Below, piece by piece: positions 1 to 64,000 of a stretch of 64,000 nt of DNA. The notes beneath the pieces were generated by a model. That model searched no databases. It saw nothing but the letters and a program-made list of their open reading frames with translations, and had not been told where the DNA came from. Source of the DNA: Alphaproteobacteria bacterium (GTDB lineage Bacteria > Pseudomonadota > Alphaproteobacteria > Caulobacterales > Hyphomonadaceae); NCBI GenBank assembly GCA_018969425.1, contig JAGWYJ010000007.1, positions 62,001 to 126,000 on the forward strand, given 5' to 3'. Both the position numbers and the translations under genes were made by a program. Position 1 is the first letter of the stretch. Every line of letters begins with the position of its first letter.

Positions 1-117
1 GGACGAGGTGAAGAGCAGCGCAGTCATCCCGCGCTCTTCATAATTGTAAGCCGCCTGCAGGAGCAGGGTCGATTTCCCGGCGTTCATCGCCGCATAGGAG
101 AAATAGAGCTTGGCCAT
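1..117 (-). CDS. tdk: Thymidine kinase, N-terminal fragment (cut by window edge)
   Basis: Reading the minus strand from an ATG at 117 gives 39 residues beginning [17 protein letters not shown], followed by an [13 protein letters not shown]-like segment. This matches the start of bacterial type II thymidine kinases, in which the AMNAGKST P-loop binds ATP and the following YNYQERGM-like stretch is conserved. The enzyme phosphorylates thymidine to dTMP in the cytoplasmic salvage pathway. The rest of the gene lies outside the window. It is divergent from the downstream protease gene, with about 250 bp between them. Confidence is high for the family because the P-loop region is diagnostic, but completeness cannot be judged. 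Confidence 0.88.
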
Positions 118-369
118 GCCGCCTCTAATGCACCAGCCTGGCTTCTATCGCCAGTGAGTTTCAGGCGCGGGCGTGACGCCGCCAGCCTGAAAGGACAGGG
201 GAAAGGAGCGATGTTGCATTTCGGGACATGACTCCGTCAAAAAGATTCCACAATTCATGTGTTTGTCAGCTGGCAGTGAAGACGCCCGGGATGCGCGTGT
301 CCCTGGTCGATGAGCCCGGTCTCTGTGGCAATGTTTTGGGAGGCTCCGGCGGTGAAGATTGGAGACATA

Positions 370-1887
370 ATGATGAAACGTAAGGCGATGTTTGGAGCGA
401 TTGGCGGCCTCGCCGCAGGTGTGGCCCTGACGGCCATAGCCGTAGGGGCGCCCTCATGGGCCAAGAACGATGATCAGGCTCGAACTCCGATCCAGACCTC
501 CGTTCAATCCGGCGCACCCGCCGGCGGCTCATCCGTCGGCTGGGGGACGGTGCCGCGTCTCGCCGATCTGGTTGAGCGTGTCTCGCCTTCAGTCGTTCAG
601 GTTTTGGTTCGTTCCCCGGCTCAGGCCGGACAGGCGGGCGGCCCGGGCGGGCTTCCGGACACATTTCGGGGGACCCCCTTCGAAGATTTCTTCGGCCGTC
701 AGTTCGGGGCGCCGGGCGCTCCGTCTCGGGAGCTTCCTGATCGCATGGGGTCAGGATCCGGGTTCTTCATTGGCGACGGCTACATTGTGACCAACAATCA
801 CGTCGTGGACGATGCGAAGAAGGTCATGGTCCGCCTGGTGGACGATCGGGAGATCGACGCTGAGCTTGTTGGCGTCGACCCCAAGACCGATCTCGCTGTT
901 CTCAGGGTCAAAGACGCCGGATCTGTGCGAAGTCTTGAGTGGGGAGATAGCGACGCCGCTCGCCCGGGCGACAGCGTGTTCGCCGTGGGCGCGCCGTTCG
1001 GACTGGGCAACACCGTAACCTCGGGGATCGTTTCGGCCCGGGGGCGCAACATCAATTCCGGTCCGTATGATGACTTCATTCAAGTCGATGCGCCAATCAA
1101 TCAGGGCAATTCCGGCGGTCCGTTGTTCAACACAGAAGGCCAGGTGATTGGCGTGAACTCCGCTATCTATTCTCCGAGCGGCGGAAACGTAGGGATCGGT
1201 TTCTCCATTCCCTCATCCCTCGCTAAATCGATTGTCCGTCAGATTATCGAGAACGGGTCGGTTCAGCGAGGATGGCTGGGGGTCCAGATCCAGCCTGTCA
1301 CCCCCGATATGGCGAAAGGTCTCAATCTGAAGGAGCCGAAGGGGGCTATTGTTGCAGACGTCACTGACGCAAGCCCGGCGAAGAAAGCAGGCTTTCGTAC
1401 CGGCGACGTCATTCTGTCATTTGGAGACAAGGCCATTGACGAGGTCCATGACCTGACGCGCGCCGTCGCGGACACCAAAGCAGGGGCGAGCCGTGATGTG
1501 CGTGTTCTGAGAGCCGGTCGCGAACAGGTCCTTAAGGTGCGGATCGAGGCCCTCGAAGACAGCGTCGTCAAGACAGCGTCTCTGAGCGGATCCGGGGCGC
1601 CATCTGCAACTCCCGGCGGCCGTGTGGCTCTGGCGGATCTGGGTCTGCAGCTGTCTTCGGATGGGGGGGCGGTGATCGCAGATGTGAAGGTGAATTCTCC
1701 TGCATCGGACGTGGGCCTTCGCCCTGGCGATCGGATCGTCATGGTCAATCAGGTTGAGACGGCGACGACCGCAGACGTGGCCAAGGCGGTGGACGAGGCC
1801 CGCCGCCAGAAGCGCGAAGCAGTTCTCCTTCAGATCGACCGCGGCGGACAAAGGCAGTTTGTGGGGGTCCCGTTTCAGGCGGGCTAA
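370..1887 (+). CDS. degP: Periplasmic Do/HtrA-family serine protease (DegP-like)
   Basis: The 505-residue protein has an N-terminal signal peptide (MMKRKAMFGAIGGLAAGVAL), a trypsin-like domain and two PDZ domains (roughly residues 295-385 and 415-500). The catalytic triad is visible: H144 in TNNHVV, D174 in KTDLAVL and S248 in QGNSGGPL. This is the standard DegP/DegQ/MucD architecture of periplasmic proteases and chaperones that degrade misfolded envelope proteins. The ATG at 370 is preferred over an in-frame ATG at 310 because GGAG lies 5 bases upstream of it and the signal peptide starts there. A strong hairpin follows the stop codon, so the gene is probably monocistronic. Which paralogue (DegP, DegQ or MucD) cannot be decided from sequence alone. 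Confidence 0.95.
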   Translation: MMKRKAMFGAIGGLAAGVALTAIAVGAPSWAKNDDQARTPIQTSVQSGAPAGGSSVGWGTVPRLADLVERVSPSVVQVLVRSPAQAGQAGGPGGLPDTFRGTPFEDFFGRQFGAPGAPSRELPDRMGSGSGFFIGDGYIVTNNHVVDDAKKVMVRLVDDREIDAELVGVDPKTDLAVLRVKDAGSVRSLEWGDSDAARPGDSVFAVGAPFGLGNTVTSGIVSARGRNINSGPYDDFIQVDAPINQGNSGGPLFNTEGQVIGVNSAIYSPSGGNVGIGFSIPSSLAKSIVRQIIENGSVQRGWLGVQIQPVTPDMAKGLNLKEPKGAIVADVTDASPAKKAGFRTGDVILSFGDKAIDEVHDLTRAVADTKAGASRDVRVLRAGREQVLKVRIEALEDSVVKTASLSGSGAPSATPGGRVALADLGLQLSSDGGAVIADVKVNSPASDVGLRPGDRIVMVNQVETATTADVAKAVDEARRQKREAVLLQIDRGGQRQFVGVPFQAG

Positions 1888-1922
1888 ATCTTCCCGGGAG
1901 TTCGAGACGCGCACCCTGACGA

Positions 1923-1952
1923 GACGCCCGGTAGACGAGTCCGCCGGGCGTC
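1923..1952 (+). terminator. Hairpin terminator after the Do protease gene
   Basis: Perfect 9-bp arms GACGCCCGG (1923-1931) and CCGGGCGTC (1944-1952) enclose a 12-base loop, 35 bases after the stop codon. Only a short T-containing tail follows, so it is a likely but not textbook intrinsic terminator. Confidence 0.6.
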
Positions 1953-2056
1953 ATTGCGTTGAGGGAGAGCCGGAGGCCCCTTGCATCCATCCTGTCGCGC
2001 GTTAGCCTTGCTGTCTCAGACGCGACCAAAGATGTCGCGCATTCGGGGAGACGACA

Positions 2057-3157
2057 ATGGGACGACGAGCCGGTGGATGGGCGTTGGGTATCGGCGTCTG
2101 GGCGTCAGTGGTCTGTCTCGCCATGCCGGCCGCTCCCGACCCGCTCCGCGCGCTCGAAGGCTCAAGCAGCTATAAGCCGCCGAGAACTCCTGATGGACGA
2201 CCTGATCTTCAGGGGGTCTGGTCGAACGGATCGCTGACCACACTGACGCGTCCGGCGTCCGTTCCGACCCTGACGGTTACGCCGGAAGAAGCCGCACGTC
2301 TTGTTCGCGATAATCCGTGGGTGCAGCTGGCCGCGAGCGAGGAGGGGGCCTCGGATCTGTCCGACGGACTTCTGGCTGATGGGAATAGCGATCGCGGTTA
2401 CAACACCTTCTGGATCGACCCCGGCGCGAGCCTCGCGACTGTAAAGGGCGAGCTCCGCACCTCGTGGATCGTCGAGCCCGCATCGGGCGCGATGCCGATG
2501 TCTGAAGGGGGGCGTCAGCTCGCAAGGCAGGCCGTTCAGCGCCGGATGGCCAGGCTGTTCGCAGGTCCCGAGGCGCTTCCGATCGCCGAGCGTTGTCTGA
2601 TCGGTTTCACGGGGGCAGGCGGGCCTGTGATGCTCAACACGATTTACAACAACAATTATCAGATCGTTCAGACGCCGGACGCCGTAATGATTCTGGTCGA
2701 GATGGTGCACGATGCCCGGATCATCCGTATGAACTCAGCCCACCGGCCTGCCGCCATTCAGCCTTGGCTGGGAGACTCGATCGGCTGGTGGGACGGCGAC
2801 ACCCTGGTGGTTGAGACAATCAACGTCCATCCCGGGCAGGGAGAGGCGGGACCGGTGTATCTGTCCGACAAGGGCAAGGTGATCGAGCGCTTCACCCGCG
2901 TATCGGACGATCAGATTTTCTATGAGTTCCGTGTCGACGACCCTGTCTACTACACTCAGGCCTGGCGGGGCGAGATGAGCCTCAATGCCCGCAATGAGGC
3001 GGTCTACGAATACGCCTGTCATGAAGGCAATTACGCCATGGCCGGCATTCTGGGTGGGGCTCGTCTTCAGGAGGCCCGTGGCGAGCGTCCGTCTCTCGGT
3101 CCGGGAATCTTTCCGCGTTCAGCTCCGGCGCCCTCGTCCGTCTCTTCCGGGCGTTGA
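2057..3157 (+). CDS. Secreted protein of unknown function (RTPDGRPDLQGVW family)
   Basis: This 366-residue protein starts with a signal peptide (GWALGIGVWASVVCLAMPAAP), then the segment PRTPDGRPDLQGVWSNGSLT. That segment is typical of a large uncharacterised family of exported proteins seen in Acidobacteria, sphingomonads and caulobacters. The rest is a soluble domain with repeated aromatic motifs (IGWWDGDTLVVETIN, DDQIFYEFRVDDP) suggesting a beta-rich, lipocalin-like or sandwich fold; that fold is a guess. GGGGAG lies 6 bases before the ATG. The gene stands between two terminator-like hairpins and has no obvious operon partner, so context gives no functional clue. I do not assign a function. 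Confidence 0.75.
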   Translation: MGRRAGGWALGIGVWASVVCLAMPAAPDPLRALEGSSSYKPPRTPDGRPDLQGVWSNGSLTTLTRPASVPTLTVTPEEAARLVRDNPWVQLAASEEGASDLSDGLLADGNSDRGYNTFWIDPGASLATVKGELRTSWIVEPASGAMPMSEGGRQLARQAVQRRMARLFAGPEALPIAERCLIGFTGAGGPVMLNTIYNNNYQIVQTPDAVMILVEMVHDARIIRMNSAHRPAAIQPWLGDSIGWWDGDTLVVETINVHPGQGEAGPVYLSDKGKVIERFTRVSDDQIFYEFRVDDPVYYTQAWRGEMSLNARNEAVYEYACHEGNYAMAGILGGARLQEARGERPSLGPGIFPRSAPAPSSVSSGR

Positions 3158-3218
3158 GCGGGAGATAGGGATAACGCCTTGGGAGTTGACAGACCCGGCT
3201 ACCCCAGACGATTCAAGC

Positions 3219-3237
3219 CAGGGAGGCTCGATCCCTG
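3219..3237. terminator. Short hairpin between convergent genes
   Basis: Arms CAGGGA and TCCCTG (6 bp, 7-base loop) lie in the 81-bp gap between the converging unknown secreted protein and the beta-lactamase-fold gene. Position suits a bidirectional terminator; the stem is short and there is no T-run. Confidence 0.35.
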
Positions 3238-3238
3238 T

Positions 3239-4474
3239 TCACTCGGGAGTCTCGGCGAGCAGCGTCTCTTCGTCCGCGTAGAACGCTGAGTTCTTTCCAT
3301 AGCGCTTCAGATCCGCGCCGGTGATGAAATAGGCCACGCCTGTCCCTGAGGCCCTATCCAGCCAGAGGCCGGAGACGAGGCCGTAAGCTTCCCCGGGATG
3401 GCCTATGCGCTCACGTCTGTCTCCAAACGGATCATCCCTGCAGAGCGACGACGGTGTCGCGAGGATCTGAGTCCCAAGACCATATCGGCAGAAAAGAGCG
3501 CCCCCGGGATCCGCAGTGTCTGCGTCGTAGGTCTCGCCGTTCCGGCCGTCATAGGTCCACACGGGAGTGAACAGCATGTCGATGGACGCGGGCGAAAGCA
3601 GTCGTATGCCGTCAACCTCCCCGCCATTGAGTATCATCCGTCCGATGATTGAGAGGCCGCGAGCAGATATCCGGAGCCCCCCTTGAGGTGCGAAGGCGCC
3701 TCCATTCTGTCCGGGAGTCAGGGTTGAAAGATCGCACCCTCCATCTTCTGCGGGGGTAACCGGACAGTCGGGCTTAGCGTTTTTGTTATTGTCCGCGAGA
3801 GGCTCACGGCGCTCATTGTAGAGGACGACGGCCCGCGCCGCGACAGGCTCTGGACACATGGCCCAGTTGAAGCAGGCTTCCAGCCGGAGCGGTCTGAGAA
3901 CCAGACGGTCCATGAGCTGATCGAAACGCTCTCCGGCGGCGGTTTCCATAATCGTCGCGACGAGAGGATAGTTGAGGTTGGCGTAACGGAAATAGACGCC
4001 TGGGCCATGATCGGGGTCCCAGGCTCCGGGATTCGACATTCGGTCTCTGATGGCGACGTCGAACGGCGATCCGTATCCGGCAGCGTCGGTGACGCCGGAT
4101 CGGTGCGACAAAAGGAGCCTCAGGGTGATGGGAGTGTCAGGAAATCCGGGATGACGCAGGCGCCAGCCCAGGACCTCCGACACGTCCTGATCGAGGTTGA
4201 GCTGTCCGGCCTCGACCATCCGCATCACCCCGATCGCAGTGACAAGTTTGGAAATAGACGCGACGCGAACAGGATCGTCCTCCGTCACCGGACGGGCCGT
4301 CTCGAGATCGGCAAACCCCTCGGCTAGAACACTCGTTATTCCGCTCTGACTGAAGGTCACCTTGACCCGGGCCGCCGGCTCCCCGGAGGAAGCAGAGGAA
4401 GGGGCGGAAGGGGCGGCAGGGGTGCACCCGGCGAACACAAGAGCGGCGAGGCAAGCGAGTGCGCGCATCGTCAT
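3239..4474 (-). CDS. Beta-lactamase-fold serine hydrolase lipoprotein (class C / EstB type)
   Basis: The 411-residue product has a lipoprotein signal peptide ending in LVFAGC (Cys17). It then shows the motifs of the penicillin-binding-protein-like/beta-lactamase class C superfamily: SxxK as S73-I-S-K76, a YxN motif in FRYANLNYP, and an HPG motif near the C-terminus in place of KTG. Members act as esterases, D-aminopeptidases or carboxypeptidases; the HxG variant is common in esterase-like members, so resistance activity is not implied. The protein should be anchored in the periplasm. A GTG start at 4504 is possible, but ATG at 4474 (or 4468) gives a normal signal peptide. It is divergent from the TonB receptor across 400 bp. 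Confidence 0.85.
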   Translation of the reverse strand: MTMRALACLAALVFAGCTPAAPSAPSSASSGEPAARVKVTFSQSGITSVLAEGFADLETARPVTEDDPVRVASISKLVTAIGVMRMVEAGQLNLDQDVSEVLGWRLRHPGFPDTPITLRLLLSHRSGVTDAAGYGSPFDVAIRDRMSNPGAWDPDHGPGVYFRYANLNYPLVATIMETAAGERFDQLMDRLVLRPLRLEACFNWAMCPEPVAARAVVLYNERREPLADNNKNAKPDCPVTPAEDGGCDLSTLTPGQNGGAFAPQGGLRISARGLSIIGRMILNGGEVDGIRLLSPASIDMLFTPVWTYDGRNGETYDADTADPGGALFCRYGLGTQILATPSSLCRDDPFGDRRERIGHPGEAYGLVSGLWLDRASGTGVAYFITGADLKRYGKNSAFYADEETLLAETPE

Positions 4475-4874
4475 CTTTTTATCCCGAGCCGTTGTTATGT
4501 TCACTCGACCAGATCTGAGGATCTACTTTCGATTCGGTCGCCTGAACATGATGGCTGAGAGTATGTGCGCTGCGACGGGCGCCACAGCAGACGGCTTCGT
4601 AGCCTCTCAAACCCGTGGCGCATGTGGGAAAAGTACGCCTGACCTGATGACATCCTGAATGATGGGGCGCTCCTCGCGCTTTCCCTTACGTCGGGGCGCC
4701 GCCTGTGCATGGCAAATATGCAGCACTCTGGACGACTTTTAGGCGTCCGGGTCTGAAACGCATTGACGCGAGATCTCGGAAGCTTTTCGAATTGCGGCGA
4801 AGTTGTGACGGCGTCTATTTCACGATGAGCAAGAGTGCGCCGAGGGGCGAGTGTTTTCAGGGAGCGCGAGAACA
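4475..4874. other. 400-bp intergenic region between divergent lipoprotein and TonB receptor genes
   Basis: No credible coding frame was found. Visible elements are a dyad TGCAT (4706-4710) / ATGCA (4718-4722) and a weak -35-like TTGACG at 4763-4768 oriented toward the receptor. The region presumably holds both promoters; no known regulator site could be assigned. Confidence 0.4.
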
Positions 4875-7800
4875 ATGAGTGCAGGATATTCCAGAAGATT
4901 GAGGCGGTCCGCCGCCATGGGAGCGATGCTTACGGCTCTCACGGGATTGCCGGTGTGGGCCCAGGAGGCTCCAAGCGCCGAGCCCGTCGCCCAGACGCCC
5001 CCTCCTGCAGAGGCGGCTCCCGCTCCTTCGGGCGACGTGATCACGGTGACGGGTTCGCGCCTGAAGATGGACACCTTCTCCAGTCCCTCACCGATGAGCG
5101 TGGTCTCGGCCGAGGATGCACAGCTTGAAGGCGTGCAGGACATCGCATCTCTGCTCCAGCAGAACACAGCGGCTGCGGGATCCAGTCAGGTGACGGCCGC
5201 CCTGTCGGTCGCGCTCGCGAACCCTCAAGGCGGTCTCGGCGCCCAGACGCTGTCTCTCCGCGGTCTCGGCGCTCAGCGCACTCTGGTGCTCCTGAACGGA
5301 CGCCGGGCGGGGCCGGCGGGTGTCGGCGGAGCGGTCGGTCCTTTCGACCTCAACGTCGTTCCGCTGTCTGCGGTCGAGCGCGTCGAGATTTTAAAGGACG
5401 GCGCCTCCTCCCTCTACGGTTCGGACGCCATCGCCGGCGTTGTCAACATCATCACGAAGACCGGATCCGGTTCCAGCCTCGATTTCTCATATACCGCCCC
5501 TGAGCAGGGGGCCGCGGAGGAGCTGCAGATCAGCGGCACCTGGGGACTGGACTTTGATCAGGGGTATTTCCGAATTTCGGGAGATTATTTCCTTCAGAAG
5601 GAGTTCGACCGAGGCGACAGGGACTATTTCTTCTGCGGTCAGCTCTATTACTTCAGGCCGGACGGCACCCGCGCCGATCCTTATGATCCGCGCCGCAAGG
5701 ACTACGCTTGCCGCGACGATGTGATCTGGGGCCATAACTGGACCTACGATTACGGCGAGAACGGCGCCAGCGACAAGAATGGCTTTCGTCACCGTCCCTG
5801 GCAGAACACCGCCGGCCGGTACCAGTATGACTATAGCGGCCAGCTGGCTCAGTATCTGCTTCCCTTCACCAACGCCTTCCCGGCTCCGTCTGGGATCATC
5901 AATCCTCCCGGCTGGTATCCGGTGGGCTACTCGAACATTCTGTTGTCCAGCGCGAAGCCGGACCCGATTTTCGGGCCCTACGCGAAGGCGTCTATCGGTC
6001 TTGAGGACTTCTATCATCCCTTCATGAACGACATCACGCTCTCGCCCGAGATCGAACGCGCTTCAGTGGTCATGTCAGGCGAGTATGATCTCAATGATGA
6101 TGTCACGCTCTACGGTGAAGCGTTGCTCAATCGGCGCTCCACACGAGAGGACGGCTACAGCCAGATCTACACCTTTCAGTATCAGTATCGGTCCGGAAAC
6201 GGACCCATCTTCGGCGACCCGATGGCCCTGGCGGCAGGCTGGTCCCTTCGCGACGATTCGATGGACTACTACTATGTCTTCCATAGCCCGACAGCGATCA
6301 CCGACCATGCGGACAGTGATGTCCAGGTTGATTATCTGCGCGTCGTCGGCGGCGCCAAGGGCGAGTTCACCTTTGGCGCGGGCGATTGGGATTGGGATCT
6401 GTCCGCGCAGTTCTCAAGATCGGATGGAACCTACGTTGAAGCGGTCCATTGGGTCGATGCGATCACCGACTATGAGATGCAGACGAGCTTGTGCGCCGGA
6501 ACGACGACGAGGTACCGCAAGGTCCCCTGTGTCGACGTGAACTGGTATTCGCCGGACTTTAACTACGGCAAGCGCACGGCGGCGGAAAAAGCTTTCCTCG
6601 AAGGCTACACCACCAGCACAACCGTTTATGAACAGACGACGCTTGAGGGTTATCTCTCCGGACAGCCCTTCTCCCTTCCTGCGGGCAAGGTTGGGACTGT
6701 GCTCGGCTTCCAGTATCAGGAAGACAGCATTGCAGATGTTCCTGACAAGGCCTGGATCGACAAGGAGGTCTGGAGCGGAGGGCCGACTCAGCGCGGGATC
6801 ACAGCGGGAACGGACGAGACCCGAGCTATTTACGGTGAGATCTCGCTGCCGTTGATAAAGAATGTTCCGGGCATTTACGACCTGAACGTCAACCTGTCAG
6901 GCCGCTGGACCGATGTGAAATCCTATGGCGATGACACAACCTACAAGGTGGGTCTGTCCTGGGCGATCACTCCCGATATTCGGGTCCGGGCGAGCCAGGG
7001 CACATCCTTCCGGGCGCCCAGCCTGTATGAGCTCTATCTTGCTCAGCAGGTCAGCCGCTTCGCTCAGTCGGGTGACCCGTGCGCTCAGTGGGGCGTCAAA
7101 CTCCAGCAGGGACAGATCACCCAGCGCATTGCCGACAACTGCAGAAACGATCCCAAATTCCCTGGCGGCATCGGGCCGACCCAGCTCTCAACGGGCGGCA
7201 TTCAGGCAACGGTCTACACCAGTGGCGGCTTTGGAACTCTCTCGGCGGAGACTTCGGAGTCCAAGACCATCGGTGTCGTCTGGACGCCCGATTTTGCGGA
7301 CCTGCAGATCTCGGTCGACTATTACGATATCTTCCTTGACGGACAGGTGGGGCGCGTCTCTACGAGCTACCTTCTTCGGGAGTGCTACAACAGCCCGAAT
7401 TTCCCCAATGATCCGCTCTGCAAGCTCTTCACACGTAAGCAGCCGGGCGAATCGCCTCCGGGTCCCCTCAAGGACATCTATAACAACTACCTGAACATTG
7501 CGGCCCAGACGTCGCGCGGCGTGGACTTCGAGGCTCAGTACAGCACGGATATTCCGTGGGGCGATCTCGACATCACCCTGCGGGCGGCTCGCCAGCTGGA
7601 ATCCGGCGAACAGCTTTTGCCTGGAAGTCCTTTCGAGGACGACAATGGCTGGGCCGGTGAGCCGGAATGGGTCGGCAACCTCAATACTACGCTGACGCGG
7701 GGGCCCTGGACGGCGTTCTGGGGTGTTCGTTACGTGTCCCCCACCTCCCAGGTTGAGGACTTCGAGAAGGACAATCCGACCAAGCCTTACACTTACCTCA

Positions 7801-8039
7801 ATCAGCCTGTGGTCTACGTTCTTGATACGCCTGAGGTCTTCTATCACAGCCTTTCGATCGGGTATGAGTGGGAGGATCTCGGAGTGTCGGCGCGGGCGGG
7901 CGTGCGCAACGTATTCGACAAGAAGCCTCCGATCGTTTCGGCCAACGCCGGCTACTATCGCCAGGGGAACTCTGTGATCGAGAGCCAGTACGACCTTTTC
8001 GGACGGACCTTCTTCGTCAATCTTTCGAAGACGTTCTGA
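4875..8039 (+). CDS. TonB-dependent outer-membrane receptor
   Basis: A 1054-residue outer-membrane receptor with signal peptide (ending LPVWAQEA), a Pro/Ala-rich linker and a plug domain starting at VITVTGSRLK. The plug carries LSLRGLGAQRTLVLLNGRR and VERVEILKDGASSLYGSDAIAGVVN, typical of the TIGR-type large receptors of caulobacters and sphingomonads. A long beta-barrel follows and ends in the C-terminal Phe (LSKTF) used as a barrel assembly signal. It should import a substrate with TonB-ExbBD energy; the substrate is unknown. The chosen ATG has GGAG 10 bases upstream; an in-frame GTG at 4851 preceded by GAGGGG at short spacing is an alternative. A strong hairpin separates it from the downstream sulfotransferase. 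Confidence 0.95.
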   Translation: MSAGYSRRLRRSAAMGAMLTALTGLPVWAQEAPSAEPVAQTPPPAEAAPAPSGDVITVTGSRLKMDTFSSPSPMSVVSAEDAQLEGVQDIASLLQQNTAAAGSSQVTAALSVALANPQGGLGAQTLSLRGLGAQRTLVLLNGRRAGPAGVGGAVGPFDLNVVPLSAVERVEILKDGASSLYGSDAIAGVVNIITKTGSGSSLDFSYTAPEQGAAEELQISGTWGLDFDQGYFRISGDYFLQKEFDRGDRDYFFCGQLYYFRPDGTRADPYDPRRKDYACRDDVIWGHNWTYDYGENGASDKNGFRHRPWQNTAGRYQYDYSGQLAQYLLPFTNAFPAPSGIINPPGWYPVGYSNILLSSAKPDPIFGPYAKASIGLEDFYHPFMNDITLSPEIERASVVMSGEYDLNDDVTLYGEALLNRRSTREDGYSQIYTFQYQYRSGNGPIFGDPMALAAGWSLRDDSMDYYYVFHSPTAITDHADSDVQVDYLRVVGGAKGEFTFGAGDWDWDLSAQFSRSDGTYVEAVHWVDAITDYEMQTSLCAGTTTRYRKVPCVDVNWYSPDFNYGKRTAAEKAFLEGYTTSTTVYEQTTLEGYLSGQPFSLPAGKVGTVLGFQYQEDSIADVPDKAWIDKEVWSGGPTQRGITAGTDETRAIYGEISLPLIKNVPGIYDLNVNLSGRWTDVKSYGDDTTYKVGLSWAITPDIRVRASQGTSFRAPSLYELYLAQQVSRFAQSGDPCAQWGVKLQQGQITQRIADNCRNDPKFPGGIGPTQLSTGGIQATVYTSGGFGTLSAETSESKTIGVVWTPDFADLQISVDYYDIFLDGQVGRVSTSYLLRECYNSPNFPNDPLCKLFTRKQPGESPPGPLKDIYNNYLNIAAQTSRGVDFEAQYSTDIPWGDLDITLRAARQLESGEQLLPGSPFEDDNGWAGEPEWVGNLNTTLTRGPWTAFWGVRYVSPTSQVEDFEKDNPTKPYTYLNQPVVYVLDTPEVFYHSLSIGYEWEDLGVSARAGVRNVFDKKPPIVSANAGYYRQGNSVIESQYDLFGRTFFVNLSKTF

Positions 8040-8056
8040 TCCTGATCATCGGCTGG

Positions 8057-8094
8057 AAGACAGGGGCGGCGGACATGTCCGCCGCCCAAGTCTT
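8057..8094 (+). terminator. Very strong hairpin after the TonB receptor
   Basis: Positions 8064-8087 form a perfect 24-bp palindrome (stem GGGCGGCGGA, loop CATG, stem TCCGCCGCCC). It is extended after a 2x2 internal loop by AAGAC (8057-8061) pairing with GTCTT (8090-8094). No T-run follows, but the stem is the strongest in the window and lies 18 bases after the stop codon. Confidence 0.65.
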
Positions 8095-8150
8095 GTCTGG
8101 ATTAAAGCGCTTGGGACCGTTAGCCTCTCGAGACTTCATGGAGGCTGTTC

Positions 8151-8936
8151 GTGCCGCGCATCACATTGGAAAAAGACAATCTCGACGAACGGAACGCCGA
8201 GTTCGTTCACGCGCCGCTGCGCCAGCCCCTGTTTCTGAACTCGGTTCCCAAGAGCGGGACCCATCTGTTGCGCAACATCCTGCGCATGTTCGTCGACGTA
8301 CGGTCTCACTACACAGCGGCTTTCATTCAGGTCGCCCAGTTTCGCCAGCATCTCGCCGCGTTCACCGGCGATCCCCCGAAGCTCAGCTGGGGGCATCTTT
8401 TGTTTGACGATGAGCCGGCGATCCATCTCAAGGCGGCGCGGCACATCCTTCTCGTACGCGATCCTTATTCGTGGGTCCTGGCTCGGGCGAGATTTTATCT
8501 GTCTGAGAATTTCGATGGACGGCTCGATCACCTCAAGGCTGGTAATGTCAGCGTCAATGACCTCCTCAACATGATGATCTTCGGCATCCACAGAAAGGCG
8601 CCGGGCATGGAGGAGACGTACCGGTACAATGCGTGCGCGTGGATGGGCGGTGCAGTCTACATGGTCCGATATGAGGAGCTGAGTGCGGCGGTGAAGGATC
8701 TCGAAAGCCTCCAGTCCGAGGCGTATTTCGCGCAGCTCCTTCTGGCATGCGGTATCGAACGGCCTGATGACTGGCGGGAGCGTGTCCGCATAGGATCGGA
8801 TCGAAAACAGTCAAGTACCGCGCGGGAGAACCTCAAGGACACGGGCGTGGTCTTGCCGGATGAGCTTCCCCTGGCCCAGAAGCGGCTCGTGGAGTACGCC
8901 GCGCCGGGTTTGAGGGCCCTGTTGGGATACGCATAA
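8151..8936 (+). CDS. Sulfotransferase-like protein
   Basis: The 261-residue protein carries the PAPS 5'-phosphosulfate-binding motif of P-loop sulfotransferases, PKSGTHLL (residues 33-40). A second segment, ILLVRDPYSWVLARARFYL, fits the 3'-phosphate-binding arginine/serine region. Such enzymes transfer sulfate from PAPS to hydroxyl or amino groups of small molecules or peptides. The GTG start is well supported by GGAGG with 6-base spacing. It is immediately downstream of the TonB receptor but beyond a strong hairpin, so co-transcription is uncertain. Small sulfotransferases next to TonB receptors recur in caulobacters and sphingomonads, but the acceptor substrate is unknown. Confidence 0.75.
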   Translation: MPRITLEKDNLDERNAEFVHAPLRQPLFLNSVPKSGTHLLRNILRMFVDVRSHYTAAFIQVAQFRQHLAAFTGDPPKLSWGHLLFDDEPAIHLKAARHILLVRDPYSWVLARARFYLSENFDGRLDHLKAGNVSVNDLLNMMIFGIHRKAPGMEETYRYNACAWMGGAVYMVRYEELSAAVKDLESLQSEAYFAQLLLACGIERPDDWRERVRIGSDRKQSSTARENLKDTGVVLPDELPLAQKRLVEYAAPGLRALLGYA

Positions 8937-9029
8937 TGTTGGCAGAGCGGACATGCGACGCTCTCTGACCGACGCATTCAAGGGGCCTGAACACACCTCG
9001 AAAGGCCGTGGGACAGAGGAGAGTTGAGG

Positions 9030-10721
9030 ATGACCTCCCTGACAAGTCATGTGCTCGGCGATACCTCAACGCCGCTTCTCGAGATCACGATCGGCGAAGC
9101 CCTCGAGGCGGCGGCGCGCCAGTGGGGTGATCGCGAGGCGCTGGTCTCGGTCCATCAGGGCGTACGCTGGAGCTATGGCGAACTTCTGTCCCGTGCGGAT
9201 CGTCTCGCCTCGGGTCTCTTGGAGCTCGGCCTGGTCCCGGGCGACAGGGTCGGCGTCTGGGCGCCGAATTGCGCTGAGTGGACGCTGGTTCAGTTCGCAA
9301 CGGCCCGAGTGGGGCTTATTCAGGTCAACATCAATCCCGCCTATCGGTCATCCGAACTGGAGTACACGCTCAACAAGGTCGGCGTTAAGGCTCTGATCTG
9401 CGCGCGCGCCCACAAGTCGAGCCGTTATGTCGAGATGGTCAATGAGCTGGCGCCGGAGATTAGCGACGCGCGGCCGGGGATGATCCGCGCTGCGCGGGCC
9501 CCCCATCTAAGGGCGGTGATCGAGATCGGTCCGTTCGCCGATCCAGGCTGGATGACCTTCGAGGAGCTCATCGACGTGGGTCGCAAGGGGCCTGCAACTC
9601 GCGTCCGCGATATCGCGGAAGGTCAGCGCGCGACGCAGCCTATCAACATTCAGTTCACGAGCGGAACCACCGGCCTTCCGAAGGGCGCGACCCTGTCGCA
9701 TCGAAATCTTCTGAACAACGCCCGATTTGTTGGTCAGGGCATGCGCCTCGGGCAGGATGATCGGCTTTGCATTCCAGTTCCGCTTTATCACTGTTTCGGC
9801 ATGGTGATGGGCAATCTCAGCTGTCTGGTTCACGGCTCGGCCATGATCTATCCGTCCGAGGCGTTCGACCCCTGGGCCGTCCTTCATGCGCTTGCCGCCG
9901 AGCGGTGCACCGCGCTTCACGGCGTTCCCACCATGTTTATAGCGGAACTCGAGCATCCTGAGTTCGAGCAGTTCGACCTCTCCACTCTTCGTACCGGTCT
10001 GATGGCAGGATCGCCCTGTCCGGTCGAGGTCATGAAGCGGGTCATGGATCGCATGAATATGCGTGAGGTGGGGATCGCCTATGGCATGACAGAGACCAGT
10101 CCGGTCAGCTTCCAGACAGCATTCGATGATCCTATCGAGCGTCGGGTCTCAACCGTGGGTCGTGTCCAACCGCATCTTGAGGTTAAGGTTGTCGGACCTG
10201 ACGGAGGGGCCGTTCCGCGAGGGGAGCCCGGAGAGCTATGCACGCGGGGATATTCCGTCATGCTTGGGTATTGGGAGGATCCCGAAAAGACTGCCGAGGC
10301 TGTGGACCCGGACGGGTGGATGCATACGGGCGATCTGGCCGTTCTCGACGAGGAAGGCTACGGCAACATCGTCGGCCGCATCAAGGACATGGTGATACGG
10401 GGAGGGGAGAACATCTACCCTCGCGAAGTTGAAGAGTATCTTTTTCGTCATCCGAAGGTGGAGGATGTGCAGGTGGTGGGCGTCCCCGATCGGAAGTACG
10501 GCGAAGAGCTCTGCGCCTGGATCCGGCTGCGCCATGGAGAACGGGCCAGCGAGCAGGAAATCATCGAGTTCTGCAGGGAACGCATCGCGCACTACAAGAT
10601 CCCGCGCTATGTGCGGTTTGTGGACGCCTTCCCCATGACAGTGACAGGAAAGGTGCAAAAATTCGAAATCCGCAGGGCCATGATCGCTGAGCTTGGACGG
10701 GTCGAGGAGACTACCGCCTGA
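9030..10721 (+). CDS. Medium/long-chain acyl-CoA synthetase (ACSF2/FadD-like)
   Basis: A 563-residue member of the ANL superfamily that activates a carboxylic acid to its CoA thioester through an acyl-adenylate. Visible motifs are the ATP-binding P-loop [10 protein letters not shown] (about residue 210), YGMTETSP (about 352), [22 protein letters not shown] with the hinge region, [12 protein letters not shown], and the catalytic lysine in TVTGKVQK near residue 537. The N-terminal layout resembles human ACSF2 and bacterial fatty-acyl-CoA synthetases. ATG at 9030 with GGAG at 9018 is chosen over the upstream TTG. The SDR-like gene follows closely, suggesting one transcription unit. The chain-length or ring preference cannot be read from sequence. 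Confidence 0.9.
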
Positions 10722-10782
10722 GATGACGGGCGGCTTAATTGTGAAAAAGACGAGCCGGCTGGAAAAAGGGGAGATGAGGCAC

Positions 10783-11496
10783 ATGGTCGAGCGCAAGGGC
10801 GTTCTGGTCACGGATGTGAGGGGTTTCGCCAACCCGGTGATCGCGCGGCGTCTCTTGGACGCCGGCGCTGCAGTTGTCGGCGCCGATCCGTCCGTCGAGA
10901 CGGACACGCGCGAGGACGGCCTCGACCTGGTGGCCTGGTCGGATCCGGCTCGGATCGTTGAGAGCGCGGTTGATCGCCTTGGGGGACGTTTGGACGCCAT
11001 TGTGATCTCGCCGGCCATGCCGGCTCCGCGTACCCCGGTCGAGACCCTCAGCGCCGACGTGCTAGAGGCCTATTTTGGTCGGATCGCCATCCAGTCCCTT
11101 CTCTTCGCCGCGGCCGCAGCGGCCCACATGCGGCGGGCGAAATCAGGACGGATTGTTTTTGGGACATCTTCGGGTCCGATCGGCGGAATTCCCGGCTTCG
11201 CCGCCTACGCGGCTGCCCGATCAGCGGTGAACGGCGTGGTGAGAACGCTGGCTCTCGAGCTGGCCTCTGACGGCGTTTCGGTGAATGCGGTCGCCCCGAA
11301 TTTTATCCAGACCGAGACTTACTATCCGCGTGCGCTTCTCGAGGATCCTGTGAAGGGACCCAAACTCTTGGCGCGCGTGCCCATGGGCAGGCTCGGGGAG
11401 GCCGATGAGGTCGCCTCGGTCATCGAGCTTCTCGCACTTGGCCGCTCGGGCTTTGTGTCCGGTCAGGTCATACCGATCTCGGGGGCATGGTGCTGA
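10783..11496 (+). CDS. SDR-fold protein with halohydrin-dehalogenase-type active site
   Basis: A 237-residue short-chain dehydrogenase/reductase-fold protein, but the usual glycine-rich TGxxxGxG cofactor motif is replaced by T10-DVRG-F15-A-N17, and the catalytic lysine is an arginine: S129, Y142, R146 spaced S-x12-Y-x3-R. This spacing equals the Ser-Tyr-Arg triad fingerprint of halohydrin dehalogenases (HheC S132/Y145/R149). The T-x4-F-x-G signature is met except that the last Gly is Asn. Segments such as IVFGTSSGPIGG, NAVAPNFIQTETYY and FVSGQVIPISGAW also align with HheC by eye. ATG 10783 is preferred because AAGGGGAG lies 9 bases upstream; ATGs at 10723 and 10774 are less well placed. It could instead be a degenerate oxidoreductase or other NAD-independent SDR. 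Confidence 0.7.
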   Translation: MVERKGVLVTDVRGFANPVIARRLLDAGAAVVGADPSVETDTREDGLDLVAWSDPARIVESAVDRLGGRLDAIVISPAMPAPRTPVETLSADVLEAYFGRIAIQSLLFAAAAAAHMRRAKSGRIVFGTSSGPIGGIPGFAAYAAARSAVNGVVRTLALELASDGVSVNAVAPNFIQTETYYPRALLEDPVKGPKLLARVPMGRLGEADEVASVIELLALGRSGFVSGQVIPISGAWC

Positions 11497-11574
11497 AAAG
11501 GTGCGGGCGTCGGGTTTCTGAGACGGTTTCAGGCAATCGAGACAACAGCGCGCCTCAGCGTCCGCCGGATGAAA

Positions 11575-11596
11575 GCTGACCGGTGACCTGGTCAGC
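11575..11596. terminator. Hairpin between convergent SDR and TetR genes
   Basis: Arms GCTGACC (11575-11581) and GGTCAGC (11590-11596) flank an 8-base loop. The right arm overlaps the stop codon of the TetR gene, so the structure could end transcription from either side. Confidence 0.45.
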
Positions 11597-12173
11597 CTCG
11601 GGCCGGAATGACAGTCCGCAGCACCTGGCTGAAGATCCGCTTCCATTCTTGGGGCGTTCGCTCGCCGAACAGATGCTGCAGTTTGCCTTCGAGCTCCAGC
11701 GCGGCGAGGCCGTGGGCAATCGACCAGACGGCCAGAATGGGTGCGGGGTCAGCGATCTCGCCCGAGAGGTTTGAGCCTACGACGGCTTCAACAAGGAGGC
11801 GGAAGCTGCGATCAGCGGCGGCTTTCGCTTCGGGGTGGTGGCCGATATCAACCATTTCGTCCCGAAACATGAGCCGAAAGAGAGCGCGATGCTCGATCGC
11901 AAAACGGATGTAGGCCTCTCCCATGCTCTCTAGACGCTCGTCCGCGGTATCGGCCGCTGATGAGCCCTCGCTCATATAGGCGTGGAGCTGCTCGAACCCG
12001 TTCCGGACGAGTTCCGCCAGAATGGTCTCTCTGTCCGGAAAGTAGTGGTAGGGGGCCTGATGGCTGACATGGGCCCGCCGAGCGGCTTCGCGCATGCTGA
12101 ACGCGCGAAGTCCGTTCTCGTCGATGAGCTCAAGGCTCGCCTTCAGAATGGCCGTTCTGACGTCTTCGCTCAC
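11592..12173 (-). CDS. TetR/AcrR-family repressor of the adjacent RND efflux operon
   Basis: The N-terminal TetR helix-turn-helix is clear (RTAILKASLELIDENG, then FSMREAARRAHVSHQAPYHYF), followed by a variable ligand-binding domain with the FRLMFRDEM and AVWSIAHGLA segments of the WHG-type C-terminal domain. I place the start at GTG 12173 (193 residues). An upstream in-frame ATG at 12257 would run coding sequence through two palindromic operator repeats and overlap the divergent gene, and TetR proteins normally begin close to the HTH. GGAG lies about 11 bases before the GTG. Divergence from the membrane-fusion protein with a double operator between them argues that it represses the pump and itself, with an unknown inducer. 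Confidence 0.9.
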   Translation of the reverse strand: MSEDVRTAILKASLELIDENGLRAFSMREAARRAHVSHQAPYHYFPDRETILAELVRNGFEQLHAYMSEGSSAADTADERLESMGEAYIRFAIEHRALFRLMFRDEMVDIGHHPEAKAAADRSFRLLVEAVVGSNLSGEIADPAPILAVWSIAHGLAALELEGKLQHLFGERTPQEWKRIFSQVLRTVIPARG

Positions 12174-12194
12174 GAGAAAATCAACTCCGACGGA

Positions 12195-12229
12195 CTTGAC
12201 ACTGTCAGGGCGCGGCTTGACAGTGTCAG
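12195..12229. promoter_or_regulatory. Double palindromic operator for the TetR/RND divergent promoter
   Basis: Two 14-bp direct repeats, CTTGACACTGTCAG (12195-12208) and CTTGACAGTGTCAG (12216-12229), differ at one base. Each contains the 11-bp palindrome TGACA-N-TGTCA, centred at 12202 and 12223, exactly 21 bp or two helical turns apart. TTGACA within each repeat can serve as a -35 element toward the efflux genes, so a bound repressor would block RNA polymerase. Confidence 0.75.
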
Positions 12230-12255
12230 AAGCGCGTCTTTCCGGTAGGTGGCAC

Positions 12256-13299
12256 ATGAGCAGGCGTTTGTCAGCAGTCCGGACGTGGGCTTTAGCGTCG
12301 CTCGTCTGTTTTGTGGGAGTAACGGCCTGTCAGAGGGCTGAAGAGGCCGCGCCCCCGGCGCCTGAGGGGGCTGGGCAGGCGATACTCGTGGAGGCTGTGA
12401 CGCTCGCCGCAGGCGCAGGAGAGGCTCGCATTCGCCTCAGCGGGCTGGTGGAGTTCAAGCGCGAAACGGCCCTGTCCTTTGGAGCGCCGGGTGAGATCGA
12501 AAGCGTTCGGGTCGATCAGGGAGATCGCGTATCTGCAGGACAGACCCTCGCCACGCTTCGCAGGACCCAGGGAGGCGCAGACGCGGAGGAATCCGCGATC
12601 GCCCGCCGGACAGCGGAGCTTCAGCTCTCCCGGACGCAAACTCTGTTCGAGAAGGGCTTCGCCTCTCAGGCGGCGCTCGATAACGCCCGCCTGGCCCTTG
12701 AGCGCGTTCGTGAGACCGCGGCGATTATCGCTCCGGCCTCAGGGGTCGTTTTGAGGCGATCAGCCGAGCGCGGACAGATCGTCAACGCGGGTCAGGCCGT
12801 CCTTTGGCTTGGCGAGAGCGCCGCCGGCCGCATCGTCCGCGCCTCGGCCACAGGCGAGCAGGCCGCTCTGATTATGAAAGGCGCCGCCGCCGAAGTTCGA
12901 ATACGATCCGCGGTCTCTGTCCCGGGTCGAGTCGAGCGGATCGCCGCCAAGAGCGATGACATGACCGGGGCGTTTGAGGTCGAGGTTAAGCTCGACAACG
13001 GCGCGGACCTCCGGAGCGGAGAAGTCGCCGAGGTGATCGTTGCGGCCGGGCCGGGCGCATCCTCGCGTTCTCAGGGGTTTGTTGTTCCGGCCCTCGCTCT
13101 GATTGACGGACGAGCCGATCAGGGAGTGGTCTATGTGATCGACGACACCGGCGCCGCGCGACGCAGAGCGGTAGAGACGGGCGGGGTCACCGATGAGGGC
13201 GTCCTGATACTCAAGGGGCTTCTCGCTGGGGATCGCGTGGTGACCCGCGGCGCCGCGCTTCTGCGCGAGGGCGATCCCGTTCGCCTCGCGGCCCAATAG
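12256..13299 (+). CDS. RND efflux periplasmic adaptor (membrane fusion) lipoprotein
   Basis: A 347-residue HlyD/AcrA-type adaptor. It has a lipoprotein signal peptide (LASLVCFVGVTAC, with the Cys as acylation site), a biotinyl-lipoyl-like half motif (SFGAPGEIESVRVDQGDRVSAGQTLATL), a short coiled-coil hairpin, the second half motif (AIIAPASGVVLRRSAERGQIVNAGQ), then beta-barrel and membrane-proximal domains. It bridges the inner-membrane pump and an outer-membrane channel. ATG at 12256 has AGGTGG upstream; the longer reading from 12094 is antisense to the repressor and is not credible. The RND gene follows after 15 bp, forming an operon under the TGACANTGTCA operators. Confidence 0.92.
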   Translation: MSRRLSAVRTWALASLVCFVGVTACQRAEEAAPPAPEGAGQAILVEAVTLAAGAGEARIRLSGLVEFKRETALSFGAPGEIESVRVDQGDRVSAGQTLATLRRTQGGADAEESAIARRTAELQLSRTQTLFEKGFASQAALDNARLALERVRETAAIIAPASGVVLRRSAERGQIVNAGQAVLWLGESAAGRIVRASATGEQAALIMKGAAAEVRIRSAVSVPGRVERIAAKSDDMTGAFEVEVKLDNGADLRSGEVAEVIVAAGPGASSRSQGFVVPALALIDGRADQGVVYVIDDTGAARRRAVETGGVTDEGVLILKGLLAGDRVVTRGAALLREGDPVRLAAQ

Positions 13300-13314
13300 A
13301 GTCGGGGGGCGCAC

Positions 13315-16300
13315 ATGCAGGCGATTACCCGATTTTTTGTCGATCGTTGGCAGCTGACCCTCGTCCTCTTCGCCATGCTTCTGGCTTTAGGGGTGGGATC
13401 GGTCGGATCGATTCCCAAGTCCGAGGATCCGATCGTCAGCTTTCCTGCTGTGGGAGTGACGGTCGTGCTTCCCGGCGCCGACGCCGGCCAGATGGAGCGT
13501 GTGGTCGCTATTCCTATCGAGACCGCCCTTAATGGTCTTGAGGATGTCGTCGACATCTCCTCCACCAGCCAGGCGGGTCTTGCATCCATTTCCGTCGAGT
13601 TCGTCTACGGCGTTGATCCTGAGAAGAAGTACGATGAGGTTGTTCGTGAGCTAAACGTCATACGAGGAACCCTGCCGCAGGGAGTGACCCTTCTGCGTGC
13701 TGACCGGGCCAATCCCGCACAGACCAATATCGTGCAGATGGCTCTGGTGAGCGAGACAGAGAGCTTTCGGCGAATGGAAGCGTACGCGCGAGATCTTCGC
13801 GACGCCATCGAGCGTGCGCCCGGGGTTCAGCAGGCGGAAATCTGGGGCGCGCCGCAGGCTGAAGTACGGGTCAGTCCTGACCTCGACCGACTGGCGGCGT
13901 ATCGGTTGCCTCTCGCAGGTCTTCTTGACGCTCTCCAGAGGGAGGGTGCGGACCTTCCCATCGGATCCGTCGAGAGTTCGGGGCGGAGGTTCAATGTTGA
14001 GGCTACCGGGCCCTTCGAAAGTCTGGAGGAGATCCGTAATGTCGTTCTGAGAGCCTCGGGGGGAACCCTTGTGCGCATCGGCGATGTGGCGAGCGTCGAG
14101 TGGACGAACGACGAGCCGACGCACATCACGCGCTATAACGGTGAGCGCGCCCTGTTCGTCACGGCCCGCGCCAAGCTCGGAGCTACGATATTTGATGTCG
14201 TAGCGGGAATTGATCGCGAGACCGCCTCGTTTGCGGACCGTCTGCCTCCGGAGATCCGGCTCGAGCGCGGCTTCGATCAGTCCGAGACAGTCGCACATCG
14301 ACTATCGTCACTCGCGCGGGATTTCGGGATTGCGCTCGCGCTGGTGCTGCTGACGCTTCTTCCGCTCGGCTTCAGAGCCTCGATCGTGGTCATGATTTCC
14401 GTCCCCTTCTCCTTTGCGATCGGGGTCGTGGCTCTCGATCTCATGGGCTACTCGCTGAACCAGCTGTCCATCGCCGGCTTTGTTCTTGCTCTCGGACTTC
14501 TGGTGGATGACTCCATTGTGGTGACCGAGAACATCGCCCGCAGGCTCCGCGAGGGACTGACCCCACGTAACGCCGCCATCGCCGGCGTCGAGGAGATAAA
14601 CGTCGCTGTGCTTGGTTGCACCGCGACGCTTCTTCTGGCCTTCCTTCCCCTGCTCAATCTTCCGGAAGCGGCCGGAGATTTCACCCGTTCCCTGCCCATG
14701 GCTGTCGTTTGCACGGTCGCCGCCTCTCTGGTGGTGGCGCTGACGATCGTGCCGTTTCTCGCCAGCAGACTTCTGCCGCGCCATGGCCGCGAAAACGTCG
14801 TGCTCGAGGTCGTGATGGGAGGAATCCATGCTTTCTACCGACCCATCCTGAAGGCGGCGCTCGGCGCGCCGCGTGTGACCGTGATCGCAGGCCTGGCTCT
14901 GTTCGCCGCGTCACTGAGCCTTGTGCCGAAGCTGGGCTTCAGCCTGTTTCCGGAAAACGACAGTCCCTACTTCATGGTTGAGGTCGAGCTCGCGGAAGGC
15001 TCGACGATCGCGGAGACCGATCGCGCCGTGCTGTTCGCCGATGGCGTCATGGCCGCCCATCCGGACATCACATGGCGCTTCGCCAACTCAGGCCGTGGAA
15101 ATCCGCGCGTCTACTATAACGAGACCCCTTCTGAGCAGAGAAGCAATGTCGGGGCCATCTATGCCCGCTTTGACGAGTGGGACACCGAAGAGGGGCCTGC
15201 GCGTCTTGAGACCCTGCGCAATGAGCTCGAAGCCTTTCCCGGCGCAGTCTTCAACGTGAAGCGCTTCCTGAACGGCCCGCCGATCGCAGCGCCGATCGAG
15301 GTGCGCATACAGGGCGCAGATATCGAGGTTCTGAGTGACATCGCAGGTCGGGTGGAGGCGGTCCTTGAAGAGACCGAGGGGGTGCGCAACATCCGCAATC
15401 CTCTGGCCGATCGTCTTCTTGATCTTGATCTTGGCATCGACACGGAGGCGGCGGCGCTACGGGGTATCGCCCCAGGTGCGATCGATTCGACCTTGCGGAT
15501 CGCGGTCAGCGGCGTTCAGGCGGCGTCTTTTCGCGACCCGGTGGGCGACGCCTATCCCATCATGATACGCGGTCCTCGCTCCGAGCGCGTTCAGGTCAGC
15601 GACCTCGATCGTCTCTATCTTTGGACGGACAGCGGATCGGCCGCCGCGCTGTCTGAGTTCTCGGATCCTAAGCTGTCATCAGGACCCGCCCGCATCAGTC
15701 GCTATAATCGCGAGCGTCTCGCATCGGTCAGCGCCTTTACCGAGACGGGTCAGTTGACCGGAGAAGTCAATGATCGTGTAGCCGCAAGGCTCTCGGAACT
15801 TCGTCTGCCGCCCGGCTACACCATTGATTACGGAGGAGTGGCCGAAGCTCAGTCAGAAAGCTTTTCGGGTCTCGCTCCGGCAATCGTGATCGCGGCCTTT
15901 GGGGTCATGGCTGTTCTGCTGCTCGAATTCGGGTCTTTCGCCGTTGCAGGGATCGTGGCCTTCGTTATCCCCTTCGGCGTGATGGGCGGCCTGATAGCCC
16001 TGTATCTTGCGGGTGAAAGCTTGTCTTACACCTCGATCATCGGGTTCATCGCCCTCATAGGCATAGAGATTAAGAACTCGATCCTCCTCGTGGAGTTCGC
16101 CAATCAGCAGCGGGCGAGGGGAGTGCCCTTGCGTGAGGCGGTCGAACGTGCAGGCGAGATACGCTTTCTCCCTGTCCTTTTGACCTCCCTGACGGCGATC
16201 GGCGGTCTCATTCCTCTCGCTGTCGAGGGCTCACCCCTCTATTCGCCTCTGGCGTTCGTCATCATCGGAGGTCTTATCAGCTCGACCCTCATCGCCCGTA

Positions 16301-16383
16301 TCGTCACGCCCCCGATGTACCTGTTGCTTGCGCCCAAAGACGTCGTTCCAGCTGACTCGGAGGCGCCGGACGCGGGTCATTGA
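13315..16383 (+). CDS. RND-family multidrug efflux inner-membrane transporter
   Basis: A 1022-residue resistance-nodulation-division pump with the expected two sets of transmembrane helices and large periplasmic loops. The proton-relay residues are visible: paired aspartates in LGLLVDDSIVVTENIAR (TM4) and a lysine in IEIKNSILLVEFANQ (TM10). It shows the typical N-terminal ITRFFVDRWQLTLVLFAMLL helix and IPKSEDP segment seen in HAE-1-like and related pumps. Together with the upstream adaptor it would expel hydrophobic compounds using the proton gradient. No outer-membrane TolC-like gene follows, so a channel must come from elsewhere. Substrate range is not readable from sequence. Confidence 0.93.
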   Translation: MQAITRFFVDRWQLTLVLFAMLLALGVGSVGSIPKSEDPIVSFPAVGVTVVLPGADAGQMERVVAIPIETALNGLEDVVDISSTSQAGLASISVEFVYGVDPEKKYDEVVRELNVIRGTLPQGVTLLRADRANPAQTNIVQMALVSETESFRRMEAYARDLRDAIERAPGVQQAEIWGAPQAEVRVSPDLDRLAAYRLPLAGLLDALQREGADLPIGSVESSGRRFNVEATGPFESLEEIRNVVLRASGGTLVRIGDVASVEWTNDEPTHITRYNGERALFVTARAKLGATIFDVVAGIDRETASFADRLPPEIRLERGFDQSETVAHRLSSLARDFGIALALVLLTLLPLGFRASIVVMISVPFSFAIGVVALDLMGYSLNQLSIAGFVLALGLLVDDSIVVTENIARRLREGLTPRNAAIAGVEEINVAVLGCTATLLLAFLPLLNLPEAAGDFTRSLPMAVVCTVAASLVVALTIVPFLASRLLPRHGRENVVLEVVMGGIHAFYRPILKAALGAPRVTVIAGLALFAASLSLVPKLGFSLFPENDSPYFMVEVELAEGSTIAETDRAVLFADGVMAAHPDITWRFANSGRGNPRVYYNETPSEQRSNVGAIYARFDEWDTEEGPARLETLRNELEAFPGAVFNVKRFLNGPPIAAPIEVRIQGADIEVLSDIAGRVEAVLEETEGVRNIRNPLADRLLDLDLGIDTEAAALRGIAPGAIDSTLRIAVSGVQAASFRDPVGDAYPIMIRGPRSERVQVSDLDRLYLWTDSGSAAALSEFSDPKLSSGPARISRYNRERLASVSAFTETGQLTGEVNDRVAARLSELRLPPGYTIDYGGVAEAQSESFSGLAPAIVIAAFGVMAVLLLEFGSFAVAGIVAFVIPFGVMGGLIALYLAGESLSYTSIIGFIALIGIEIKNSILLVEFANQQRARGVPLREAVERAGEIRFLPVLLTSLTAIGGLIPLAVEGSPLYSPLAFVIIGGLISSTLIARIVTPPMYLLLAPKDVVPADSEAPDAGH

Positions 16384-16476
16384 GGGAATTTTGGACAGAC
16401 GGACACAAGGATGCTGGCGCTCGCCGGCGTTTGAGGGAAAATGCCATGAGCTCAACACCCCGCCGGGAGATACGCC

Positions 16477-17745
16477 ATGGATTTCGACCTGCCGCCGGAT
16501 CTGGCCGAATATCTCAAGATCCTGGATCGCTTCATAGAAACGCAGATCCGGCCGCTCGAGGAGGCGGACGACAATATCCGCTTCTTTGACCACCGCCGCG
16601 AGCATGCGCGAACCGACTGGGACAAGGGCGGGCTTCCGCGGCCTGAATGGGAGGAGCTCCTGTCGGAGGCCCGACGTCGCGCGGACGAAGCGGGCCATTA
16701 TCGTTTTGCGCTTCCTAAGGAGCTCGGAGGACGCGCTGGCGGCAATCTGGCCATGGCTGTCATTCGGGAACATTTTGCTGCACGCGGCCTGGGTCTCCAT
16801 AACGATCTGCAGAATGAGCACTCGATCGTCGGCAATACGGTCGGCGCCATGCTCATGTGGGCCTACGGCACGCCTGAGCAGAAGCGGGACTGGCTGGAGG
16901 ATCTCGTCACCGGAAAGCGCCATTTCGGCTTCGGCATCACCGAGCCTGCCCATGGATCGGACGCCACCCATATGGAGACCCGCGCCGTTCGGGATGGAGA
17001 CGACTGGATCATAAATGGCGAGAAGACGTGGAACACCGGCGTACATACGGCTAGTCACGATCTCATTTTCGCACGAACGGGCGGCAAGGCCGGAGATGCT
17101 GGCGGCATCACCGCTTTTCTGGTTCCGATTGATGCGCCGGGCTTCCGGATCGAGACCTATCTCTGGACGTTCAACATGCCGACGGATCACGCTCATGTGA
17201 CGCTCAGAGATGTCCGCGTCCCGCGCGCTGCCGTCTTCGGGGGCGAGGGGCGTGGTCTTCAGGTCGTTCAGCACTTCTTCAATGAGAACCGGATCCGGCA
17301 AGCCGCCTCCAGCCTGGGGGCGGCGCAGTATTGTATAAACGAGGCCATCGCGTATGCCCGGGAGCGTAAGCCGTTCGGCAAACCGCTGGCCTCCAATCAG
17401 GCGATCCAGTTCCCCCTGGTGGAGCTCCAGACGCAGTGCGAGATGCTGCGCACGCTTATCCATAAGACCGCCTGGCTTATGGATCGCGACGGCGCCTTCT
17501 CCGTCTCGGACAAAGTCTCGATGTGCAATTACTGGGGCAATCGACTCTGTTGCGAGGCGGCGGATCGGGCGATGCAGATCCACGGCGGTCTGGGCTATTC
17601 GCGACACAAGCCCTTCGAGCACATCTATCGTCATCACCGACGGTATCGGATCACAGAAGGGGCCGAAGAGATCCAGATGCGGCGAGTAGCGGGTTATCTC
17701 TTTGGATTCATGAGTCAGCGGGCGCCGAAGGGGGTCGAGGAGTGA
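16477..17745 (+). CDS. Acyl-CoA dehydrogenase, ACAD11/LvaC-like
   Basis: A 422-residue flavoprotein of the acyl-CoA dehydrogenase family, longer than the usual 380. Motifs include FGITEPAHGSDATHMET (FAD/substrate loop), WIINGEKTWNTGV, ERKPFGKPLASNQAIQF, AMQIHGGLGY, and ITEGAEEIQ near the C-terminus, in which E394 occupies the normal catalytic-base position. The segment IYRHHRRYRITEGAEEIQMRRVAGY resembles ACAD10/11-type proteins. The next gene, 2 bases downstream, is an aminoglycoside-phosphotransferase-fold kinase. In mammalian ACAD10/11 and the Pseudomonas levulinate pathway (LvaA/LvaC) this enzyme pair converts 4-hydroxyacyl-CoA through a phosphorylated intermediate. GGGAG lies upstream of the ATG. 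Confidence 0.88.
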   Translation: MDFDLPPDLAEYLKILDRFIETQIRPLEEADDNIRFFDHRREHARTDWDKGGLPRPEWEELLSEARRRADEAGHYRFALPKELGGRAGGNLAMAVIREHFAARGLGLHNDLQNEHSIVGNTVGAMLMWAYGTPEQKRDWLEDLVTGKRHFGFGITEPAHGSDATHMETRAVRDGDDWIINGEKTWNTGVHTASHDLIFARTGGKAGDAGGITAFLVPIDAPGFRIETYLWTFNMPTDHAHVTLRDVRVPRAAVFGGEGRGLQVVQHFFNENRIRQAASSLGAAQYCINEAIAYARERKPFGKPLASNQAIQFPLVELQTQCEMLRTLIHKTAWLMDRDGAFSVSDKVSMCNYWGNRLCCEAADRAMQIHGGLGYSRHKPFEHIYRHHRRYRITEGAEEIQMRRVAGYLFGFMSQRAPKGVEE

Positions 17746-17747
17746 CT

Positions 17748-19160
17748 ATGGAGAGGGCTCAGCTCGAAGCGGCCCTGCGCCGGGGGCTCGGAGGCTTTGA
17801 GAGTCTTGCCGGTTGGACGCGACTCACGGGCGGGGCAAGTCGGGAAACCTATCGTATCGAGGCCGTGGTGGATGGACGCCAGAGGTTTCTGGCTCTTCGT
17901 CGAGCTCCTGGGGACGGGGCTTCGGCCGTTGGCGAGGGGTCGTCCATCGCGCTTGAGGCGGCGCTTATCGCTGCAGCCCGCCGCGCGGGTGTTGAGGGTC
18001 CTGACGTACGAATGAGTCTGATTCCGGAAGATGGTCTGGGCGCCGGTTTCCTGATGGACTGGATCTCTGGCGAGACAATCGGATCCCGCATTGTGCGCCG
18101 GCCGGAGTTTGCAGGGGTTCGATCTAAAATGGCGCGGGCATGCGGCGAGATTCTCGCGCATCTTCATGCGGTCGATATCGAGACAGAGGAGCTTTCAGGA
18201 GCGCTGCCTCACATGACCCCTGAAGAGGCGGTCTGCCGTACCCTGACATCTTATCGTGAGCTCGATTCGCCCCAGCCCATGATTGAGTTCACAGCGCGCT
18301 GGCTGCTGGAGCATCTTCCAAAAGAGAACCGCACGACGCTGGTTCACGGCGATTTCCGATGCGGAAATTTCATTGTTGATCCGGGGGAGGGCATACTCGC
18401 CGTACTGGACTGGGAGCTCGCTCATGTAGGAGATCCGATGCGGGATCTGGGTTGGCTCTGCACTCGGTCCTGGCGTTTTGGGGTCAATGAACTCCCAGTC
18501 GGGGGTTTTGGACAGTATCAGGATCTCTTCGAGGGCTATGAAGCTGTCTCAGGCTATCGTGTCGATCCGGTCTCGGTTCGCTTCTGGGAGGTGTTCGGTT
18601 CGTTCTGGTGGTCGGTCGGATGTCTTCAGATGGCGCAATCCTACAGGACAGGCGCTGAGACGAGCCTCGAGCGTCCCGCCATCGGACGACGAAGCTCTGA
18701 ATGTCAGATTGACTGCGCGAACATGCTCATTCCAGGTCCGGTGACGCCCCCCTCCGCCACGTCTCGCACTCTGTCGGCCACAAGTCTGCCGGGCACGCAC
18801 GAGCTCCTGCGCTCGGTACGGGATTTTTTGCGGCATGAGATCGGTTCGGACCAGAATGAAAGAAACGTCTTTCTCGCTCGTGTCGGAGCCAATTCTCTCG
18901 ACACCGTAATGCGCGAGCTCCTTCATGGCGCTGCGGCCCGAGATGAGGAGGCTAGAGGCCTTGAGGGGATTCTGGGTCACAGGGGCGAGCTCGAAGACAT
19001 GCGCAGAGACCTCTGTCGCCGGATCGCCGATCGCAGCATCGCTATCGACGATTCCGCGCTGAAGGGCCTGCTTCGCAGCAGCGTCCTGGCCCAGTGCATG
19101 ATCGATCAGCCTTCTTATCCAGGCGTAGTCGAGGCTCTGGCCCAGACAAATGCGGCCTAG
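17748..19160 (+). CDS. APH-fold acyl-CoA kinase fused to a DUF6285-like C-terminal domain (LvaA-LvaB-like)
   Basis: The 470-residue protein has an aminoglycoside/choline-kinase-fold domain (about residues 5-330) with the N-lobe segment LTGGASRETYRIE, the catalytic loop LVHGDFRCGN (H200-G201-D202) and the metal-binding aspartate in VLDWELAHVGDPMRDLGW (D221). About 120 further residues (349-470, from PGTHELLRSVRDFLRHEI) are helical and resemble the small DUF6285 protein normally encoded separately beside such kinases. GAGGAG sits 5 bases before the ATG, and only 2 bases separate it from the preceding dehydrogenase. In the levulinate pathway LvaA needs the small LvaB protein to phosphorylate 4-hydroxyacyl-CoA, so a fusion of the two is the most attractive reading. 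Assignment of the C-terminal domain is from memory of the family. Confidence 0.8.
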   Translation: MERAQLEAALRRGLGGFESLAGWTRLTGGASRETYRIEAVVDGRQRFLALRRAPGDGASAVGEGSSIALEAALIAAARRAGVEGPDVRMSLIPEDGLGAGFLMDWISGETIGSRIVRRPEFAGVRSKMARACGEILAHLHAVDIETEELSGALPHMTPEEAVCRTLTSYRELDSPQPMIEFTARWLLEHLPKENRTTLVHGDFRCGNFIVDPGEGILAVLDWELAHVGDPMRDLGWLCTRSWRFGVNELPVGGFGQYQDLFEGYEAVSGYRVDPVSVRFWEVFGSFWWSVGCLQMAQSYRTGAETSLERPAIGRRSSECQIDCANMLIPGPVTPPSATSRTLSATSLPGTHELLRSVRDFLRHEIGSDQNERNVFLARVGANSLDTVMRELLHGAAARDEEARGLEGILGHRGELEDMRRDLCRRIADRSIAIDDSALKGLLRSSVLAQCMIDQPSYPGVVEALAQTNAA

Positions 19161-19273
19161 GGAGAGCTCGACTGCATCCGCCGGCTCTCAAATGTCTGAT
19201 CGGGACAGCCATTGAACGGGGAGAGGCCTCCTCGTAGTGTTTCCTCGTGCTGAGGCCCTGTCGGGAGAACAAG

Positions 19274-21136
19274 ATGTCACACGATCAAGTCGCCGCCCCC
19301 GGCTCCGGAACCCTTCCTCCGTTCAAGCCCCTCCCGTTCCGCCGTCCTGATATGGAGGTCCGGAAAAAAAAGGATGGAACACTCTACTTCCGATCGAGAA
19401 CGCCTGTCGGATCAGTGGCTCGCTCGATCCCCCATCTACTCGACGAGAGAGCGAGCGCACATCCCGACCGGACGTGGTTAAGACAGCGGGAACCGGGTCA
19501 TGGCCCCTGGAGAGAGGTTTCCTATGGACAAGCTAGAACCCTGACGAGAGGGGTCGCTCAGGCTTTTCTCAACCGCGGCCTGGGACGTGATCGTCCATTG
19601 ATGATCCTCTCTGGTAATTCGATCGAGCATGCCCTCGCTAGCCTCGGCGCGCAGCGGATCGGCGCCCCTGCGTGTCCTGTCAGCGTGGCTTATTCGACCA
19701 TGTCGAGCGACTTCGCCAAGCTCAGGCATTGCTTCAACGCCCTCCGACCTGGCGCCATCTTTGTTCAGACCATGGATCCCTTTCGAAAGGCGCTGGAAGC
19801 CCTTCCCCTTGAAGGGGTCGCCATCATTTCCGCGGACGGATCGCCAGGGTCGGAGGCCTTCTATGACCTTGCGAAGACCGACCCGACTGCCAAGGTCGAT
19901 GCGGCCATGTACTGGCTGAGTTCCGCCTCGGTTGGAAAGTATCTTTTTACGTCCGGATCGACAGGGATGCCCAAGCCTGCGCCCCAGACGCAGGGCGCGA
20001 TGACCGCGCAGATCGCCTGTCGGCAGGCGATCGAGCTTGAGCCGGCTGACCCTGAGGAGATCCCGGTGTTCCTGGACTGGATGCCGTGGAGCCACATTTC
20101 CGGCGGAAACGTCAATTTTCACGGCGCCTTGGCCTCCGGGGCGATCTTTCACATTGATGAGGGTCGCCCTGCTCCGGGCCTCTTTCAGACCACGATCAAG
20201 AACCTATACGAGGTGCACCCGCAATATTTCGGTTCGGCGCCCATCGCCTTCGCGATGCTCGCCGAGGCCATGGAGGCCGACCCGACGCTCCGCAAGGCGT
20301 TTTTCTCGCGCCTTCAGTATATGGCCTATGGCGGGGCTACGCTCTCAGACGACCTCTATGACCGCATTCAGGCTTTGGCAATTGCCGAGACGGGTCAGCG
20401 CGTGCCGCTGATCACAATGTATGGCGCGACCGAAACGCAGGGCGTGACGATGGTGCATTGGGAGCTTGAGCGGGTCGGCATGGTAGGACTGCCGCTTCCA
20501 GGCCTGACCCTCAAGCTTGCGCCGACAGGGTCGAAAATGGAAGTTCGCGTCAAGGGCCCGACTGTCATGACGGGTTATCTCAATCTTCCGGAAAAGAATG
20601 CGGACGCCTTTGACGAAGAAGGTTTCTATAGGCTCGGAGATGCGGCGCGTTTGGCTGATCCCGAGCGTCCCGAGGCGGGTCTGGTGTTCGACGGTCGTGT
20701 GACTGAGGATTTCAAGCTCAGTTCCGGCACCTGGGTGTCGGTCGGCGTTCTCCGTCCGGACCTGGTGGCGGCGTGCGCGCCTCTTGTGGCGGATGCGGTG
20801 ATTTGCGGTCAGGACAAACCATTCGTCGGTGCGATGCTCTGGCCAGCCCCGGCCGCCTTCGCAGCCGCGCTTCAGGCGGCGGGCGGCGACGCCGGCGCGG
20901 CGGTCAAGGCCATGGGTCAGGAAATCGCCGGGCGGCTCAAGGGGTTCAACGCAACCCAGGGCGGAACCTCTCGTCAGGTCGGACGGTTCATCGTTCTGTC
21001 GAGCCCTCCCTCCCTCGATGCGGGGGAAATCACTGACAAGGGGTATGTCAATCAGCGCGTTGCCCAGGACCATCGCGCGAAGGAAGTGGCGGCGCTCTTT
21101 TCCGAACCCCCGGGGGATGGCGTCTGGGTTCCCTGA
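19274..21136 (+). CDS. Feruloyl-CoA synthase-like acyl-CoA ligase
   Basis: A 620-residue AMP-forming ligase with the P-loop TSGSTGMPKP (about residue 225), MYGATETQG, and a C-terminal section GDAARLADPERPEAGLVFDGR followed by EDFKLSSGTWVSVGVLR. That section is characteristic of the feruloyl-CoA synthase family (Fcs/FerA), which activates hydroxycinnamates for side-chain removal. The catalytic lysine motif of ordinary FadD proteins is replaced by the family-specific DKGYVNQR ending. ATG 19274 with GGGAG at 6-base spacing is chosen over an upstream GTG at 19247. No enoyl-CoA hydratase/aldolase or vanillin dehydrogenase gene is nearby, so the substrate may be another aromatic or branched acid fed to the neighbouring dehydrogenases. 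Confidence 0.8.
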   Translation: MSHDQVAAPGSGTLPPFKPLPFRRPDMEVRKKKDGTLYFRSRTPVGSVARSIPHLLDERASAHPDRTWLRQREPGHGPWREVSYGQARTLTRGVAQAFLNRGLGRDRPLMILSGNSIEHALASLGAQRIGAPACPVSVAYSTMSSDFAKLRHCFNALRPGAIFVQTMDPFRKALEALPLEGVAIISADGSPGSEAFYDLAKTDPTAKVDAAMYWLSSASVGKYLFTSGSTGMPKPAPQTQGAMTAQIACRQAIELEPADPEEIPVFLDWMPWSHISGGNVNFHGALASGAIFHIDEGRPAPGLFQTTIKNLYEVHPQYFGSAPIAFAMLAEAMEADPTLRKAFFSRLQYMAYGGATLSDDLYDRIQALAIAETGQRVPLITMYGATETQGVTMVHWELERVGMVGLPLPGLTLKLAPTGSKMEVRVKGPTVMTGYLNLPEKNADAFDEEGFYRLGDAARLADPERPEAGLVFDGRVTEDFKLSSGTWVSVGVLRPDLVAACAPLVADAVICGQDKPFVGAMLWPAPAAFAAALQAAGGDAGAAVKAMGQEIAGRLKGFNATQGGTSRQVGRFIVLSSPPSLDAGEITDKGYVNQRVAQDHRAKEVAALFSEPPGDGVWVP

Positions 21137-21268
21137 GTTTGAGGGCGCGGCGAGTGCGACCCGGTGTCGGATTGGACAAGCTGGGTGCTGATCGGGCATG
21201 AAGACGCTCGGGTCGTCCTTCGGTTTTGAGGCGGCCATCATCGGTCTTAGGTTCGGGAGAGTGATCTC

Positions 21269-22429
21269 GTGGTTCTAAATGTGGACAGGCCGTCTTTTCT
21301 TGCGGACGAGGAGCTGACGATCTTTGAGGCTGGGGTCTCGAAGTTTTTTGAACAGAACGCGCCGGAAGAGAAGATCGCTCAATGGCGCCGCGAGAAGTGC
21401 GTTGAGCGCGATATGTGGCGCAAAGCTGCAGAGGCGGGTCTTCTTGGATTGTCGCTCCCAGAGGCCTATGGCGGGGCCGGGGGCGATTACCGTCACGAGG
21501 TTATCCTGATGGAGCAACTCGGTCGTCATGGTGTCGACGGTTTTGGGATCAGTCTGCATAACGCCATCGTCGCCCCTTACATTCTACATTACGGCACCGA
21601 AGAGCAGAAAGAGAGATGGCTGCCCGGCATCTGCTCAGGGAAGTTCGTGACCGCCATCGCCATGACAGAGCCCGGGGCGGGGTCGGATCTTCAGGCCATC
21701 AAGACCACAGCGGTTCGCTCAGGCGATCATTATGTGATCAACGGGTCCAAGACGTTCATCACGAATGGTCAGACCGCCAATCTGATATGTGTGGTGGTCA
21801 AGACGGACCGTGCGGAAGGCGCCAAGGGCGTATCGCTCATTTTCATTGAAACCGACGGCGCAGACGGTTTTCAGCGCGGGCGTAATCTCGACAAGCTCGG
21901 ACAGGATGCCCAGGACACCTCGGAGCTGTTCTTCAACGACGTAAGGGCGCCCGCCGGCAACCTGCTGGGAGGCGTGGAAGGAAAGGGCTTCTATCAGCTA
22001 ATGGGGCAGCTTCCCCAGGAGCGTCTGAACATCGCCATTCAGGCCATCACCGCCATCGAGCGCGCCCTGTCCCTGACCATTGATTATGTCAAGCAGCGCA
22101 AAGCTTTTGGAAAGACGATCCTGGATTTCCAGAATACTCAGTTCGCACTTGCCGAGTGCAAGACGGAAGCGACGGTCGGTCGGGTGTTCGTCAATCACTG
22201 CATCGGCTTGCATCTGGCCGGAAAGCTGGACGCCTCAACCGCTTCCATGGCGAAATACTGGCTGACGGATCTGGAGAACAAGATCGTTGATCGCTGTCTG
22301 CAGTTCTTCGGCGGATACGGGTACATGGAAGAATACCCGATCTCTCGCATGTATCGGGACGCCCGAATTCAGAGAATTTATGGCGGGACCAATGAGATCA
22401 TGAAGGTCCTAATCGCTCGCACGCTCTGA
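21269..22429 (+). CDS. Acyl-CoA dehydrogenase, long-chain (LCAD)-like
   Basis: A 386-residue acyl-CoA dehydrogenase with AIAMTEPGAGSDLQAIKTTA, YVINGSKTFITNGQ, YVKQRKAFGKTI and FFGGYGYMEEYPISRMYRDARIQ. The C-terminal motif reads YGGTNEIMKVLIA, so the usual catalytic Glu of the YEGTNEI position is absent. As in LCAD and isovaleryl-CoA dehydrogenases, the base is probably in the earlier helix, and the glutamate of AITAIERAL aligns with it by eye. It introduces a trans-2 double bond in acyl-CoA and passes electrons to ETF. The GTG start is preceded by a GGGAGAG stretch. The gene lies 132 bp after the CoA ligase and may share its transcript. Confidence 0.9.
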   Translation: MVLNVDRPSFLADEELTIFEAGVSKFFEQNAPEEKIAQWRREKCVERDMWRKAAEAGLLGLSLPEAYGGAGGDYRHEVILMEQLGRHGVDGFGISLHNAIVAPYILHYGTEEQKERWLPGICSGKFVTAIAMTEPGAGSDLQAIKTTAVRSGDHYVINGSKTFITNGQTANLICVVVKTDRAEGAKGVSLIFIETDGADGFQRGRNLDKLGQDAQDTSELFFNDVRAPAGNLLGGVEGKGFYQLMGQLPQERLNIAIQAITAIERALSLTIDYVKQRKAFGKTILDFQNTQFALAECKTEATVGRVFVNHCIGLHLAGKLDASTASMAKYWLTDLENKIVDRCLQFFGGYGYMEEYPISRMYRDARIQRIYGGTNEIMKVLIARTL

Positions 22430-22770
22430 GTTAGGGGCCGATTCCCAGGGGACGGAAAATCAAAACGCTCAGTCGTTGGGGCGCCTGATAAGGCGTGATC
22501 TGCCCGACCTATGGCTCTTACGGGATCAACATGTCGGGTCGCGGGGCGGGGGCAAAGCCCTCGCGCCCGCCCAATCGTTGCCCGAACTTTTGACGAACTT
22601 TCCCTGATCATAAGGGCTGGGGCGCCGAACCAGGGAGCGGGCTAACCAATAGCTCATACCCTCGACTGGCGGGCGATCGCGGTTCGACGGGGACGTTCGG
22701 ATGGAAAGTAGACTTGACAAAGACCGAGGATGTGACAAATAAACTTTCCATAAAGGAAAGGAAGCTTGCC
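22430..22770. other. 341-bp intergenic region with a promoter at its right end
   Basis: No convincing coding frame or RNA gene. A small hairpin CGCCT-GATA-AGGCG (22482-22495) lies 50 bases after the dehydrogenase stop and might aid termination. The final 60 bp hold the promoter and dyad listed separately; the central part shows nothing I recognise. Confidence 0.4.
22714..22760 (+). promoter_or_regulatory. Promoter and dyad operator for the membrane protein/XRE pair
   Basis: A consensus -35 TTGACA (22714-22719) is followed, at 18-bp spacing, by AATAAA (22738-22743) as -10. Immediately after lies the perfect inverted repeat CTTTCC-ATAAA-GGAAAG (22744-22760), just ahead of the ribosome binding site. 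The dyad is well placed to be an operator for the XRE protein encoded at the end of this transcript. Confidence 0.55.
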
Positions 22771-23634
22771 ATGTCGTCGCCTACGTCTCCTACCCGCTCG
22801 CCCTCATCTGGAATTCTACAATGGCTGGTGCAGCCGCTTTTCTGGATTGCGGTGTTCTTGTGGGTGTTGAACCCGCTACCGGACAGTCCGATCGGTCGGC
22901 TGGCGCCGGACAACTACGAATTTGTCATTCCCGTTGCGAGCCTCACGCTTGTGATGACGGTTTATGCGCTCCTGAGAGGGCTTTACCCGATCGTTCGCTC
23001 TAAGCCTGTTCTCAGGGAAGCGCTTCTGCTGGTCTATCCGGCGTTTGTCGGTGCGTTGGCCGCCACTCACTATGAGCTGGCCCTATTCGAAATGACTAAG
23101 TCGCTTGCCGACTTGGGGTATGTCGTCGCTCTCGCATGTCTTTGGGTGCTCGCTATTAATCTGCAGCTCCTGTATCGCATCCCCGCCATGAGCCAGGCCA
23201 TGGAAAGGACTTTGAGAGATCCTGGCTTAATGGATTGGTCCCGACCCTCCAGCGTGGCGCTGGTGTTCGATGTCCTCACCCTGTCCTTGCTTTTCGCCGC
23301 GACGGAGATCTCGGGTTTGACGGGGGCGGCTTTCAGCGCTCTTGCGCCCCTCACGGCGGCAGCGAGCGCCTTCTTTTACATTAGAACCTTTCGGCTGAGC
23401 GACGAGCTGCACCGGCGGATCTTTTTGGATGCTATGTCGCTGACCACGCTCGTGATCGCTCTGGGGGCGGTCCTGATCGCGAGCTGGATGAAGCCGTTTA
23501 TTACCGGTAGCGCTCCTCATCACTGGGTGATGGCGATTTATGTGGTCTTCATCGTGTGCATGATCGTCGTCACCATGAGGCGCACTCCGGAGGTCTTTAC
23601 GGAGGAGTTTGGCGGAGAGGAGGTCGATCCGTGA
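22771..23634 (+). CDS. Multi-pass membrane protein of unknown function
   Basis: A 287-residue protein with about eight predicted transmembrane helices, for example WLVQPLFWIAVFLWVL, FVIPVASLTLVMTVYALL, GYVVALACLWVLAINLQLL and WVMAIYVVFIVCMIVV, and no recognisable enzymatic motif. ATG 22771 follows a GGAAAGGAAG ribosome binding site, and a good sigma70-like promoter lies upstream. Its stop codon overlaps the GTG of a small XRE regulator (GTGA), so the two are translationally coupled. Membrane protein plus XRE pairs of this layout are common and usually autoregulated, but their function is mostly unknown. I make no further assignment. Confidence 0.75.
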   Translation: MSSPTSPTRSPSSGILQWLVQPLFWIAVFLWVLNPLPDSPIGRLAPDNYEFVIPVASLTLVMTVYALLRGLYPIVRSKPVLREALLLVYPAFVGALAATHYELALFEMTKSLADLGYVVALACLWVLAINLQLLYRIPAMSQAMERTLRDPGLMDWSRPSSVALVFDVLTLSLLFAATEISGLTGAAFSALAPLTAAASAFFYIRTFRLSDELHRRIFLDAMSLTTLVIALGAVLIASWMKPFITGSAPHHWVMAIYVVFIVCMIVVTMRRTPEVFTEEFGGEEVDP

Positions 23635-23831
23635 AGAACCGACTTCGTCTCCTGCGTGCCGAGCGTGGTCTGTCGCAGGCGGATCTCGCGTTAGCGCTGG
23701 GCGTCTCCCGCCAGACGGTCAATGCGGTGGAGACAGGACGTTTTGATCCGTCCCTTCCGCTGGCCTTCGCCATCGCGAGGACCTTTAGTCTCACGATCGA
23801 AGAAATCTTCATCGACGAGCAGGGTCCGTAA
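23631..23831 (+). CDS. Small XRE-family transcriptional regulator
   Basis: A 66-residue protein consisting almost entirely of one Cro/CI-type helix-turn-helix: VKNRLRLLRAERGLSQADLA, then LGVSRQTVNAVETGRFDPSL, ending LTIEEIFID. This is the YozG/YgzD-like class of minimal regulators (60-75 residues). It starts at a GTG that overlaps the stop codon of the membrane-protein gene by 4 bases (GTGA), with GGAGAGGAGG just upstream, so translation is coupled. The likely target is the CTTTCC-ATAAA-GGAAAG dyad in its own promoter, which is inference. A longer in-frame reading from 23556 lies inside the membrane-protein gene and is not needed. Confidence 0.85.
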   Translation: MKNRLRLLRAERGLSQADLALALGVSRQTVNAVETGRFDPSLPLAFAIARTFSLTIEEIFIDEQGP

Positions 23832-23865
23832 GCGCGTTCACAGTCACGAACGGATCGGGGCGCTG

Positions 23866-23896
23866 CCTGAGGTAAGGGCATAGTGATTGCCTCAGG
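23866..23896. terminator. 10-bp hairpin downstream of the XRE gene
   Basis: CCTGAGGTAA (23866-23875) pairs with TTGCCTCAGG (23887-23896) with one G-U pair across an 11-base loop, 34 bases after the XRE stop. There is no T-run; it may terminate either this operon or the converging efp transcript. Confidence 0.4.
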
Positions 23897-24038
23897 GAGG
23901 CGACACGCGGTCCATCTCCGACGCAAGTTCGGCATCCCGTCGCCTGCTGAGACCGAAAGGAGTCCCAGGACCGCCCTCCCGAGGCGCCCAGTTTCCGGTC
24001 CGCGAGTTAGGGCCCGCGGGGGCGGGGAGAGGGGCCGC

Positions 24039-24611
24039 TCAGTCCTTGGCGCGTTCCTGGTAGGAGCCGTCCTCGGTCGAAACGATGACCCGGGTCCCGA
24101 CACCGATGTGGGGCGGCACCATCACCCTGACCCCGTTAGAGAGAATGGCGGGCTTGTAGGATCCAGAGGCGGTCTGGCCCTTCACGACCGGTTCGGTCTC
24201 GACGATCTCAAGTGTGACCCGCTGCGGCAGCTCGATCGAAACAGGCCGTCCGTCGAACATCATCAGGATGCAGCTCATATTCTCGCCAAGATACGCAGCC
24301 ATGTCGCCGAGCATGTCGCCCGGAACAGTGATCTGCTCGAAATTCTCGGGGTTCATGAAGATGTAGTTTTCGCCATCCTGATAGAGGTAGTTGTGATTGA
24401 CCTCCTCGACAAAAGCCCGTTCGACCTGATCGGTCGTCTTGTAGCTTTCGATGACCTTGATGCCGTCGGAGATACGCCTCATCTCGACTGAGGTCGTTGG
24501 GGTGCCTTTTCCAGGCCGATAGGTCTCCGCCTTAAGGACGATGTACAGACGCCCGTCCTCTTGCTCGATCACATTGCCCTTGCGGATGTTGCTGGCGATG
24601 ACTTTGACCAC
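24039..24611 (-). CDS. efp: Translation elongation factor P
   Basis: A 190-residue EF-P with all three OB-like domains: [20 protein letters not shown], the modification loop [19 protein letters not shown] with [19 protein letters not shown], and the conserved end [17 protein letters not shown] followed by [16 protein letters not shown] binds between the P and E sites of stalled ribosomes and promotes peptide-bond formation at polyproline. Lys35 in RPGKGTP is at the position beta-lysylated in E. coli, and the two modifying enzymes are encoded divergently next door. GTG at 24611 is chosen (AAAGG, 8-base spacing) because upstream in-frame residues do not belong to the family. Confidence 0.97.
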
Positions 24612-24772
24612 GGAAAACGCCTTTGTGTCTGTCGCTCGCCGGGCTAAGCGCACAGCGGCTCATATGGGTTGAAGCGGTTTGGGTCATAGCCCTAACCGGC
24701 CGTCCGGCCAAGGGCGAGAGAGGGGCCTCGGGTGAGTAAACAGGGATTTTGGGGCCATTGGGGGTTAAGAAG

Positions 24773-25798
24773 ATGGCGGAACGCAAGTGGTGGCGGCCGG
24801 ATATTCACGCTGATCGGCGTCCCTTCCTGCTGGCTCGGGGACGAATTCGCACGGCGCTGAGATCCTGGTTCGAGGCCGAGGGCTTCCTTGAGGTCGAGTG
24901 CGGAGCCTTGCAGGTTTCGCCGGGCAATGAGGCTCATCTTCATGCGTTCTCGACCCGCTGGCGCGGCGAAGCCGGCGAGGATCGAGAGTTTTATCTCCAC
25001 ACCTCGCCGGAGTTCGCCTCCAAGAAGCTTCTGGCGGCCGGAGAGCGGCGGATTTTTGATTTTGCGAGAGTTTACCGTAATCGAGAGGCGGGAGCGCTTC
25101 ACGCTCCTGAATTCACCATGCTCGAGTGGTATCGCGCTCTTGAGCCCTATGAACAGGTGACCGCCGATGCGGTCGCTCTGGCGCGAAGCGCCTCGACTTG
25201 TCTCGGACGCGAACTCTTCAGCTGGCGGGGAAGGACTTGCGATCCGGGCCTCGACCCTGAAAGGCTGACCCTCGCCGAGGCGTTCGTTCGCCATGCGGGG
25301 ATCGATCTGCATCAGGTCATGGAGGATCTTGCGGGCCTGGCTCGCGAGGCGGGCCGTATCGGGGTCCGTGTCGCGGCTGACGATACGTGGTCGGATCTGT
25401 TCTCTCGCATTCTTGTCGAGCGGATCGAGCCCCATCTGGGTCAAGGTCGCCTGACGATTCTCTGCGAGTATCCTCTTTGCGAGGCGGCGCTCGCCCGCCC
25501 CGTCGCCAGCCGACCAGACGTTGCTGAACGCTTCGAGCTCTACGCCTGCGGTGTCGAACTGGCCAACGGCTTTGGCGAGCTGACCGATCCGGTCGAACAG
25601 AGGCGAAGGTTCGAGGCGGAGATGTCTGAAAAGGCGCGCCGCTATTCGGAGCGTTATCCGCTGGACGAGGACTTTCTAAGCGCCCTGGAAATCATGCCGG
25701 AAGCCTCGGGCGTAGCCATGGGGTTTGATCGTCTGGTGATGCTGGCGTCAGGGGCTCGTACGATCTCGGACGTTCTGTGGACGCCTCTGACAGTCTAG
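24773..25798 (+). CDS. epmA: EF-P--(R)-beta-lysine ligase EpmA (GenX/PoxA)
   Basis: A 341-residue truncated class II lysyl-tRNA-synthetase-like enzyme lacking the anticodon-binding domain. Class II motif 2 appears as FDFARVYRNREAGALHAPEF followed by TMLEWYRA, and motif 3 as GVAMGFDRLVMLASGA. The ending TISDVLWTPL is close to that of E. coli EpmA. It ligates (R)-beta-lysine to the conserved lysine of EF-P. It is divergent from efp (161 bp) and followed by epmB, giving the whole modification module. ATG 24773 follows a G-rich ribosome binding region; the TTG at 24749 is less likely. Confidence 0.93.
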   Translation: MAERKWWRPDIHADRRPFLLARGRIRTALRSWFEAEGFLEVECGALQVSPGNEAHLHAFSTRWRGEAGEDREFYLHTSPEFASKKLLAAGERRIFDFARVYRNREAGALHAPEFTMLEWYRALEPYEQVTADAVALARSASTCLGRELFSWRGRTCDPGLDPERLTLAEAFVRHAGIDLHQVMEDLAGLAREAGRIGVRVAADDTWSDLFSRILVERIEPHLGQGRLTILCEYPLCEAALARPVASRPDVAERFELYACGVELANGFGELTDPVEQRRRFEAEMSEKARRYSERYPLDEDFLSALEIMPEASGVAMGFDRLVMLASGARTISDVLWTPLTV

Positions 25799-25957
25799 GG
25801 GGCGCCGGCTCTTGCTGTTGCCCCGAGGCGTTGGGCGCAGCCCCTGACGTCCGAAGGGATGGGGCAGACGCTGGGCCCGCGTCATGCTAGCAGCCTGAGG
25901 CGTTTTCCCGGCGACCCGACCCCATTTCATCCTTCATCTGAAGTTTCGAACTCTGCC

Positions 25958-26998
25958 ATGTCCAGGACCTTGCGCGACCTTGACGACCTGCTGACCGAAG
26001 GGCTCCTGTCGCCGGATCGGAGAGACAGGCTTGGCGCAGTCGCGGAGCGCTATGCGATCGCCGTCACCCCTCATGTGAAGTCGTTGATGGAGACATTGGA
26101 CGACGCCGATCCCATCGCTCGTCAGTTTCTTCCGGATGAGGCTGAGCTGGTGCGGCATCCTGATGAGAGCGCTGATCCGATCGGCGATCATGCACATGAG
26201 CCCGTGCAAGGGGTGGTCCACCGCTATCCGGACCGGGTCCTCCTCAAAGTCGTCTCCGTTTGTCCCGTCTATTGTCGGTTCTGCTTCCGTCGCGAAATGG
26301 TGGGACCCGGGCGGGAGCCGGGATTGTCTCCCGCCGGACTTGAAGCCGCCCTGGATTACATCCGCCGCACCGAGGCTGTATGGGAGGTCATTCTGACCGG
26401 AGGCGATCCGTTCATGCTTTCGACGCGAAGGGCTCGTGAGCTGACGGCTGAGCTCGACGCCATCGACCACGTAAAGGTGATTCGATGGCATACGCGCATG
26501 CCCGTCGCTGATCCGGATCGGATAACTGAAGAGTACGCCTCGGCGATCGCAAGTCGTCGCAAGGCGGTTTATGCAGCCGTTCACGTCAACCATGCGAGGG
26601 AGTTGTCTCCGTCCGTCCGCGGCTCCCTCAGGCGTCTCTCGCAGGCGGGTGTCTTTCTTCTCTCTCAGAGCGTCCTTCTCAAGGGGGTCAATACCACATT
26701 CGAGGCCCTGCGCGATCTGATGCGGGCGCTGGTGGAATGCGGGGTCCGACCCTATTATCTCCATCACCCTGATCTGGCTCCCGGCACATCCCACTTCCGC
26801 GTGTCCATTGAAGAGGGACGAGACCTTGTGCGGCGCCTCCGGGATGAAACCTCTGGGCTCTGTCAGCCGGATTACGTGCTCGATATCCCCGGGGGGATGT
26901 CCAAGGCCCTCATGTCCCCGCAGGATATCGAAACACAGAGTGGTTCAGTTCGTCTGCGCGGGCGCGACGGGTCCTGGGTGAGGTACTCGCGGGACTAG
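25958..26998 (+). CDS. epmB: EF-P beta-lysylation protein EpmB (lysine 2,3-aminomutase-like)
   Basis: A 346-residue radical-SAM, PLP-dependent aminomutase. The radical-SAM cysteine motif CPVYCRFCFRR (CxxxCxxC) follows VLLKVVSV; a GGDPFML motif and the PLP-lysine region LDIPGGMSKALMSP are also present. EpmB converts (S)-alpha-lysine to (R)-beta-lysine for EpmA. Length equals E. coli EpmB (about 342), clearly shorter than clostridial lysine 2,3-aminomutases, and the position after epmA fixes the role. The ATG at 25958 has only a weak GAAG upstream; an in-frame ATG at 25859 would add 33 residues unlike the family. Confidence 0.93.
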   Translation: MSRTLRDLDDLLTEGLLSPDRRDRLGAVAERYAIAVTPHVKSLMETLDDADPIARQFLPDEAELVRHPDESADPIGDHAHEPVQGVVHRYPDRVLLKVVSVCPVYCRFCFRREMVGPGREPGLSPAGLEAALDYIRRTEAVWEVILTGGDPFMLSTRRARELTAELDAIDHVKVIRWHTRMPVADPDRITEEYASAIASRRKAVYAAVHVNHARELSPSVRGSLRRLSQAGVFLLSQSVLLKGVNTTFEALRDLMRALVECGVRPYYLHHPDLAPGTSHFRVSIEEGRDLVRRLRDETSGLCQPDYVLDIPGGMSKALMSPQDIETQSGSVRLRGRDGSWVRYSRD

Positions 26999-27173
26999 AG
27001 TTCAGGCTTTCCTCGGCGGAACCATGCCCGTACCCGAAAACCGAGGCGCCGCATCAGGCGAGACTGGACCTCTGAGGGGGATGCTGCCATGATTTAGGCT
27101 CTGCAGCCGAACAGAGCGCCAGTGAGGCGTTGGTCGGACGTCAGGAGGAGACATCGACGCGCGCCCAGAGGTT

Positions 27174-27215
27174 GGTCAAGCCCGTCTTGACCCTCGCTGG
27201 CGCGCTCGGAGCGCG
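27174..27215 (+). promoter_or_regulatory. Two dyads in the leader of the DUF1800 gene
   Basis: GGTCAAG-CCCGT-CTTGACC (27174-27192) is a perfect 7-bp inverted repeat. CGCGCTC-G-GAGCGCG (27201-27215) is a second near-perfect palindrome that abuts the GGAG ribosome binding site. The first may be a regulator site, and the second could mask the ribosome binding site in the mRNA; neither function is proven. Confidence 0.4.
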
Positions 27216-27224
27216 GAGTGATCC

Positions 27225-28928
27225 ATGACCAACTTTCGGTCTCTTGTCTTCGGACTTATAGGACTGCTCGCAGCCTGCGGCGGGGGCGGCGGATCCTCGG
27301 CTCCAGGCGGAGGAACGACCCCCCCGGTCGCGGTTAAACCGACGATTGCCGAGGCCTCCCGCCTTCTGACTCAGGCCAGCTTCGGTCCGACGGACAGCGC
27401 CATTTCGGCGGTGCAGGACGCCGGTCTCACCGGATGGATCAACTCCCAGATCTCCATGCCTCTGCCGGCGGTCTCCCACGAGCAGTTCGTCTCTGATCGT
27501 CTGGCGGAGCTTGGGGCTGTATCCGCAACCAACTTTTATGAGAGCTGGTGGCGTCAGGCCGTCACAGAGCCTGACCAGCTTCGACAGCGAACCGCTTTCG
27601 CTCTTTCGCAGATTTTTGTGATCTCGCTGGCCGACACGGCGGTCGATGTCCGAGGCGCGGCCTCCTACTACGACATGCTCAACCGCAATGCGTTCGGAAA
27701 CTTCAGACAGCTTTTGGAGGATGTGACCCTTCATCCGATGATGGGCCGCTATCTGACTTTCCTCGGAAATCAGAAGGAGGATGTCAACGGAACGCGGACC
27801 CCGGACGAGAACTACGCCCGAGAGGTCATGCAGCTTATGACAATCGGCCTTCAGGAGTTGAATCAGGACGGGACGCCGAAGCTATCCGACGGACAGCCCA
27901 TCGCCGCGTACACTCCGTCGGATATTGCGGGACTGGCGAAAGTGTTCACCGGCATAAGCTGGTACCATAACGCCCCCACTGCGACGACTTTCTTCGGCGG
28001 TAACGCTCATTCCGACCGCTCCGTTCGGCCGATGATCTTCTACCCCGTCTACCACTCGACGTCAGCCAAGACCTTTCTCGGAACAACGATCCCCGCCAGC
28101 ACAACTGTTGATGTGGCCGGCGACCTGAAGATCGCGCTCGATAAGCTCTACAATCATCCGAACGTCGGACCGTTCATCTCGAAGCGCCTCATTCAGCAGC
28201 TGGTGACGAGCAATCCTTCTCCCGCCTATGTCACTCGGGTGGCGGGAGTGTTCAACAATAACGGTTCAGGAGTGAGGGGGGATATGGCCGCCGTGGTGCG
28301 TGCGATCCTGACCGACACTGAGGCCCGCAATATGGCGTCTGTTTCCGCTGCAGACTTCGGGAAGCTGCGTGAGCCTGTAATCCGCATCGCCAACTGGGCG
28401 CGCGCGTTCGGCGCGACGTCTCAGTCAGGAAAGTGGTTGTTCACCTCCACCAGCGCCAACACCATCCTGGGGCAGTCTCCTCTGACTTCGCCATCAGTTT
28501 TCAATTTCTGGAGACCAGGATTTGTTCCGCCCTCCACCACAGAGCTTGGTCAGAGATCATTGACCGCACCGGAGTTTCAGGCTGTCGACGAGGTCACGAC
28601 CGCCTCATGGATCAACACCATTCAGTCGGTGGTGGATCTGGGGACCGGGTCGACCCCGACGGGGGGTACCGGACGAGATGTGCGTTCGGCCTACGCTTCA
28701 GAGATTGCCCTGGCTGAAACGCCTTCAGCTCTGGTTGAGCGGATGAATAATCTGCTGTTTTACGGTCAGATGACGGCCGCCCTGCAGACCCGTCTCCTGG
28801 CCGCTGTCAATGCGGTGGCGATCCCCGCCAGCGGGACCCAGGCCCAGATCGACGCAGCTCGACTCAATCGGGCCAAGACCGCTGTTTTCTTTTCGATGAT
28901 TTCGCCCGACTATCTGGTTCAGCGCTGA
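27225..28928 (+). CDS. DUF1800 family lipoprotein
   Basis: A 567-residue exported protein with a lipoprotein signal peptide (VFGLIGLLAACGGG, Cys18) and a Gly/Ser/Pro linker. A DUF1800 domain follows, starting ASRLLTQASFGPTDSAI and including ENYAREVMQLMTIGLQEL and VFNFWRPGFVPPS. DUF1800 proteins are large helical exported proteins nearly always paired with a DUF1501 protein, as here (stop at 28928, next start 28940). The biochemical role is not known, though secretion or cell-surface roles have been suggested for the pair. GGAG lies upstream of the ATG, next to a palindrome that could regulate translation. Confidence 0.9.
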   Translation: MTNFRSLVFGLIGLLAACGGGGGSSAPGGGTTPPVAVKPTIAEASRLLTQASFGPTDSAISAVQDAGLTGWINSQISMPLPAVSHEQFVSDRLAELGAVSATNFYESWWRQAVTEPDQLRQRTAFALSQIFVISLADTAVDVRGAASYYDMLNRNAFGNFRQLLEDVTLHPMMGRYLTFLGNQKEDVNGTRTPDENYAREVMQLMTIGLQELNQDGTPKLSDGQPIAAYTPSDIAGLAKVFTGISWYHNAPTATTFFGGNAHSDRSVRPMIFYPVYHSTSAKTFLGTTIPASTTVDVAGDLKIALDKLYNHPNVGPFISKRLIQQLVTSNPSPAYVTRVAGVFNNNGSGVRGDMAAVVRAILTDTEARNMASVSAADFGKLREPVIRIANWARAFGATSQSGKWLFTSTSANTILGQSPLTSPSVFNFWRPGFVPPSTTELGQRSLTAPEFQAVDEVTTASWINTIQSVVDLGTGSTPTGGTGRDVRSAYASEIALAETPSALVERMNNLLFYGQMTAALQTRLLAAVNAVAIPASGTQAQIDAARLNRAKTAVFFSMISPDYLVQR

Positions 28929-28939
28929 GGAGCAGGGTG

Positions 28940-30517
28940 ATGACGATGTCCATCCAGACCCGAAGAGAAATCCTTCGCAGAGCCGCCGCTCTCTCCACCG
29001 TCGGGGCTGCAGCGTCGACCTTCGGTTTTCAGCTCGCCACGGTCGGCGCTGCTGCAGCCCAGACGGCCCCTGACTTCAAGGCTCTTGTGTGCATCTTCCT
29101 GTTCGGAGGGAATGACGCGCACAACATGGTGCTCGCAACCGACACCGACAGCTGGTCGCGCTATTTCGCAGCGCGGAATACGGGAGCTGTCCCCATCGCC
29201 TTGATGCCTGTTGGGACGCCGCCTACGCCGGTCGGAGAGGTTAATCCTGTAACCGGCCGAACATCCACCCTGCAGATTCCTGAAAGCTGGGGCGGAGTTC
29301 TTCCCATCACTCCTTCAACGCCCAATCCCGTTCCGGCCGGGACCAATGCGTCCGTGCGCACCTTCGGCCTCCATCCCCATCTCGGCCCTCTGGTGCCGAT
29401 CTGGCAGGCCGGTCGGCTGGCGGTGGCGGCCAACGTCGGCCCGCTGATACAGCCGACGACCAAAGCGCAGTATCGTGCGCGCAGCGTCCCCCTGCCGACA
29501 AGTCTGATGTCGCACAATGACCAGCAGGCGACGTGGCAGGCGGGGTCTGCTGAAGGCGCCCGCCGCGGCTGGGGCGGCCTGATGGCGGACCAGTTCCTGT
29601 CTCTCAATGGAACCAACAATGTCTTCACCGCCATGTCGACAGCCGGAAATGCTGTCTTTCTGGCCGGTCAGAATGTGGTCCAGTATCAGGTGACAGCGAC
29701 TGCGACGCCTGCAGTGAGAATTACCTCGGCCGCTGCGACGACAACGACAGTGTTCGGCGCCGCTAACGCCGGAGCGCGTGTGCGAGAGATTATCCGCGAT
29801 ACGTCCGGCGCGAGCTATTTCATGAAGGATTACGCCGCCAAGGTCGTGCGATCGATGGATTCCTCGGAACTGCTGAATGCCGCCTTCGCGACCCCCGCGA
29901 TTTCCGGTGTTCCCGCTCCAAGTCAGCTCGTCAATCCGATTACTCGCGCCTCTGAGACGAACGCACTGGCGGTTCAGCTTCAGGCTGTGGCGCGCACTAT
30001 CGCAGCAAACGCCAGCCTTGGCTTACGCAGGCAGGTATTCTTCGTAAGCATGGGCGGTTTCGACAATCATGACGTCCAGAATACGGCCCAGTCCCCTCTG
30101 ATGGCGCGTCTGGGACATGCGATGGCCTATTTCGACAGTGTCTTGTCCAACCTGAACGGTGTCGACATGCGCCAGGCGGTCACTACCTTCACCGCGTCGG
30201 ATTTTTCCCGGACCTTCACCACCAATGGCGACGGCACGGACCATGCCTGGGGCGCGCATCACTTCGTGATGGGCGGCTCGGTAAGAGGAGGAAGGATCTA
30301 TGGTCAGTATCCGACCCTTGGGGTCGATCAGACCAACGGTTTCCAGAATCCCGATATGTCGGGGAACATTCTCATTCCGACAATGTCGGTAGACCAGTAC
30401 GCAGGCGCGCTCGGCCGATGGTTCGGCGTGCCGCAGGCTTCTCTCGACAGTATCTTTCCGAATCTGAGGAACTTTTCGGGCGGAATTCCTGATTTCATGG
30501 CCGGAGCCATTGCCTGA
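28940..30517 (+). CDS. DUF1501 family Tat-exported protein
   Basis: A 525-residue protein starting with a twin-arginine signal (TRREILRRAAALS, cleavage near AAAAQTA). The DUF1501 segments follow: LVCIFLFGGNDAHNMVL, TFGLHPHLGPLVPIWQAGRLAV, SLMSHNDQQATWQ, FFVSMGGFDNHDVQ and DGTDHAWGAHHFVMGG. The fold is related to the sulfatase/alkaline phosphatase superfamily, with histidines and aspartates that could bind metal, but activity is unknown. It partners the upstream DUF1800 lipoprotein, 11 bases away. GAGGAG precedes the start; GTG 28937 and ATG 28946 are close alternatives. The gene converges on the VirB operon. Confidence 0.9.
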   Translation: MTMSIQTRREILRRAAALSTVGAAASTFGFQLATVGAAAAQTAPDFKALVCIFLFGGNDAHNMVLATDTDSWSRYFAARNTGAVPIALMPVGTPPTPVGEVNPVTGRTSTLQIPESWGGVLPITPSTPNPVPAGTNASVRTFGLHPHLGPLVPIWQAGRLAVAANVGPLIQPTTKAQYRARSVPLPTSLMSHNDQQATWQAGSAEGARRGWGGLMADQFLSLNGTNNVFTAMSTAGNAVFLAGQNVVQYQVTATATPAVRITSAAATTTTVFGAANAGARVREIIRDTSGASYFMKDYAAKVVRSMDSSELLNAAFATPAISGVPAPSQLVNPITRASETNALAVQLQAVARTIAANASLGLRRQVFFVSMGGFDNHDVQNTAQSPLMARLGHAMAYFDSVLSNLNGVDMRQAVTTFTASDFSRTFTTNGDGTDHAWGAHHFVMGGSVRGGRIYGQYPTLGVDQTNGFQNPDMSGNILIPTMSVDQYAGALGRWFGVPQASLDSIFPNLRNFSGGIPDFMAGAIA

Positions 30518-30548
30518 TGCGCCTGAACGCGGGATCCCGCCGCCTGGC

Positions 30549-31532
30549 TCAAACTCTGCGATTGACCATCACCCGCTCGACCATCCTCCGCCCGTTTATG
30601 CGGGTCAGCTGCACGACGATGTCGAGGACGGAACGCGCGTAGTCGCGAATATCCGATCGCGTCAGGCTGAGGCCGCTCTGCAGGCTCATGAAGGCGATCT
30701 GCTCGAGAGCGCCTTCTGGACTGTCGGCATGCACGGTCGTGAACGAACCCGGGTGTCCGGTGTTGACGGCGCGCAGGAAGGTAAATGCTTCGGCCCCCCG
30801 GATTTCTCCGACCATAAGACGGTCCGGTCTCATTCGGAGCGAGGCGCGAAGCAGGTCGTCGACGCCGACCTGAGATTCGCCGAGCTCACTTTTGACGGCG
30901 ACAAGACCAACGGAATTGGGCTGAGTGAGAGTGACCTCCGCCGTGTCTTCAATCACGATGACGCGGTCTGTGGCTGGCGTTTCCTTGAGCAGCGCGTTGA
31001 GGAAGGTGGTCTTTCCCGACGCGGTGCCGCCGGAAATCACGATATTCCGGCGCGCTCTGACCGCCAGGGCGAAGAACGCTCTGAGGTCTCCGTGTTGAAG
31101 CAGCTCATCCAGCCGGGCGTCGATATCGGAGCGAGACGGCTGAAGCGCAGAGTCGACCGCACGGAACGCCCCCGCTGCTTCATAGTCCTCCAGCGTCAGA
31201 TCCGGGACGACATGCTTCCGGATCGCCAGAGCGATCGTCCCGCGCGTCGCCGGCGGCCCCGCCAGCTGAACACGCGCTCCATCGGGAAGAGTAGCGGCCA
31301 GAAGCGGGTGTTCCCGGCTTACACCCTGACTTGATGACGCTGCGATCTGCTGGGCGAGGCGCTGAAGCATAAGCTCCGTGATCGCAGGGGCCTCGATCCG
31401 CTCGAGACCTGACGCGCTTTCGATCCAGACCTCTCCCGGTCTGTTGACCATGATATCCGTGATGTCGCTTCGGTCGAGCCAGGGCGAGAGCGGAGCCATG
31501 TAGGTCTTGAGATAAACTCCACCCCCGTTCAC
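30549..31532 (-). CDS. virB11: Type IV secretion ATPase VirB11
   Basis: A 327-residue secretion ATPase of the PulE/VirB11 family. Walker A is GGTASGKT (168-175), the Asp box is VIVIEDTAEV, Walker B is LMVGE (239-243), and the His box lies in NTGHPGSFTTVHADSP. It forms the cytoplasmic hexamer that, with VirB4, drives pilus assembly and substrate transfer. A GTG start overlaps the virB10 stop by 4 bases (GTGA) and has AGGAG 8 bases upstream. It is the last gene of the operon; a 12-bp palindrome (30529-30540) lies in the 31-bp gap before the converging DUF1501 gene. Confidence 0.95.
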   Translation of the reverse strand: MNGGGVYLKTYMAPLSPWLDRSDITDIMVNRPGEVWIESASGLERIEAPAITELMLQRLAQQIAASSSQGVSREHPLLAATLPDGARVQLAGPPATRGTIALAIRKHVVPDLTLEDYEAAGAFRAVDSALQPSRSDIDARLDELLQHGDLRAFFALAVRARRNIVISGGTASGKTTFLNALLKETPATDRVIVIEDTAEVTLTQPNSVGLVAVKSELGESQVGVDDLLRASLRMRPDRLMVGEIRGAEAFTFLRAVNTGHPGSFTTVHADSPEGALEQIAFMSLQSGLSLTRSDIRDYARSVLDIVVQLTRINGRRMVERVMVNRRV

Positions 31533-32707
31533 CGATCCGTCTCCTGGACCGAAGCGGGGCCGACGGTGGAAAAATCAAGATCCTGAGACACGAAAACCCG
31601 CACCGGAGAGCCCTGGGGGACGTTCACTGTCGGCGAGATGTCGAGATCCTTCGAGAGGGCGACCCCAACCGAATCGGCTCCGGCGCGAGTGGAGGCTATG
31701 ACGATGCTCGTGTCGGAAGCTTCGGTCGCTGCGTTGACCCCCAGATTAAGAAGGGTCAGGAGCATCGCGCCGCCGAAGCGCTGGAGGAAGTGTCGGTCGA
31801 CGTCTCCGTCAAGCCCGCCTCGTCCCAGCGCATCGGTCGCCGGCGAGGCGAGCGGGACGCTTGCCCCGTCCGGTCGGATCAGCCGTGTCCAGATTACGAA
31901 GGTTCGCGACTGGCCGAGCGCCATTCCAGACCGATACTGGCCAATCAGCCGGCTTCCTCGCGGGATGAGAACCGCCGAGCCGTCGAAGCCGCGGACATCC
32001 CGACTGACCACTGCCCGTACATATCCGGGCAGGTCTGAATTGAGAGCTGTTTCAAGCACTGCTGGAATGATGGACCCTTCCACTACCGTGGTCGAGAGGT
32101 TGACCATGGACACGGCCTGAGCGGGCTTGCTCGCATCGCCGACGCCCAGTCGGCGGGCGAAGCGCTCATCGGCGTCGGCTCCAGGCGTCCCTCCTGTAAC
32201 GGGCGCCTGAGATGCTCCCACAGCTGCAGTGATAGCCGCAGCGCTCGGGCCTCCTGCCGGTGTCGTTCTTTCCGGCGCCCCTTCAGCCCTGAATTCCCCG
32301 AGATCGATGATCAGAGCAGGAGCCCGCAGACGTTCGAGCTCGGCCTGAGTGGGACCTGGCGCCGGAGGCGCTGGCGGGGAAGGGGACGCTACGGGAGTTT
32401 CGGCGATTGCCTCCGGGGGCGGGTCTGTCGGAGCAAGAGGGGTTTGGGCGAAGGCGGACAGGTCGGGCGGCGGAGGGACATCCTCGGCGGAGAGCGGAGC
32501 GCTTCCGGGGGCCGGGTCTGTCAGTCGTGCTGCTTCGATACGGGCGCGATTGGCGGACAGCTGCATGAAGATCAGCGTCCCGAGAGCCAGGGCCCCGAGA
32601 AGTCCGGCAACAACCGGCCAGGGTGAGCTCGCCATGCCGACACGCGGCAGCGGCTCGTTCATCCCAGCCCGAGGGCTGCCCGACGTGGGAGAGGGGGGAG
32701 GCGTCAT
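31529..32707 (-). CDS. virB10: Type IV secretion core-complex protein VirB10/TrbI
   Basis: A 392-residue protein with one N-terminal transmembrane helix (PWPVVAGLLGALALGTLIFM) and a long Pro/Ala-rich periplasmic spacer. The C-terminal VirB10 beta-barrel follows, with the segments TVVEGSIIPAVLETALNSDL, GSAVLIPRGSRLIGQYRSG and RPDGASVPLASPATDALGR. It spans both membranes and links ATP use to the outer-membrane core. Its ATG overlaps the virB9 stop by 4 bases. The two-helix antenna that crosses the outer membrane would lie around FGGAMLLTLLNLGV. Confidence 0.95.
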   Translation of the reverse strand: MTPPPSPTSGSPRAGMNEPLPRVGMASSPWPVVAGLLGALALGTLIFMQLSANRARIEAARLTDPAPGSAPLSAEDVPPPPDLSAFAQTPLAPTDPPPEAIAETPVASPSPPAPPAPGPTQAELERLRAPALIIDLGEFRAEGAPERTTPAGGPSAAAITAAVGASQAPVTGGTPGADADERFARRLGVGDASKPAQAVSMVNLSTTVVEGSIIPAVLETALNSDLPGYVRAVVSRDVRGFDGSAVLIPRGSRLIGQYRSGMALGQSRTFVIWTRLIRPDGASVPLASPATDALGRGGLDGDVDRHFLQRFGGAMLLTLLNLGVNAATEASDTSIVIASTRAGADSVGVALSKDLDISPTVNVPQGSPVRVFVSQDLDFSTVGPASVQETDR

Positions 32708-33510
32708 TGTCCGCCTCCTGTGGTTGCAACCCGTCCCGATCCCGACGCCGCCGGCGCGGACGCTCCGGCTGCAGGCGGAGCGTTCCAGCCGGAGTTGAGA
32801 ACATCGACTTTGGCTTTGCCGTATCGAAGAACGAAGCGCTCAGCTCGGATGTCCGCGACTGTGTAGCGCCCGGCGATGCGCGTTGAGGCCATTTCCTCTT
32901 TTCCGTCGGGACCCATAACGAAGACAGCCGGCGTGTCTTTGTCATTGAGGAACTCGAAATAGGTCGAGACGCCGTCATCGAAGACCCTAACCGGATAGAT
33001 GGCTTTGGCGCCCTTGAATGCGTAGCGGAAGTTGAGCTGCTCGGGTGCGGGCGGCGCAGGGGGCGGCGCCGGGGGCGTTTCGTTCGCAGGTTCTGGCGTC
33101 GCCGGATAGAGAAGTCTGAGGCGCAGCATTGGCGGGGGAGCGCGTTTTGACGTTTCTGCTGCTGTAAGAAGGAAGCTGTAGAGCCGCTTGCTTGTGGCGA
33201 CCGTCATGCTGGTCGTCCCGCCCACCGCCATTGGCTTGAGAAAAAGGAGGGTCGCCTTTCGGTTTGGAGTAACCTGCCAGGAGAGACTGTCGCCGATCGA
33301 GACGGTTTCGATCCGCTCCTCGGGGTCGAACTCGATCGCCATCTCAAATCCGAGGTATCCTCGGATATCTATGACCTGATTGGGATCGTACAACAGCTCG
33401 CGAATTCGCGGGTCGCCTGGCCCTGGCCCGGGTGAAACGGGAGCCTGAGCGAGGCTTGCCCCGGAGACAGCAGCTGCCAACAGCAGACAGAGGATTGGGC
33501 GGGCGATCAT
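32704..33510 (-). CDS. virB9: Type IV secretion core-complex protein VirB9
   Basis: A 268-residue periplasmic protein with a signal peptide (LCLLLAAAVSGASLAQAP), the N-terminal VirB9/CagX domain (VIDIRGYLGFEMAIEFDPEE, then KATLLFLKPMAVGGTTSMTV) and a Pro-rich linker. The C-terminal domain that normally binds VirB7 is NFRYAFKGAKAIYPVRVFDD and onward. It forms the outer-membrane core with VirB10. Both ends overlap neighbouring genes by 4 bases. The absence of a VirB7 gene is notable because VirB7 normally stabilises this protein. Confidence 0.93.
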   Translation of the reverse strand: MIARPILCLLLAAAVSGASLAQAPVSPGPGPGDPRIRELLYDPNQVIDIRGYLGFEMAIEFDPEERIETVSIGDSLSWQVTPNRKATLLFLKPMAVGGTTSMTVATSKRLYSFLLTAAETSKRAPPPMLRLRLLYPATPEPANETPPAPPPAPPAPEQLNFRYAFKGAKAIYPVRVFDDGVSTYFEFLNDKDTPAVFVMGPDGKEEMASTRIAGRYTVADIRAERFVLRYGKAKVDVLNSGWNAPPAAGASAPAASGSGRVATTGGGQ

Positions 33511-34379
33511 GGCGTTCGGGCCTCCTCTGTCAGTGGCGGCTGTGCGGCTGCGGGCGGCGAGGAGGTATCGATCCCCATCGCCGGCGTCTGCGCAAGGGGG
33601 GAAGTGACGGTTTCCTGGGGCGTGACGGTGTCGGCGATCGGCAAGACCGCCGCCGGAGGCGATAATCGATCTCTCCTATAGGCGGTAACCTGAAATCCCA
33701 GCGGATTTAGAAGGCGGTCCTCCATCCTCATAGGCGCGCCCGTGAAACGAAAAGACACCACGGCCCGCCATGTCGTAGATGAAGTCTCGAGACCCGAATC
33801 TCTGCGCGTCGCCTCAAAGCGCACCTCCGCCGTATTTTCGGACAGAAGGTCTATGGCGGATATGGAGATGCGGATAACGCTTCCGGGTCTGAGGTCGGCG
33901 AGGACGCTGGACGATGACTCCTCCCGATACTGATCGACATACTCCGCCCTTGCAGAACCAATCGACCACAGAGCGGTTCGCGCGTATCGTTCCGCAAAAT
34001 CGGCAGGATCAAAGGTTTCACGCGAAAGAACATATTGCGCCAGCATCGAATGGATGACCGCCTGTTCGTCATCGAGGTCTCCCAGGCGCACCCCTCGCGC
34101 CGTTTCCACATACCCCGTCTGTCGATCCACCAGAACAGTGTAGGGAACGACCTCCTTCAGAGGCAGGAGGATCGCGAGGCCCGCAGCCTGGGCTGCGCAT
34201 ACGACAATCATTATGGACGCAACAATCCAGGCGATTCGACGCCCGCTCCGTGCGGACGCCAGAGCCTCATCCCGCCAAACTTCCACCGCCAGAGCGTTTC
34301 TCTCATCTCCTGAAGGCGATCCGCCGACGGGAAGGCGCGACGCCGACGCGGCGATCTCTGTGCGCTCGTGGGCTGTCAT
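33507..34379 (-). CDS. virB8: Type IV secretion inner-membrane protein VirB8
   Basis: A 290-residue bitopic protein: a cytoplasmic N-terminus, one transmembrane helix (IAWIVASIMIVVCAAQAAGL), then the periplasmic VirB8 fold with VVPYTVLVDRQTGYVET, AVIHSMLAQYVLSRETFDP and TWRAVVSFRFTGAPM. The C-terminal 50 residues are Pro/Thr-rich and longer than usual. VirB8 is an assembly factor linking the inner-membrane complex to the stalk. Start and stop overlap virB6 and virB9 by ATGA, leaving no room for a virB7 gene in its usual place. Confidence 0.92.
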   Translation of the reverse strand: MTAHERTEIAASASRLPVGGSPSGDERNALAVEVWRDEALASARSGRRIAWIVASIMIVVCAAQAAGLAILLPLKEVVPYTVLVDRQTGYVETARGVRLGDLDDEQAVIHSMLAQYVLSRETFDPADFAERYARTALWSIGSARAEYVDQYREESSSSVLADLRPGSVIRISISAIDLLSENTAEVRFEATRRDSGLETSSTTWRAVVSFRFTGAPMRMEDRLLNPLGFQVTAYRRDRLSPPAAVLPIADTVTPQETVTSPLAQTPAMGIDTSSPPAAAQPPLTEEARTP

Positions 34380-35533
34380 GATCCGCCTCTGCGATCAAAG
34401 CCTGCCCGGGGGATCCGCCGATAAGCTTCCCCCAGACGCCCCTCTGGAGCCATTGACTGGCCTCCTCCCGGCTCGGCTCGGTCGTGATGACGGAGCTCGC
34501 GCTCATGATAGGCGCCGGAGGATGTCGTCCCCGCCTGGCGGTCATGGATCGCAATCCTCGCCGCGATCTGTTCGGCGCGATCGCTGAAGACCGATCCGTT
34601 CTGGCTGCCGAACATGTCTCCGCGGGCAGGCTGAGAGACGCTTCTGCTGCGTGACCCTCCTGTGCGCAGACCGGCTGCAATGCCGCCGACGGCGCTGAGA
34701 CCGAACATCATGACGATGGCGAAGACCGCAATCACGAGACTGATCGTGATCACCACCCCCATATCAAACAATCTCATCTGTGCGTTTTCGGTCAGGATCT
34801 CGAGAAAGGGCTGCAGGATCATGATGAGGGACGCGCCGAAAACGGTCACCGCCATCGGCGCAATCGAAAAACTGAACGTCGCCCTGAGCCAGCCGTCGAA
34901 GAGGCCCCTCGTCGCGTCAAAGAGCAGGAAGCCGATGAACACCGGCCCGATTGCAAGAAGGAAGGCGAGAACGATCTTGGCTGCAACAATCACTCCCAGC
35001 GTCACCAGAAGCAGAGATATGGACGAAAGCCAGAGGAGGCCAGATCCCAGCATAGGTCCGCCTTGCAGGATGTTGGCTGTCGGACTCGCCATCTCCCCAT
35101 AAACCCCTGCCGCTGCGCTCATGTCGTCAAACGCGCGTTCGAGGCCCGCCATCACGTCGCCGTCGAATCCAGACCCCTGCATCTGAAGCGGCCGAAGAAG
35201 GGTTCGCATCAGGTCTGCCGGCCCCTCGAAAAGGAGGTTGAAGACAACGGTCTGATAGGCCGCCCAGCTGGTCAGGAAGGCCAGTATCAGGCCGATCTTG
35301 ACGGCCGTGAACGGTAGCTCGGTCACGCGCACGCCTCCGCGACCGAACAGAAGCTGGTATCCGAGCAGCGCAATATAAATGGTGAGAAGGCCTGTGAAGG
35401 CTGCCGAGAACCATGTGTCCGGACCGACCAGTTCGCGATAGCTGTCGTGAACGAGGACACGGATATGGCAGTCGACCGTATCGACGATGCCGCCGACCAT
35501 GCTCTCGCCGGACGGAGAGGGACAGATCGCCAT
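34376..35533 (-). CDS. virB6: Type IV secretion polytopic membrane protein VirB6/TrbL
   Basis: A 385-residue protein with about six transmembrane segments (for example FTGLLTIYIALLGYQLLFG, LLVTLGVIVAAKIVLAFLLA, IGPVFIGFLLFDATRGLFDG and VVITISLVIAVFAIVMMFG) and the VirB6/TrbL signature around GPVFIGFLLF. It contributes to the inner-membrane stalk or channel. The hydrophilic tail contains Arg/Gly/Ser-rich residues. The ATG overlaps the virB4 stop by one base (TGATG), so a virB5 gene, usually located between virB4 and virB6, is absent here. Confidence 0.92.
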   Translation of the reverse strand: MAICPSPSGESMVGGIVDTVDCHIRVLVHDSYRELVGPDTWFSAAFTGLLTIYIALLGYQLLFGRGGVRVTELPFTAVKIGLILAFLTSWAAYQTVVFNLLFEGPADLMRTLLRPLQMQGSGFDGDVMAGLERAFDDMSAAAGVYGEMASPTANILQGGPMLGSGLLWLSSISLLLVTLGVIVAAKIVLAFLLAIGPVFIGFLLFDATRGLFDGWLRATFSFSIAPMAVTVFGASLIMILQPFLEILTENAQMRLFDMGVVITISLVIAVFAIVMMFGLSAVGGIAAGLRTGGSRSRSVSQPARGDMFGSQNGSVFSDRAEQIAARIAIHDRQAGTTSSGAYHERELRHHDRAEPGGGQSMAPEGRLGEAYRRIPRAGFDRRGGS

Positions 35534-37917
35534 CAGCGCGCCTCCTCGAGCAGGCGTGGGAGCCAGGCTTCCGGATCGTCTCCCACTTCTGAGCGGATAC
35601 GATCAAGCAGCCTTACTGTTCGTTCGCGTCCGGATAGCACCGTCAAAACGTCTCGCTGCCCGTTCAGGTTGAGGCGCGCCACCACGCTCTCGGTTCCATG
35701 TCGGATAAGAAAGCATCGGGATGTGTCGGGAAGCGAGCGGATCAGGTCGAACTCGTGTGAGGACAGGCCGAAGCCCTGACGGTATTCACGTTCCTGAGCC
35801 TTCGGATTGGGAAGAAAGATCTGGGTCGCGGACTGCTCGATAACGGCGCTGGCGATCCGGCTCTCGAGAGCGTCTCCGGCGGATTGGGTGGCGAAGCCGA
35901 CAATCCCGTTACGCTTTCGGATCGTCTTCTCCCAGTCCCGGATGCGAGCGACGAAGACATCATCGTCCAGCGCCTTCCAGCCTTCATCGACGACAATGAT
36001 CGAGGGCTGGCCGTTCAGCCGTTCCTCGACACGATGAAACAGATACATCATAGCCGGCGTTCTGAGGACTGGGTCGTCTAGGAGATGGGTCATGTCGAAC
36101 CCGCAAATCCGGGCGTCCAGATCCATTCGGTCGACTTCGTTGTCGAACAGCCATGCGCGATCACCTTCGCCCAGCCAGGGCGACAGTCGCGAGGCGAGGT
36201 CTCCAGGCGTTGGCCGACGGCCTCCGAGGAAGAGCTCTCGGAAGTATCGCAGGCGACGGAATGAGATGTCCTGATCATAATTCGCGCTGACGGCGGAGGC
36301 GATCAGCGCAACATCCTCGGCAGTCAGAACTTCACCGTTGGAGGTCGTCAGCTTCGCCGTCCACTGCTGGAGAAAGCGACGATTGGAGGGCGTATCGGGC
36401 AGCTGGAGAGGATTGAACTGGGTGGCCACCCCGGGCCGAATGACCTCGTATTGCCCCCCCATCGCGCGAAGGAAGATATCTGCGCCCCTGTCCTTGTCGA
36501 AGAAGACGACCCTCGGGTCAAAGCGCTGAGCCTGGGCGAGTAGAAAGTTGAGGATTACGGTCTTGCCCGATCCTGACGGCCCGATGAGTAGAAAGTTACC
36601 CAGGTCCCCGGCGTGAAAATTGAAGTAGTATGGTGAGGCTGCGGTGGTCTCGAGAACGCATACTGCGCCTCCCCAGTGATTGCCCTCCGGGCGCCCGACA
36701 GGATGGTTATGAAGGCTCGCAAGGCTCGCGAAGTTGCTTGAGGAAAGCAGCGCCCTGCGGGGTATGAACGCTGCGTTGCCTGGAAACTGGGCCCAGTAGG
36801 ACGTCTCAAGGGCGATATCCTCCCGGACGCCGATGGCTCCTGCATCCGTAAGCGCTGCCTGAACATCTGCCGTCGCAGCGTCGAGGGCTGGAAAATCTGC
36901 GGCCTTGATCAGAACGGTGATGTGATGGTGGCCGAAGGCGGCTCGTCCGGCGGCAACGTCATCCTTGGCCTGGATAAGATCGCGCCGGAGCGAGAGCGCC
37001 TCATCGTCGGCAGCGCGCATGCGGCGGATCGACAGGTTGATGCGGTTGAGAGCGGCCTGTCGATCTACGAAACCGAAGCTCTGCGAGATAATCATCTCAT
37101 GAGGCGCCCGCATCAGCGCGTCGAGTTGTCCGGGGGCTGAGTGGGGCGGATACTCCCGGATCGAGACCACGGCGCCAAGTTGCGGGGCGCTTCGATCATT
37201 GCCGCCAAATTCCAGAGCGTCACGTCCGAAGCTGATCCGTCGATCGATAACGCTTCGTCCTGGGTCGCCGGCAGGCTGACGCACCGCTCGAAGCTCGCCG
37301 TCGGACAGGAATGCAAGAAACTCGAGCGGTTCCGAAAATCTCTCTCGCCCCGACTCGTAGGCGCTGAGAAGCCGAGGACCGTAGGAGGCGAGGCTGGCGA
37401 TCAGATTGTCGCGGGCGGCGTCGAGGTCGCGTCGGTCGCGGGCGCGTCCCACCGCGTCCCAGCTCTGATTCTGTCCAAAACCAAGGGACCTCCCCCTCGC
37501 GAGGCCGGGACGCCTTGCAAGCGTAATGAAGAGATCATTGACGAACAGCCGCCGGTCTTGAAGGCGTGCGCGCCAGATCTCATCCAGGCGTCGGGCGAAG
37601 GGGTTCAGAAAGCCCCCGGGCGTTTCAGGTTTCACAAGGTGACGTATCAGATAGGCGCCGATCTCAAGGCGCGACGAAGCAAGACTTCGCAGAAGCGTGT
37701 CGCGAATAGACTTGCGATAATTGAGGTCCTGTGTGTCAGCGGTCTCGAAGGCGAAGCCGGACAGATGAATGATTTGGATCTGCTGTCCGTCGCGCGTTTC
37801 AAGGGTCGCGTCATCTATGAGGCGCGCATAAGGGAGCATGTCTCTTGCCAGGCGCTCGCGCCGGAGAAAGCGGCCGGTCGTCTCGCGACCCTGACGGGGC
37901 AGGTTCCGGCCTGTCAT
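35533..37917 (-). CDS. virB4: Type IV secretion ATPase VirB4
   Basis: A 794-residue ATPase, the largest T4SS component. It has an N-terminal CagE/TrbE/VirB4 domain, Walker A GPSGSGKT near residue 445 (LLIGPSGSGKTVILNFLLAQ region), and Walker B SIIVVDEGWKAL near 638. Downstream sit the motifs RKRNGIVGFATQSAGDAL and QIFLPNPKA typical of VirB4. It powers pilus biogenesis and translocation. It overlaps virB3 by 4 bases and virB6 by 1 base. Length matches VirB4 of Agrobacterium (789), so it appears intact. Confidence 0.96.
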   Translation of the reverse strand: MTGRNLPRQGRETTGRFLRRERLARDMLPYARLIDDATLETRDGQQIQIIHLSGFAFETADTQDLNYRKSIRDTLLRSLASSRLEIGAYLIRHLVKPETPGGFLNPFARRLDEIWRARLQDRRLFVNDLFITLARRPGLARGRSLGFGQNQSWDAVGRARDRRDLDAARDNLIASLASYGPRLLSAYESGRERFSEPLEFLAFLSDGELRAVRQPAGDPGRSVIDRRISFGRDALEFGGNDRSAPQLGAVVSIREYPPHSAPGQLDALMRAPHEMIISQSFGFVDRQAALNRINLSIRRMRAADDEALSLRRDLIQAKDDVAAGRAAFGHHHITVLIKAADFPALDAATADVQAALTDAGAIGVREDIALETSYWAQFPGNAAFIPRRALLSSSNFASLASLHNHPVGRPEGNHWGGAVCVLETTAASPYYFNFHAGDLGNFLLIGPSGSGKTVILNFLLAQAQRFDPRVVFFDKDRGADIFLRAMGGQYEVIRPGVATQFNPLQLPDTPSNRRFLQQWTAKLTTSNGEVLTAEDVALIASAVSANYDQDISFRRLRYFRELFLGGRRPTPGDLASRLSPWLGEGDRAWLFDNEVDRMDLDARICGFDMTHLLDDPVLRTPAMMYLFHRVEERLNGQPSIIVVDEGWKALDDDVFVARIRDWEKTIRKRNGIVGFATQSAGDALESRIASAVIEQSATQIFLPNPKAQEREYRQGFGLSSHEFDLIRSLPDTSRCFLIRHGTESVVARLNLNGQRDVLTVLSGRERTVRLLDRIRSEVGDDPEAWLPRLLEEAR

Positions 37918-38198
37918 GGAGCGTAGGAGTTACAGCGCCAGTGACGATAGTTGGGGACCCTCGGGCAGCGGCTCACCTTGAGAATCCAAAGGTCGAGAAA
38001 TCGAGGCTCTCGCAATGACATGACATAGCCCGCTGCATGGAGCGCCAGGGCGGCGAGGATCGCCCAGAAGGACTTAGTGATAAGGAAGATTTCGGTGGTC
38101 GCAACCAGATTGAGGACGAAGAAGGAATAGCTCACGCCCGCGAACATCTGGGGCCGCGTCAGCGCTGAAAATACGATGTCTCGCTCAAGGCTCGCCAT
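37914..38198 (-). CDS. virB3: Type IV secretion inner-membrane protein VirB3
   Basis: A 94-residue membrane protein with two adjacent hydrophobic helices (YSFFVLNLVATTEIFLI and FWAILAALALHAAGYVM). The VirB3 signature pattern is present: an N-terminal FSALTRPQMFAGV segment and a C-terminal RCPRVPN...RHWRCNSYAP-like ending. It assists pilin insertion and associates with VirB4, with which its gene overlaps by 4 bases. A 3-base gap separates it from virB2. Confidence 0.9.
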   Translation of the reverse strand: MASLERDIVFSALTRPQMFAGVSYSFFVLNLVATTEIFLITKSFWAILAALALHAAGYVMSLREPRFLDLWILKVSRCPRVPNYRHWRCNSYAP

Positions 38199-38201
38199 GG
38201 G

Positions 38202-38516
38202 TCATCCGGCGAGACGTGCGGCTGACTGAATGCCCGCCACGATTGCAGCGGCGCCGAACAGGATGAAACAGCCCAGAATAACCGTGATGGCGTGGCGCCA
38301 GTTCATCCTCCCTGTCAGCATCATGAATCCGACGATCGCGACCGCAACGACCGCTACCGCCGTCGCCACGTTTCCCAGAAGAGTTCCCTGAACCCAGTTG
38401 ACGGCTGCGAGGATCGGGCCCGACCCTCGGGGATCGGACGCGGATTGCGCATGAGCGCTAAGGGATGAAATCAGACTTAAGAGGCCGGCGCCGGCGAAGA
38501 GTCTGTTTCGCTTCAT
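38202..38516 (-). CDS. virB2: Type IV secretion pilin VirB2
   Basis: A 104-residue prepilin with signal peptide (LFAGAGLLSLISSLSAHAQS) and two hydrophobic helices separated by a short basic loop (TAVAVVAVAIVGFMML, GRMNWRH, AITVILGCFILFGAAAIVAG), the layout of VirB2/TrbC pilins. It would form the T-pilus or cell-surface extension. Its ATG overlaps the virB1 stop by 4 bases. Confidence 0.9.
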   Translation of the reverse strand: MKRNRLFAGAGLLSLISSLSAHAQSASDPRGSGPILAAVNWVQGTLLGNVATAVAVVAVAIVGFMMLTGRMNWRHAITVILGCFILFGAAAIVAGIQSAARLAG

Positions 38517-39106
38517 GGGTGTGTCTCCGATGCGCTGATTTCGGCTAGATATGACATGACCTGTGAAACATACTCCTGCGTCTCACGGAAGGGCGGAACG
38601 CCTCCGTGGCGAATGACCGCCTCGGGTCCTGCATTATACGCCGCTAGCGCAAGCTCGACATTATCGTCGAACAGCTCGAGCATGCGTCTGAGGTACTGAG
38701 CTCCGCCTGAGGCGTTCTGGACGGGATCAGCGGGATCAACACCAAGGTCCTGCGCGGTTCCGGGCATCAGCTGCATGAGACCTATCGCGCCCTTGGGCGA
38801 GCGGGCGCCGGGGTTGAAGCGGGATTCCACATAACTGACGGCCTCAAGCAGGCGTGTTGACAACTCCGCTTCGCGTCCTGCCGTTTCCAGAAGCGGGATC
38901 AAGCTTGCCGGGGGCGCCGCTGGTCCGGCGCGGCCGGATTTTGTTTCAGGAGGGGGCGACTGGGGGCGGATGGGGGCGCTGGTGACGACGACGCCCTGGG
39001 CGCCCACCTCCATGACCTGCCCAAAGCTCGTCGGGGCCAAGGCCGCGCCAAGCGCGCCGAGGACTATAAGACGAAGCGAGGCGGGGAGAGCTTGAAGCAT
39101 TGTCAT
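38513..39106 (-). CDS. virB1: Lytic transglycosylase VirB1
   Basis: A 197-residue exported muramidase. The SLT domain is clear: LLEAVSYVESRFNPGARSPK (catalytic Glu in VES), GAIGLMQLMPGTAQDLGV, and ALAAYNAGPEAV. It opens peptidoglycan for T4SS assembly and is the first gene of the operon. An N-terminal signal (LRLIVLGALGAALAPTSFG) follows ATG 39106, with AGGGA 5 bases upstream; the longer reading to 39208 lacks support. It is divergent from the nitronate monooxygenase across 163 bp, which must contain the virB promoter. Confidence 0.92.
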   Translation of the reverse strand: MTMLQALPASLRLIVLGALGAALAPTSFGQVMEVGAQGVVVTSAPIRPQSPPPETKSGRAGPAAPPASLIPLLETAGREAELSTRLLEAVSYVESRFNPGARSPKGAIGLMQLMPGTAQDLGVDPADPVQNASGGAQYLRRMLELFDDNVELALAAYNAGPEAVIRHGGVPPFRETQEYVSQVMSYLAEISASETHP

Positions 39107-39269
39107 CCGGGTCCCTGAGGATCCGAGGCTAGTTTGGAAGAGGCCTGAAGTCGAGTTGGGGACGGTCAGAATCAAACGCGGCATTGCCAACCGCGAGGTC
39201 TCGATCAAAACTGCCGATCAAACCGCGGATCAGGATGTCTGGGGCGCGCAGGACAGGAAGGTTTTGGCT

Positions 39270-40247
39270 ATGAAGACGAGAATTACGGAGCTTTTCGGGA
39301 TCGAGCACCCCATCATCCAGGGCGGCATGCATTATGTCGGTTTCGCGGAAATGGCTGCGGCCGTCTCGAACGCCGGGGGGCTCGGAATCATCACTGCCCT
39401 GACCCAGCGCACCCCCGATCTCCTCGCTCGTGAGATCGCCCGCTGCCGCGAAATGACGGACAAGCCGATCGGGGTCAATCTGACCTTTCTGCCTTCGGTC
39501 ACCCCTCCCGATTATCCCGGCTATGTCCGGGCCATTATCGAGGGCGGAGTTAGGATCGTGGAGACGGCGGGAAATAACCCGGCGAAGTGGCTTCCCGTCC
39601 TCAAGGAGAATGGCGTCAAGGTGATCCACAAATGCACTTCGGTGCGGCATTCGCTCAAGGCAGAGGCCATTGGCTGCGATGCAGTCAGCGTGGATGGTTT
39701 TGAATGTGGCGGACACCCGGGAGAAGATGACGTTCCGAACTTCATTCTGCTTCCGAGAGCAGCTGAAGAGCTGAAGATCCCGTTTGTGGCGTCCGGCGGT
39801 ATGGCCGACGGTCGCTCTCTTGTGGCTGCGCTCTCCCTCGGGGCGGAGGGCATGAATATGGGAACCCGTTTTATCGCGACCCGGGAAGCGCCAGTGCATG
39901 AAAACGTTAAGCAGGCGATCGTCGCCGCTAGCGAGCTGGATACGCGTCTGGTCATGCGCCCGTTGAGAAACACCGAGCGCGTGCTGAACAATCCTGCGGT
40001 TGAGCGTCTCCTGGAGAAGGAAAAGGCTCTTGGGGCGAACCTCAAGTTCGAGGATATCGCGGGTGAGGTTGCGGGCGTCTACCCGCGGATCATGACGGAA
40101 GGAGATATGGACGCCGGAGCCTGGAGTTGCGGTATGGTGGCCGGGCTGATCCATGACATTCCGACGTGCAAGGAGCTGATCGACGGCATCATGCGGGACG
40201 CAGAGGCGATCATCGCCCGCCGGCTTCAGGGATTTCTTGCAGCCTGA
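39270..40247 (+). CDS. Nitronate monooxygenase (2-nitropropane dioxygenase family)
   Basis: A 325-residue TIM-barrel FMN enzyme with MKTRITELFGIEHPIIQGGM, AAAVSNAGGLGIITAL, HKCTSVRHSLKAEAIGCDAV, GFECGGHPGEDD, PFVASGGMADGRSLVAALSLGA and MGTRFIATREAP. These are the signature segments of class I-like nitronate monooxygenases, related to FabK enoyl reductases. It would oxidise alkyl nitronates such as propionate-3-nitronate, or act as a flavin reductase. AGGAAG lies 9 bases before the ATG. The last 38 bases overlap the 3' end of the converging LOG-family gene. Confidence 0.9.
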   Translation: MKTRITELFGIEHPIIQGGMHYVGFAEMAAAVSNAGGLGIITALTQRTPDLLAREIARCREMTDKPIGVNLTFLPSVTPPDYPGYVRAIIEGGVRIVETAGNNPAKWLPVLKENGVKVIHKCTSVRHSLKAEAIGCDAVSVDGFECGGHPGEDDVPNFILLPRAAEELKIPFVASGGMADGRSLVAALSLGAEGMNMGTRFIATREAPVHENVKQAIVAASELDTRLVMRPLRNTERVLNNPAVERLLEKEKALGANLKFEDIAGEVAGVYPRIMTEGDMDAGAWSCGMVAGLIHDIPTCKELIDGIMRDAEAIIARRLQGFLAA

Positions 40248-41046
40248 TGCGCGCCTCGGGAGACAGCCGGTTGAGAACGCCCTTCTCGGTCAGCTGTCTC
40301 CACAGGTCCTCGGCGCTGTCGGCGTATGAGATCAGATCCAGATCCGAGGGATCGACCATTCCCATGCGGGACATCGCTTCGAAATTGATGATCGAGCTCC
40401 AGTAGGACCGGTCAAAAAGAGCGATCGGAATGGGAGGCGCCTTCCCGGTCTGTCTCAAGGTCAGAATCTCGAAGAGCTCGTCCAGGGTTCCAAACCCGCC
40501 GGGAAAAACCACAAGCGCATTGGCCCTCATCGCCAGGTGCATTTTTCGCATGGCGAAATAGTGAAAGCGGAACGTAAGTTCGGGCGTCGAATAGGCGTTG
40601 GGCTCCTGTTCGTGGGGCAGAGTGATATTGAAGCCGATTGAGGGCGCCCCCGCCTCGTGCGCCCCGCGATTAGCCGCTTCCATGATCCCGGGGCCTCCGC
40701 CAGTAGCGATGACGTTATCCCGATAGGATCCGTTCGAGTGAAGCGCGCCGCCCTTTCTGGAGGCCAGATTTGCGAATTTTCTGGCCTCGGCATACCATCG
40801 CCCCTGGGGGGCGGGTGATGTATTCCGCGCTCGCGCGCTTCCGAAGACGACGATAGTCGAACGAACGCCCCAATCCCTGAGGGCGTTCTCGGCCTTCGCA
40901 TATTCGAGAAGAAATCGTACGCCCCGCATTGAGTCGTCGAGCAGGAAATCCTGATCTAGCGCCGCCAGACGGAAAGACGGGGAGGTCATCTGAGCGGCGT
41001 TCGAGGCCGCTGCGTCAGGAACGGGAGCGTCCGGGGACGATGTCAT
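40210..41046 (-). CDS. LOG-family protein (TIGR00730-type Rossmann fold)
   Basis: A 278-residue protein with the LOG motif VVFPGGFGTLDELFEILTL (PGGxGTxxE), ATGGGPGIMEAANRGAHEAG and a preceding VVFGSARA strand. The family includes cytokinin-riboside-phosphate phosphoribohydrolases and nucleotide 5'-monophosphate nucleosidases, often mislabelled lysine decarboxylases. This longer form with about 60 extra N-terminal residues is common in proteobacteria and probably hydrolyses nucleoside monophosphates. ATG 41046 with AAGGA 10 bases upstream is chosen. The longer reading to 41454 would cross the DUF2306 gene on the same strand and is rejected. Confidence 0.88.
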   Translation of the reverse strand: MTSSPDAPVPDAAASNAAQMTSPSFRLAALDQDFLLDDSMRGVRFLLEYAKAENALRDWGVRSTIVVFGSARARNTSPAPQGRWYAEARKFANLASRKGGALHSNGSYRDNVIATGGGPGIMEAANRGAHEAGAPSIGFNITLPHEQEPNAYSTPELTFRFHYFAMRKMHLAMRANALVVFPGGFGTLDELFEILTLRQTGKAPPIPIALFDRSYWSSIINFEAMSRMGMVDPSDLDLISYADSAEDLWRQLTEKGVLNRLSPEARIRLQEIPEAGGR

Positions 41047-41135
41047 CGGCGATAGGTCCTTGCAATAAGTCCGGATGGGCATGGTCTCTGGCGACCTGGA
41101 GGGTTGCGCGTATCTCGGCCGTCCCGACGAGGCGA

Positions 41136-41966
41136 TCACGTGAAGCGAAGTATTCCGGGCGCCCAGATGTGAAGGCTGAAGAACCAGGTCGCAAGGGCCA
41201 GATAGCCTGCAGCCGTAATAAGTGCGGCGGAGGCGAGCCACCGGGTTGAGGAGCCGGCCCTGGGTCGGACAGCCCGAATGAACGCCTCTGCGACAATGAG
41301 GTTCGGGATGTAAAAGAAAAAGTCCATGATCACGTCGAACCAGCCCTGAAAGTCTTCCGTATGGCCGACGCCGCCAGCGACGATCGCCCAGAATCCGTAC
41401 TCCATACGGTAGAGCCAGGAGCCGATTGCTAAGGCGAACAGGCGGATCGCCCACGCCCTGTGGCGTTCAAGGTCGCGGGCCATTGCAAAGCGGGCCGTCT
41501 GGACGGCTGACAGGGCCATGAGCGCCCCATAGAGTGCGAACCCGATCGACATGGCGGGGCCTCCGACGGTGCCGCGTATCGCGATGAAGGTCAGCCCCCC
41601 GAGGCCTGCGGTCAGGGCGCAGAGCGCATAGACCCTACCCATCCACCTATGGACGGAGGGTGCGAGCCGGCGGACAGGCGCGAGAAGCTGGACAGGTCCA
41701 AGAACCAGAAGCACTCCGCCAGCGGCGAAATGGGCCCCGATCCCGATCGAAGCCGCGGGCGTCTCGCGTTCAAACAGGCGAGGCAGGGTTTCGTTCCACG
41801 CCTCGGGCTGGCCGGCCTGCAATGCGCCGCCGTAGAACGCCAGAATATAGACCCCGAAGAGGATTGAACTCACCCAAACGACCGCTGTCAGGAGGCCTGC
41901 GGACAGGCTGAGAATTCGGGCGCTCAGCGCGTCGCTTGCAGGCGACGCCGTATTAGACACGTTCAT
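41136..41966 (-). CDS. DUF2306 membrane protein
   Basis: A 276-residue protein with about seven transmembrane helices (LLTAVVWVSSILFGVYIL, HFAAGGVLLVLGPVQLL, VYALCALTAGLGGLTFIAI, AMSIGFALYGALMALSAVQ and others). It carries the DUF2306 histidine motifs VHRWMGRVYALC and RHRAWAIRLFALAIG, which may be heme or metal ligands by analogy to related membrane families. Function is unknown. The ATG at 41966 follows a strong GGGAGGG. The next gene, LOG, starts 89 bases after its stop. Confidence 0.82.
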   Translation of the reverse strand: MNVSNTASPASDALSARILSLSAGLLTAVVWVSSILFGVYILAFYGGALQAGQPEAWNETLPRLFERETPAASIGIGAHFAAGGVLLVLGPVQLLAPVRRLAPSVHRWMGRVYALCALTAGLGGLTFIAIRGTVGGPAMSIGFALYGALMALSAVQTARFAMARDLERHRAWAIRLFALAIGSWLYRMEYGFWAIVAGGVGHTEDFQGWFDVIMDFFFYIPNLIVAEAFIRAVRPRAGSSTRWLASAALITAAGYLALATWFFSLHIWAPGILRFT

Positions 41967-42148
41967 GAGTCCCTCCCATGGGTGGGGCCGGAAGCGCCCA
42001 TTCCGAAATCCTTCCCATCCTGTCCCTGCGTCAAGGCGGCGGTCAACGTCCATCCGATCTCCCGACCGGATGGTTTTCTGGGGGCGGGCTCTTTCCTCGC
42101 CTGACGTGTGCGTTAAGGTGCGCGTGTCATTCCTGAGGGAGGTCCGAC

Positions 42149-43264
42149 GTGAATTTCGATTTTTCCGACGAGCAGAAGCAGCTCAAGGAGCAGGCTCGTC
42201 GTTTCCTGGCTGACCGGTCTGACCGGGGCGTGGTTCGATCGGTTCTAAACGACGCGGGAAAGTCCTTCGACCAGGATCTCTGGAAGGCGGTGGCCGAAAT
42301 GGGATGGTTAGGTGCGGCCATTCCCGAGGAGTTCGGCGGCCTAGGCCTTGGGAAGCTTGAGCTCTGTGTGCTGGCGGAGGAGATGGGGCGCGCTCTGGCG
42401 CCGATTCCGTTCTCAAGCACAGCTTACTTTTTCACCGAGGCGCTGCTCAAGGCGGGATCTCAGACCCAGAAGGGCGAGGTGCTTCCGAAGGTTGCGGAAG
42501 GCGGTGTGATTGGCGCTTTTGCGATATCGGAAGGACCGGGGGCGCCATCTCCGGGGTCGATCCAGACAGTATTTGACGGGGCGGCCCTGACAGGGGTGAA
42601 GATCCCCGTTACTGACGGCGATATCGCCAGCCACGCTGTGGTTCTGGCCCGTGAGGGTCAGTCTCTCAGCCTCGTGCTTGTCGATCTTCGACAGGAGGGG
42701 GTCTCTCGTGACACCCTGACCACGCTCGATCCGACCCGAGGGCACGCGCGGTTGACCTTCCGCGGGGCCAAGGCCGAGCGCCTCGGCGCCGCTGGCGAAG
42801 GATGGGATCTTGCCGAAGCGGTGCTGGACCGGGCGGCTGTTCTGATCGCCTTTGAACAGGTCGGGGGGGCGCAGGCCTGTCTCGACATGGCGGTGGACTA
42901 CGCCAAGGGTCGGTACGCATTCTCTCGTCAGATCGCCTCCTTCCAGGCCATCAAGCACAAGTTGGCGGACATGTATGTCGCCATCGAGGTCGCCCGCTCG
43001 AATACCTATTACGGGGCCTGGGCTCTCTCGACAGACGCCTCCGAGCTCCCGCTCGCAGCCGCCGCCGCGCGCGTCGCCGCCTGCGACGCGTATTATCTGG
43101 CCGCCAAGGAGAACATCCAGACCCATGGGGGTATGGGCTTCACCTGGGAGGTGGACTGTCATCTCTTCTACCGTCGGGCGAAGCTTCTTTCGGTCCAGGC
43201 CGGCGCGCCTGGCGTATGGAAGGAGAAGCTCGTCCGACGCCTTGAAACCAAGAATGCGGCCTGA
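42149..43264 (+). CDS. Acyl-CoA dehydrogenase, probable subunit of a heteromeric enzyme
   Basis: A 371-residue protein of the acyl-CoA dehydrogenase fold: MNFDFSDEQKQLKEQARRFL, LGAAIPEEFGGLGLG, AFAISEGPGAPSPG (in place of TEPxxGSD), YAFSRQIASFQAIKHKLADM and IQTHGGMGFTWEVDCHLFYR. The C-terminal Glu-Gly-Thr region is replaced by AGAPGVWKEKL, so there is no glutamate at the classical base position. It is followed 11 bases later by another dehydrogenase with the complementary type of C-terminus. Tandem pairs like this form alpha2beta2 enzymes in steroid side-chain degradation (FadE/ChsE type). GAGGGAGG precedes the GTG start. Confidence 0.85.
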   Translation: MNFDFSDEQKQLKEQARRFLADRSDRGVVRSVLNDAGKSFDQDLWKAVAEMGWLGAAIPEEFGGLGLGKLELCVLAEEMGRALAPIPFSSTAYFFTEALLKAGSQTQKGEVLPKVAEGGVIGAFAISEGPGAPSPGSIQTVFDGAALTGVKIPVTDGDIASHAVVLAREGQSLSLVLVDLRQEGVSRDTLTTLDPTRGHARLTFRGAKAERLGAAGEGWDLAEAVLDRAAVLIAFEQVGGAQACLDMAVDYAKGRYAFSRQIASFQAIKHKLADMYVAIEVARSNTYYGAWALSTDASELPLAAAAARVAACDAYYLAAKENIQTHGGMGFTWEVDCHLFYRRAKLLSVQAGAPGVWKEKLVRRLETKNAA

Positions 43265-43275
43265 AGGAGACCCTC

Positions 43276-44493
43276 ATGGATTTCAACGATACGCCCGAAG
43301 AAGCCGCCTTTCGCGCCGAAGCCCGGGCCTGGCTGGAAAAGACCCTGTCTCCCGCCACTCGGGCGGCCTTCTCAGAGGATGAGCCTCTGAAGGCTGCGAA
43401 GGCCTATCAGGCGCTCAAGGCGGGCGCCGGCTATGCGGGCCTGACATGGCGCAAGAGTGTTGGCGGACGGGAGCTGCCTCCGATTTTTTCTGTCATTTTC
43501 GGTCAGGAAGAGGCGCGCTTTCAGGCTCCGGTCGGGCCTTTCGCCATCGGTCTCGGCATGTGCATTCCCACCATGATCGCCTTCGCAAGCGATGATCAGA
43601 AGAAGCGGTATGTCGCCCCGGCCCTCCGCGGGGAGGAGATCTGGTGTCAGCTGTTTTCTGAGCCAAGCGCGGGATCGGATGTGGCCGGCCTCAAGACCCG
43701 CGCCGTTCGCGACGGTGACGACTGGGTGGTCAACGGTCAGAAGGTTTGGACGTCTGGAGCGCACTACTCCGATTACGGCATCCTGCTGACCCGCACCAAC
43801 CCGGAGAAGGAGAAGCACAAAGGCCTGACCATGTTCTTCCTCGACATGAGAAGTCCTGGGGTCGAGGTGCGTCCGATCCATCAGATGTCCGGAGGATCGA
43901 ATTTCAACGAGGTTTATTTCACCGACGTCAGGATCCCAGATGCGCAGCGTCTGGGAGAGGTGGGAGACGGATGGAATGTTGCGCTCGTTACGCTGATGAA
44001 TGAGCGTCTCGCCGTCGGCGGATCCAATGGACCTGACTATGCCGAAATACTTGAGCTCGCGCGCAACACGCCGGCGCCCGCCGGACGCGGATCTCTTCTT
44101 CAGGATCAGGCGTTCCGCGAGAAACTCGCAGCATGGTATGTGAGCGCCGAGGGCTACACGCTTGGCAAGTACCGGACGATGACGGCGCTTTCCAAAGGTC
44201 AGACCCCCGGGCCGGAATCCTCTATCGGGAAAATCCTGAACGCAAACCGTCTGCAGGATTTGACCAACGCGGCCATCGAGGCGGAGGATCACTACGGGAT
44301 TATATCCGACCCGGCCATCGCTCCTGAGCAGGCCGTTTTCCAGGCGTCATACATGTGGGCGCCGGGCCTTCGCATCGCCGGGGGAACCGACGAGATCCTG
44401 CGCAACATCATCGCTGAGCGCGTCCTGGGCCTTCCTCAGGATGTTCGCGTCGACAAGGGCGTGGCGTTCAAGGATCTCCCCACCGGACGCTGA
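43276..44493 (+). CDS. Acyl-CoA dehydrogenase, probable partner subunit
   Basis: A 405-residue acyl-CoA dehydrogenase with WCQLFSEPSAGSDVAGLKT, WVVNGQKVWTSGAHYSD, GGSNFNEVYFTDVRIPD and the C-terminal LRIAGGTDEILRNIIAERVL. These are the features of the FadE28/ChsE-type proteins that pair with a second subunit encoded alongside. Together with the upstream gene it would oxidise a bulky or branched acyl-CoA and feed electrons to ETF. The ATG follows AAGGAGA. A hairpin with 8-bp arms directly after the stop codon ends this two-gene unit. The substrate is unknown. Confidence 0.88.
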   Translation: MDFNDTPEEAAFRAEARAWLEKTLSPATRAAFSEDEPLKAAKAYQALKAGAGYAGLTWRKSVGGRELPPIFSVIFGQEEARFQAPVGPFAIGLGMCIPTMIAFASDDQKKRYVAPALRGEEIWCQLFSEPSAGSDVAGLKTRAVRDGDDWVVNGQKVWTSGAHYSDYGILLTRTNPEKEKHKGLTMFFLDMRSPGVEVRPIHQMSGGSNFNEVYFTDVRIPDAQRLGEVGDGWNVALVTLMNERLAVGGSNGPDYAEILELARNTPAPAGRGSLLQDQAFREKLAAWYVSAEGYTLGKYRTMTALSKGQTPGPESSIGKILNANRLQDLTNAAIEAEDHYGIISDPAIAPEQAVFQASYMWAPGLRIAGGTDEILRNIIAERVLGLPQDVRVDKGVAFKDLPTGR

Positions 44494-44499
44494 AGAGTT

Positions 44500-44528
44500 G
44501 GGCTCGTCGTCCTCGTCTCGACGAGCCC
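44500..44528 (+). terminator. Hairpin terminator after the dehydrogenase pair
   Basis: Perfect 8-bp arms GGGCTCGT (44500-44507) and ACGAGCCC (44521-44528) enclose a 13-base loop, 7 bases after the stop codon. No T-run follows. It separates the dehydrogenase pair from the GMC module. Confidence 0.5.
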
Positions 44529-44578
44529 TGGCGATGAGGCTAGGGTTCGTGCCTGGGTAAGGCATGGAGGGCGGGCGG

Positions 44579-46267
44579 ATGGTTGATCAGACGACAGAGC
44601 CGCATGATGCGGTTGTTGTGGGATCAGGCGCCGGCGGTGCGATGGCCGCTTATGTCCTGACCAAGGCAGGAGCAAGCGTGCTCATGCTGGAGGCGGGTCG
44701 GGATTACAGTCCTGACGAAGCGCCTATGCTCAATCTGTCGAGAGATGCGCCTCTGAGGGGAACGGGGACGCCCGATAAGCCTTTCGGGTTTTACGACGCC
44801 ATTGTCGACGGCGGCTGGGAAGTCCCGGATGAGCCCTATTCAAAAGCCGAGGGCTCGGACTTCATGTGGTTCCGAAGCCGGATGCTGGGCGGTCGGACCA
44901 ATCATTGGGGCCGCAACTCCTTCCGTATGGGCCCTTATGACTTCAAACCCTACACGCGCGATGGTCTGGGAGTGGACTGGCCGATTTCCTATGACGACAT
45001 CTCGCCTTGGTATGATCGCACAGAACGTGTTGTGGGGGTCTACGGCGCCAATCTTGGGCTCGAGAATCATCCGGACTCTGGCCCGGGCGTTCTCCAGCCC
45101 CCGCCTGCGATGCGGGTTTGGGAGCTTTTTCTCAAGGCGGGCGGAGACGCCCTGGGCGTTCCGGTGGTGCCAGCCCGACGCGCGATACTGACCCGTAAGA
45201 TTGACGAACGAGAGGCCTGTTACTGGGCCTCGCCCTGCGGTCGCGGCTGCGCGATCGGCGCAGCCTTCCAGACCACGACCTCTCTCATCCCGTGGGCTAG
45301 AGCAACCGGCAAGCTCACAGTTCAGACCGGAGCGATGGTCTACGAAGTGATGCTCGACGCCAGCGGCAAGGCTTCAGGGGTCCGCTATATCGACAAGGCG
45401 ACCGGTGCGCATCGGGAGGCCCGCGGTCGGGTGGTTATCCTCGCAGCGAGTACTGGGGAGACGGCGCGAATTCTTCTGAATTCGCAGCCCAATGGACGCT
45501 CCGAAGGCCTCGCCAATTCAAGCGGTCAGCTCGGACGCAACCTCATGGATACGGTCGGCTCCAATATCTCTGCGCATTTTCCAGCCCTTGAGGGGCGTCC
45601 TGTCTACAATGAGGACGGCGCAATGGGGCTGCACGCCTATATTCCCTTCTGGCTTTATCGCGAGCAGGCGGCTGGGCGGCTGGACTTTCCGCGGGGCTAT
45701 CACGTGGAGATCGGCGGTGGTTTTCGTGAGCCGGGCCTTGGCGGTTATGGCGATCTGGACGGGTATGGCTCCGATCTGCGCCGCTCGGTGCGAGGACGTT
45801 ATGGAGCTCAGATCGGCCTGACCCAACGCGGAGAGATGATTCCGAACGAGAAGTCCTTCTGTGCGATCGACCCAGATCTCAAGGATCGCTACGGCATTCC
45901 GGTTTTGAAGTTTTCGTTCGGCTGGTCCGAGCATGAACTCAAGCAGGTCGCTCATTTCCAGAGCGCCATGCGTGATCTTGTCGATCGTCTGGGCGGGACG
46001 ATTCTTGGAGATGTTCCGACGCCGGACAAAGCCATCTCCGTCGGCGGTGAGATCATTCACGAGGTCGGGACCGCCCGCATGGGTGCGAAAGCCTCTGTGT
46101 CGGTGGTCGACAGTTTCAATCGAACCTGGGATGTCGATAACCTCTACCTGACCGACGGCTCAGTCTTCGCGTCGAAGGCCCACAAGAACCCCACTTTGAC
46201 CATTATGGCGCTGGCGATGCGTTCGGCTGATCATATCGCCGATCGTCTCCGCATGGGCGAGCTCTAG
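44579..46267 (+). CDS. GMC-family FAD dehydrogenase catalytic subunit with Fe-S motif (copy 1)
   Basis: A 562-residue glucose-methanol-choline oxidoreductase with the FAD-binding AVVVGSGAGGAMAAYVL (residues 11-27) and LMLEAGRD. The active-site region is HEVGTARMG with C-terminal NLYLTDGSVFASKAHKNPT. Cysteines 214, 220 and 224 (ACYWASPCGRGC) match the C-x5-C-x3-C ligand pattern of the 3Fe-4S cluster in bacterial FAD glucose dehydrogenase. There is no signal peptide, so export would rely on the Tat-signal small subunit encoded 9 bases downstream. The likely reaction is oxidation of a sugar or glycoside hydroxyl (C1 or C3). ATG 44579 follows GGAGGG; 44564 is a weaker alternative. Confidence 0.88.
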   Translation: MVDQTTEPHDAVVVGSGAGGAMAAYVLTKAGASVLMLEAGRDYSPDEAPMLNLSRDAPLRGTGTPDKPFGFYDAIVDGGWEVPDEPYSKAEGSDFMWFRSRMLGGRTNHWGRNSFRMGPYDFKPYTRDGLGVDWPISYDDISPWYDRTERVVGVYGANLGLENHPDSGPGVLQPPPAMRVWELFLKAGGDALGVPVVPARRAILTRKIDEREACYWASPCGRGCAIGAAFQTTTSLIPWARATGKLTVQTGAMVYEVMLDASGKASGVRYIDKATGAHREARGRVVILAASTGETARILLNSQPNGRSEGLANSSGQLGRNLMDTVGSNISAHFPALEGRPVYNEDGAMGLHAYIPFWLYREQAAGRLDFPRGYHVEIGGGFREPGLGGYGDLDGYGSDLRRSVRGRYGAQIGLTQRGEMIPNEKSFCAIDPDLKDRYGIPVLKFSFGWSEHELKQVAHFQSAMRDLVDRLGGTILGDVPTPDKAISVGGEIIHEVGTARMGAKASVSVVDSFNRTWDVDNLYLTDGSVFASKAHKNPTLTIMALAMRSADHIADRLRMGEL

Positions 46268-46276
46268 GAGACCGCG

Positions 46277-46972
46277 ATGAAGCACACACTGATAAGGCGC
46301 GTTCCCATCGTCGATCGCCGTACGACGCTTCGCTGGCTGTTCGCCGGTCTGGCTGCCGGCCAGCTGGTGGCGTGCGGCGAGCTGGGCGGTGAGTTTTCCT
46401 GGTCGCCCCCGGAGGCGTTGTCGGGGAAGGGATACGGGACCGACCCGGACCTGCTTGATCCCACGACGCCCTGGCCGCTGACGCTTACGCGCGAGGAGCT
46501 GAAGACGGTAGGCGCGCTGGTCGATCTGATTCTGCCGGCAGAGGGCGACTGGCCTTCGGCGAGCGAGGCCGGGGTGCCCCTTTTCATTGATGAATGGGTG
46601 AGTGCGCCCTATCCCTCTCAGCAGGAACAGCGCGGACTCATCCTGCCAGGTCTCGCCTGGCTTGATGTCGAGGCCCGAAACGGCGGCGAGCCGTCTTTCG
46701 CCGAGGCGAGCCCTGAGGTTCAGCGAAGCATTCTCGATAGGGTCGCGTTCAAGGACCGCACGCCGCCGGAGCTGGAAACGGCAGGGCGTTTTTTCTCTCG
46801 CATGCGCGCCCTCACCATCGGAGCGTACTACACCACCGCTGAAGGCTGGAAGGAGATCGGGTATCAAGGAAACCGCCCGGCGTCCGGGCCTTATGAAGGC
46901 CCGAGCGCGGAGGCGATGTCTCATCTTCGCAGCGCAGTTGAAGCCATGGGGCTGACCCTGGTTTCAGGCTGA
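46277..46972 (+). CDS. Gluconate 2-dehydrogenase subunit 3-like Tat lipoprotein (copy 1)
   Basis: A 231-residue small subunit. It begins with a twin-arginine motif (DRRTTLRWLFAG) followed by a lipobox (GQLVAC), then the family core LTREELKTVGALVDLILPAE, GVPLFIDEWV, and the C-terminal IGAYYTTAEGWKEIGYQGNRPASGPY. This hitch-hiker subunit of FAD-dependent sugar dehydrogenases folds with the flavoprotein and carries it through the Tat pathway to the periplasm. It is 9 bases downstream of the catalytic subunit and ends 7 bases before the end of the converging DUF1080 gene. No multiheme cytochrome subunit follows. Confidence 0.88.
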   Translation: MKHTLIRRVPIVDRRTTLRWLFAGLAAGQLVACGELGGEFSWSPPEALSGKGYGTDPDLLDPTTPWPLTLTREELKTVGALVDLILPAEGDWPSASEAGVPLFIDEWVSAPYPSQQEQRGLILPGLAWLDVEARNGGEPSFAEASPEVQRSILDRVAFKDRTPPELETAGRFFSRMRALTIGAYYTTAEGWKEIGYQGNRPASGPYEGPSAEAMSHLRSAVEAMGLTLVSG

Positions 46973-46979
46973 TGGGGCA

Positions 46980-47723
46980 TCAGTCCAGACTGCGGATACG
47001 GATGTTTCGGTACCAGACCTGATCGGAGTGGTCCTGCAGGGCGATGTGACCCCGGCTAAAGGTTCCGAACAGGGGCATCGATGCGAATTTGGAGCCCGCG
47101 ACTTTCGTCCTCCACGCATCGTCGCCATAGCTGGTGTCCACGACCTTAACCCCGTTCAGCCAGTGTTCGACGCGCCCATTGTGGACGAGGATGCGAGCGC
47201 TGTTCCATTCGCCCACAGGGCGGACCATCGGCGCCGACGGCGCTTCGAGGTCGTAAAGCGCGCCGGCGCGATGAGAGGCGAGCTTGCCGTCGGGATGACG
47301 ATCATTATCCAGAACCTGCATCTCGAGCCCGGTATTATAGGTCTGACTGGCTGCGTCAGCTTCATTGACCAGGTAGATGATCCCGCTATTGCCGCCTTCA
47401 GAAATCTTCCAGTCGAGAGACAGCTCGAACTCGCCGAACTCTTCTTGTGAGACGATATCGCCCGCCCCACCCCCCGCCTCGAGGGTGAGGACCCCGTCCT
47501 CGACTCGCCATTTGGTAGACGCCGACGCCTTTTTGTAGCCGCGCCATCCGGTGAGGTCGCGTCCATTGAAGAGAGATCTCCATCCATCCTGCATGTCGGA
47601 GGCGAGGGTCATTGGCCGTGCCTCATCGCCGGGACCCTGCGACAGACTGCAGGCCGCCAGCATGGCCGGGACCGCGGCCAGAAGCAGGGCATTTCTGAGG
47701 GGCGAAAGAGCTTTGCGGGTCAT
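46980..47723 (-). CDS. DUF1080 lipoprotein (3-keto-disaccharide hydrolase family), copy 1
   Basis: A 247-residue lipoprotein (signal peptide ending AMLAACS) with the DUF1080 concanavalin-like domain: WRSLFNGRDLTGWRGYKKAS, WRVEDGVLTLEAGGG, FELSLDWKISEGGNSGIIYLV, TGLEMQVLDNDRHPDG, GRVEHWLNGVKVVD and GHIALQDHSDQVWYRNIRI. Members cleave 3-keto-glycosides, often by elimination, after C3 oxidation by a dehydrogenase. It is the last gene of a five-gene minus-strand operon (MFS, two isomerase-like proteins, Gfo/Idh/MocA, DUF1080), 44 bases after the preceding stop. It should work in the periplasm next to the GMC dehydrogenase. Confidence 0.87.
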   Translation of the reverse strand: MTRKALSPLRNALLLAAVPAMLAACSLSQGPGDEARPMTLASDMQDGWRSLFNGRDLTGWRGYKKASASTKWRVEDGVLTLEAGGGAGDIVSQEEFGEFELSLDWKISEGGNSGIIYLVNEADAASQTYNTGLEMQVLDNDRHPDGKLASHRAGALYDLEAPSAPMVRPVGEWNSARILVHNGRVEHWLNGVKVVDTSYGDDAWRTKVAGSKFASMPLFGTFSRGHIALQDHSDQVWYRNIRIRSLD

Positions 47724-47767
47724 GGTGTCCTCTCTTTGCGATCATCGGGGGTGTCGGAGCCGGGTCG

Positions 47768-48913
47768 TCATACACGCGTCCACTGGCTGCTCTCTCGGCT
47801 AGAGGCCACAGAGGCGTGAATGAAACGAACGCCTCGCACGCCATCGCGGATCGAAGGTGCGAGGGTTGCGAGCGCATCCGGCGGCCGTCGCTCCATGTGA
47901 GCGCGAACGAGCTCGGCCGCATCGGTATAGATCTGGGCGAAACCTTCGAGATATCCCTCAGGGTGCCCCGCCGGCAGTCTCGTCGCCCTCATGGCGGCGC
48001 TGGAGAGGCCTTCGGCCCCTCGTCGAAAAATGCGCGACGCCTCCCCAAGAGGCGAGAATTTCAGCTCCTCAGGCGTTTCCTGAGACCAGTCGAGCGCGGC
48101 CCGGTCGCCGAAGATGCGGATGCGAAGACCGTTGGCCGCCCCTACAGCGACCTGACTGGCCCAGATAGACCCTCTCGCGCCGTCTTCGTAGCGCAGGAGT
48201 ATCTGGGCATTGTCGTCGAGCCGGCGCCCGGGAACAAAGGTCGTGAGCTCTGCAGAGACCTCTCTCGTCGTGAGCCCCGTGATGAATTCGCAGAGATGAA
48301 ATGCATGCGTTGCGATGTCTCCGAGCGCGCCGCCCGGGCCGGCTCGGGAAGGATCGCCGCGCCATTGGGCCTGCTTGTTGTCCTCAAGCGGAGCGCTCAA
48401 CCAGTCCTGTGCGTATTCAGCCTGCACCACACGAATGGCGCCGAGGGCGCCGGATCCGACGAGTTGTCGCGCTTCGCGCACCATCGGATAGCCGGAGTAA
48501 TTGTGCGTGAGGATGAAGGGCAGGCCCGTGGCTCTCACCAGTTCGTGGAGCGCCTCAGCCTCCTCTCGGGAAATCGCGAGCGGCTTGTCGCAGATGACCG
48601 GCACGCCAGACTCAAGGAAAGCGCGAGCCGCACGAGCGTGCACATGATTAGGTGCGCAGATGGCGACCGCGTCGATGCGATCCTCCCGACGGGCTTCAGC
48701 CTGGGCCATCGTCTCGTAGCTCGGATAACAGCGCTCCTCCTGAAGACCGAGTGCGAGGCCGAAGGCGCGCGAAGCGGCAGGATCCGATTGGAACGCGCCC
48801 GCTGCAAGCTCCCATGCGTCGTCCAGACGGGCGGCCATTCTGTGGACTGCGCCGATGAAGGCGCCCGCACCGCCTCCGACCATTCCCAGTCTCAGGCGCC
48901 GCTTCCCGCTCAT
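47768..48913 (-). CDS. Gfo/Idh/MocA-family oxidoreductase
   Basis: A 381-residue NAD(P)-dependent oxidoreductase with an N-terminal Rossmann motif (LRLGMVGGGAGAFIGAVHR), AVAICAPNHVHARAARAFL, the catalytic CDKPLA (normally EKP) and GALGDIATHAFHLCEFITGL (GDxxxH). Such enzymes act on sugars, inositols or keto-sugars, often at C3. No signal peptide is present, so it should be cytoplasmic. The ATG overlaps the stop of the upstream isomerase-like gene by 4 bases. In context it may reduce the 3-keto sugar released by DUF1080, or oxidise an imported glycoside. Confidence 0.9.
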   Translation of the reverse strand: MSGKRRLRLGMVGGGAGAFIGAVHRMAARLDDAWELAAGAFQSDPAASRAFGLALGLQEERCYPSYETMAQAEARREDRIDAVAICAPNHVHARAARAFLESGVPVICDKPLAISREEAEALHELVRATGLPFILTHNYSGYPMVREARQLVGSGALGAIRVVQAEYAQDWLSAPLEDNKQAQWRGDPSRAGPGGALGDIATHAFHLCEFITGLTTREVSAELTTFVPGRRLDDNAQILLRYEDGARGSIWASQVAVGAANGLRIRIFGDRAALDWSQETPEELKFSPLGEASRIFRRGAEGLSSAAMRATRLPAGHPEGYLEGFAQIYTDAAELVRAHMERRPPDALATLAPSIRDGVRGVRFIHASVASSRESSQWTRV

Positions 48914-49968
48914 CGGTCAAGTCCGAGCAGGGAACGGTTGGCTTTGACATCGGCGCCGGAAGCAGCGAAGTCGTCGAAGCTTCTGTCGGTGACGCGGATG
49001 ATATGATCGCGGATGAACGCCGCACCCTCGCGAGCTCCGTCTTCGGGATGCTTGATGCAGCACTCCCATTCGAGGATGGCCCACCCTGGAAAGTCGTAGG
49101 CGGCCATCTTCGAGAAGATCGCCTTAAAATCCACCTGACCGTCACCCACCGATCGGAAACGTCCCGCGCGGTTCAGCCATGGCTGGTATCCCCCGTAGAC
49201 CCCCTGGCGGCCCGTCGGATTGAACTCCGCATCCTTTACATGGAAGATGCGGATGCGATCATGATAAAGGTCGATATAGTCGAGATAGTCCAGCTGCTGC
49301 AGGACGAAGTGGCTGGGATCGTAAAGGAGGCAGGCGCGCGGATGCCCGCCCACCCGATCCAGAAACATCTCGTAGGTCGCTCCGTCGAAGAGGTCTTCGC
49401 CGGGATGGATCTCATAGCAGACATCGACCCCGGCATCCTCGAAGGCGTCCAAAATCGGTTTCCATCTGCGGGCCAGCTCGTCAAAGGCCTCTTCGATGAG
49501 GCCGGGAGGGCGCTGCGGCCATGGATAAAGGTAGGGCCAGGCGAGGGCGCCGGAGAACGTGGCGTGAGCGGTAAGGCCAAGACGCTTCGAAGCCTGAGCC
49601 GCGAGCCGGAGCTGATCAGACGCCCAAGCCTGCCGGGCGGCAGGGTTTCCGCGCACGGTCTCCGGAGCAAAGCCGTCAAAGAGCGTATCATACGCCGGAT
49701 GAACCGCGAGAAGCTGTCCCTGGAGGTGGGTCGAGAGATCCGTGATCTCTAGGCCGGCGTCCTTGAGCAACCCCTGGATTTCATCGCAGTAGGTCTGGCT
49801 CTCGGCTGCGAGCTTGAGGTTGAACAGGCGCGGGTCAGTCGTCGGCATCTGTACGCCGCAGAAACCCTTTCCGGCCGTCCAGGCGGCGATGGCCGGTAGG
49901 GTGTTGAAGGGGGCGTCTGGGCCGGCGAACTGAGCGAGGAAGAGGCCGGGGCCCTTGATGGTCTTCAT
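48910..49968 (-). CDS. Sugar phosphate isomerase/epimerase (AP-endonuclease-2 TIM barrel), cytoplasmic
   Basis: A 352-residue TIM-barrel protein of the xylose-isomerase-like/AP endonuclease 2 family. Metal-binding residues are visible in VCYEIHPGED, CLLYDPSHFVLQ, IFHVKDAEF and WAILEWECC. No signal peptide remains with the ATG at 49968; the longer reading to 50082 overlaps the preceding gene. Members epimerise or isomerise keto-sugars, and several act in 3-keto-glycoside or inositol pathways. It overlaps the Gfo/Idh/MocA gene by 4 bases, which suggests a shared pathway and coupled translation. The ribosome binding site is weak. Confidence 0.88.
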   Translation of the reverse strand: MKTIKGPGLFLAQFAGPDAPFNTLPAIAAWTAGKGFCGVQMPTTDPRLFNLKLAAESQTYCDEIQGLLKDAGLEITDLSTHLQGQLLAVHPAYDTLFDGFAPETVRGNPAARQAWASDQLRLAAQASKRLGLTAHATFSGALAWPYLYPWPQRPPGLIEEAFDELARRWKPILDAFEDAGVDVCYEIHPGEDLFDGATYEMFLDRVGGHPRACLLYDPSHFVLQQLDYLDYIDLYHDRIRIFHVKDAEFNPTGRQGVYGGYQPWLNRAGRFRSVGDGQVDFKAIFSKMAAYDFPGWAILEWECCIKHPEDGAREGAAFIRDHIIRVTDRSFDDFAASGADVKANRSLLGLDR

Positions 49969-49987
49969 GGAATGTTCGGCCCTGGGA

Positions 49988-50947
49988 TTAAAGGGTGAGG
50001 GCGTTGAGGTAGGCGAAGCCGCGGGCCGCCGCCTCTGTCCGGGGGATTGCGAAAGGCGGCTCCTGCTCGAGAAAGAACTCACGAACTCCCGCCGAGTAGG
50101 CGGCTGGCAGGATCCGGTTCCAGTCGAGCCGGCCGGAACCGACTTCGGTCGGATCCATTCTGAGGGCCATGTTCGTCTGGGAAGAGGCCTTGAGGTCCTT
50201 CATATGCATCAGGCGATACCGTCCCGGATTACGGGCGAAAACTTCGGCAGGGTCCTGTCCGGCTGCAGCGACCCATCCCACGTCGAGTTCGAAGGTGACG
50301 AGTTCAGGATCTGTCTCCGCCAGCAGCAGATCCCAAGCTGTCTTGCCCGCCATCGGCACAAACTCGATATTATGGTTGTGGTAGCCGAAGCTCAGTCCCC
50401 GCGACCTGAGAGCTGATCCGATGGTGTTGAGCCGTTCAGCGAAACGCTTCCAGTGGTCTGCAGTCATGGCCGAAGCGGTCGCCGCGTAGATGTGGACGCC
50501 GGCGGCGGCCTCAACCTTCAGATCGTCGGGGGCTGCGAGAATTGGCGCGACGACATGTCGGGCCCCGAGCACCGTCATGTCGCGAGCGAGCGCGTCAAGA
50601 TCTCCAAGCAGGCCCGGCTCGGCTGCTGTTCCGGCGCGCAGACCGACGTGAGCGCTAGTGCACCTGAGGCCGGCGGCGTCGAAGGATTCGCGCAGCTGAG
50701 CAGGCGTCTTTCCCATGTAGCTTGGAATCTCGACGGTCGAGTATCCGATACGGGCGACTTCCCGGAGAGTTCCCTCAAGGTCCGTCCGCAGGAGGTCTCC
50801 AAAGGTGTAGAGTTGCACGCCGATCGGAAGTCGCCGCTCGCCAAAGAACGGCGAGGGCGCGAGACTTGCGCATGCGCCCGCCACAGGAAGGGCGCAACCT
50901 GCAGACGCAGCCGCTGTCATGAAGCTGCGTCGATTGAAGACAACCAT
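49988..50947 (-). CDS. Tat-exported sugar phosphate isomerase/epimerase-like protein
   Basis: A 319-residue TIM-barrel protein of the same superfamily as its neighbour, but with a twin-arginine signal (FNRRSFMTAAASAGCALPV) that predicts export. Metal-site segments are YHNHNIEFVP, FELDVGWVAAAGQDP, LMHMKDLKA and FFLEQEPPF. Periplasmic members of this group occur beside DUF1080 proteins and dehydrogenases of glycoside catabolism. With only 19 bases to the next gene and 45 bases from the MFS gene, it is part of the same operon. A role in isomerising or cleaving a keto-sugar product is likely but not proven. Confidence 0.86.
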   Translation of the reverse strand: MVVFNRRSFMTAAASAGCALPVAGACASLAPSPFFGERRLPIGVQLYTFGDLLRTDLEGTLREVARIGYSTVEIPSYMGKTPAQLRESFDAAGLRCTSAHVGLRAGTAAEPGLLGDLDALARDMTVLGARHVVAPILAAPDDLKVEAAAGVHIYAATASAMTADHWKRFAERLNTIGSALRSRGLSFGYHNHNIEFVPMAGKTAWDLLLAETDPELVTFELDVGWVAAAGQDPAEVFARNPGRYRLMHMKDLKASSQTNMALRMDPTEVGSGRLDWNRILPAAYSAGVREFFLEQEPPFAIPRTEAAARGFAYLNALTL

Positions 50948-50992
50948 GGATCACTCGCTTTCAGGGCAGGGCGGTTCAAGGGCGTTTCACAA

Positions 50993-52525
50993 TCAGGTCG
51001 TCTCAACGTCCGATGAGGAGGCGGCTCCGCCGATTGATACCGGTCGGTACCCACCCCGCGAGCGGAAGAAGACGATGAGAAGAAGATAGCATGCGAGCAT
51101 CAGCATAGGCACGAGGGCGACTTCCTTGAGTGCGTCCTTCTTGCCGGTCGCCGACAGGTTGCGGATCACCTCCTGATCCTCCGCAGGCGCGCCTGCGAGC
51201 TTCGTCTGATCGACCGCCCTGTACTGTCCCAGAAGGCCTGTGCGGTCAGTCAGATAGGTCTGCGACAGGCTTGATCCAGCAGCTGCATCGTGAGCCGACA
51301 GGCCACGCTCTATGGCGCGGTCCTGCAGAGCGCCGAGCATCACCGTTCCGACGATACCCGCCGCCAGCATGCCCGCGCCCGCCATAACATTGAGCGTCAC
51401 CGCCCCTCCGCGGGGGAACTGCTCGGAGGCGATCGCGAGGCTGGTGCCCCAGAAGAAACTCTTCCCAACTCCGTAGAGGGTGGCTGCGGCGAGCAGCGCG
51501 AGGCCCGTGGCGCCGGAGAGCCAGAACAGGCCCGCCGCCGCGATAAGGGAGGCCCCGGCGAGCACGCCGAGAGGTTTCACCAGGTGGAGGATCGGGCCAG
51601 CATAGAGTCTAACAACGAACATGACCGCTGAGGTGTAGACAAGAACCCATCCCGCCTGAAGCCCGAGTGCGGTCATCTCGGGCTCCATCAGCTCTGTGAT
51701 CCAGCTGTCAGTGGATAGCTCAGTGACCGCCAGCGGGATCATCAGGAGCACGAACACGATGTAGAGAGGTTTCCCGGGCGAACGGGAGAACCATGCATAG
51801 ATGAGGGTGAGAGCGGCGATGATCCCCCAGGTAAGGGGCGCTTCCCATCCTGCGACGCGTCCGACCTCAAGCATCATCAATGCGATGATGATGAAGGCGC
51901 TGACAAATCCGGCCTCAGCCAGCATCTCCCGGTAGGGAACGCCTGCAGCCTCCCTCTCGCTTTTCGGAAAGGATCGACCGAGCAGAAGAAAGGCGTAGAG
52001 GGCGACCGGCGCCGCCATCAGCGCTACCTTGATCCGCCAGTCGAACGCATCCCCGAGACCCATCGCCAGAACCCCGCCGAGCATGAGTCCGAGTGGCCAG
52101 GCGGCATGGAGGCGATTGAGATGCTTTGGCTTATTGTCCGCATAGAGTGTCGCAACCAGCGGATTGGCGGCGGCTTCAACAGCTCCGTTTCCAAGCGCCA
52201 TAATGAAAGTGCCGGCATAGAGCGCCCAGTATCCCTGTGCGGTCAGAAGAATTCCCAGTCCGACGACATGGCAAAGGGCAGCGAACCAGAAGGTCAGACG
52301 AAAGCCGATCCGGTCGATCAGAAGGCTCAGAAGGACGATAGTGATGGCGAACGGCCAGAGACCGGCGCCGGTCAGTTCTCCCTTCTGCGTTTCTGACAGG
52401 TCGAACTCAACGCCCCAGTCTCCGATCACAAGGGCGCGGAGAATAAAGCAGAACGAGGTCGCCACGATGGCTGAAAATGCGGTGGCGAATAATCCTGATC
52501 GTGATTTGATGTGAGCATCGCTCAT
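50993..52525 (-). CDS. Sugar-type MFS permease (FucP-like)
   Basis: A 510-residue major facilitator with 12 or more hydrophobic segments. It shows the sugar-MFS/FucP-like motifs: NGAVEAAANPLVATLYADN, HLNRLHAAWPLGLMLGGVLA, and IDRIGFRLTFWFAALCHVVG between TM2 and TM3. A long loop near residues 400-450 interrupts the C-terminal half. It heads the five-gene operon and probably imports the sugar or keto-sugar made in the periplasm. ATG 52525 is preceded by a GGGAGAGAGAG stretch. The long upstream reading to 52864 crosses the operator and the divergent gene and is rejected. Confidence 0.88.
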   Translation of the reverse strand: MSDAHIKSRSGLFATAFSAIVATSFCFILRALVIGDWGVEFDLSETQKGELTGAGLWPFAITIVLLSLLIDRIGFRLTFWFAALCHVVGLGILLTAQGYWALYAGTFIMALGNGAVEAAANPLVATLYADNKPKHLNRLHAAWPLGLMLGGVLAMGLGDAFDWRIKVALMAAPVALYAFLLLGRSFPKSEREAAGVPYREMLAEAGFVSAFIIIALMMLEVGRVAGWEAPLTWGIIAALTLIYAWFSRSPGKPLYIVFVLLMIPLAVTELSTDSWITELMEPEMTALGLQAGWVLVYTSAVMFVVRLYAGPILHLVKPLGVLAGASLIAAAGLFWLSGATGLALLAAATLYGVGKSFFWGTSLAIASEQFPRGGAVTLNVMAGAGMLAAGIVGTVMLGALQDRAIERGLSAHDAAAGSSLSQTYLTDRTGLLGQYRAVDQTKLAGAPAEDQEVIRNLSATGKKDALKEVALVPMLMLACYLLLIVFFRSRGGYRPVSIGGAASSSDVETT

Positions 52526-52581
52526 CTGTCTCTCTCTCCCCAAGCGCCGTCGCCCCATCTCGTCGGGAGCGATCTTCTGGC

Positions 52582-52623
52582 CGTTTGCAGATCCCGTCCG
52601 TGACCAGCTTGCAAACGATTGCC
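52582..52623. promoter_or_regulatory. LacI-family-type operator in the divergent MFS/DUF1080 promoter
   Basis: TGCAAACGATTGCC at 52610-52623 matches the LacI/GalR-type consensus TGCAAnCGnTTGCA at all but the last base. A perfect inverted copy of its left half, CGTTTGCA, lies at 52582-52589, so the two 8-bp arms (52582-52589 and 52610-52617) are separated by 20 bp. The site lies between the starts of the sugar operon and the second DUF1080 gene. No lacI-type gene is present in the window. Confidence 0.55.
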
Positions 52624-52715
52624 GCCTGATGCGGTCAGACGCTACATTGCCGGTCTGTCGCGGACCTGTCCATCGGTCGTTGAGGGCTGGATGGGATCTT
52701 TTGGGGAGACGGCGC

Positions 52716-53573
52716 ATGCGGGTGAAGTGGGCGTCGGGATTTTCGGTCGGGGTGATCCTGATCACTGGCGGATGCGCCCTCTCGGCTGGCGAGGCGCCTG
52801 CCGCTTTGGACAATCGCTGGAGGCCCCTGTTCGACGGCCGCACGCTTGAGGGCTGGACGCCCAAGATCCGCGGCTACGAGCTGGGCGAGAACTATCGCGA
52901 CACCTTTATCGTGCGCGACGGCGCCATACGGGTATCCTATGACCGCTATTCTGAATTCGGATCACGCTTCGGGCATCTGTTTCATGAGACGCCTGTGTCG
53001 GCGTTTCGCTTACGTCTCGAATACCGCTTTCTGGGTGATGGACCCTCCGACACTCCCGGGTGGGCCCGATACAACAGCGGCGTGATGATCTTTTCTCAGG
53101 CTCCTGAGAGCATGGCCCGCGATCAGGGCTTTCCGGTATCGGTGGAAGCCCAGCTTCTGGCTGCAGACGGATCGGCTCCACGGGCCAATGGAAATGTCTG
53201 CACGCCCGGTACGGACATTGTCATGGAAGGCCGTCTGATTAAGCAGCATTGCATAAATTCGCCTGTCGCGGCGAGGCCGGCGGATGGTCGCTGGATCCTG
53301 TTTGAAATCGAGGTGTCTCCCTCGGGCCTCGTCACCCAGAGGATTGATGGAGAGGTGAGCCTTGTCTATTCCAGCCCCCAGCTCGATCCGAAGGCTGACA
53401 TGGCCGATTCCCTACCCCTGATCGCAGCCGCCGGCGGGCGCCTTGAGATGAAAGGGGGCTATCTATCCTTACAGAGTGAAGGGGCGCCGATTGAGTTCCG
53501 AAATATTGAGATCATGGATCTCGGGACCCTGACCCCGCCTCAGGTTGCGAACGCTCGTCCGACTTCCGAATAG
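52716..53573 (+). CDS. DUF1080 lipoprotein (3-keto-disaccharide hydrolase family), copy 2
   Basis: A 285-residue lipoprotein (signal ending VILITGGC) with a DUF1080 domain: RWRPLFDGRTLEGWTPKIRG, FIVRDGAIRVSYDRYSEF, FRLRLEYRFLGDGPS, RYNSGVMIFSQ, VSVEAQLLAADG and APIEFRNIEIMDL. Compared with copy 1 it has an insertion with four cysteine/charged positions (NGNVCTPGTDI, KQHCINSP), so the pair may act on different substrates. GGGGAG lies 8 bases before the ATG. It is divergent from the MFS operon and overlaps the end of the converging small-subunit gene by 34 bases. Confidence 0.86.
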   Translation: MRVKWASGFSVGVILITGGCALSAGEAPAALDNRWRPLFDGRTLEGWTPKIRGYELGENYRDTFIVRDGAIRVSYDRYSEFGSRFGHLFHETPVSAFRLRLEYRFLGDGPSDTPGWARYNSGVMIFSQAPESMARDQGFPVSVEAQLLAADGSAPRANGNVCTPGTDIVMEGRLIKQHCINSPVAARPADGRWILFEIEVSPSGLVTQRIDGEVSLVYSSPQLDPKADMADSLPLIAAAGGRLEMKGGYLSLQSEGAPIEFRNIEIMDLGTLTPPQVANARPTSE

Positions 53574-54118
53574 GGTACGTCTGCGCGGTAGGGACCTGGG
53601 ATCGGATCGTATCTGAGGAACTGGCTGGCCCCGTATTCCGAGGTGAAAAAGCCAAGGATGGTGAGCTCTTTTATGATGCGAAAAAAGTGAAGGGGTGCTC
53701 CAGGAGTTCGATTCTGAGCGGTCGCTTCCTCGTCAAACGTCGTCATGAGAGCAATTTGCTTCGCTGGCGGGAGACGATGAAATCTCTGTCCATGCTGGCT
53801 GAGAGCCTCCTCGTTCACGCGCGTCAGCCCGGCTCGCACCGTTGAGCGTTCCGTATCTCCGTAGAATTCCGCCATCATCCGGTCGAGGAAGGAAACAACC
53901 CCGACATCGACGGCGCCAGGTGTGTCTGTCCGAGGTAGAATCCGGTCGCACAGGGCTGTAACAGACAGACTTTCATCAGCGACCAGATACTGGCTGGCGC
54001 TGCTCTGACCTTCGGGCGCTGAAGCGCATCCGGAAAGCACACCGGCGATGGCCCCTGCTGAGAGGCTGCCGCCGAGAATGAGGGCTGCTCGTCGGATCAG
54101 GTCTCGTCGATCGATCAT
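53540..54118 (-). CDS. Gluconate 2-dehydrogenase subunit 3-like Tat lipoprotein (copy 2)
   Basis: A 192-residue small subunit with Tat motif (DRRDLIRRAALILGG) and lipobox (GVLSGC). The family core follows: LSVTALCDRILPRTDTPGA, VGVVSFLDRMMAEFY, FFRIIKELTILGFFTSEYGA and DPIPGPYRADVPYSE. It should carry the adjacent flavoprotein to the periplasm. It starts 15 bases after the stop of the flavoprotein gene, the same order as in copy 1. Sequence is quite different from copy 1, so this is an ancient paralogue rather than a recent duplication. Confidence 0.88.
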   Translation of the reverse strand: MIDRRDLIRRAALILGGSLSAGAIAGVLSGCASAPEGQSSASQYLVADESLSVTALCDRILPRTDTPGAVDVGVVSFLDRMMAEFYGDTERSTVRAGLTRVNEEALSQHGQRFHRLPPAKQIALMTTFDEEATAQNRTPGAPLHFFRIIKELTILGFFTSEYGASQFLRYDPIPGPYRADVPYSEVGRAFAT

Positions 54119-54133
54119 GTTCGCACCTGTCTC

Positions 54134-55867
54134 TCAAAGATTGCCTGATCTGAGTTCTCGCACCGCATGGTCGCAGGCCCGTGCGGTCAGCGCCATGTAG
54201 GTGAGGGAGGGGTTCACCGATGAGGCGGATGTCATGCAGGCTCCGTCGGTGACATAGACATTCGGGCTCGCATGCATCTGGTTCCACGCGTTGAGTACGG
54301 ACGTCTTGGGATCCCGGCCCATGCGGCAGGCCCCCATTTCATGGATACCCAGTCCTGGCGCATAAGGGCGGTCATAGCCGCGAACATTCTTAAAGCCTGC
54401 CGCCTCGAGCATTTCGACGGCCGAGGCCTGCATATCCTTTCTCATGTTGAGTTCGTTTTCACGGATCCTGACGTCCATCGTCAGGGTGGGAAGGCCATGG
54501 ACATCCCGGACATTGTCATTGAGCGTGACCCGGTTGTCCTCATAAGGCAGGGTCTCTCCGAACGCATTGATCCCCATCGTCCATCCGCCGGGATCCTGAA
54601 GCGCATTCTTCATCTCCTCGCCAAACCCCATCTCCGCAATCAGTCGCTGCCAGCCGAGACGGCTCGCGCCGCCCTGATAGCCGTATCCGCGAATGAAATC
54701 TTTCGCCCTGGTTCGGTCGTCGCCCAGATTTCGGAAGCGGGGGATATAGATGCCGTTGGGTCGGCGGCCCGTGTAGTAGCGATCCTCATATCCGTCGACA
54801 TCCGCCTGAGCGCCGACCATGAAATGGTGGTCCATGATGTTGCGTCCGACCTGGTCGCTGTCATTGCCGTATCCGGTGGGAAACCGGCTTGAGGCGGAGT
54901 TGAGCAGGATCCACGCCGTATTGAGGGTGGAGGCGCAGAGGAAAACAACCCGGGCGTAGTATTCCGTCTCAGCGCCGGTTTCTGCGTCACGCACCCGGAC
55001 TCCCGTTGCGCGGGAGGTGCGCGCATCATGCATGAGCGATGTCACGATTGCGTTGGGCTCAAGGGTCATGTTGCCCGATCTCTGCGCGGCGACCAGGGTG
55101 GAGGCGTTGCTGGAGAAATAGGCCCCGAACAGGCATCCTCTCATGCAGAGATTGCGGTTCTGACAGGTTCCCCGTCCGAGTTGTGTCTGTTCTGGGGTCG
55201 GGGCTGTCAGATGAGCGGTTCGGCCGATAGTGACACGGCGTTCCGCAAACCGTTCCTCGACTTTCGCCTTGAAGTTTTTTTCAACGACATTCATGTCCAT
55301 AGGCGGCTGGAACTGGCCGTCGGGAAAATGGGCGAGGCCCTCCTCGCGTCCGCTGACGCCGATATAGGTTTCAACGCGATCGTACCACGGCGCGAGGTCT
55401 TCATACCGGATCGGCCAGTCCACACCGACCCCCTCACGGGCGTTCGCCTCGAAATCAAGCGGGCTATGTCGATAGCTTTGCCGCCCCCACGTCAGCGAGC
55501 GCCCGCCCACATGATAGCCGCGGATCCAGTCATAGCGGTGCGTCTCTGTATAGGGATGCTCGTCATCCTTCACGAACCAGTGGTTCCACGCCTCATTGAC
55601 CGTGTAGCCGGTGCGGCTTTGCTTAGGGTAGTGACGGTCGATCTCCGACTGCGGCAGTCGTCCTCCCGGATATTTGAAGTCCCAGGGGGCGTGATTGAAA
55701 GTCTTGTAGTCTGCTCCATGACGAACATCCCGGCCGCGTTCAAGAACCAGCGTTCTGAGCCCCTTTTCCGAGAGTTCCTTGGCGGCCCACCCGCCCGATA
55801 TGCCGCTCCCGACTACGATGGCGTCAAAGGTCCTCGCCTCCTTTGAGGCTGCCCCAAGGGTGCTCAT
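54134..55867 (-). CDS. GMC-family FAD dehydrogenase catalytic subunit with Fe-S motif (copy 2)
   Basis: A 577-residue GMC oxidoreductase with FAD-binding FDAIVVGSGISGGWAAKEL (residues 14-32). Cysteines 235, 241 and 245 (GTCQNRNLCMRGC) again give C-x5-C-x3-C, and the C-terminal region is HEMGACRMG with NVYVTDGACMTSASSVNPS. Sequence resembles levoglucosan, lactose and glucoside-3-dehydrogenase large subunits. There is no signal peptide; the Tat-bearing partner is encoded 15 bases downstream. ATG 55867 is chosen because upstream in-frame sequence to 56680 lies antisense to another gene. A -10/-35 pair lies at 55910-55940. Confidence 0.9.
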   Translation of the reverse strand: MSTLGAASKEARTFDAIVVGSGISGGWAAKELSEKGLRTLVLERGRDVRHGADYKTFNHAPWDFKYPGGRLPQSEIDRHYPKQSRTGYTVNEAWNHWFVKDDEHPYTETHRYDWIRGYHVGGRSLTWGRQSYRHSPLDFEANAREGVGVDWPIRYEDLAPWYDRVETYIGVSGREEGLAHFPDGQFQPPMDMNVVEKNFKAKVEERFAERRVTIGRTAHLTAPTPEQTQLGRGTCQNRNLCMRGCLFGAYFSSNASTLVAAQRSGNMTLEPNAIVTSLMHDARTSRATGVRVRDAETGAETEYYARVVFLCASTLNTAWILLNSASSRFPTGYGNDSDQVGRNIMDHHFMVGAQADVDGYEDRYYTGRRPNGIYIPRFRNLGDDRTRAKDFIRGYGYQGGASRLGWQRLIAEMGFGEEMKNALQDPGGWTMGINAFGETLPYEDNRVTLNDNVRDVHGLPTLTMDVRIRENELNMRKDMQASAVEMLEAAGFKNVRGYDRPYAPGLGIHEMGACRMGRDPKTSVLNAWNQMHASPNVYVTDGACMTSASSVNPSLTYMALTARACDHAVRELRSGNL

Positions 55868-55909
55868 CTGATCCTCGCCCACTGCCCAGGACGTCCGTTG
55901 CGCCCTGAA

Positions 55910-55940
55910 ATTATCCGAAGGGTGGCGCCAATAATGACAA
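55910..55940 (-). promoter_or_regulatory. Candidate promoter for the second GMC dehydrogenase operon
   Basis: On the minus strand TTGTCA (55940-55935) and GATAAT (55915-55910) are separated by 19 bp. A transcript would start about 35 bases before the ATG at 55867. The spacing is a little long, so the call is tentative. Confidence 0.35.
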
Positions 55941-56098
55941 AACGCCAGAGGCAGCCTGAAGGTTAGTCTGTCGCAAAGAGAGGGAATGAAGGAGGCTTCG
56001 AACCGGACGAGGGCGACGATGGTCCTCCGGACGAGCGCTCTGGACAACGATCCCCGCCTGCGTCCAACCTCATGTCCTGAGGACCTGAGAGAAGGACA

Positions 56099-57040
56099 AT
56101 GCGTGATATGAATAGACGCACGCTTTTGGGGGCGGCCCTCGCCGGGTGGGCTTCGGGAACAGCTCGTGCGGACGAACCGTATGGGACCGTGACGCAGGGT
56201 GTCGAAACCTGGAGTGAGTCCCTGATGCTCATCTACTTCGACAGGGATGTCCGTAATGGGATCAGCGTAAGAGTGTCTCGATACCCTGATCTCAACGCGA
56301 CCTGGATCTGGTGTCATGTCCTTTTTGAGGGACAAATCTACGCTTACACGGAGCGCCGCGTATCCTGCTCGGCGCAGCGCAACCTGCCTGAGTTGATCCG
56401 CGGGGACTACTCGGCGCCGTCCGCTGGCGTAGCCTTCCTCAGAAAAGGGTCCGCTCTCAACCTCGCGGCGATCGAGCTGTCTGCAACGGTGCAGGCTCGC
56501 CAAAGTTCGGAAGGACGCGATGGTCCCGGCGAGACGCCGATCTCGATAGAGGCCGCTTTCATCCGCCCGAGGCTCAAGGACAACCTGCCTTCCGGACGAT
56601 CCGAGTGGACAGGATGGGCCGATATCGCCCTGAATGTGGACGGTAAGCGTATTCAATTGTCCGGGGCGGCCAAGGCCCATGAACAGGTCCAGACGGCTCC
56701 TCGTTTTGATGCGCCCTTCACCTACGCCATGCTCTGGAATGACGAGACATCCTTCATCGCGACCGCCGCAGCTCGCCGACGAAGCGGAGATTTTGAGGCG
56801 GATGGGATTTCGACAGCCGTAACGGATTTTCGACCGACGGCGCCCGGTCGAGAGCGCCTCTTTGATCTGCGGCTGGAGAATGGACGAGTCTTAACAGGTC
56901 GAGCCTCCCGTGTGGCTGCCTATGACGTCCCGATTTTTGGTCGGATGTGGAACGGAGCGATCGTACGCGCCGTTATTGAGGGCCGCTCAATGCTCGGTAT
57001 GCTCAATGACTGGCGCCCCGAGGATAACACCTTTCTCTGA
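56099..57040 (+). CDS. Tat-exported protein of unknown function beside the GMC module
   Basis: A 313-residue protein with a twin-arginine signal (MNRRTLLGAALAGWASGTA) and an all-beta-looking mature part with segments LMLIYFDRDVRNGISVRVSR, WIWCHVLFEGQIYAYTERR, EWTGWADIALNVDGKRIQLS, TYAMLWNDETSFIATAAARR and VPIFGRMWNGAIVRAVIEG. The alternation and the G-x-W motifs recall lipocalin-like two-domain proteins such as CrtC/AttH or DUF7064-7065, but this is a guess. It is divergent from the second GMC dehydrogenase and converges on the PQQ dehydrogenase. ATG at 56108 is an alternative start just before the Tat motif. No function is assigned. Confidence 0.7.
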   Translation: MRDMNRRTLLGAALAGWASGTARADEPYGTVTQGVETWSESLMLIYFDRDVRNGISVRVSRYPDLNATWIWCHVLFEGQIYAYTERRVSCSAQRNLPELIRGDYSAPSAGVAFLRKGSALNLAAIELSATVQARQSSEGRDGPGETPISIEAAFIRPRLKDNLPSGRSEWTGWADIALNVDGKRIQLSGAAKAHEQVQTAPRFDAPFTYAMLWNDETSFIATAAARRRSGDFEADGISTAVTDFRPTAPGRERLFDLRLENGRVLTGRASRVAAYDVPIFGRMWNGAIVRAVIEGRSMLGMLNDWRPEDNTFL

Positions 57041-57130
57041 CGGACGGCTGTCTTACGCATGAGATCAAGGAAGCCCGAAACGGGTCTCTGGCGACAGCCT
57101 AAACAAGCGCTCACGGTTCAGCTTTCCTGT

Positions 57131-57147
57131 GCGCTCCAGGAGAGCGC
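57131..57147. terminator. Hairpin between converging Tat protein and PQQ dehydrogenase genes
   Basis: GCGCTC (57131-57136) and GAGCGC (57142-57147) form a perfect 6-bp stem with a 5-base loop in the 196-bp convergent gap. There is no T-run. No other structure or gene was seen in this gap. Confidence 0.4.
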
Positions 57148-57236
57148 CAGGAGCGATCCGAACCGATGTTCGCAGCGGAGTTCAGGTTACCGAACGGACT
57201 TGGCCAACCCTTATCCCGAGCTGGGCGAGGCCTCTC

Positions 57237-59570
57237 TCAGAGCGTGTCGGCCTCTGCGCCGCGTCGCGTTGCTGCCGGGGGCGCGACGAAGGCTTTTGCA
57301 ACGTATTTGGCAATCGCATCGATCTCGGCGGTCGTGAGGCTGTTGGCCAGCGCAGGCATCTCGCCCTGGCCCTGAGAGATGACCCGTGCGATGTTTGCGG
57401 GATCTGCGCGCCCTGTGATGCGCGGCCCTGTTCCTCCGGAGCCGTCCGCCGCGTGGCAGCCGGCGCACATGCGCCCGAAGGCCGAAGCGCCCATCGTCAG
57501 TTCCGCGGGAGTTGCGCTGATTGAAGCGATCATTGCGGATCGCGACGGCGGCGCCGGAGCGAGGGGGACGCCGCCGGGTGGCGGAGCGCCGTTATCGCTC
57601 ATGCCATCGAGTGTGAGGGCGACGATCTCTGCAGGCCTTCCCGGAGCCGAGATGGCGATCGCCACATACTGACGACCATTATGAACATAGGTCATTGGGG
57701 CTCCGGTCGACAGGGTCGGAAGAGGCGTCGCATGGACGACGCGTCCATCCCGCTTGTCGTAAACTCTAAGAAGAGGACCGCCGCGGCTGGCCGAAATGGT
57801 GCCCGATTCGCCCATGAACAGGAGGTCTCGGGTCAGCAGAGGGCCGGGACGTATGTCGAACTGGCCCATGCTGTCAAAATCAAGCCCGAGCCCCTGAAGA
57901 TCAGGATGGTTGCGGACGAAATCCGGAGCCGCGCCGTTGGCCTTTCGCCAGGCGATTTCACCCGAATTCATGTTCATGGCCACCAGCTCGCTATAGGGCG
58001 GCTTGAACAGCGGCAGACCCCGAGGTCCCATCAGGGTGGTGTTATTGGCCTGAACATAGGACAGGTTGGTGCGAGCGGGGTCTCCGCGCGTCACGCCGAC
58101 TGCGCTGGGTCGGTTGCGAGTCGGAATATAGAGAATGTGAGTGGCAGGATCAAAGGCCCCGCCATTCCAGTTCGCTCCGCCTCCGAAGCCAGGGTAGATC
58201 AGGGCGCCCTTGATGGTCTCAGTCACCTCGGCGGGGGGGGTGAACAGCGGTCCCTTGTCATAGGATTTCATGATGTCGATCGCCTCCGCCCTGAGCGCTG
58301 GCGTGAAGTCGATGAGATTGGACTCGTCGTATCCTTGTGGCGCGAAGGGCTCCGGCCGCGTCGGAAAGGGCTGGGTCGGCGATGTCTTCTCGCCGGGGAC
58401 CCGGCTCTGTGGAACAGCGCGCTCCTCGATCGGCCAGACAGGCTCCCCCGTGCGTCGATCAAAGGTGAAGATGAAACCCTGCTTGGTCAGCTGACTGACC
58501 GCCGCAATACGTTTGCCGTCCACAACGACGTCATGAAGAATAGGAGCCGAAGGGTTATCATAGTCGAAGACCCCGTGGTGGACGGTCTGAAAGTGCCAGA
58601 CTCGACGTCCCGTCTTCGCATCGAGGCAGACAAGGCTCTCGGCGAAGAGCCCGTCTCCTGGTCTGTCGACGCCGGCAAAGTCATTGGAGGGGGTATCTGT
58701 GGGAAGATAGACATAGCCGAGTTCCGGATCCGCGCTCATCATCGTCCAGACGCCAGCCTGTCCGACATAATCGGCGCTTCCGTTCTCCCAGGTGTCGTAT
58801 CCGAATTCTCCAGGCCTCGGCACGACGTGGAAAGTCCAGGCGAGGCGGCCCGTTCGTACGTCGTAACCGCGTATATCGCCGGGAAGGACCTCCTTGTTAC
58901 GCCCCCCAGAGGGTATGATCTGAGCGATCACGATGTCGCCGACCACAATCGCTGGCGAGACGGACCTCACATCGCCGCGCACGGATCGTTCTGGGGCGAG
59001 ATCGTCACGCAGATTGACAACGCCGTCCCGGCCGAACTCCCTCGCCGTCTGTCCGGTACGGGCGTCAATGGCGATCAGACGTCCGTCGAGGGAATTATGA
59101 AAGAGGCGCTTTTGGGAGCCGTCAGTCCAGTAGGCCAGGCTTCGTGGAGCCAGAGACGCGGCTCCCCCGCCGACATCGGCTGGCGGGGCTTCGTAGGTCC
59201 AAAGCGTCTTTCCTGTGCCGGCGTCGATGGCGGCTGCCCCGTGGTTGACCCATGGGACGTAGAGGACGCCGTCATCGAGCAGGGGGGTGGCCTTGTAGTT
59301 GTCCGCTCCGGTTCCCCCGCTGGAGTCCGCTGTCCATCGCCAGGCGATCTGCAATCGATCGACGTTTGAAAGATTGATGTCGTGAAGAGGGGCATAGCGG
59401 GTCTGGCCCGCGTCCCCGCCCCAATAGATCCATTGACCCGGATCGTAGGCCTTAAGCGTCGAGGGGCCTTGTTGCGCGATGATAGCCGCAGCGCACCCGG
59501 CGAGCGCGAGGGCGGCGCCGCAGGCGAACAGAGGTTTGAGATATCCTGGTCTCGGCTTGATGCCTCGCAT
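57237..59570 (-). CDS. PQQ-dependent dehydrogenase with C-terminal cytochrome c domain, GDH-like lipoprotein
   Basis: A 777-residue quinoprotein. A signal peptide with lipobox (AALALAGC) precedes an eight-bladed propeller: WIYWGGDAGQTRYAPLHDIN, LQIAWRWTADSS, then repeated tryptophan-docking segments such as DARTGQTAREFGRDG, LDAKTGRRVWHFQTVHH and RRTGEPVWPIEERAVPQ. After residue about 690 a single c-type cytochrome domain carries the heme motif CAGCH in GRMCAGCHAADGSGG. No adjacent cysteine pair is present, which fits the glucose-dehydrogenase branch rather than methanol or ethanol dehydrogenases. It oxidises a sugar or polyol in the periplasm and passes electrons to the respiratory chain. No PQQ synthesis genes are in the window. 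Confidence 0.9.
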   Translation of the reverse strand: MRGIKPRPGYLKPLFACGAALALAGCAAAIIAQQGPSTLKAYDPGQWIYWGGDAGQTRYAPLHDINLSNVDRLQIAWRWTADSSGGTGADNYKATPLLDDGVLYVPWVNHGAAAIDAGTGKTLWTYEAPPADVGGGAASLAPRSLAYWTDGSQKRLFHNSLDGRLIAIDARTGQTAREFGRDGVVNLRDDLAPERSVRGDVRSVSPAIVVGDIVIAQIIPSGGRNKEVLPGDIRGYDVRTGRLAWTFHVVPRPGEFGYDTWENGSADYVGQAGVWTMMSADPELGYVYLPTDTPSNDFAGVDRPGDGLFAESLVCLDAKTGRRVWHFQTVHHGVFDYDNPSAPILHDVVVDGKRIAAVSQLTKQGFIFTFDRRTGEPVWPIEERAVPQSRVPGEKTSPTQPFPTRPEPFAPQGYDESNLIDFTPALRAEAIDIMKSYDKGPLFTPPAEVTETIKGALIYPGFGGGANWNGGAFDPATHILYIPTRNRPSAVGVTRGDPARTNLSYVQANNTTLMGPRGLPLFKPPYSELVAMNMNSGEIAWRKANGAAPDFVRNHPDLQGLGLDFDSMGQFDIRPGPLLTRDLLFMGESGTISASRGGPLLRVYDKRDGRVVHATPLPTLSTGAPMTYVHNGRQYVAIAISAPGRPAEIVALTLDGMSDNGAPPPGGVPLAPAPPSRSAMIASISATPAELTMGASAFGRMCAGCHAADGSGGTGPRITGRADPANIARVISQGQGEMPALANSLTTAEIDAIAKYVAKAFVAPPAATRRGAEADTL

Positions 59571-59700
59571 GTGTCCGTCCCCTGCCTATCGACGGTCCAG
59601 TTGGATCATCAGCCGTCGTTGGAGAAGGACATATCGCGCAGGGTCCTGTGTCACAATCAGGGGGCGCGATGATCCGACAGGGTCGGGTCTCTGATCGATC

Positions 59701-59742
59701 CTCAGGGAGGAGAGCCACTGAACGAGTGGGCGCTCCCCTGAG
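59701..59742 (-). terminator. Long imperfect hairpin downstream of the LysR gene
   Basis: Outer arms CTCAGGG (59701-59707) and CCCTGAG (59736-59742) and inner arms CCACT / AGTGG are separated by internal loops, closing on GAACG. The structure lies 27 bases after the LysR stop, on the path toward the PQQ dehydrogenase gene, and probably ends the LysR transcript. Confidence 0.45.
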
Positions 59743-59768
59743 AACTGACGCAGGAGCTCTTGCCGGCA

Positions 59769-60665
59769 TCACGAAGGCTGTCTGTCGATCAGCGCCTGCA
59801 TTAGCCAGCTGCATGCCGGTCCAGGGCGGCTGTCTTTCCGCCAGAGCAGATTGAGATTGTATTTGACACGCGGAGAGTCCGGCAAAAAGAGCTCGACCAG
59901 ACGTCCGGCGCTCAGATCTTCAGCGATCGCATGCGCCGGCATGTTGCCCCAGCCGATGCCCTCGAGCAGCAGGGCATGCTTGGCTCCAAGATCGGCGAGC
60001 CGCCACGTGCGATCGCTGAGTACCGAGAAGTCGCGTCCCTCAGTCAGCTTTGAGCGGTCCGTCAGGACCAGCTGCAGGTGGCGTCGGATCTCTCCGGGGG
60101 CGATGCTCTGGCTGAGCGCGAGGGGATGATCAGGCGCAGCGACCGGGATGAGCTCCACGAACCCCGCAGCCCGTCGTTCGAGCTCAGGCAGGGAGAGGAG
60201 ATTCGGACCCGCAAGGGCAAGGTTAGCCCTTTCATCGATCACCAGCGCCGCGACGGCGCCGAGCGCTTCCACATGGAGACGCAGATTGACCGTTGGAAAG
60301 GTCTGCTGGAAGTCGCGGAGCAGTCCGGCGATCGTCCGACTGGGGACCATCACGTCGAAGGCTAGCGAGACTTCCGTCTCCAGTCCCTGTCGGATTCCTC
60401 GCGCACGGGCGATCAGTCCGTCTGTTTCGTCAGAAACGGCTCGGGCGTCGGCCAGAAGCGCGCGTCCCGAGGGGGTGAGTTCCGGCCTTCTCGATCCGTG
60501 CCGTTCGAACAGCTCCACCCCAAGCTGAGCTTCGAGGCTGGCGATCCCGTAGCTGACGACGGATAGGGCGCGCCCGAGCTTCCTGGCCGCTGAATTGAAG
60601 CTGCCGGCGTCCGCAACCGCCAGAAAGATGCGGATCTGATCAAGGGTGGGGCGACCGATGTCCAT
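59769..60665 (-). CDS. LysR-family transcriptional regulator of the pirin/FMN reductase genes
   Basis: A 298-residue LysR protein. The N-terminal winged HTH is LDQIRIFLAVADAGSFNSAA followed by RKLGRALSVVSYGIASLEAQ and LFERHGSRRPELTPSGRALL, and the C-terminal part is the periplasmic-binding-fold effector domain. LysR proteins diverging from pirin plus an NAD(P)H-dependent FMN reductase recur in proteobacteria and usually activate them. The 100-bp gap contains an AT-rich stretch with a 9-bp direct repeat. The effector is unknown. Confidence 0.92.
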   Translation of the reverse strand: MDIGRPTLDQIRIFLAVADAGSFNSAARKLGRALSVVSYGIASLEAQLGVELFERHGSRRPELTPSGRALLADARAVSDETDGLIARARGIRQGLETEVSLAFDVMVPSRTIAGLLRDFQQTFPTVNLRLHVEALGAVAALVIDERANLALAGPNLLSLPELERRAAGFVELIPVAAPDHPLALSQSIAPGEIRRHLQLVLTDRSKLTEGRDFSVLSDRTWRLADLGAKHALLLEGIGWGNMPAHAIAEDLSAGRLVELFLPDSPRVKYNLNLLWRKDSRPGPACSWLMQALIDRQPS

Positions 60666-60765
60666 TGTCCAACTTTATAGAACAAAACAAACAACTTTAT
60701 CCCGGTTATACGAAAGAAAGGCAAGGGCTAGGGAGTCGGCATCATAACCCGGGACCGGTTCCGCC
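60666..60765. promoter_or_regulatory. AT-rich divergent promoter with 9-bp direct repeats (LysR/pirin)
   Basis: CAACTTTAT occurs at 60670-60678 and again at 60692-60700, 22 bp apart or two helical turns. A TTATAC -10-like box (60706-60711) faces the pirin gene without a good -35, as is usual for LysR-activated promoters. The stretch is far more AT-rich than the surrounding DNA. Confidence 0.5.
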
Positions 60766-61464
60766 ATGATCGATCTTCGCCCTTTCTCCAGCCTCGGCGC
60801 CGCCGACCATGGGAGGCTCAAGGCCCGACACCACTTCTCCTTCGCCGCCTATCGTGACCCCCGTCGAATGAACTGGGGACGACTTCGGGTCTGGAATGAC
60901 GATGTCATCGCGCCCGGAAGCGGGTTTCCAACTCACGGTCACCAGGACATGGAGATCATCACCTATGTCCGCGAAGGAGCTATCACTCATCGCGACAGCC
61001 TCGGAAACATCGGCCGCACAGGCGCGGGGGATGTTCAGGTGATGTCGGCTGGGACCGGCGTGACCCATTCAGAATTCAACCTGGAGGACATCGAGACGCG
61101 GATCTTCCAGATCTGGATCCTTCCGGATCAGGCCGGGGGTCGACCTTCATGGGGCGCCCGACCGTTTCCGAATAGCGACCGGACCGGTCGGTTTGGGGTG
61201 CTCGCCTCGGGCATGGCCGGAGATGAAGGCGCTCTTCCGATCCGGGCGCAGGCCCGGGTGCTTGGAGCGACCCTCAGGGCGGGAGAACGTGTCGTCTACC
61301 CATCCCGGCCGGATCGCTTTCTTTATCTTGCTCCAGCCCTCGGACGGGTTCGTCTGGACGATACCGAAGTGAACGCCCGAGACGGCGTCGCCATAGCGGG
61401 TCTGGATCGCCTCGAACTGATCGCTCTCGAGGACAGCGAACTCGTACTGGTCGATACAGCCTGA
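60766..61464 (+). CDS. Pirin family protein (YhhW-like, putative quercetin 2,3-dioxygenase)
   Basis: A 232-residue bicupin, the length of E. coli YhhW (231). The N-terminal cupin holds the metal site: RVWNDDVIAPGSGFPTHGHQ followed by DMEIITYV, VMSAGTGVTHSEFN, and the FQIWILPD strand. The C-terminal cupin is degenerate (RVLGATLRAGERVVY). Members have quercetinase activity in vitro, but the physiological role may be redox or stress signalling. It is divergent from the LysR regulator and followed 69 bases later by an FMN reductase, forming a small regulated unit. Confidence 0.92.
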   Translation: MIDLRPFSSLGAADHGRLKARHHFSFAAYRDPRRMNWGRLRVWNDDVIAPGSGFPTHGHQDMEIITYVREGAITHRDSLGNIGRTGAGDVQVMSAGTGVTHSEFNLEDIETRIFQIWILPDQAGGRPSWGARPFPNSDRTGRFGVLASGMAGDEGALPIRAQARVLGATLRAGERVVYPSRPDRFLYLAPALGRVRLDDTEVNARDGVAIAGLDRLELIALEDSELVLVDTA

Positions 61465-61533
61465 ACGGACCCCCGATCCGCCGTCCTGAACACCTCATCA
61501 ATCGCCCTTTTCACCTTTGCCAAGGAGCTCGCC

Positions 61534-62094
61534 ATGCCTGCACCCTTTGCCGTGTCTGTTGTGATCGGAAGCCTTCGTGAAGCGTCCGTGAGCCGCAAGG
61601 CCGCTCAGGCGCTTATTCGCCTTGCACCGGATCAGATGACGATGAAGATCGCCGAGATCGGCTCATTGTCGCTTTACAATGAGGATATCGAGGCTGGCGG
61701 CGCGCCCGAAGCCTGGACGCGGTTTCGCAATGAAATCAGATCGAGCGACGCTGTTCTGTTCGTGACGCCGGAATACAATCGTTCCGTACCTGCCGCTCTG
61801 AAGAATGCTATAGATGTGGGCTCGCGTCCCTATGGTCAGAGCGCATGGGCTGGAAAGCCCGCTGCGATCATGTCTCTGTCACCCGGGGCCCTTGGCGGCT
61901 TCGGCGCTAATCATCACCTGCGTCAGTCCCTTGTCTTCCTCGATATGCCCGTGATGCAACAACCTGAGGCCTATGTCGGCGACGCCTTCTCCCTGTTTGA
62001 TGAAGCCGGCGAGTTCCGCGCTGCCAGAAGTCAGGATTTCTTCAAATCCTTTGCAGACGCCTTCGCGGGATGGGTTGCCCGGACGGTTCGCTGA
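61534..62094 (+). CDS. NADPH-dependent FMN reductase / quinone reductase (ChrR/YieF-like)
   Basis: A 186-residue flavodoxin-fold reductase. It has the FMN phosphate loop VVIGSLREASVSRKAA, the segment AVLFVTPEYNRSVPAALKNA with the conserved PEYN motif, and AAIMSLSPGALGGFGANHHL. Length and motifs match ChrR/YieF-type quinone and chromate reductases, which perform two-electron reduction and protect against redox cycling. It lies in the LysR/pirin unit and likely responds to quinone-like or electrophilic compounds. The PEYN motif and size make the family assignment secure. Confidence 0.93.
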   Translation: MPAPFAVSVVIGSLREASVSRKAAQALIRLAPDQMTMKIAEIGSLSLYNEDIEAGGAPEAWTRFRNEIRSSDAVLFVTPEYNRSVPAALKNAIDVGSRPYGQSAWAGKPAAIMSLSPGALGGFGANHHLRQSLVFLDMPVMQQPEAYVGDAFSLFDEAGEFRAARSQDFFKSFADAFAGWVARTVR

Positions 62095-62254
62095 GGACTC
62101 TGGAATAGGCCCCTCCCCGCCTGGGTCTTGGGCCTCGCCGGTGGTGGGAGTGCAACGCGGAGGATCGGTTAGATCCCGAGCCTCAGGATGTTGACGAGGA
62201 CGGGGCTGGAGCAGCTCCGTCTCCCGACTCGCGGAAGCATCGCAGGCGGACGGT

Positions 62255-63649
62255 TCAGGCCAGCGGTTCAGTCACGACGGATGCGAATTCTCCCTGTCGG
62301 TCTTTATGGAGAATCAGCGTCGCAAATGAGGTAGGGCTGTCGAACCGATCGACTGCGGCGAGTTTGATGTCAGGGAAAAGAGCCGAGAGCTTCTGCTTGT
62401 AATCCAGAACGCTTTGACCTGAACTGCCGGGGCGAAGGCGAAAGTATCCTTCCAAGAACCCAGGTTCTTTCGACGCTGCGAGCGCCGCCTCCTGTCCCGT
62501 CAGCAGCATATATTCGAAACTGCCTGCGCCCGGAGCTTCCTCCGCCGTAGGGGACCCGCTGGTATCGACAAGGCCGGCGTCTCGGCGAAACGCCGCCCAG
62601 GGGCCGTTGCATCGCGTCCGATCGTTGATGTCGTAATATCCCCGAACGACCTGGCACCCCGCAGAGTCGAATACATCCGGTCCGTCCCGGAAGCGTCCTG
62701 TGCTATGAATGTTGTGAGCTGCTCCTCGTGTCCACACATCGCCTGTCTGATAGGGATCGAAGGAAAGATCATCCGTCGTACGAAGGACGACATAGTCCTG
62801 GTCCATGAGGAGGGCGCCCGTCTGAGCTTTCTTCGGGTCGCTCGCCTTGTGTGTGCCGGCGCGGTATCGATACTTGCCTGTAGGCAGGAGGCTTGCCCCA
62901 TATCCGGCGGCTGGGAGAGCCTTGAACATGTTCGACGCAGACGGTGTGGTGGAGGCGCGAAACACTGCGATCATGTTGTCTGCAGGACGCCACACTCCCA
63001 TGACGCATTCACACGAGAGATGCCCCGGGGTCCGTACCCGCAGCGCATGGGCTGAGGCGAAAGGTCTGGCCTCATCAGGAGAGGACAGGGCGCAGCCGCG
63101 GAGCCCGAAGATCCGCACGCCTTGGCGGTCTGCGAACTGAAAAGAGTTGCGCTCTGCAAGAAAGGTGAGGGCCTCGGCCGTCAGTTCGAACTCCTCTGCG
63201 GCGGGCTGCGCGAAACTCTCTAGGTGGCGATAATCCGGTGCGCGCAGGAGATCCGGCCAGTTTGGAACCGGTCGGTCAGCAGCCCCTATCTCCCAGTAAC
63301 GCCTCTGGGAGATAAGCGCTTTGAGAGAGTCATCGAGCGGCGGCGCAGGCCAGGCGCCCTGCGTTAGTGCCTTAGTATAGATCAGACTTCTGACAGCTTG
63401 AGATTGAGTGGCGTCCACCGGCTCGATGAGACTGGCGCCGAGAGCAGGTGTTGCAACGCCCTCGAAATCTCCGAGCTCCACGGCGTTGGAACTGTCGGCC
63501 TCGTCATCTGCTGAGGGTAGCTCGAGCGCTTCAGGGGTCGGTGGGGCCGGGGGCGGCGGCACGGGTTCGGCGTTTTGCCGCTCGCAGCCCCCAATGCCTG
63601 CGATGGCTGCGGCGGCGGCAGACGCGCTCAGAAACGTGCGTCGACGCAT
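62255..63649 (-). CDS. Exported protein with an L,D-transpeptidase-like His/Cys motif, function unknown
   Basis: A 464-residue protein starting with a Tat motif and lipobox (MRRRTFLSASAA, GIGGC22), then a Pro-rich linker and a helical region (about residues 80-165). A C-terminal domain shows AAHNIHSTGRFRDG (H315) and DVFDSAGCQVVRGYYD (S329, C332). This H-x13-S-x-G-C arrangement resembles the HG...SxGC active site of L,D-transpeptidases and a group of phage-associated proteins with NIH...SAGCQV. That makes it a candidate cell-wall cross-linking or hydrolysing enzyme, by inference only. GGGAGAG lies just before the ATG. It converges on the FMN reductase gene. Confidence 0.6.
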   Translation of the reverse strand: MRRRTFLSASAAAAAIAGIGGCERQNAEPVPPPPAPPTPEALELPSADDEADSSNAVELGDFEGVATPALGASLIEPVDATQSQAVRSLIYTKALTQGAWPAPPLDDSLKALISQRRYWEIGAADRPVPNWPDLLRAPDYRHLESFAQPAAEEFELTAEALTFLAERNSFQFADRQGVRIFGLRGCALSSPDEARPFASAHALRVRTPGHLSCECVMGVWRPADNMIAVFRASTTPSASNMFKALPAAGYGASLLPTGKYRYRAGTHKASDPKKAQTGALLMDQDYVVLRTTDDLSFDPYQTGDVWTRGAAHNIHSTGRFRDGPDVFDSAGCQVVRGYYDINDRTRCNGPWAAFRRDAGLVDTSGSPTAEEAPGAGSFEYMLLTGQEAALAASKEPGFLEGYFRLRPGSSGQSVLDYKQKLSALFPDIKLAAVDRFDSPTSFATLILHKDRQGEFASVVTEPLA

Positions 63650-63702
63650 CAGGCTCTCCCAACAATGGTGGATTTTTTAGACTACCTACTGACTGCGAGG
63701 AT

Positions 63703-63735
63703 CGCAAATGACGGATCGATGACACAAAATTTGCG
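63703..63735. promoter_or_regulatory. Inverted repeat CGCAAAT-N19-ATTTGCG upstream of the transpeptidase-like gene
   Basis: Perfect 7-bp arms at 63703-63709 and 63729-63735, 54 bp before the start at 63649. On the minus strand the proximal arm overlaps a -35-like TTGCGA, which is followed at 17 bp by TAGTCT. A regulator bound here could control the exported protein; the regulator is unknown. Confidence 0.35.
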
Positions 63736-63925
63736 AAAGGGGATCTTTGACGCGCGGGGGTGACCTCGGTGCGCCGGAGGTTGATCGACACGAAAAGGGG
63801 GACTCCTCGAACATCAGCCGAAGGGGTGCGGCCAGACCTGTGCTTCCACGTCTCCGGTAGAGTCGGGATTATCGGTCGTCTCAAAGACCTCGATGAATCC
63901 TGGACCAGGGTTGCTCCTAGATGCC

Positions 63926-63946
63926 CTCCAGCGCTGTGTGCTGGAG
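63926..63946. repeat. Inverted repeat near the window end
   Basis: CTCCAGC (63926-63932) and GCTGGAG (63940-63946) form a perfect 7-bp stem with a 7-base loop. It could be a terminator or leader structure for a gene beyond the window; its role is unknown. Confidence 0.3.
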
Positions 63947-64000
63947 TCTCAAGACACGGGCGTTAGAGCTATGCCTGTGCATGCCCTCAACCAACGTGTT

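Follow-up and report, generated by a model that had tools for sequence, protein, structure and literature searches.

An HHDH-derived SDR-fold protein with asparagine at the motif-1 glycine position in a Hyphomonadaceae lineage

The window (the whole 64,000-nucleotide stretch of Hyphomonadaceae DNA that was analysed) carries a gene that, as judged from sequence comparison, is real, conserved and derived from the halohydrin dehalogenases (HHDHs), enzymes of epoxide ring opening and closure that are used to make chiral alcohols. Alignments and trees establish its HHDH ancestry, a Ser-Tyr-Arg triad, the absence of the NAD(P) glycine motif, a Pro-Asn loop and, fixed in its lineage, Asn17 together with Gly14 and a changed pair at residues 76-77. 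The protein most likely works as a cofactor-free Ser-Tyr-Arg enzyme. We favor, at about even chances, the reading that this HHDH-descended, cofactor-independent enzyme has a rebuilt nucleophile pocket and uses a nucleophile that is not an ordinary halide. The gene and its residues of interest are:

10783..11496, plus strand: coding sequence of the SDR-fold, HHDH-lineage protein, 237 aa (ORF, translation, searches, trees, AlphaFold2, Foldseek)
10810..10833, plus strand: motif 1, T10-D-V-R-G14-F15-A-N17, compared with T-x4-F/Y-x-G in HHDHs and T-G/A-x3-G/A-x-G in SDRs
11008..11013, plus strand: S76-P77, counterpart of HheC Asn79-Asp80 (alignment)
11167..11220, plus strand: motif 2, S129-x12-Y142-x3-R146, catalytic triad assigned by homology (sequence, alignment)
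11296..11328, plus strand: P172-N-F-I-Q-T-E-T-Y-Y-P182, aligned to HheC P175-N176-Y177-L178 ... Y187-P188

The longest open reading frame at this locus opens with TTG at 10693. A GGGGAG stretch is followed immediately by an ATG at 10774 and, nine bases further on, by a second ATG at 10783, which is the probable, not proven, true start.

Fingerprint and ancestry

An earlier note, made from the letters of the window, had placed T10, F15, N17, S129, Y142 and R146 correctly, along with the frame, its strand and its coordinates. Its Ser-Tyr-Arg triad is present in the 237-aa translation and kept in 14/14 orthologues, and the loss of the cofactor glycine motif that it described is equally general, TGxxxGxG being missing from all 14 when they are aligned with SDRs of the same genome and of others. 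The motif definitions used here are those in the available parts of PMC11976700 (motif 1 for HHDHs and SDRs, and motif 2) and PMC4989007 (motif 2). By these, motif 2 (S-x12-Y-x3-R) is found in every one of the 14 orthologues and the nicotinamide glycine motif is replaced, but motif 1 (T-x4-F/Y-x-G) fails in all of them, Asn taking the place of Gly. Because one defining HHDH motif fails, the window protein is not filed as an HHDH; neither does it conform to the classical NAD(P)-dependent SDRs (TGxxxGxG and S-Y-K). As a gauge of chance, the window has 120 stop-to-stop ORFs that reach 150 aa or more, and S-x12-Y-x3-R is present in 1 of them. It was found in 0/43 comparison SDRs, as was T-x4-[FY]-x-[GN] within the first 45 residues; these 43 comprise 16 own-genome paralogues (three long-branch ones removed) and 27 matches from other genomes.

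In a first tree of 74 proteins, 19 SDRs of the same genome split from six HHDH references and the window family with support of 100/99. The same split, again at 100/99, was recovered in a second tree of 92 proteins with 38 ordinary SDRs, built without the motif-1 region and without the alignment columns of the triad residues Ser, Tyr and Arg. SDR_L014, L015 and L020 were dropped after the first tree, before the alignment counts, and SDR_L008, L044, L050, L054, L061 and L122b were dropped for the second, leaving the 38 SDRs. The references were HheA, HheB, HheC, HheD and 6a41; the position among HHDHs apart from ordinary SDRs is to be read against this A-D set plus 6a41, and no subtype is assigned to the window protein. 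The HHDH kinship proposed in the earlier note is thus upheld by two trees, and the outcome it had named as refuting, a phylogeny within ordinary SDRs, did not occur. Inside the HHDHs the window family forms a tight clade with two relatives, L033 (52% identical to the window protein) and L034 (51%), at 100/100 and then 100/99. With the motif columns this clade nests in the HheA/HheC/6a41 branch (97/85); once these columns are removed, it becomes the sister of that A/C group, with weak support (80/43).

A single-sequence search of the PDB returned 6a41, labelled "dehalogenase", first (E = 7.6e-40), and places 1-6 were all HHDHs, counting 8xxb and 7b73, which are labelled SDR in that search and named HheD8 and HheD2 by Foldseek; several FabG chains ranked above HheC. 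A profile of 14 relatives gave HHDHs at ranks 1-12, if 8h8y is counted, an entry labelled "alpha/beta hydrolase" that we took as a G-type HHDH for its length and its rank near 8hqp (AbHheG_m); one other SDR (6y4d), two further HHDHs and FabG followed. Pfam returned SDR-type families only, and the best 25 of 187 NCBIfam models were likewise SDR-type, all far below their cut-offs, with no HHDH model among them. The AlphaFold2 model (pLDDT 95.1, pTM 0.92, from a 41-row alignment) matched HHDHs at Foldseek ranks 1-16 against the PDB, the best being 6a41 (TM 0.92, 35% identity); FabG came at rank 17 with a printed E-value equal to that of rank 16, and FabG stood above HheC 1pwx (25).

The best match by sequence and by fold, 6a41, shares the SDR fold (TM 0.92) and, together with the class relatives L117 and L118, resembles the window protein in its Ser-Tyr-Arg triad, its loop Asn and its lack of an NAD motif. 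It differs in its overall sequence (35-36% identity), in having T-x4-F-x-G with Lys at the HheC-His11 site, and in reading NNDAYP where the window protein has ISPAMP. HheA (4z9f, 1zmo) and HheC (1pwx) have the same triad and Pro-Asn loop, and 4z9f and 1pwx fall on its side of the trees, but they are 31% and 27% identical and differ by the motif-1 Gly, by His11 and by Asn79-Asp80 (HheC numbering). HheD2 (7b73, Foldseek rank 14), HheD8 (8xxb, rank 11) and HheB (4zd6) have the triad in common with it, whereas they are 27-33% identical and carry Gly in motif 1, with Asn79 in HheB and HheD2. FabG-type SDRs share the fold and the Ser and Tyr positions; in contrast, they have Lys for Arg, retain TGxxxGxG and lie on the opposite side of the trees (100/99). 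No paper on structure 6a41 was found in our literature search.

Asparagine 17 and the pocket

The motif-1 glycine position is Asn in 14/14 distinct orthologues, rows sharing their last 150 residues having been removed before counting, and outside the clade it is Gly in 29/30 relatives and Ala in 1/30 (L034). These 30 leave out L092-L095 and L122b; for a further relative set, rows sharing their last 120 residues were removed. The 12 coding sequences compared use both AAC and AAT for Asn17, and five pairs give dN/dS values of 0.069-0.124, one pair having saturated dS; since both codons occur and dN/dS is low, Asn17 is kept by selection. A pseudogene is ruled out by the open frame, the triad conserved in all 14 orthologues and dN/dS. 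One orthologue, L031, has Ala instead of the motif-1 Thr.

The neighbouring positions have changed with it. The HheC-His11 site, just before the aromatic residue, is Gly in 14/14 orthologues, against His in 22, Lys in 5, Glu in 1, Arg in 1 and Gly in 1 (L122) of the 30 outside relatives. At the HheC Asn79 position 28/30 outside relatives have Asn, which is also present in the HheA, HheB and HheD2 references, and all 14 orthologues have Ser, Ala or Cys; the Asp80 position is Pro, Ser or Gly in the orthologues, making the 76-77 pair mostly Ser-Pro, and Asp80 is missing from HheB and HheD2 as well. In L033 and L034 Asn79-Asp80 is gone but the His remains, and the motif-1 position is Gly or Ala; from this pattern we infer that the pocket may have been rebuilt stepwise. 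The aromatic F15 is kept in 14/14 orthologues, and N173, the counterpart of HheC N176, in 14/14 orthologues and 30/30 outside relatives, with the Pro of the Pro-Asn loop replaced by Ala in some orthologues. HheC N176 contributes to halide binding. Taken by sequence alone, then, the halide/nucleophile pocket keeps its loop Asn and motif-1 aromatic and is changed at the Gly, His and Asn/Asp positions.

Mutational work on two HHDHs bears directly on this site. According to the accessible portion of PMC11976700, HheC G14 and HheG G20 were each replaced by all 19 other residues, and Ala alone retained detectable activity; the activity data there match soluble expression, so some of the inactive Gly mutants may be misfolded. 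The same portion describes the glycine of motif 1 as "quite invariable", and Thr is the one position for which it mentions naturally occurring variation. Our literature search found no report of a natural Asn variant of motif 1, within the parts of the papers available, and no paper combining "halohydrin dehalogenase" with "Hyphomona". Here a whole lineage under purifying selection has Asn at a glycine described as "quite invariable" in the available text of PMC11976700, together with neighbouring changes, and relatives that lack Asn79-Asp80 but have Gly or Ala at the site offer an evolutionary series for testing how a halide pocket is rebuilt.

Mechanism and alternative readings

For the preferred reading, a cofactor-independent Ser-Tyr-Arg enzyme with a rebuilt pocket, we propose the following mechanism. 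Ser129 and Tyr142 would bind the oxygen atom of an epoxide or a vicinally substituted alcohol, Arg146 would lower the pKa of the Tyr, and the Tyr would move a proton while a nucleophile departs from, or attacks out of, the pocket that NAD would otherwise fill. In this pocket an amide side chain would stand for Gly, Gly for the neighbouring His and, on the facing strand, mostly Ser-Pro for Asn(-Asp). The expected nucleophile would not be an ordinary halide; it could perhaps be water, another anion or an oxygen nucleophile held by Asn17. Such a rebuilt pocket and non-halide nucleophile would make turnover of an endogenous epoxide or beta-substituted alcohol, possibly arising from acyl-CoA breakdown, likelier than haloalkane degradation. 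As a counterpoint, the His-to-Gly change could compensate for Asn17 and leave a normal halide site, and the mutants were made in HheC and HheG rather than in the window lineage. We put forward only tentatively the more specific proposal of an HHDH-derived family with an Asn-based nucleophile site, a non-halide nucleophile and an SDR-fold activity not yet described, in which the reaction may be, for example, that of water on an epoxide or of the oxygen anion of an acyl-CoA-derived metabolite.

The strongest competitor is a functional halohydrin dehalogenase that represents a new subtype, in which Gly14 and the strand-4 changes compensate for Asn17 and halide is still the leaving group. The triad, N173 and the aromatic F15 in 14/14 orthologues, the purifying selection and the title "dehalogenation enzyme" of the closest solved structure (35% identity) would all suit it, but several pocket positions are altered together, and in the accessible part of PMC11976700 every replacement of the Gly other than Ala left HheC and HheG without detectable activity, with the caveat of solubility; on balance we consider it unlikely, if still a serious contender. 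Both alternatives of the earlier note, a divergent new subtype or a different NAD-independent activity, stay live, with kinship, triad and cofactor-motif loss supported. An HHDH relic with a regulatory or non-catalytic role has a precedent in the same order, where motif 1 is retained in L092-L095 although Pro replaces the catalytic Tyr; the intact triad in 14/14 orthologues and the purifying selection on the gene speak against it, and we think it improbable. Finally, an ordinary NAD(P)-dependent SDR whose Lys has become Arg is suggested by the SDR fold, by the generic SDR models that alone appear in Pfam and NCBIfam (best 25 of 187) and by some FabG chains that outrank HheC in the single-sequence search and Foldseek. 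This reading is contradicted by both trees (100/99 on the HHDH side, motif columns in or out); TGxxxGxG is missing from 14/14 orthologues, none of the best 25 of 187 NCBIfam models reaches its cut-off, and we give the reading hardly any credence.

Distribution and genomic context

Orthologues are present in 14/15 genomes of the genus, including the window's own. A family-level search found them in 15/105 genomes, with only G092 outside the genus. At order level the search hit 9/299 genomes: the window's own, G092, three of the genus and, as deeper relatives, L092-L095. At class level the family profile gave matches at E <= 1e-38 in 41/385 genomes, counting the window's own, and both strict motifs are present in 24 of the 28 distinct relatives that were read among 42 other matching places. 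The figure of 41/385 is an upper one, because only 28 relatives were read and a broader profile caught an ordinary SDR in L147 (E = 1.8e-46), where an ordinary SDR frame (TGGTRGIG, S-x12-Y-x3-K) is accompanied by another frame, of low complexity, in which S-x12-Y-x3-R occurs by chance. Across the phylum 5/398 genomes matched at E <= 1e-45, including the window's own and one class member, and the matches L145 and L146 have canonical motifs. The statement of the earlier note that true halohydrin dehalogenases are rare does not hold for this class, given up to 41/385 genomes and the two motifs in 24 of 28 relatives.

Several relatives vary in the fingerprint itself. L092-L095 retain T-x4-[FY]-x-G and have S-x12-P-x3-R in 4/4, a mirror image of the window protein with the pocket motif intact and the triad broken. 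L104, L105 and L108 have Trp at the motif-1 aromatic position, and L121 has Ser for the motif-1 Thr. L122 (around 1498-3008, minus strand) has two adjoining HHDH-like genes, one with the full fingerprint and a second with Tyr-x3-Gln and Gly at the motif-1 aromatic position.

The genes around the window gene are:

9024-10721, upstream: fatty-acid-CoA ligase (above the NCBIfam PRK12583 cut-off)
Downstream: TetR gene, convergent
Downstream: HlyD-type fusion protein (Pfam)
Downstream: RND transporter (recognised by eye)
Downstream: acyl-CoA dehydrogenase, APH-DUF6285 protein, PRK12582-type acyl-CoA synthetase and second acyl-CoA dehydrogenase (Pfam/NCBIfam)

The acyl-CoA context to which the earlier note had pointed survives in part. 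Within the fetched flanks, a homologue of the ligase is found at only one of the 12 related loci L021-L032 (L021), and an operon with the acyl-CoA ligase is unsupported. The dehydrogenases, on the other hand, recur: in L028 an acyl-CoA dehydrogenase 78% identical to the window's second one lies about 38 bases downstream on the same strand, and in L138 a homologue abuts the gene upstream, also on the same strand. These two adjacent same-strand cases in distinct lineages are suggestive of a link. Homologues of the window dehydrogenases occur in the fetched flanks of 3/18 deeper loci (L125, L138, L140), which by rough estimate is about what genome counts would allow; their mere presence within 13 kb means little, since the acyl-CoA dehydrogenase family has 9-42 matches per genome in five genomes.

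The TetR neighbour is kept at 9 of the 12 loci; L029 and L032 stop short, and L028 has different neighbours, including an upstream trypsin/PDZ-type protease gene that matches window 310-1887. At six of the 12 the gene immediately upstream falls into a single cluster of proteins of about 760 aa; Pfam identifies the L023 member of this cluster as a hybrid sensor kinase. Other deeper relatives have varied chromosomal neighbours, as seen by eye for 23 of 30 loci from the first 70 residues of each, and the gene caller missed the HHDH-like gene at 3/33 loci (L127, L133, L140). L033 and L034 lie directly upstream of infC (L033 after thrS), recognised by eye, which suggests that they are old chromosomal genes. 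Neighbours in L137 and L142 resemble alpha/beta hydrolases by eye, a fold that includes epoxide hydrolases.

The family also touches on what HHDHs do in nature. In the parts of the papers available, haloalcohol dehalogenation is given as the natural function (PMC6434027) or detoxification and degradation of haloalcohols are presumed (PMC11536340), and PMC4989007 notes that an epoxide hydrolase shares its operon with only two of the known HHDH genes and does not exclude other physiological functions. With at least 24/385 class genomes showing both strict motifs, and with varied neighbours, the wider family bears on this natural role.

Other features of the window were also recorded. The APH-family kinase domain and DUF6285 form a single frame at 17742-19160, between acyl-CoA dehydrogenase and acyl-CoA synthetase genes. 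A 366-aa protein at 2057-3157 matches nothing in Pfam or NCBIfam at the thresholds applied; its homologues are found in L022, L023 and L026, each time upstream of the HHDH-like gene. At 24039-26998 an EF-P gene stands beside class II tRNA-synthetase-like and radical SAM proteins (Pfam), a set that we take to be consistent with EpmA/EpmB-type EF-P modification. A DUF1800-DUF1501 pair occupies 27225-30517, and on the minus strand at 30549-34379 consecutive Pfam VirB8, CagX, TrbI and T2SSE-type ATPase genes form a VirB8-VirB11-like set.
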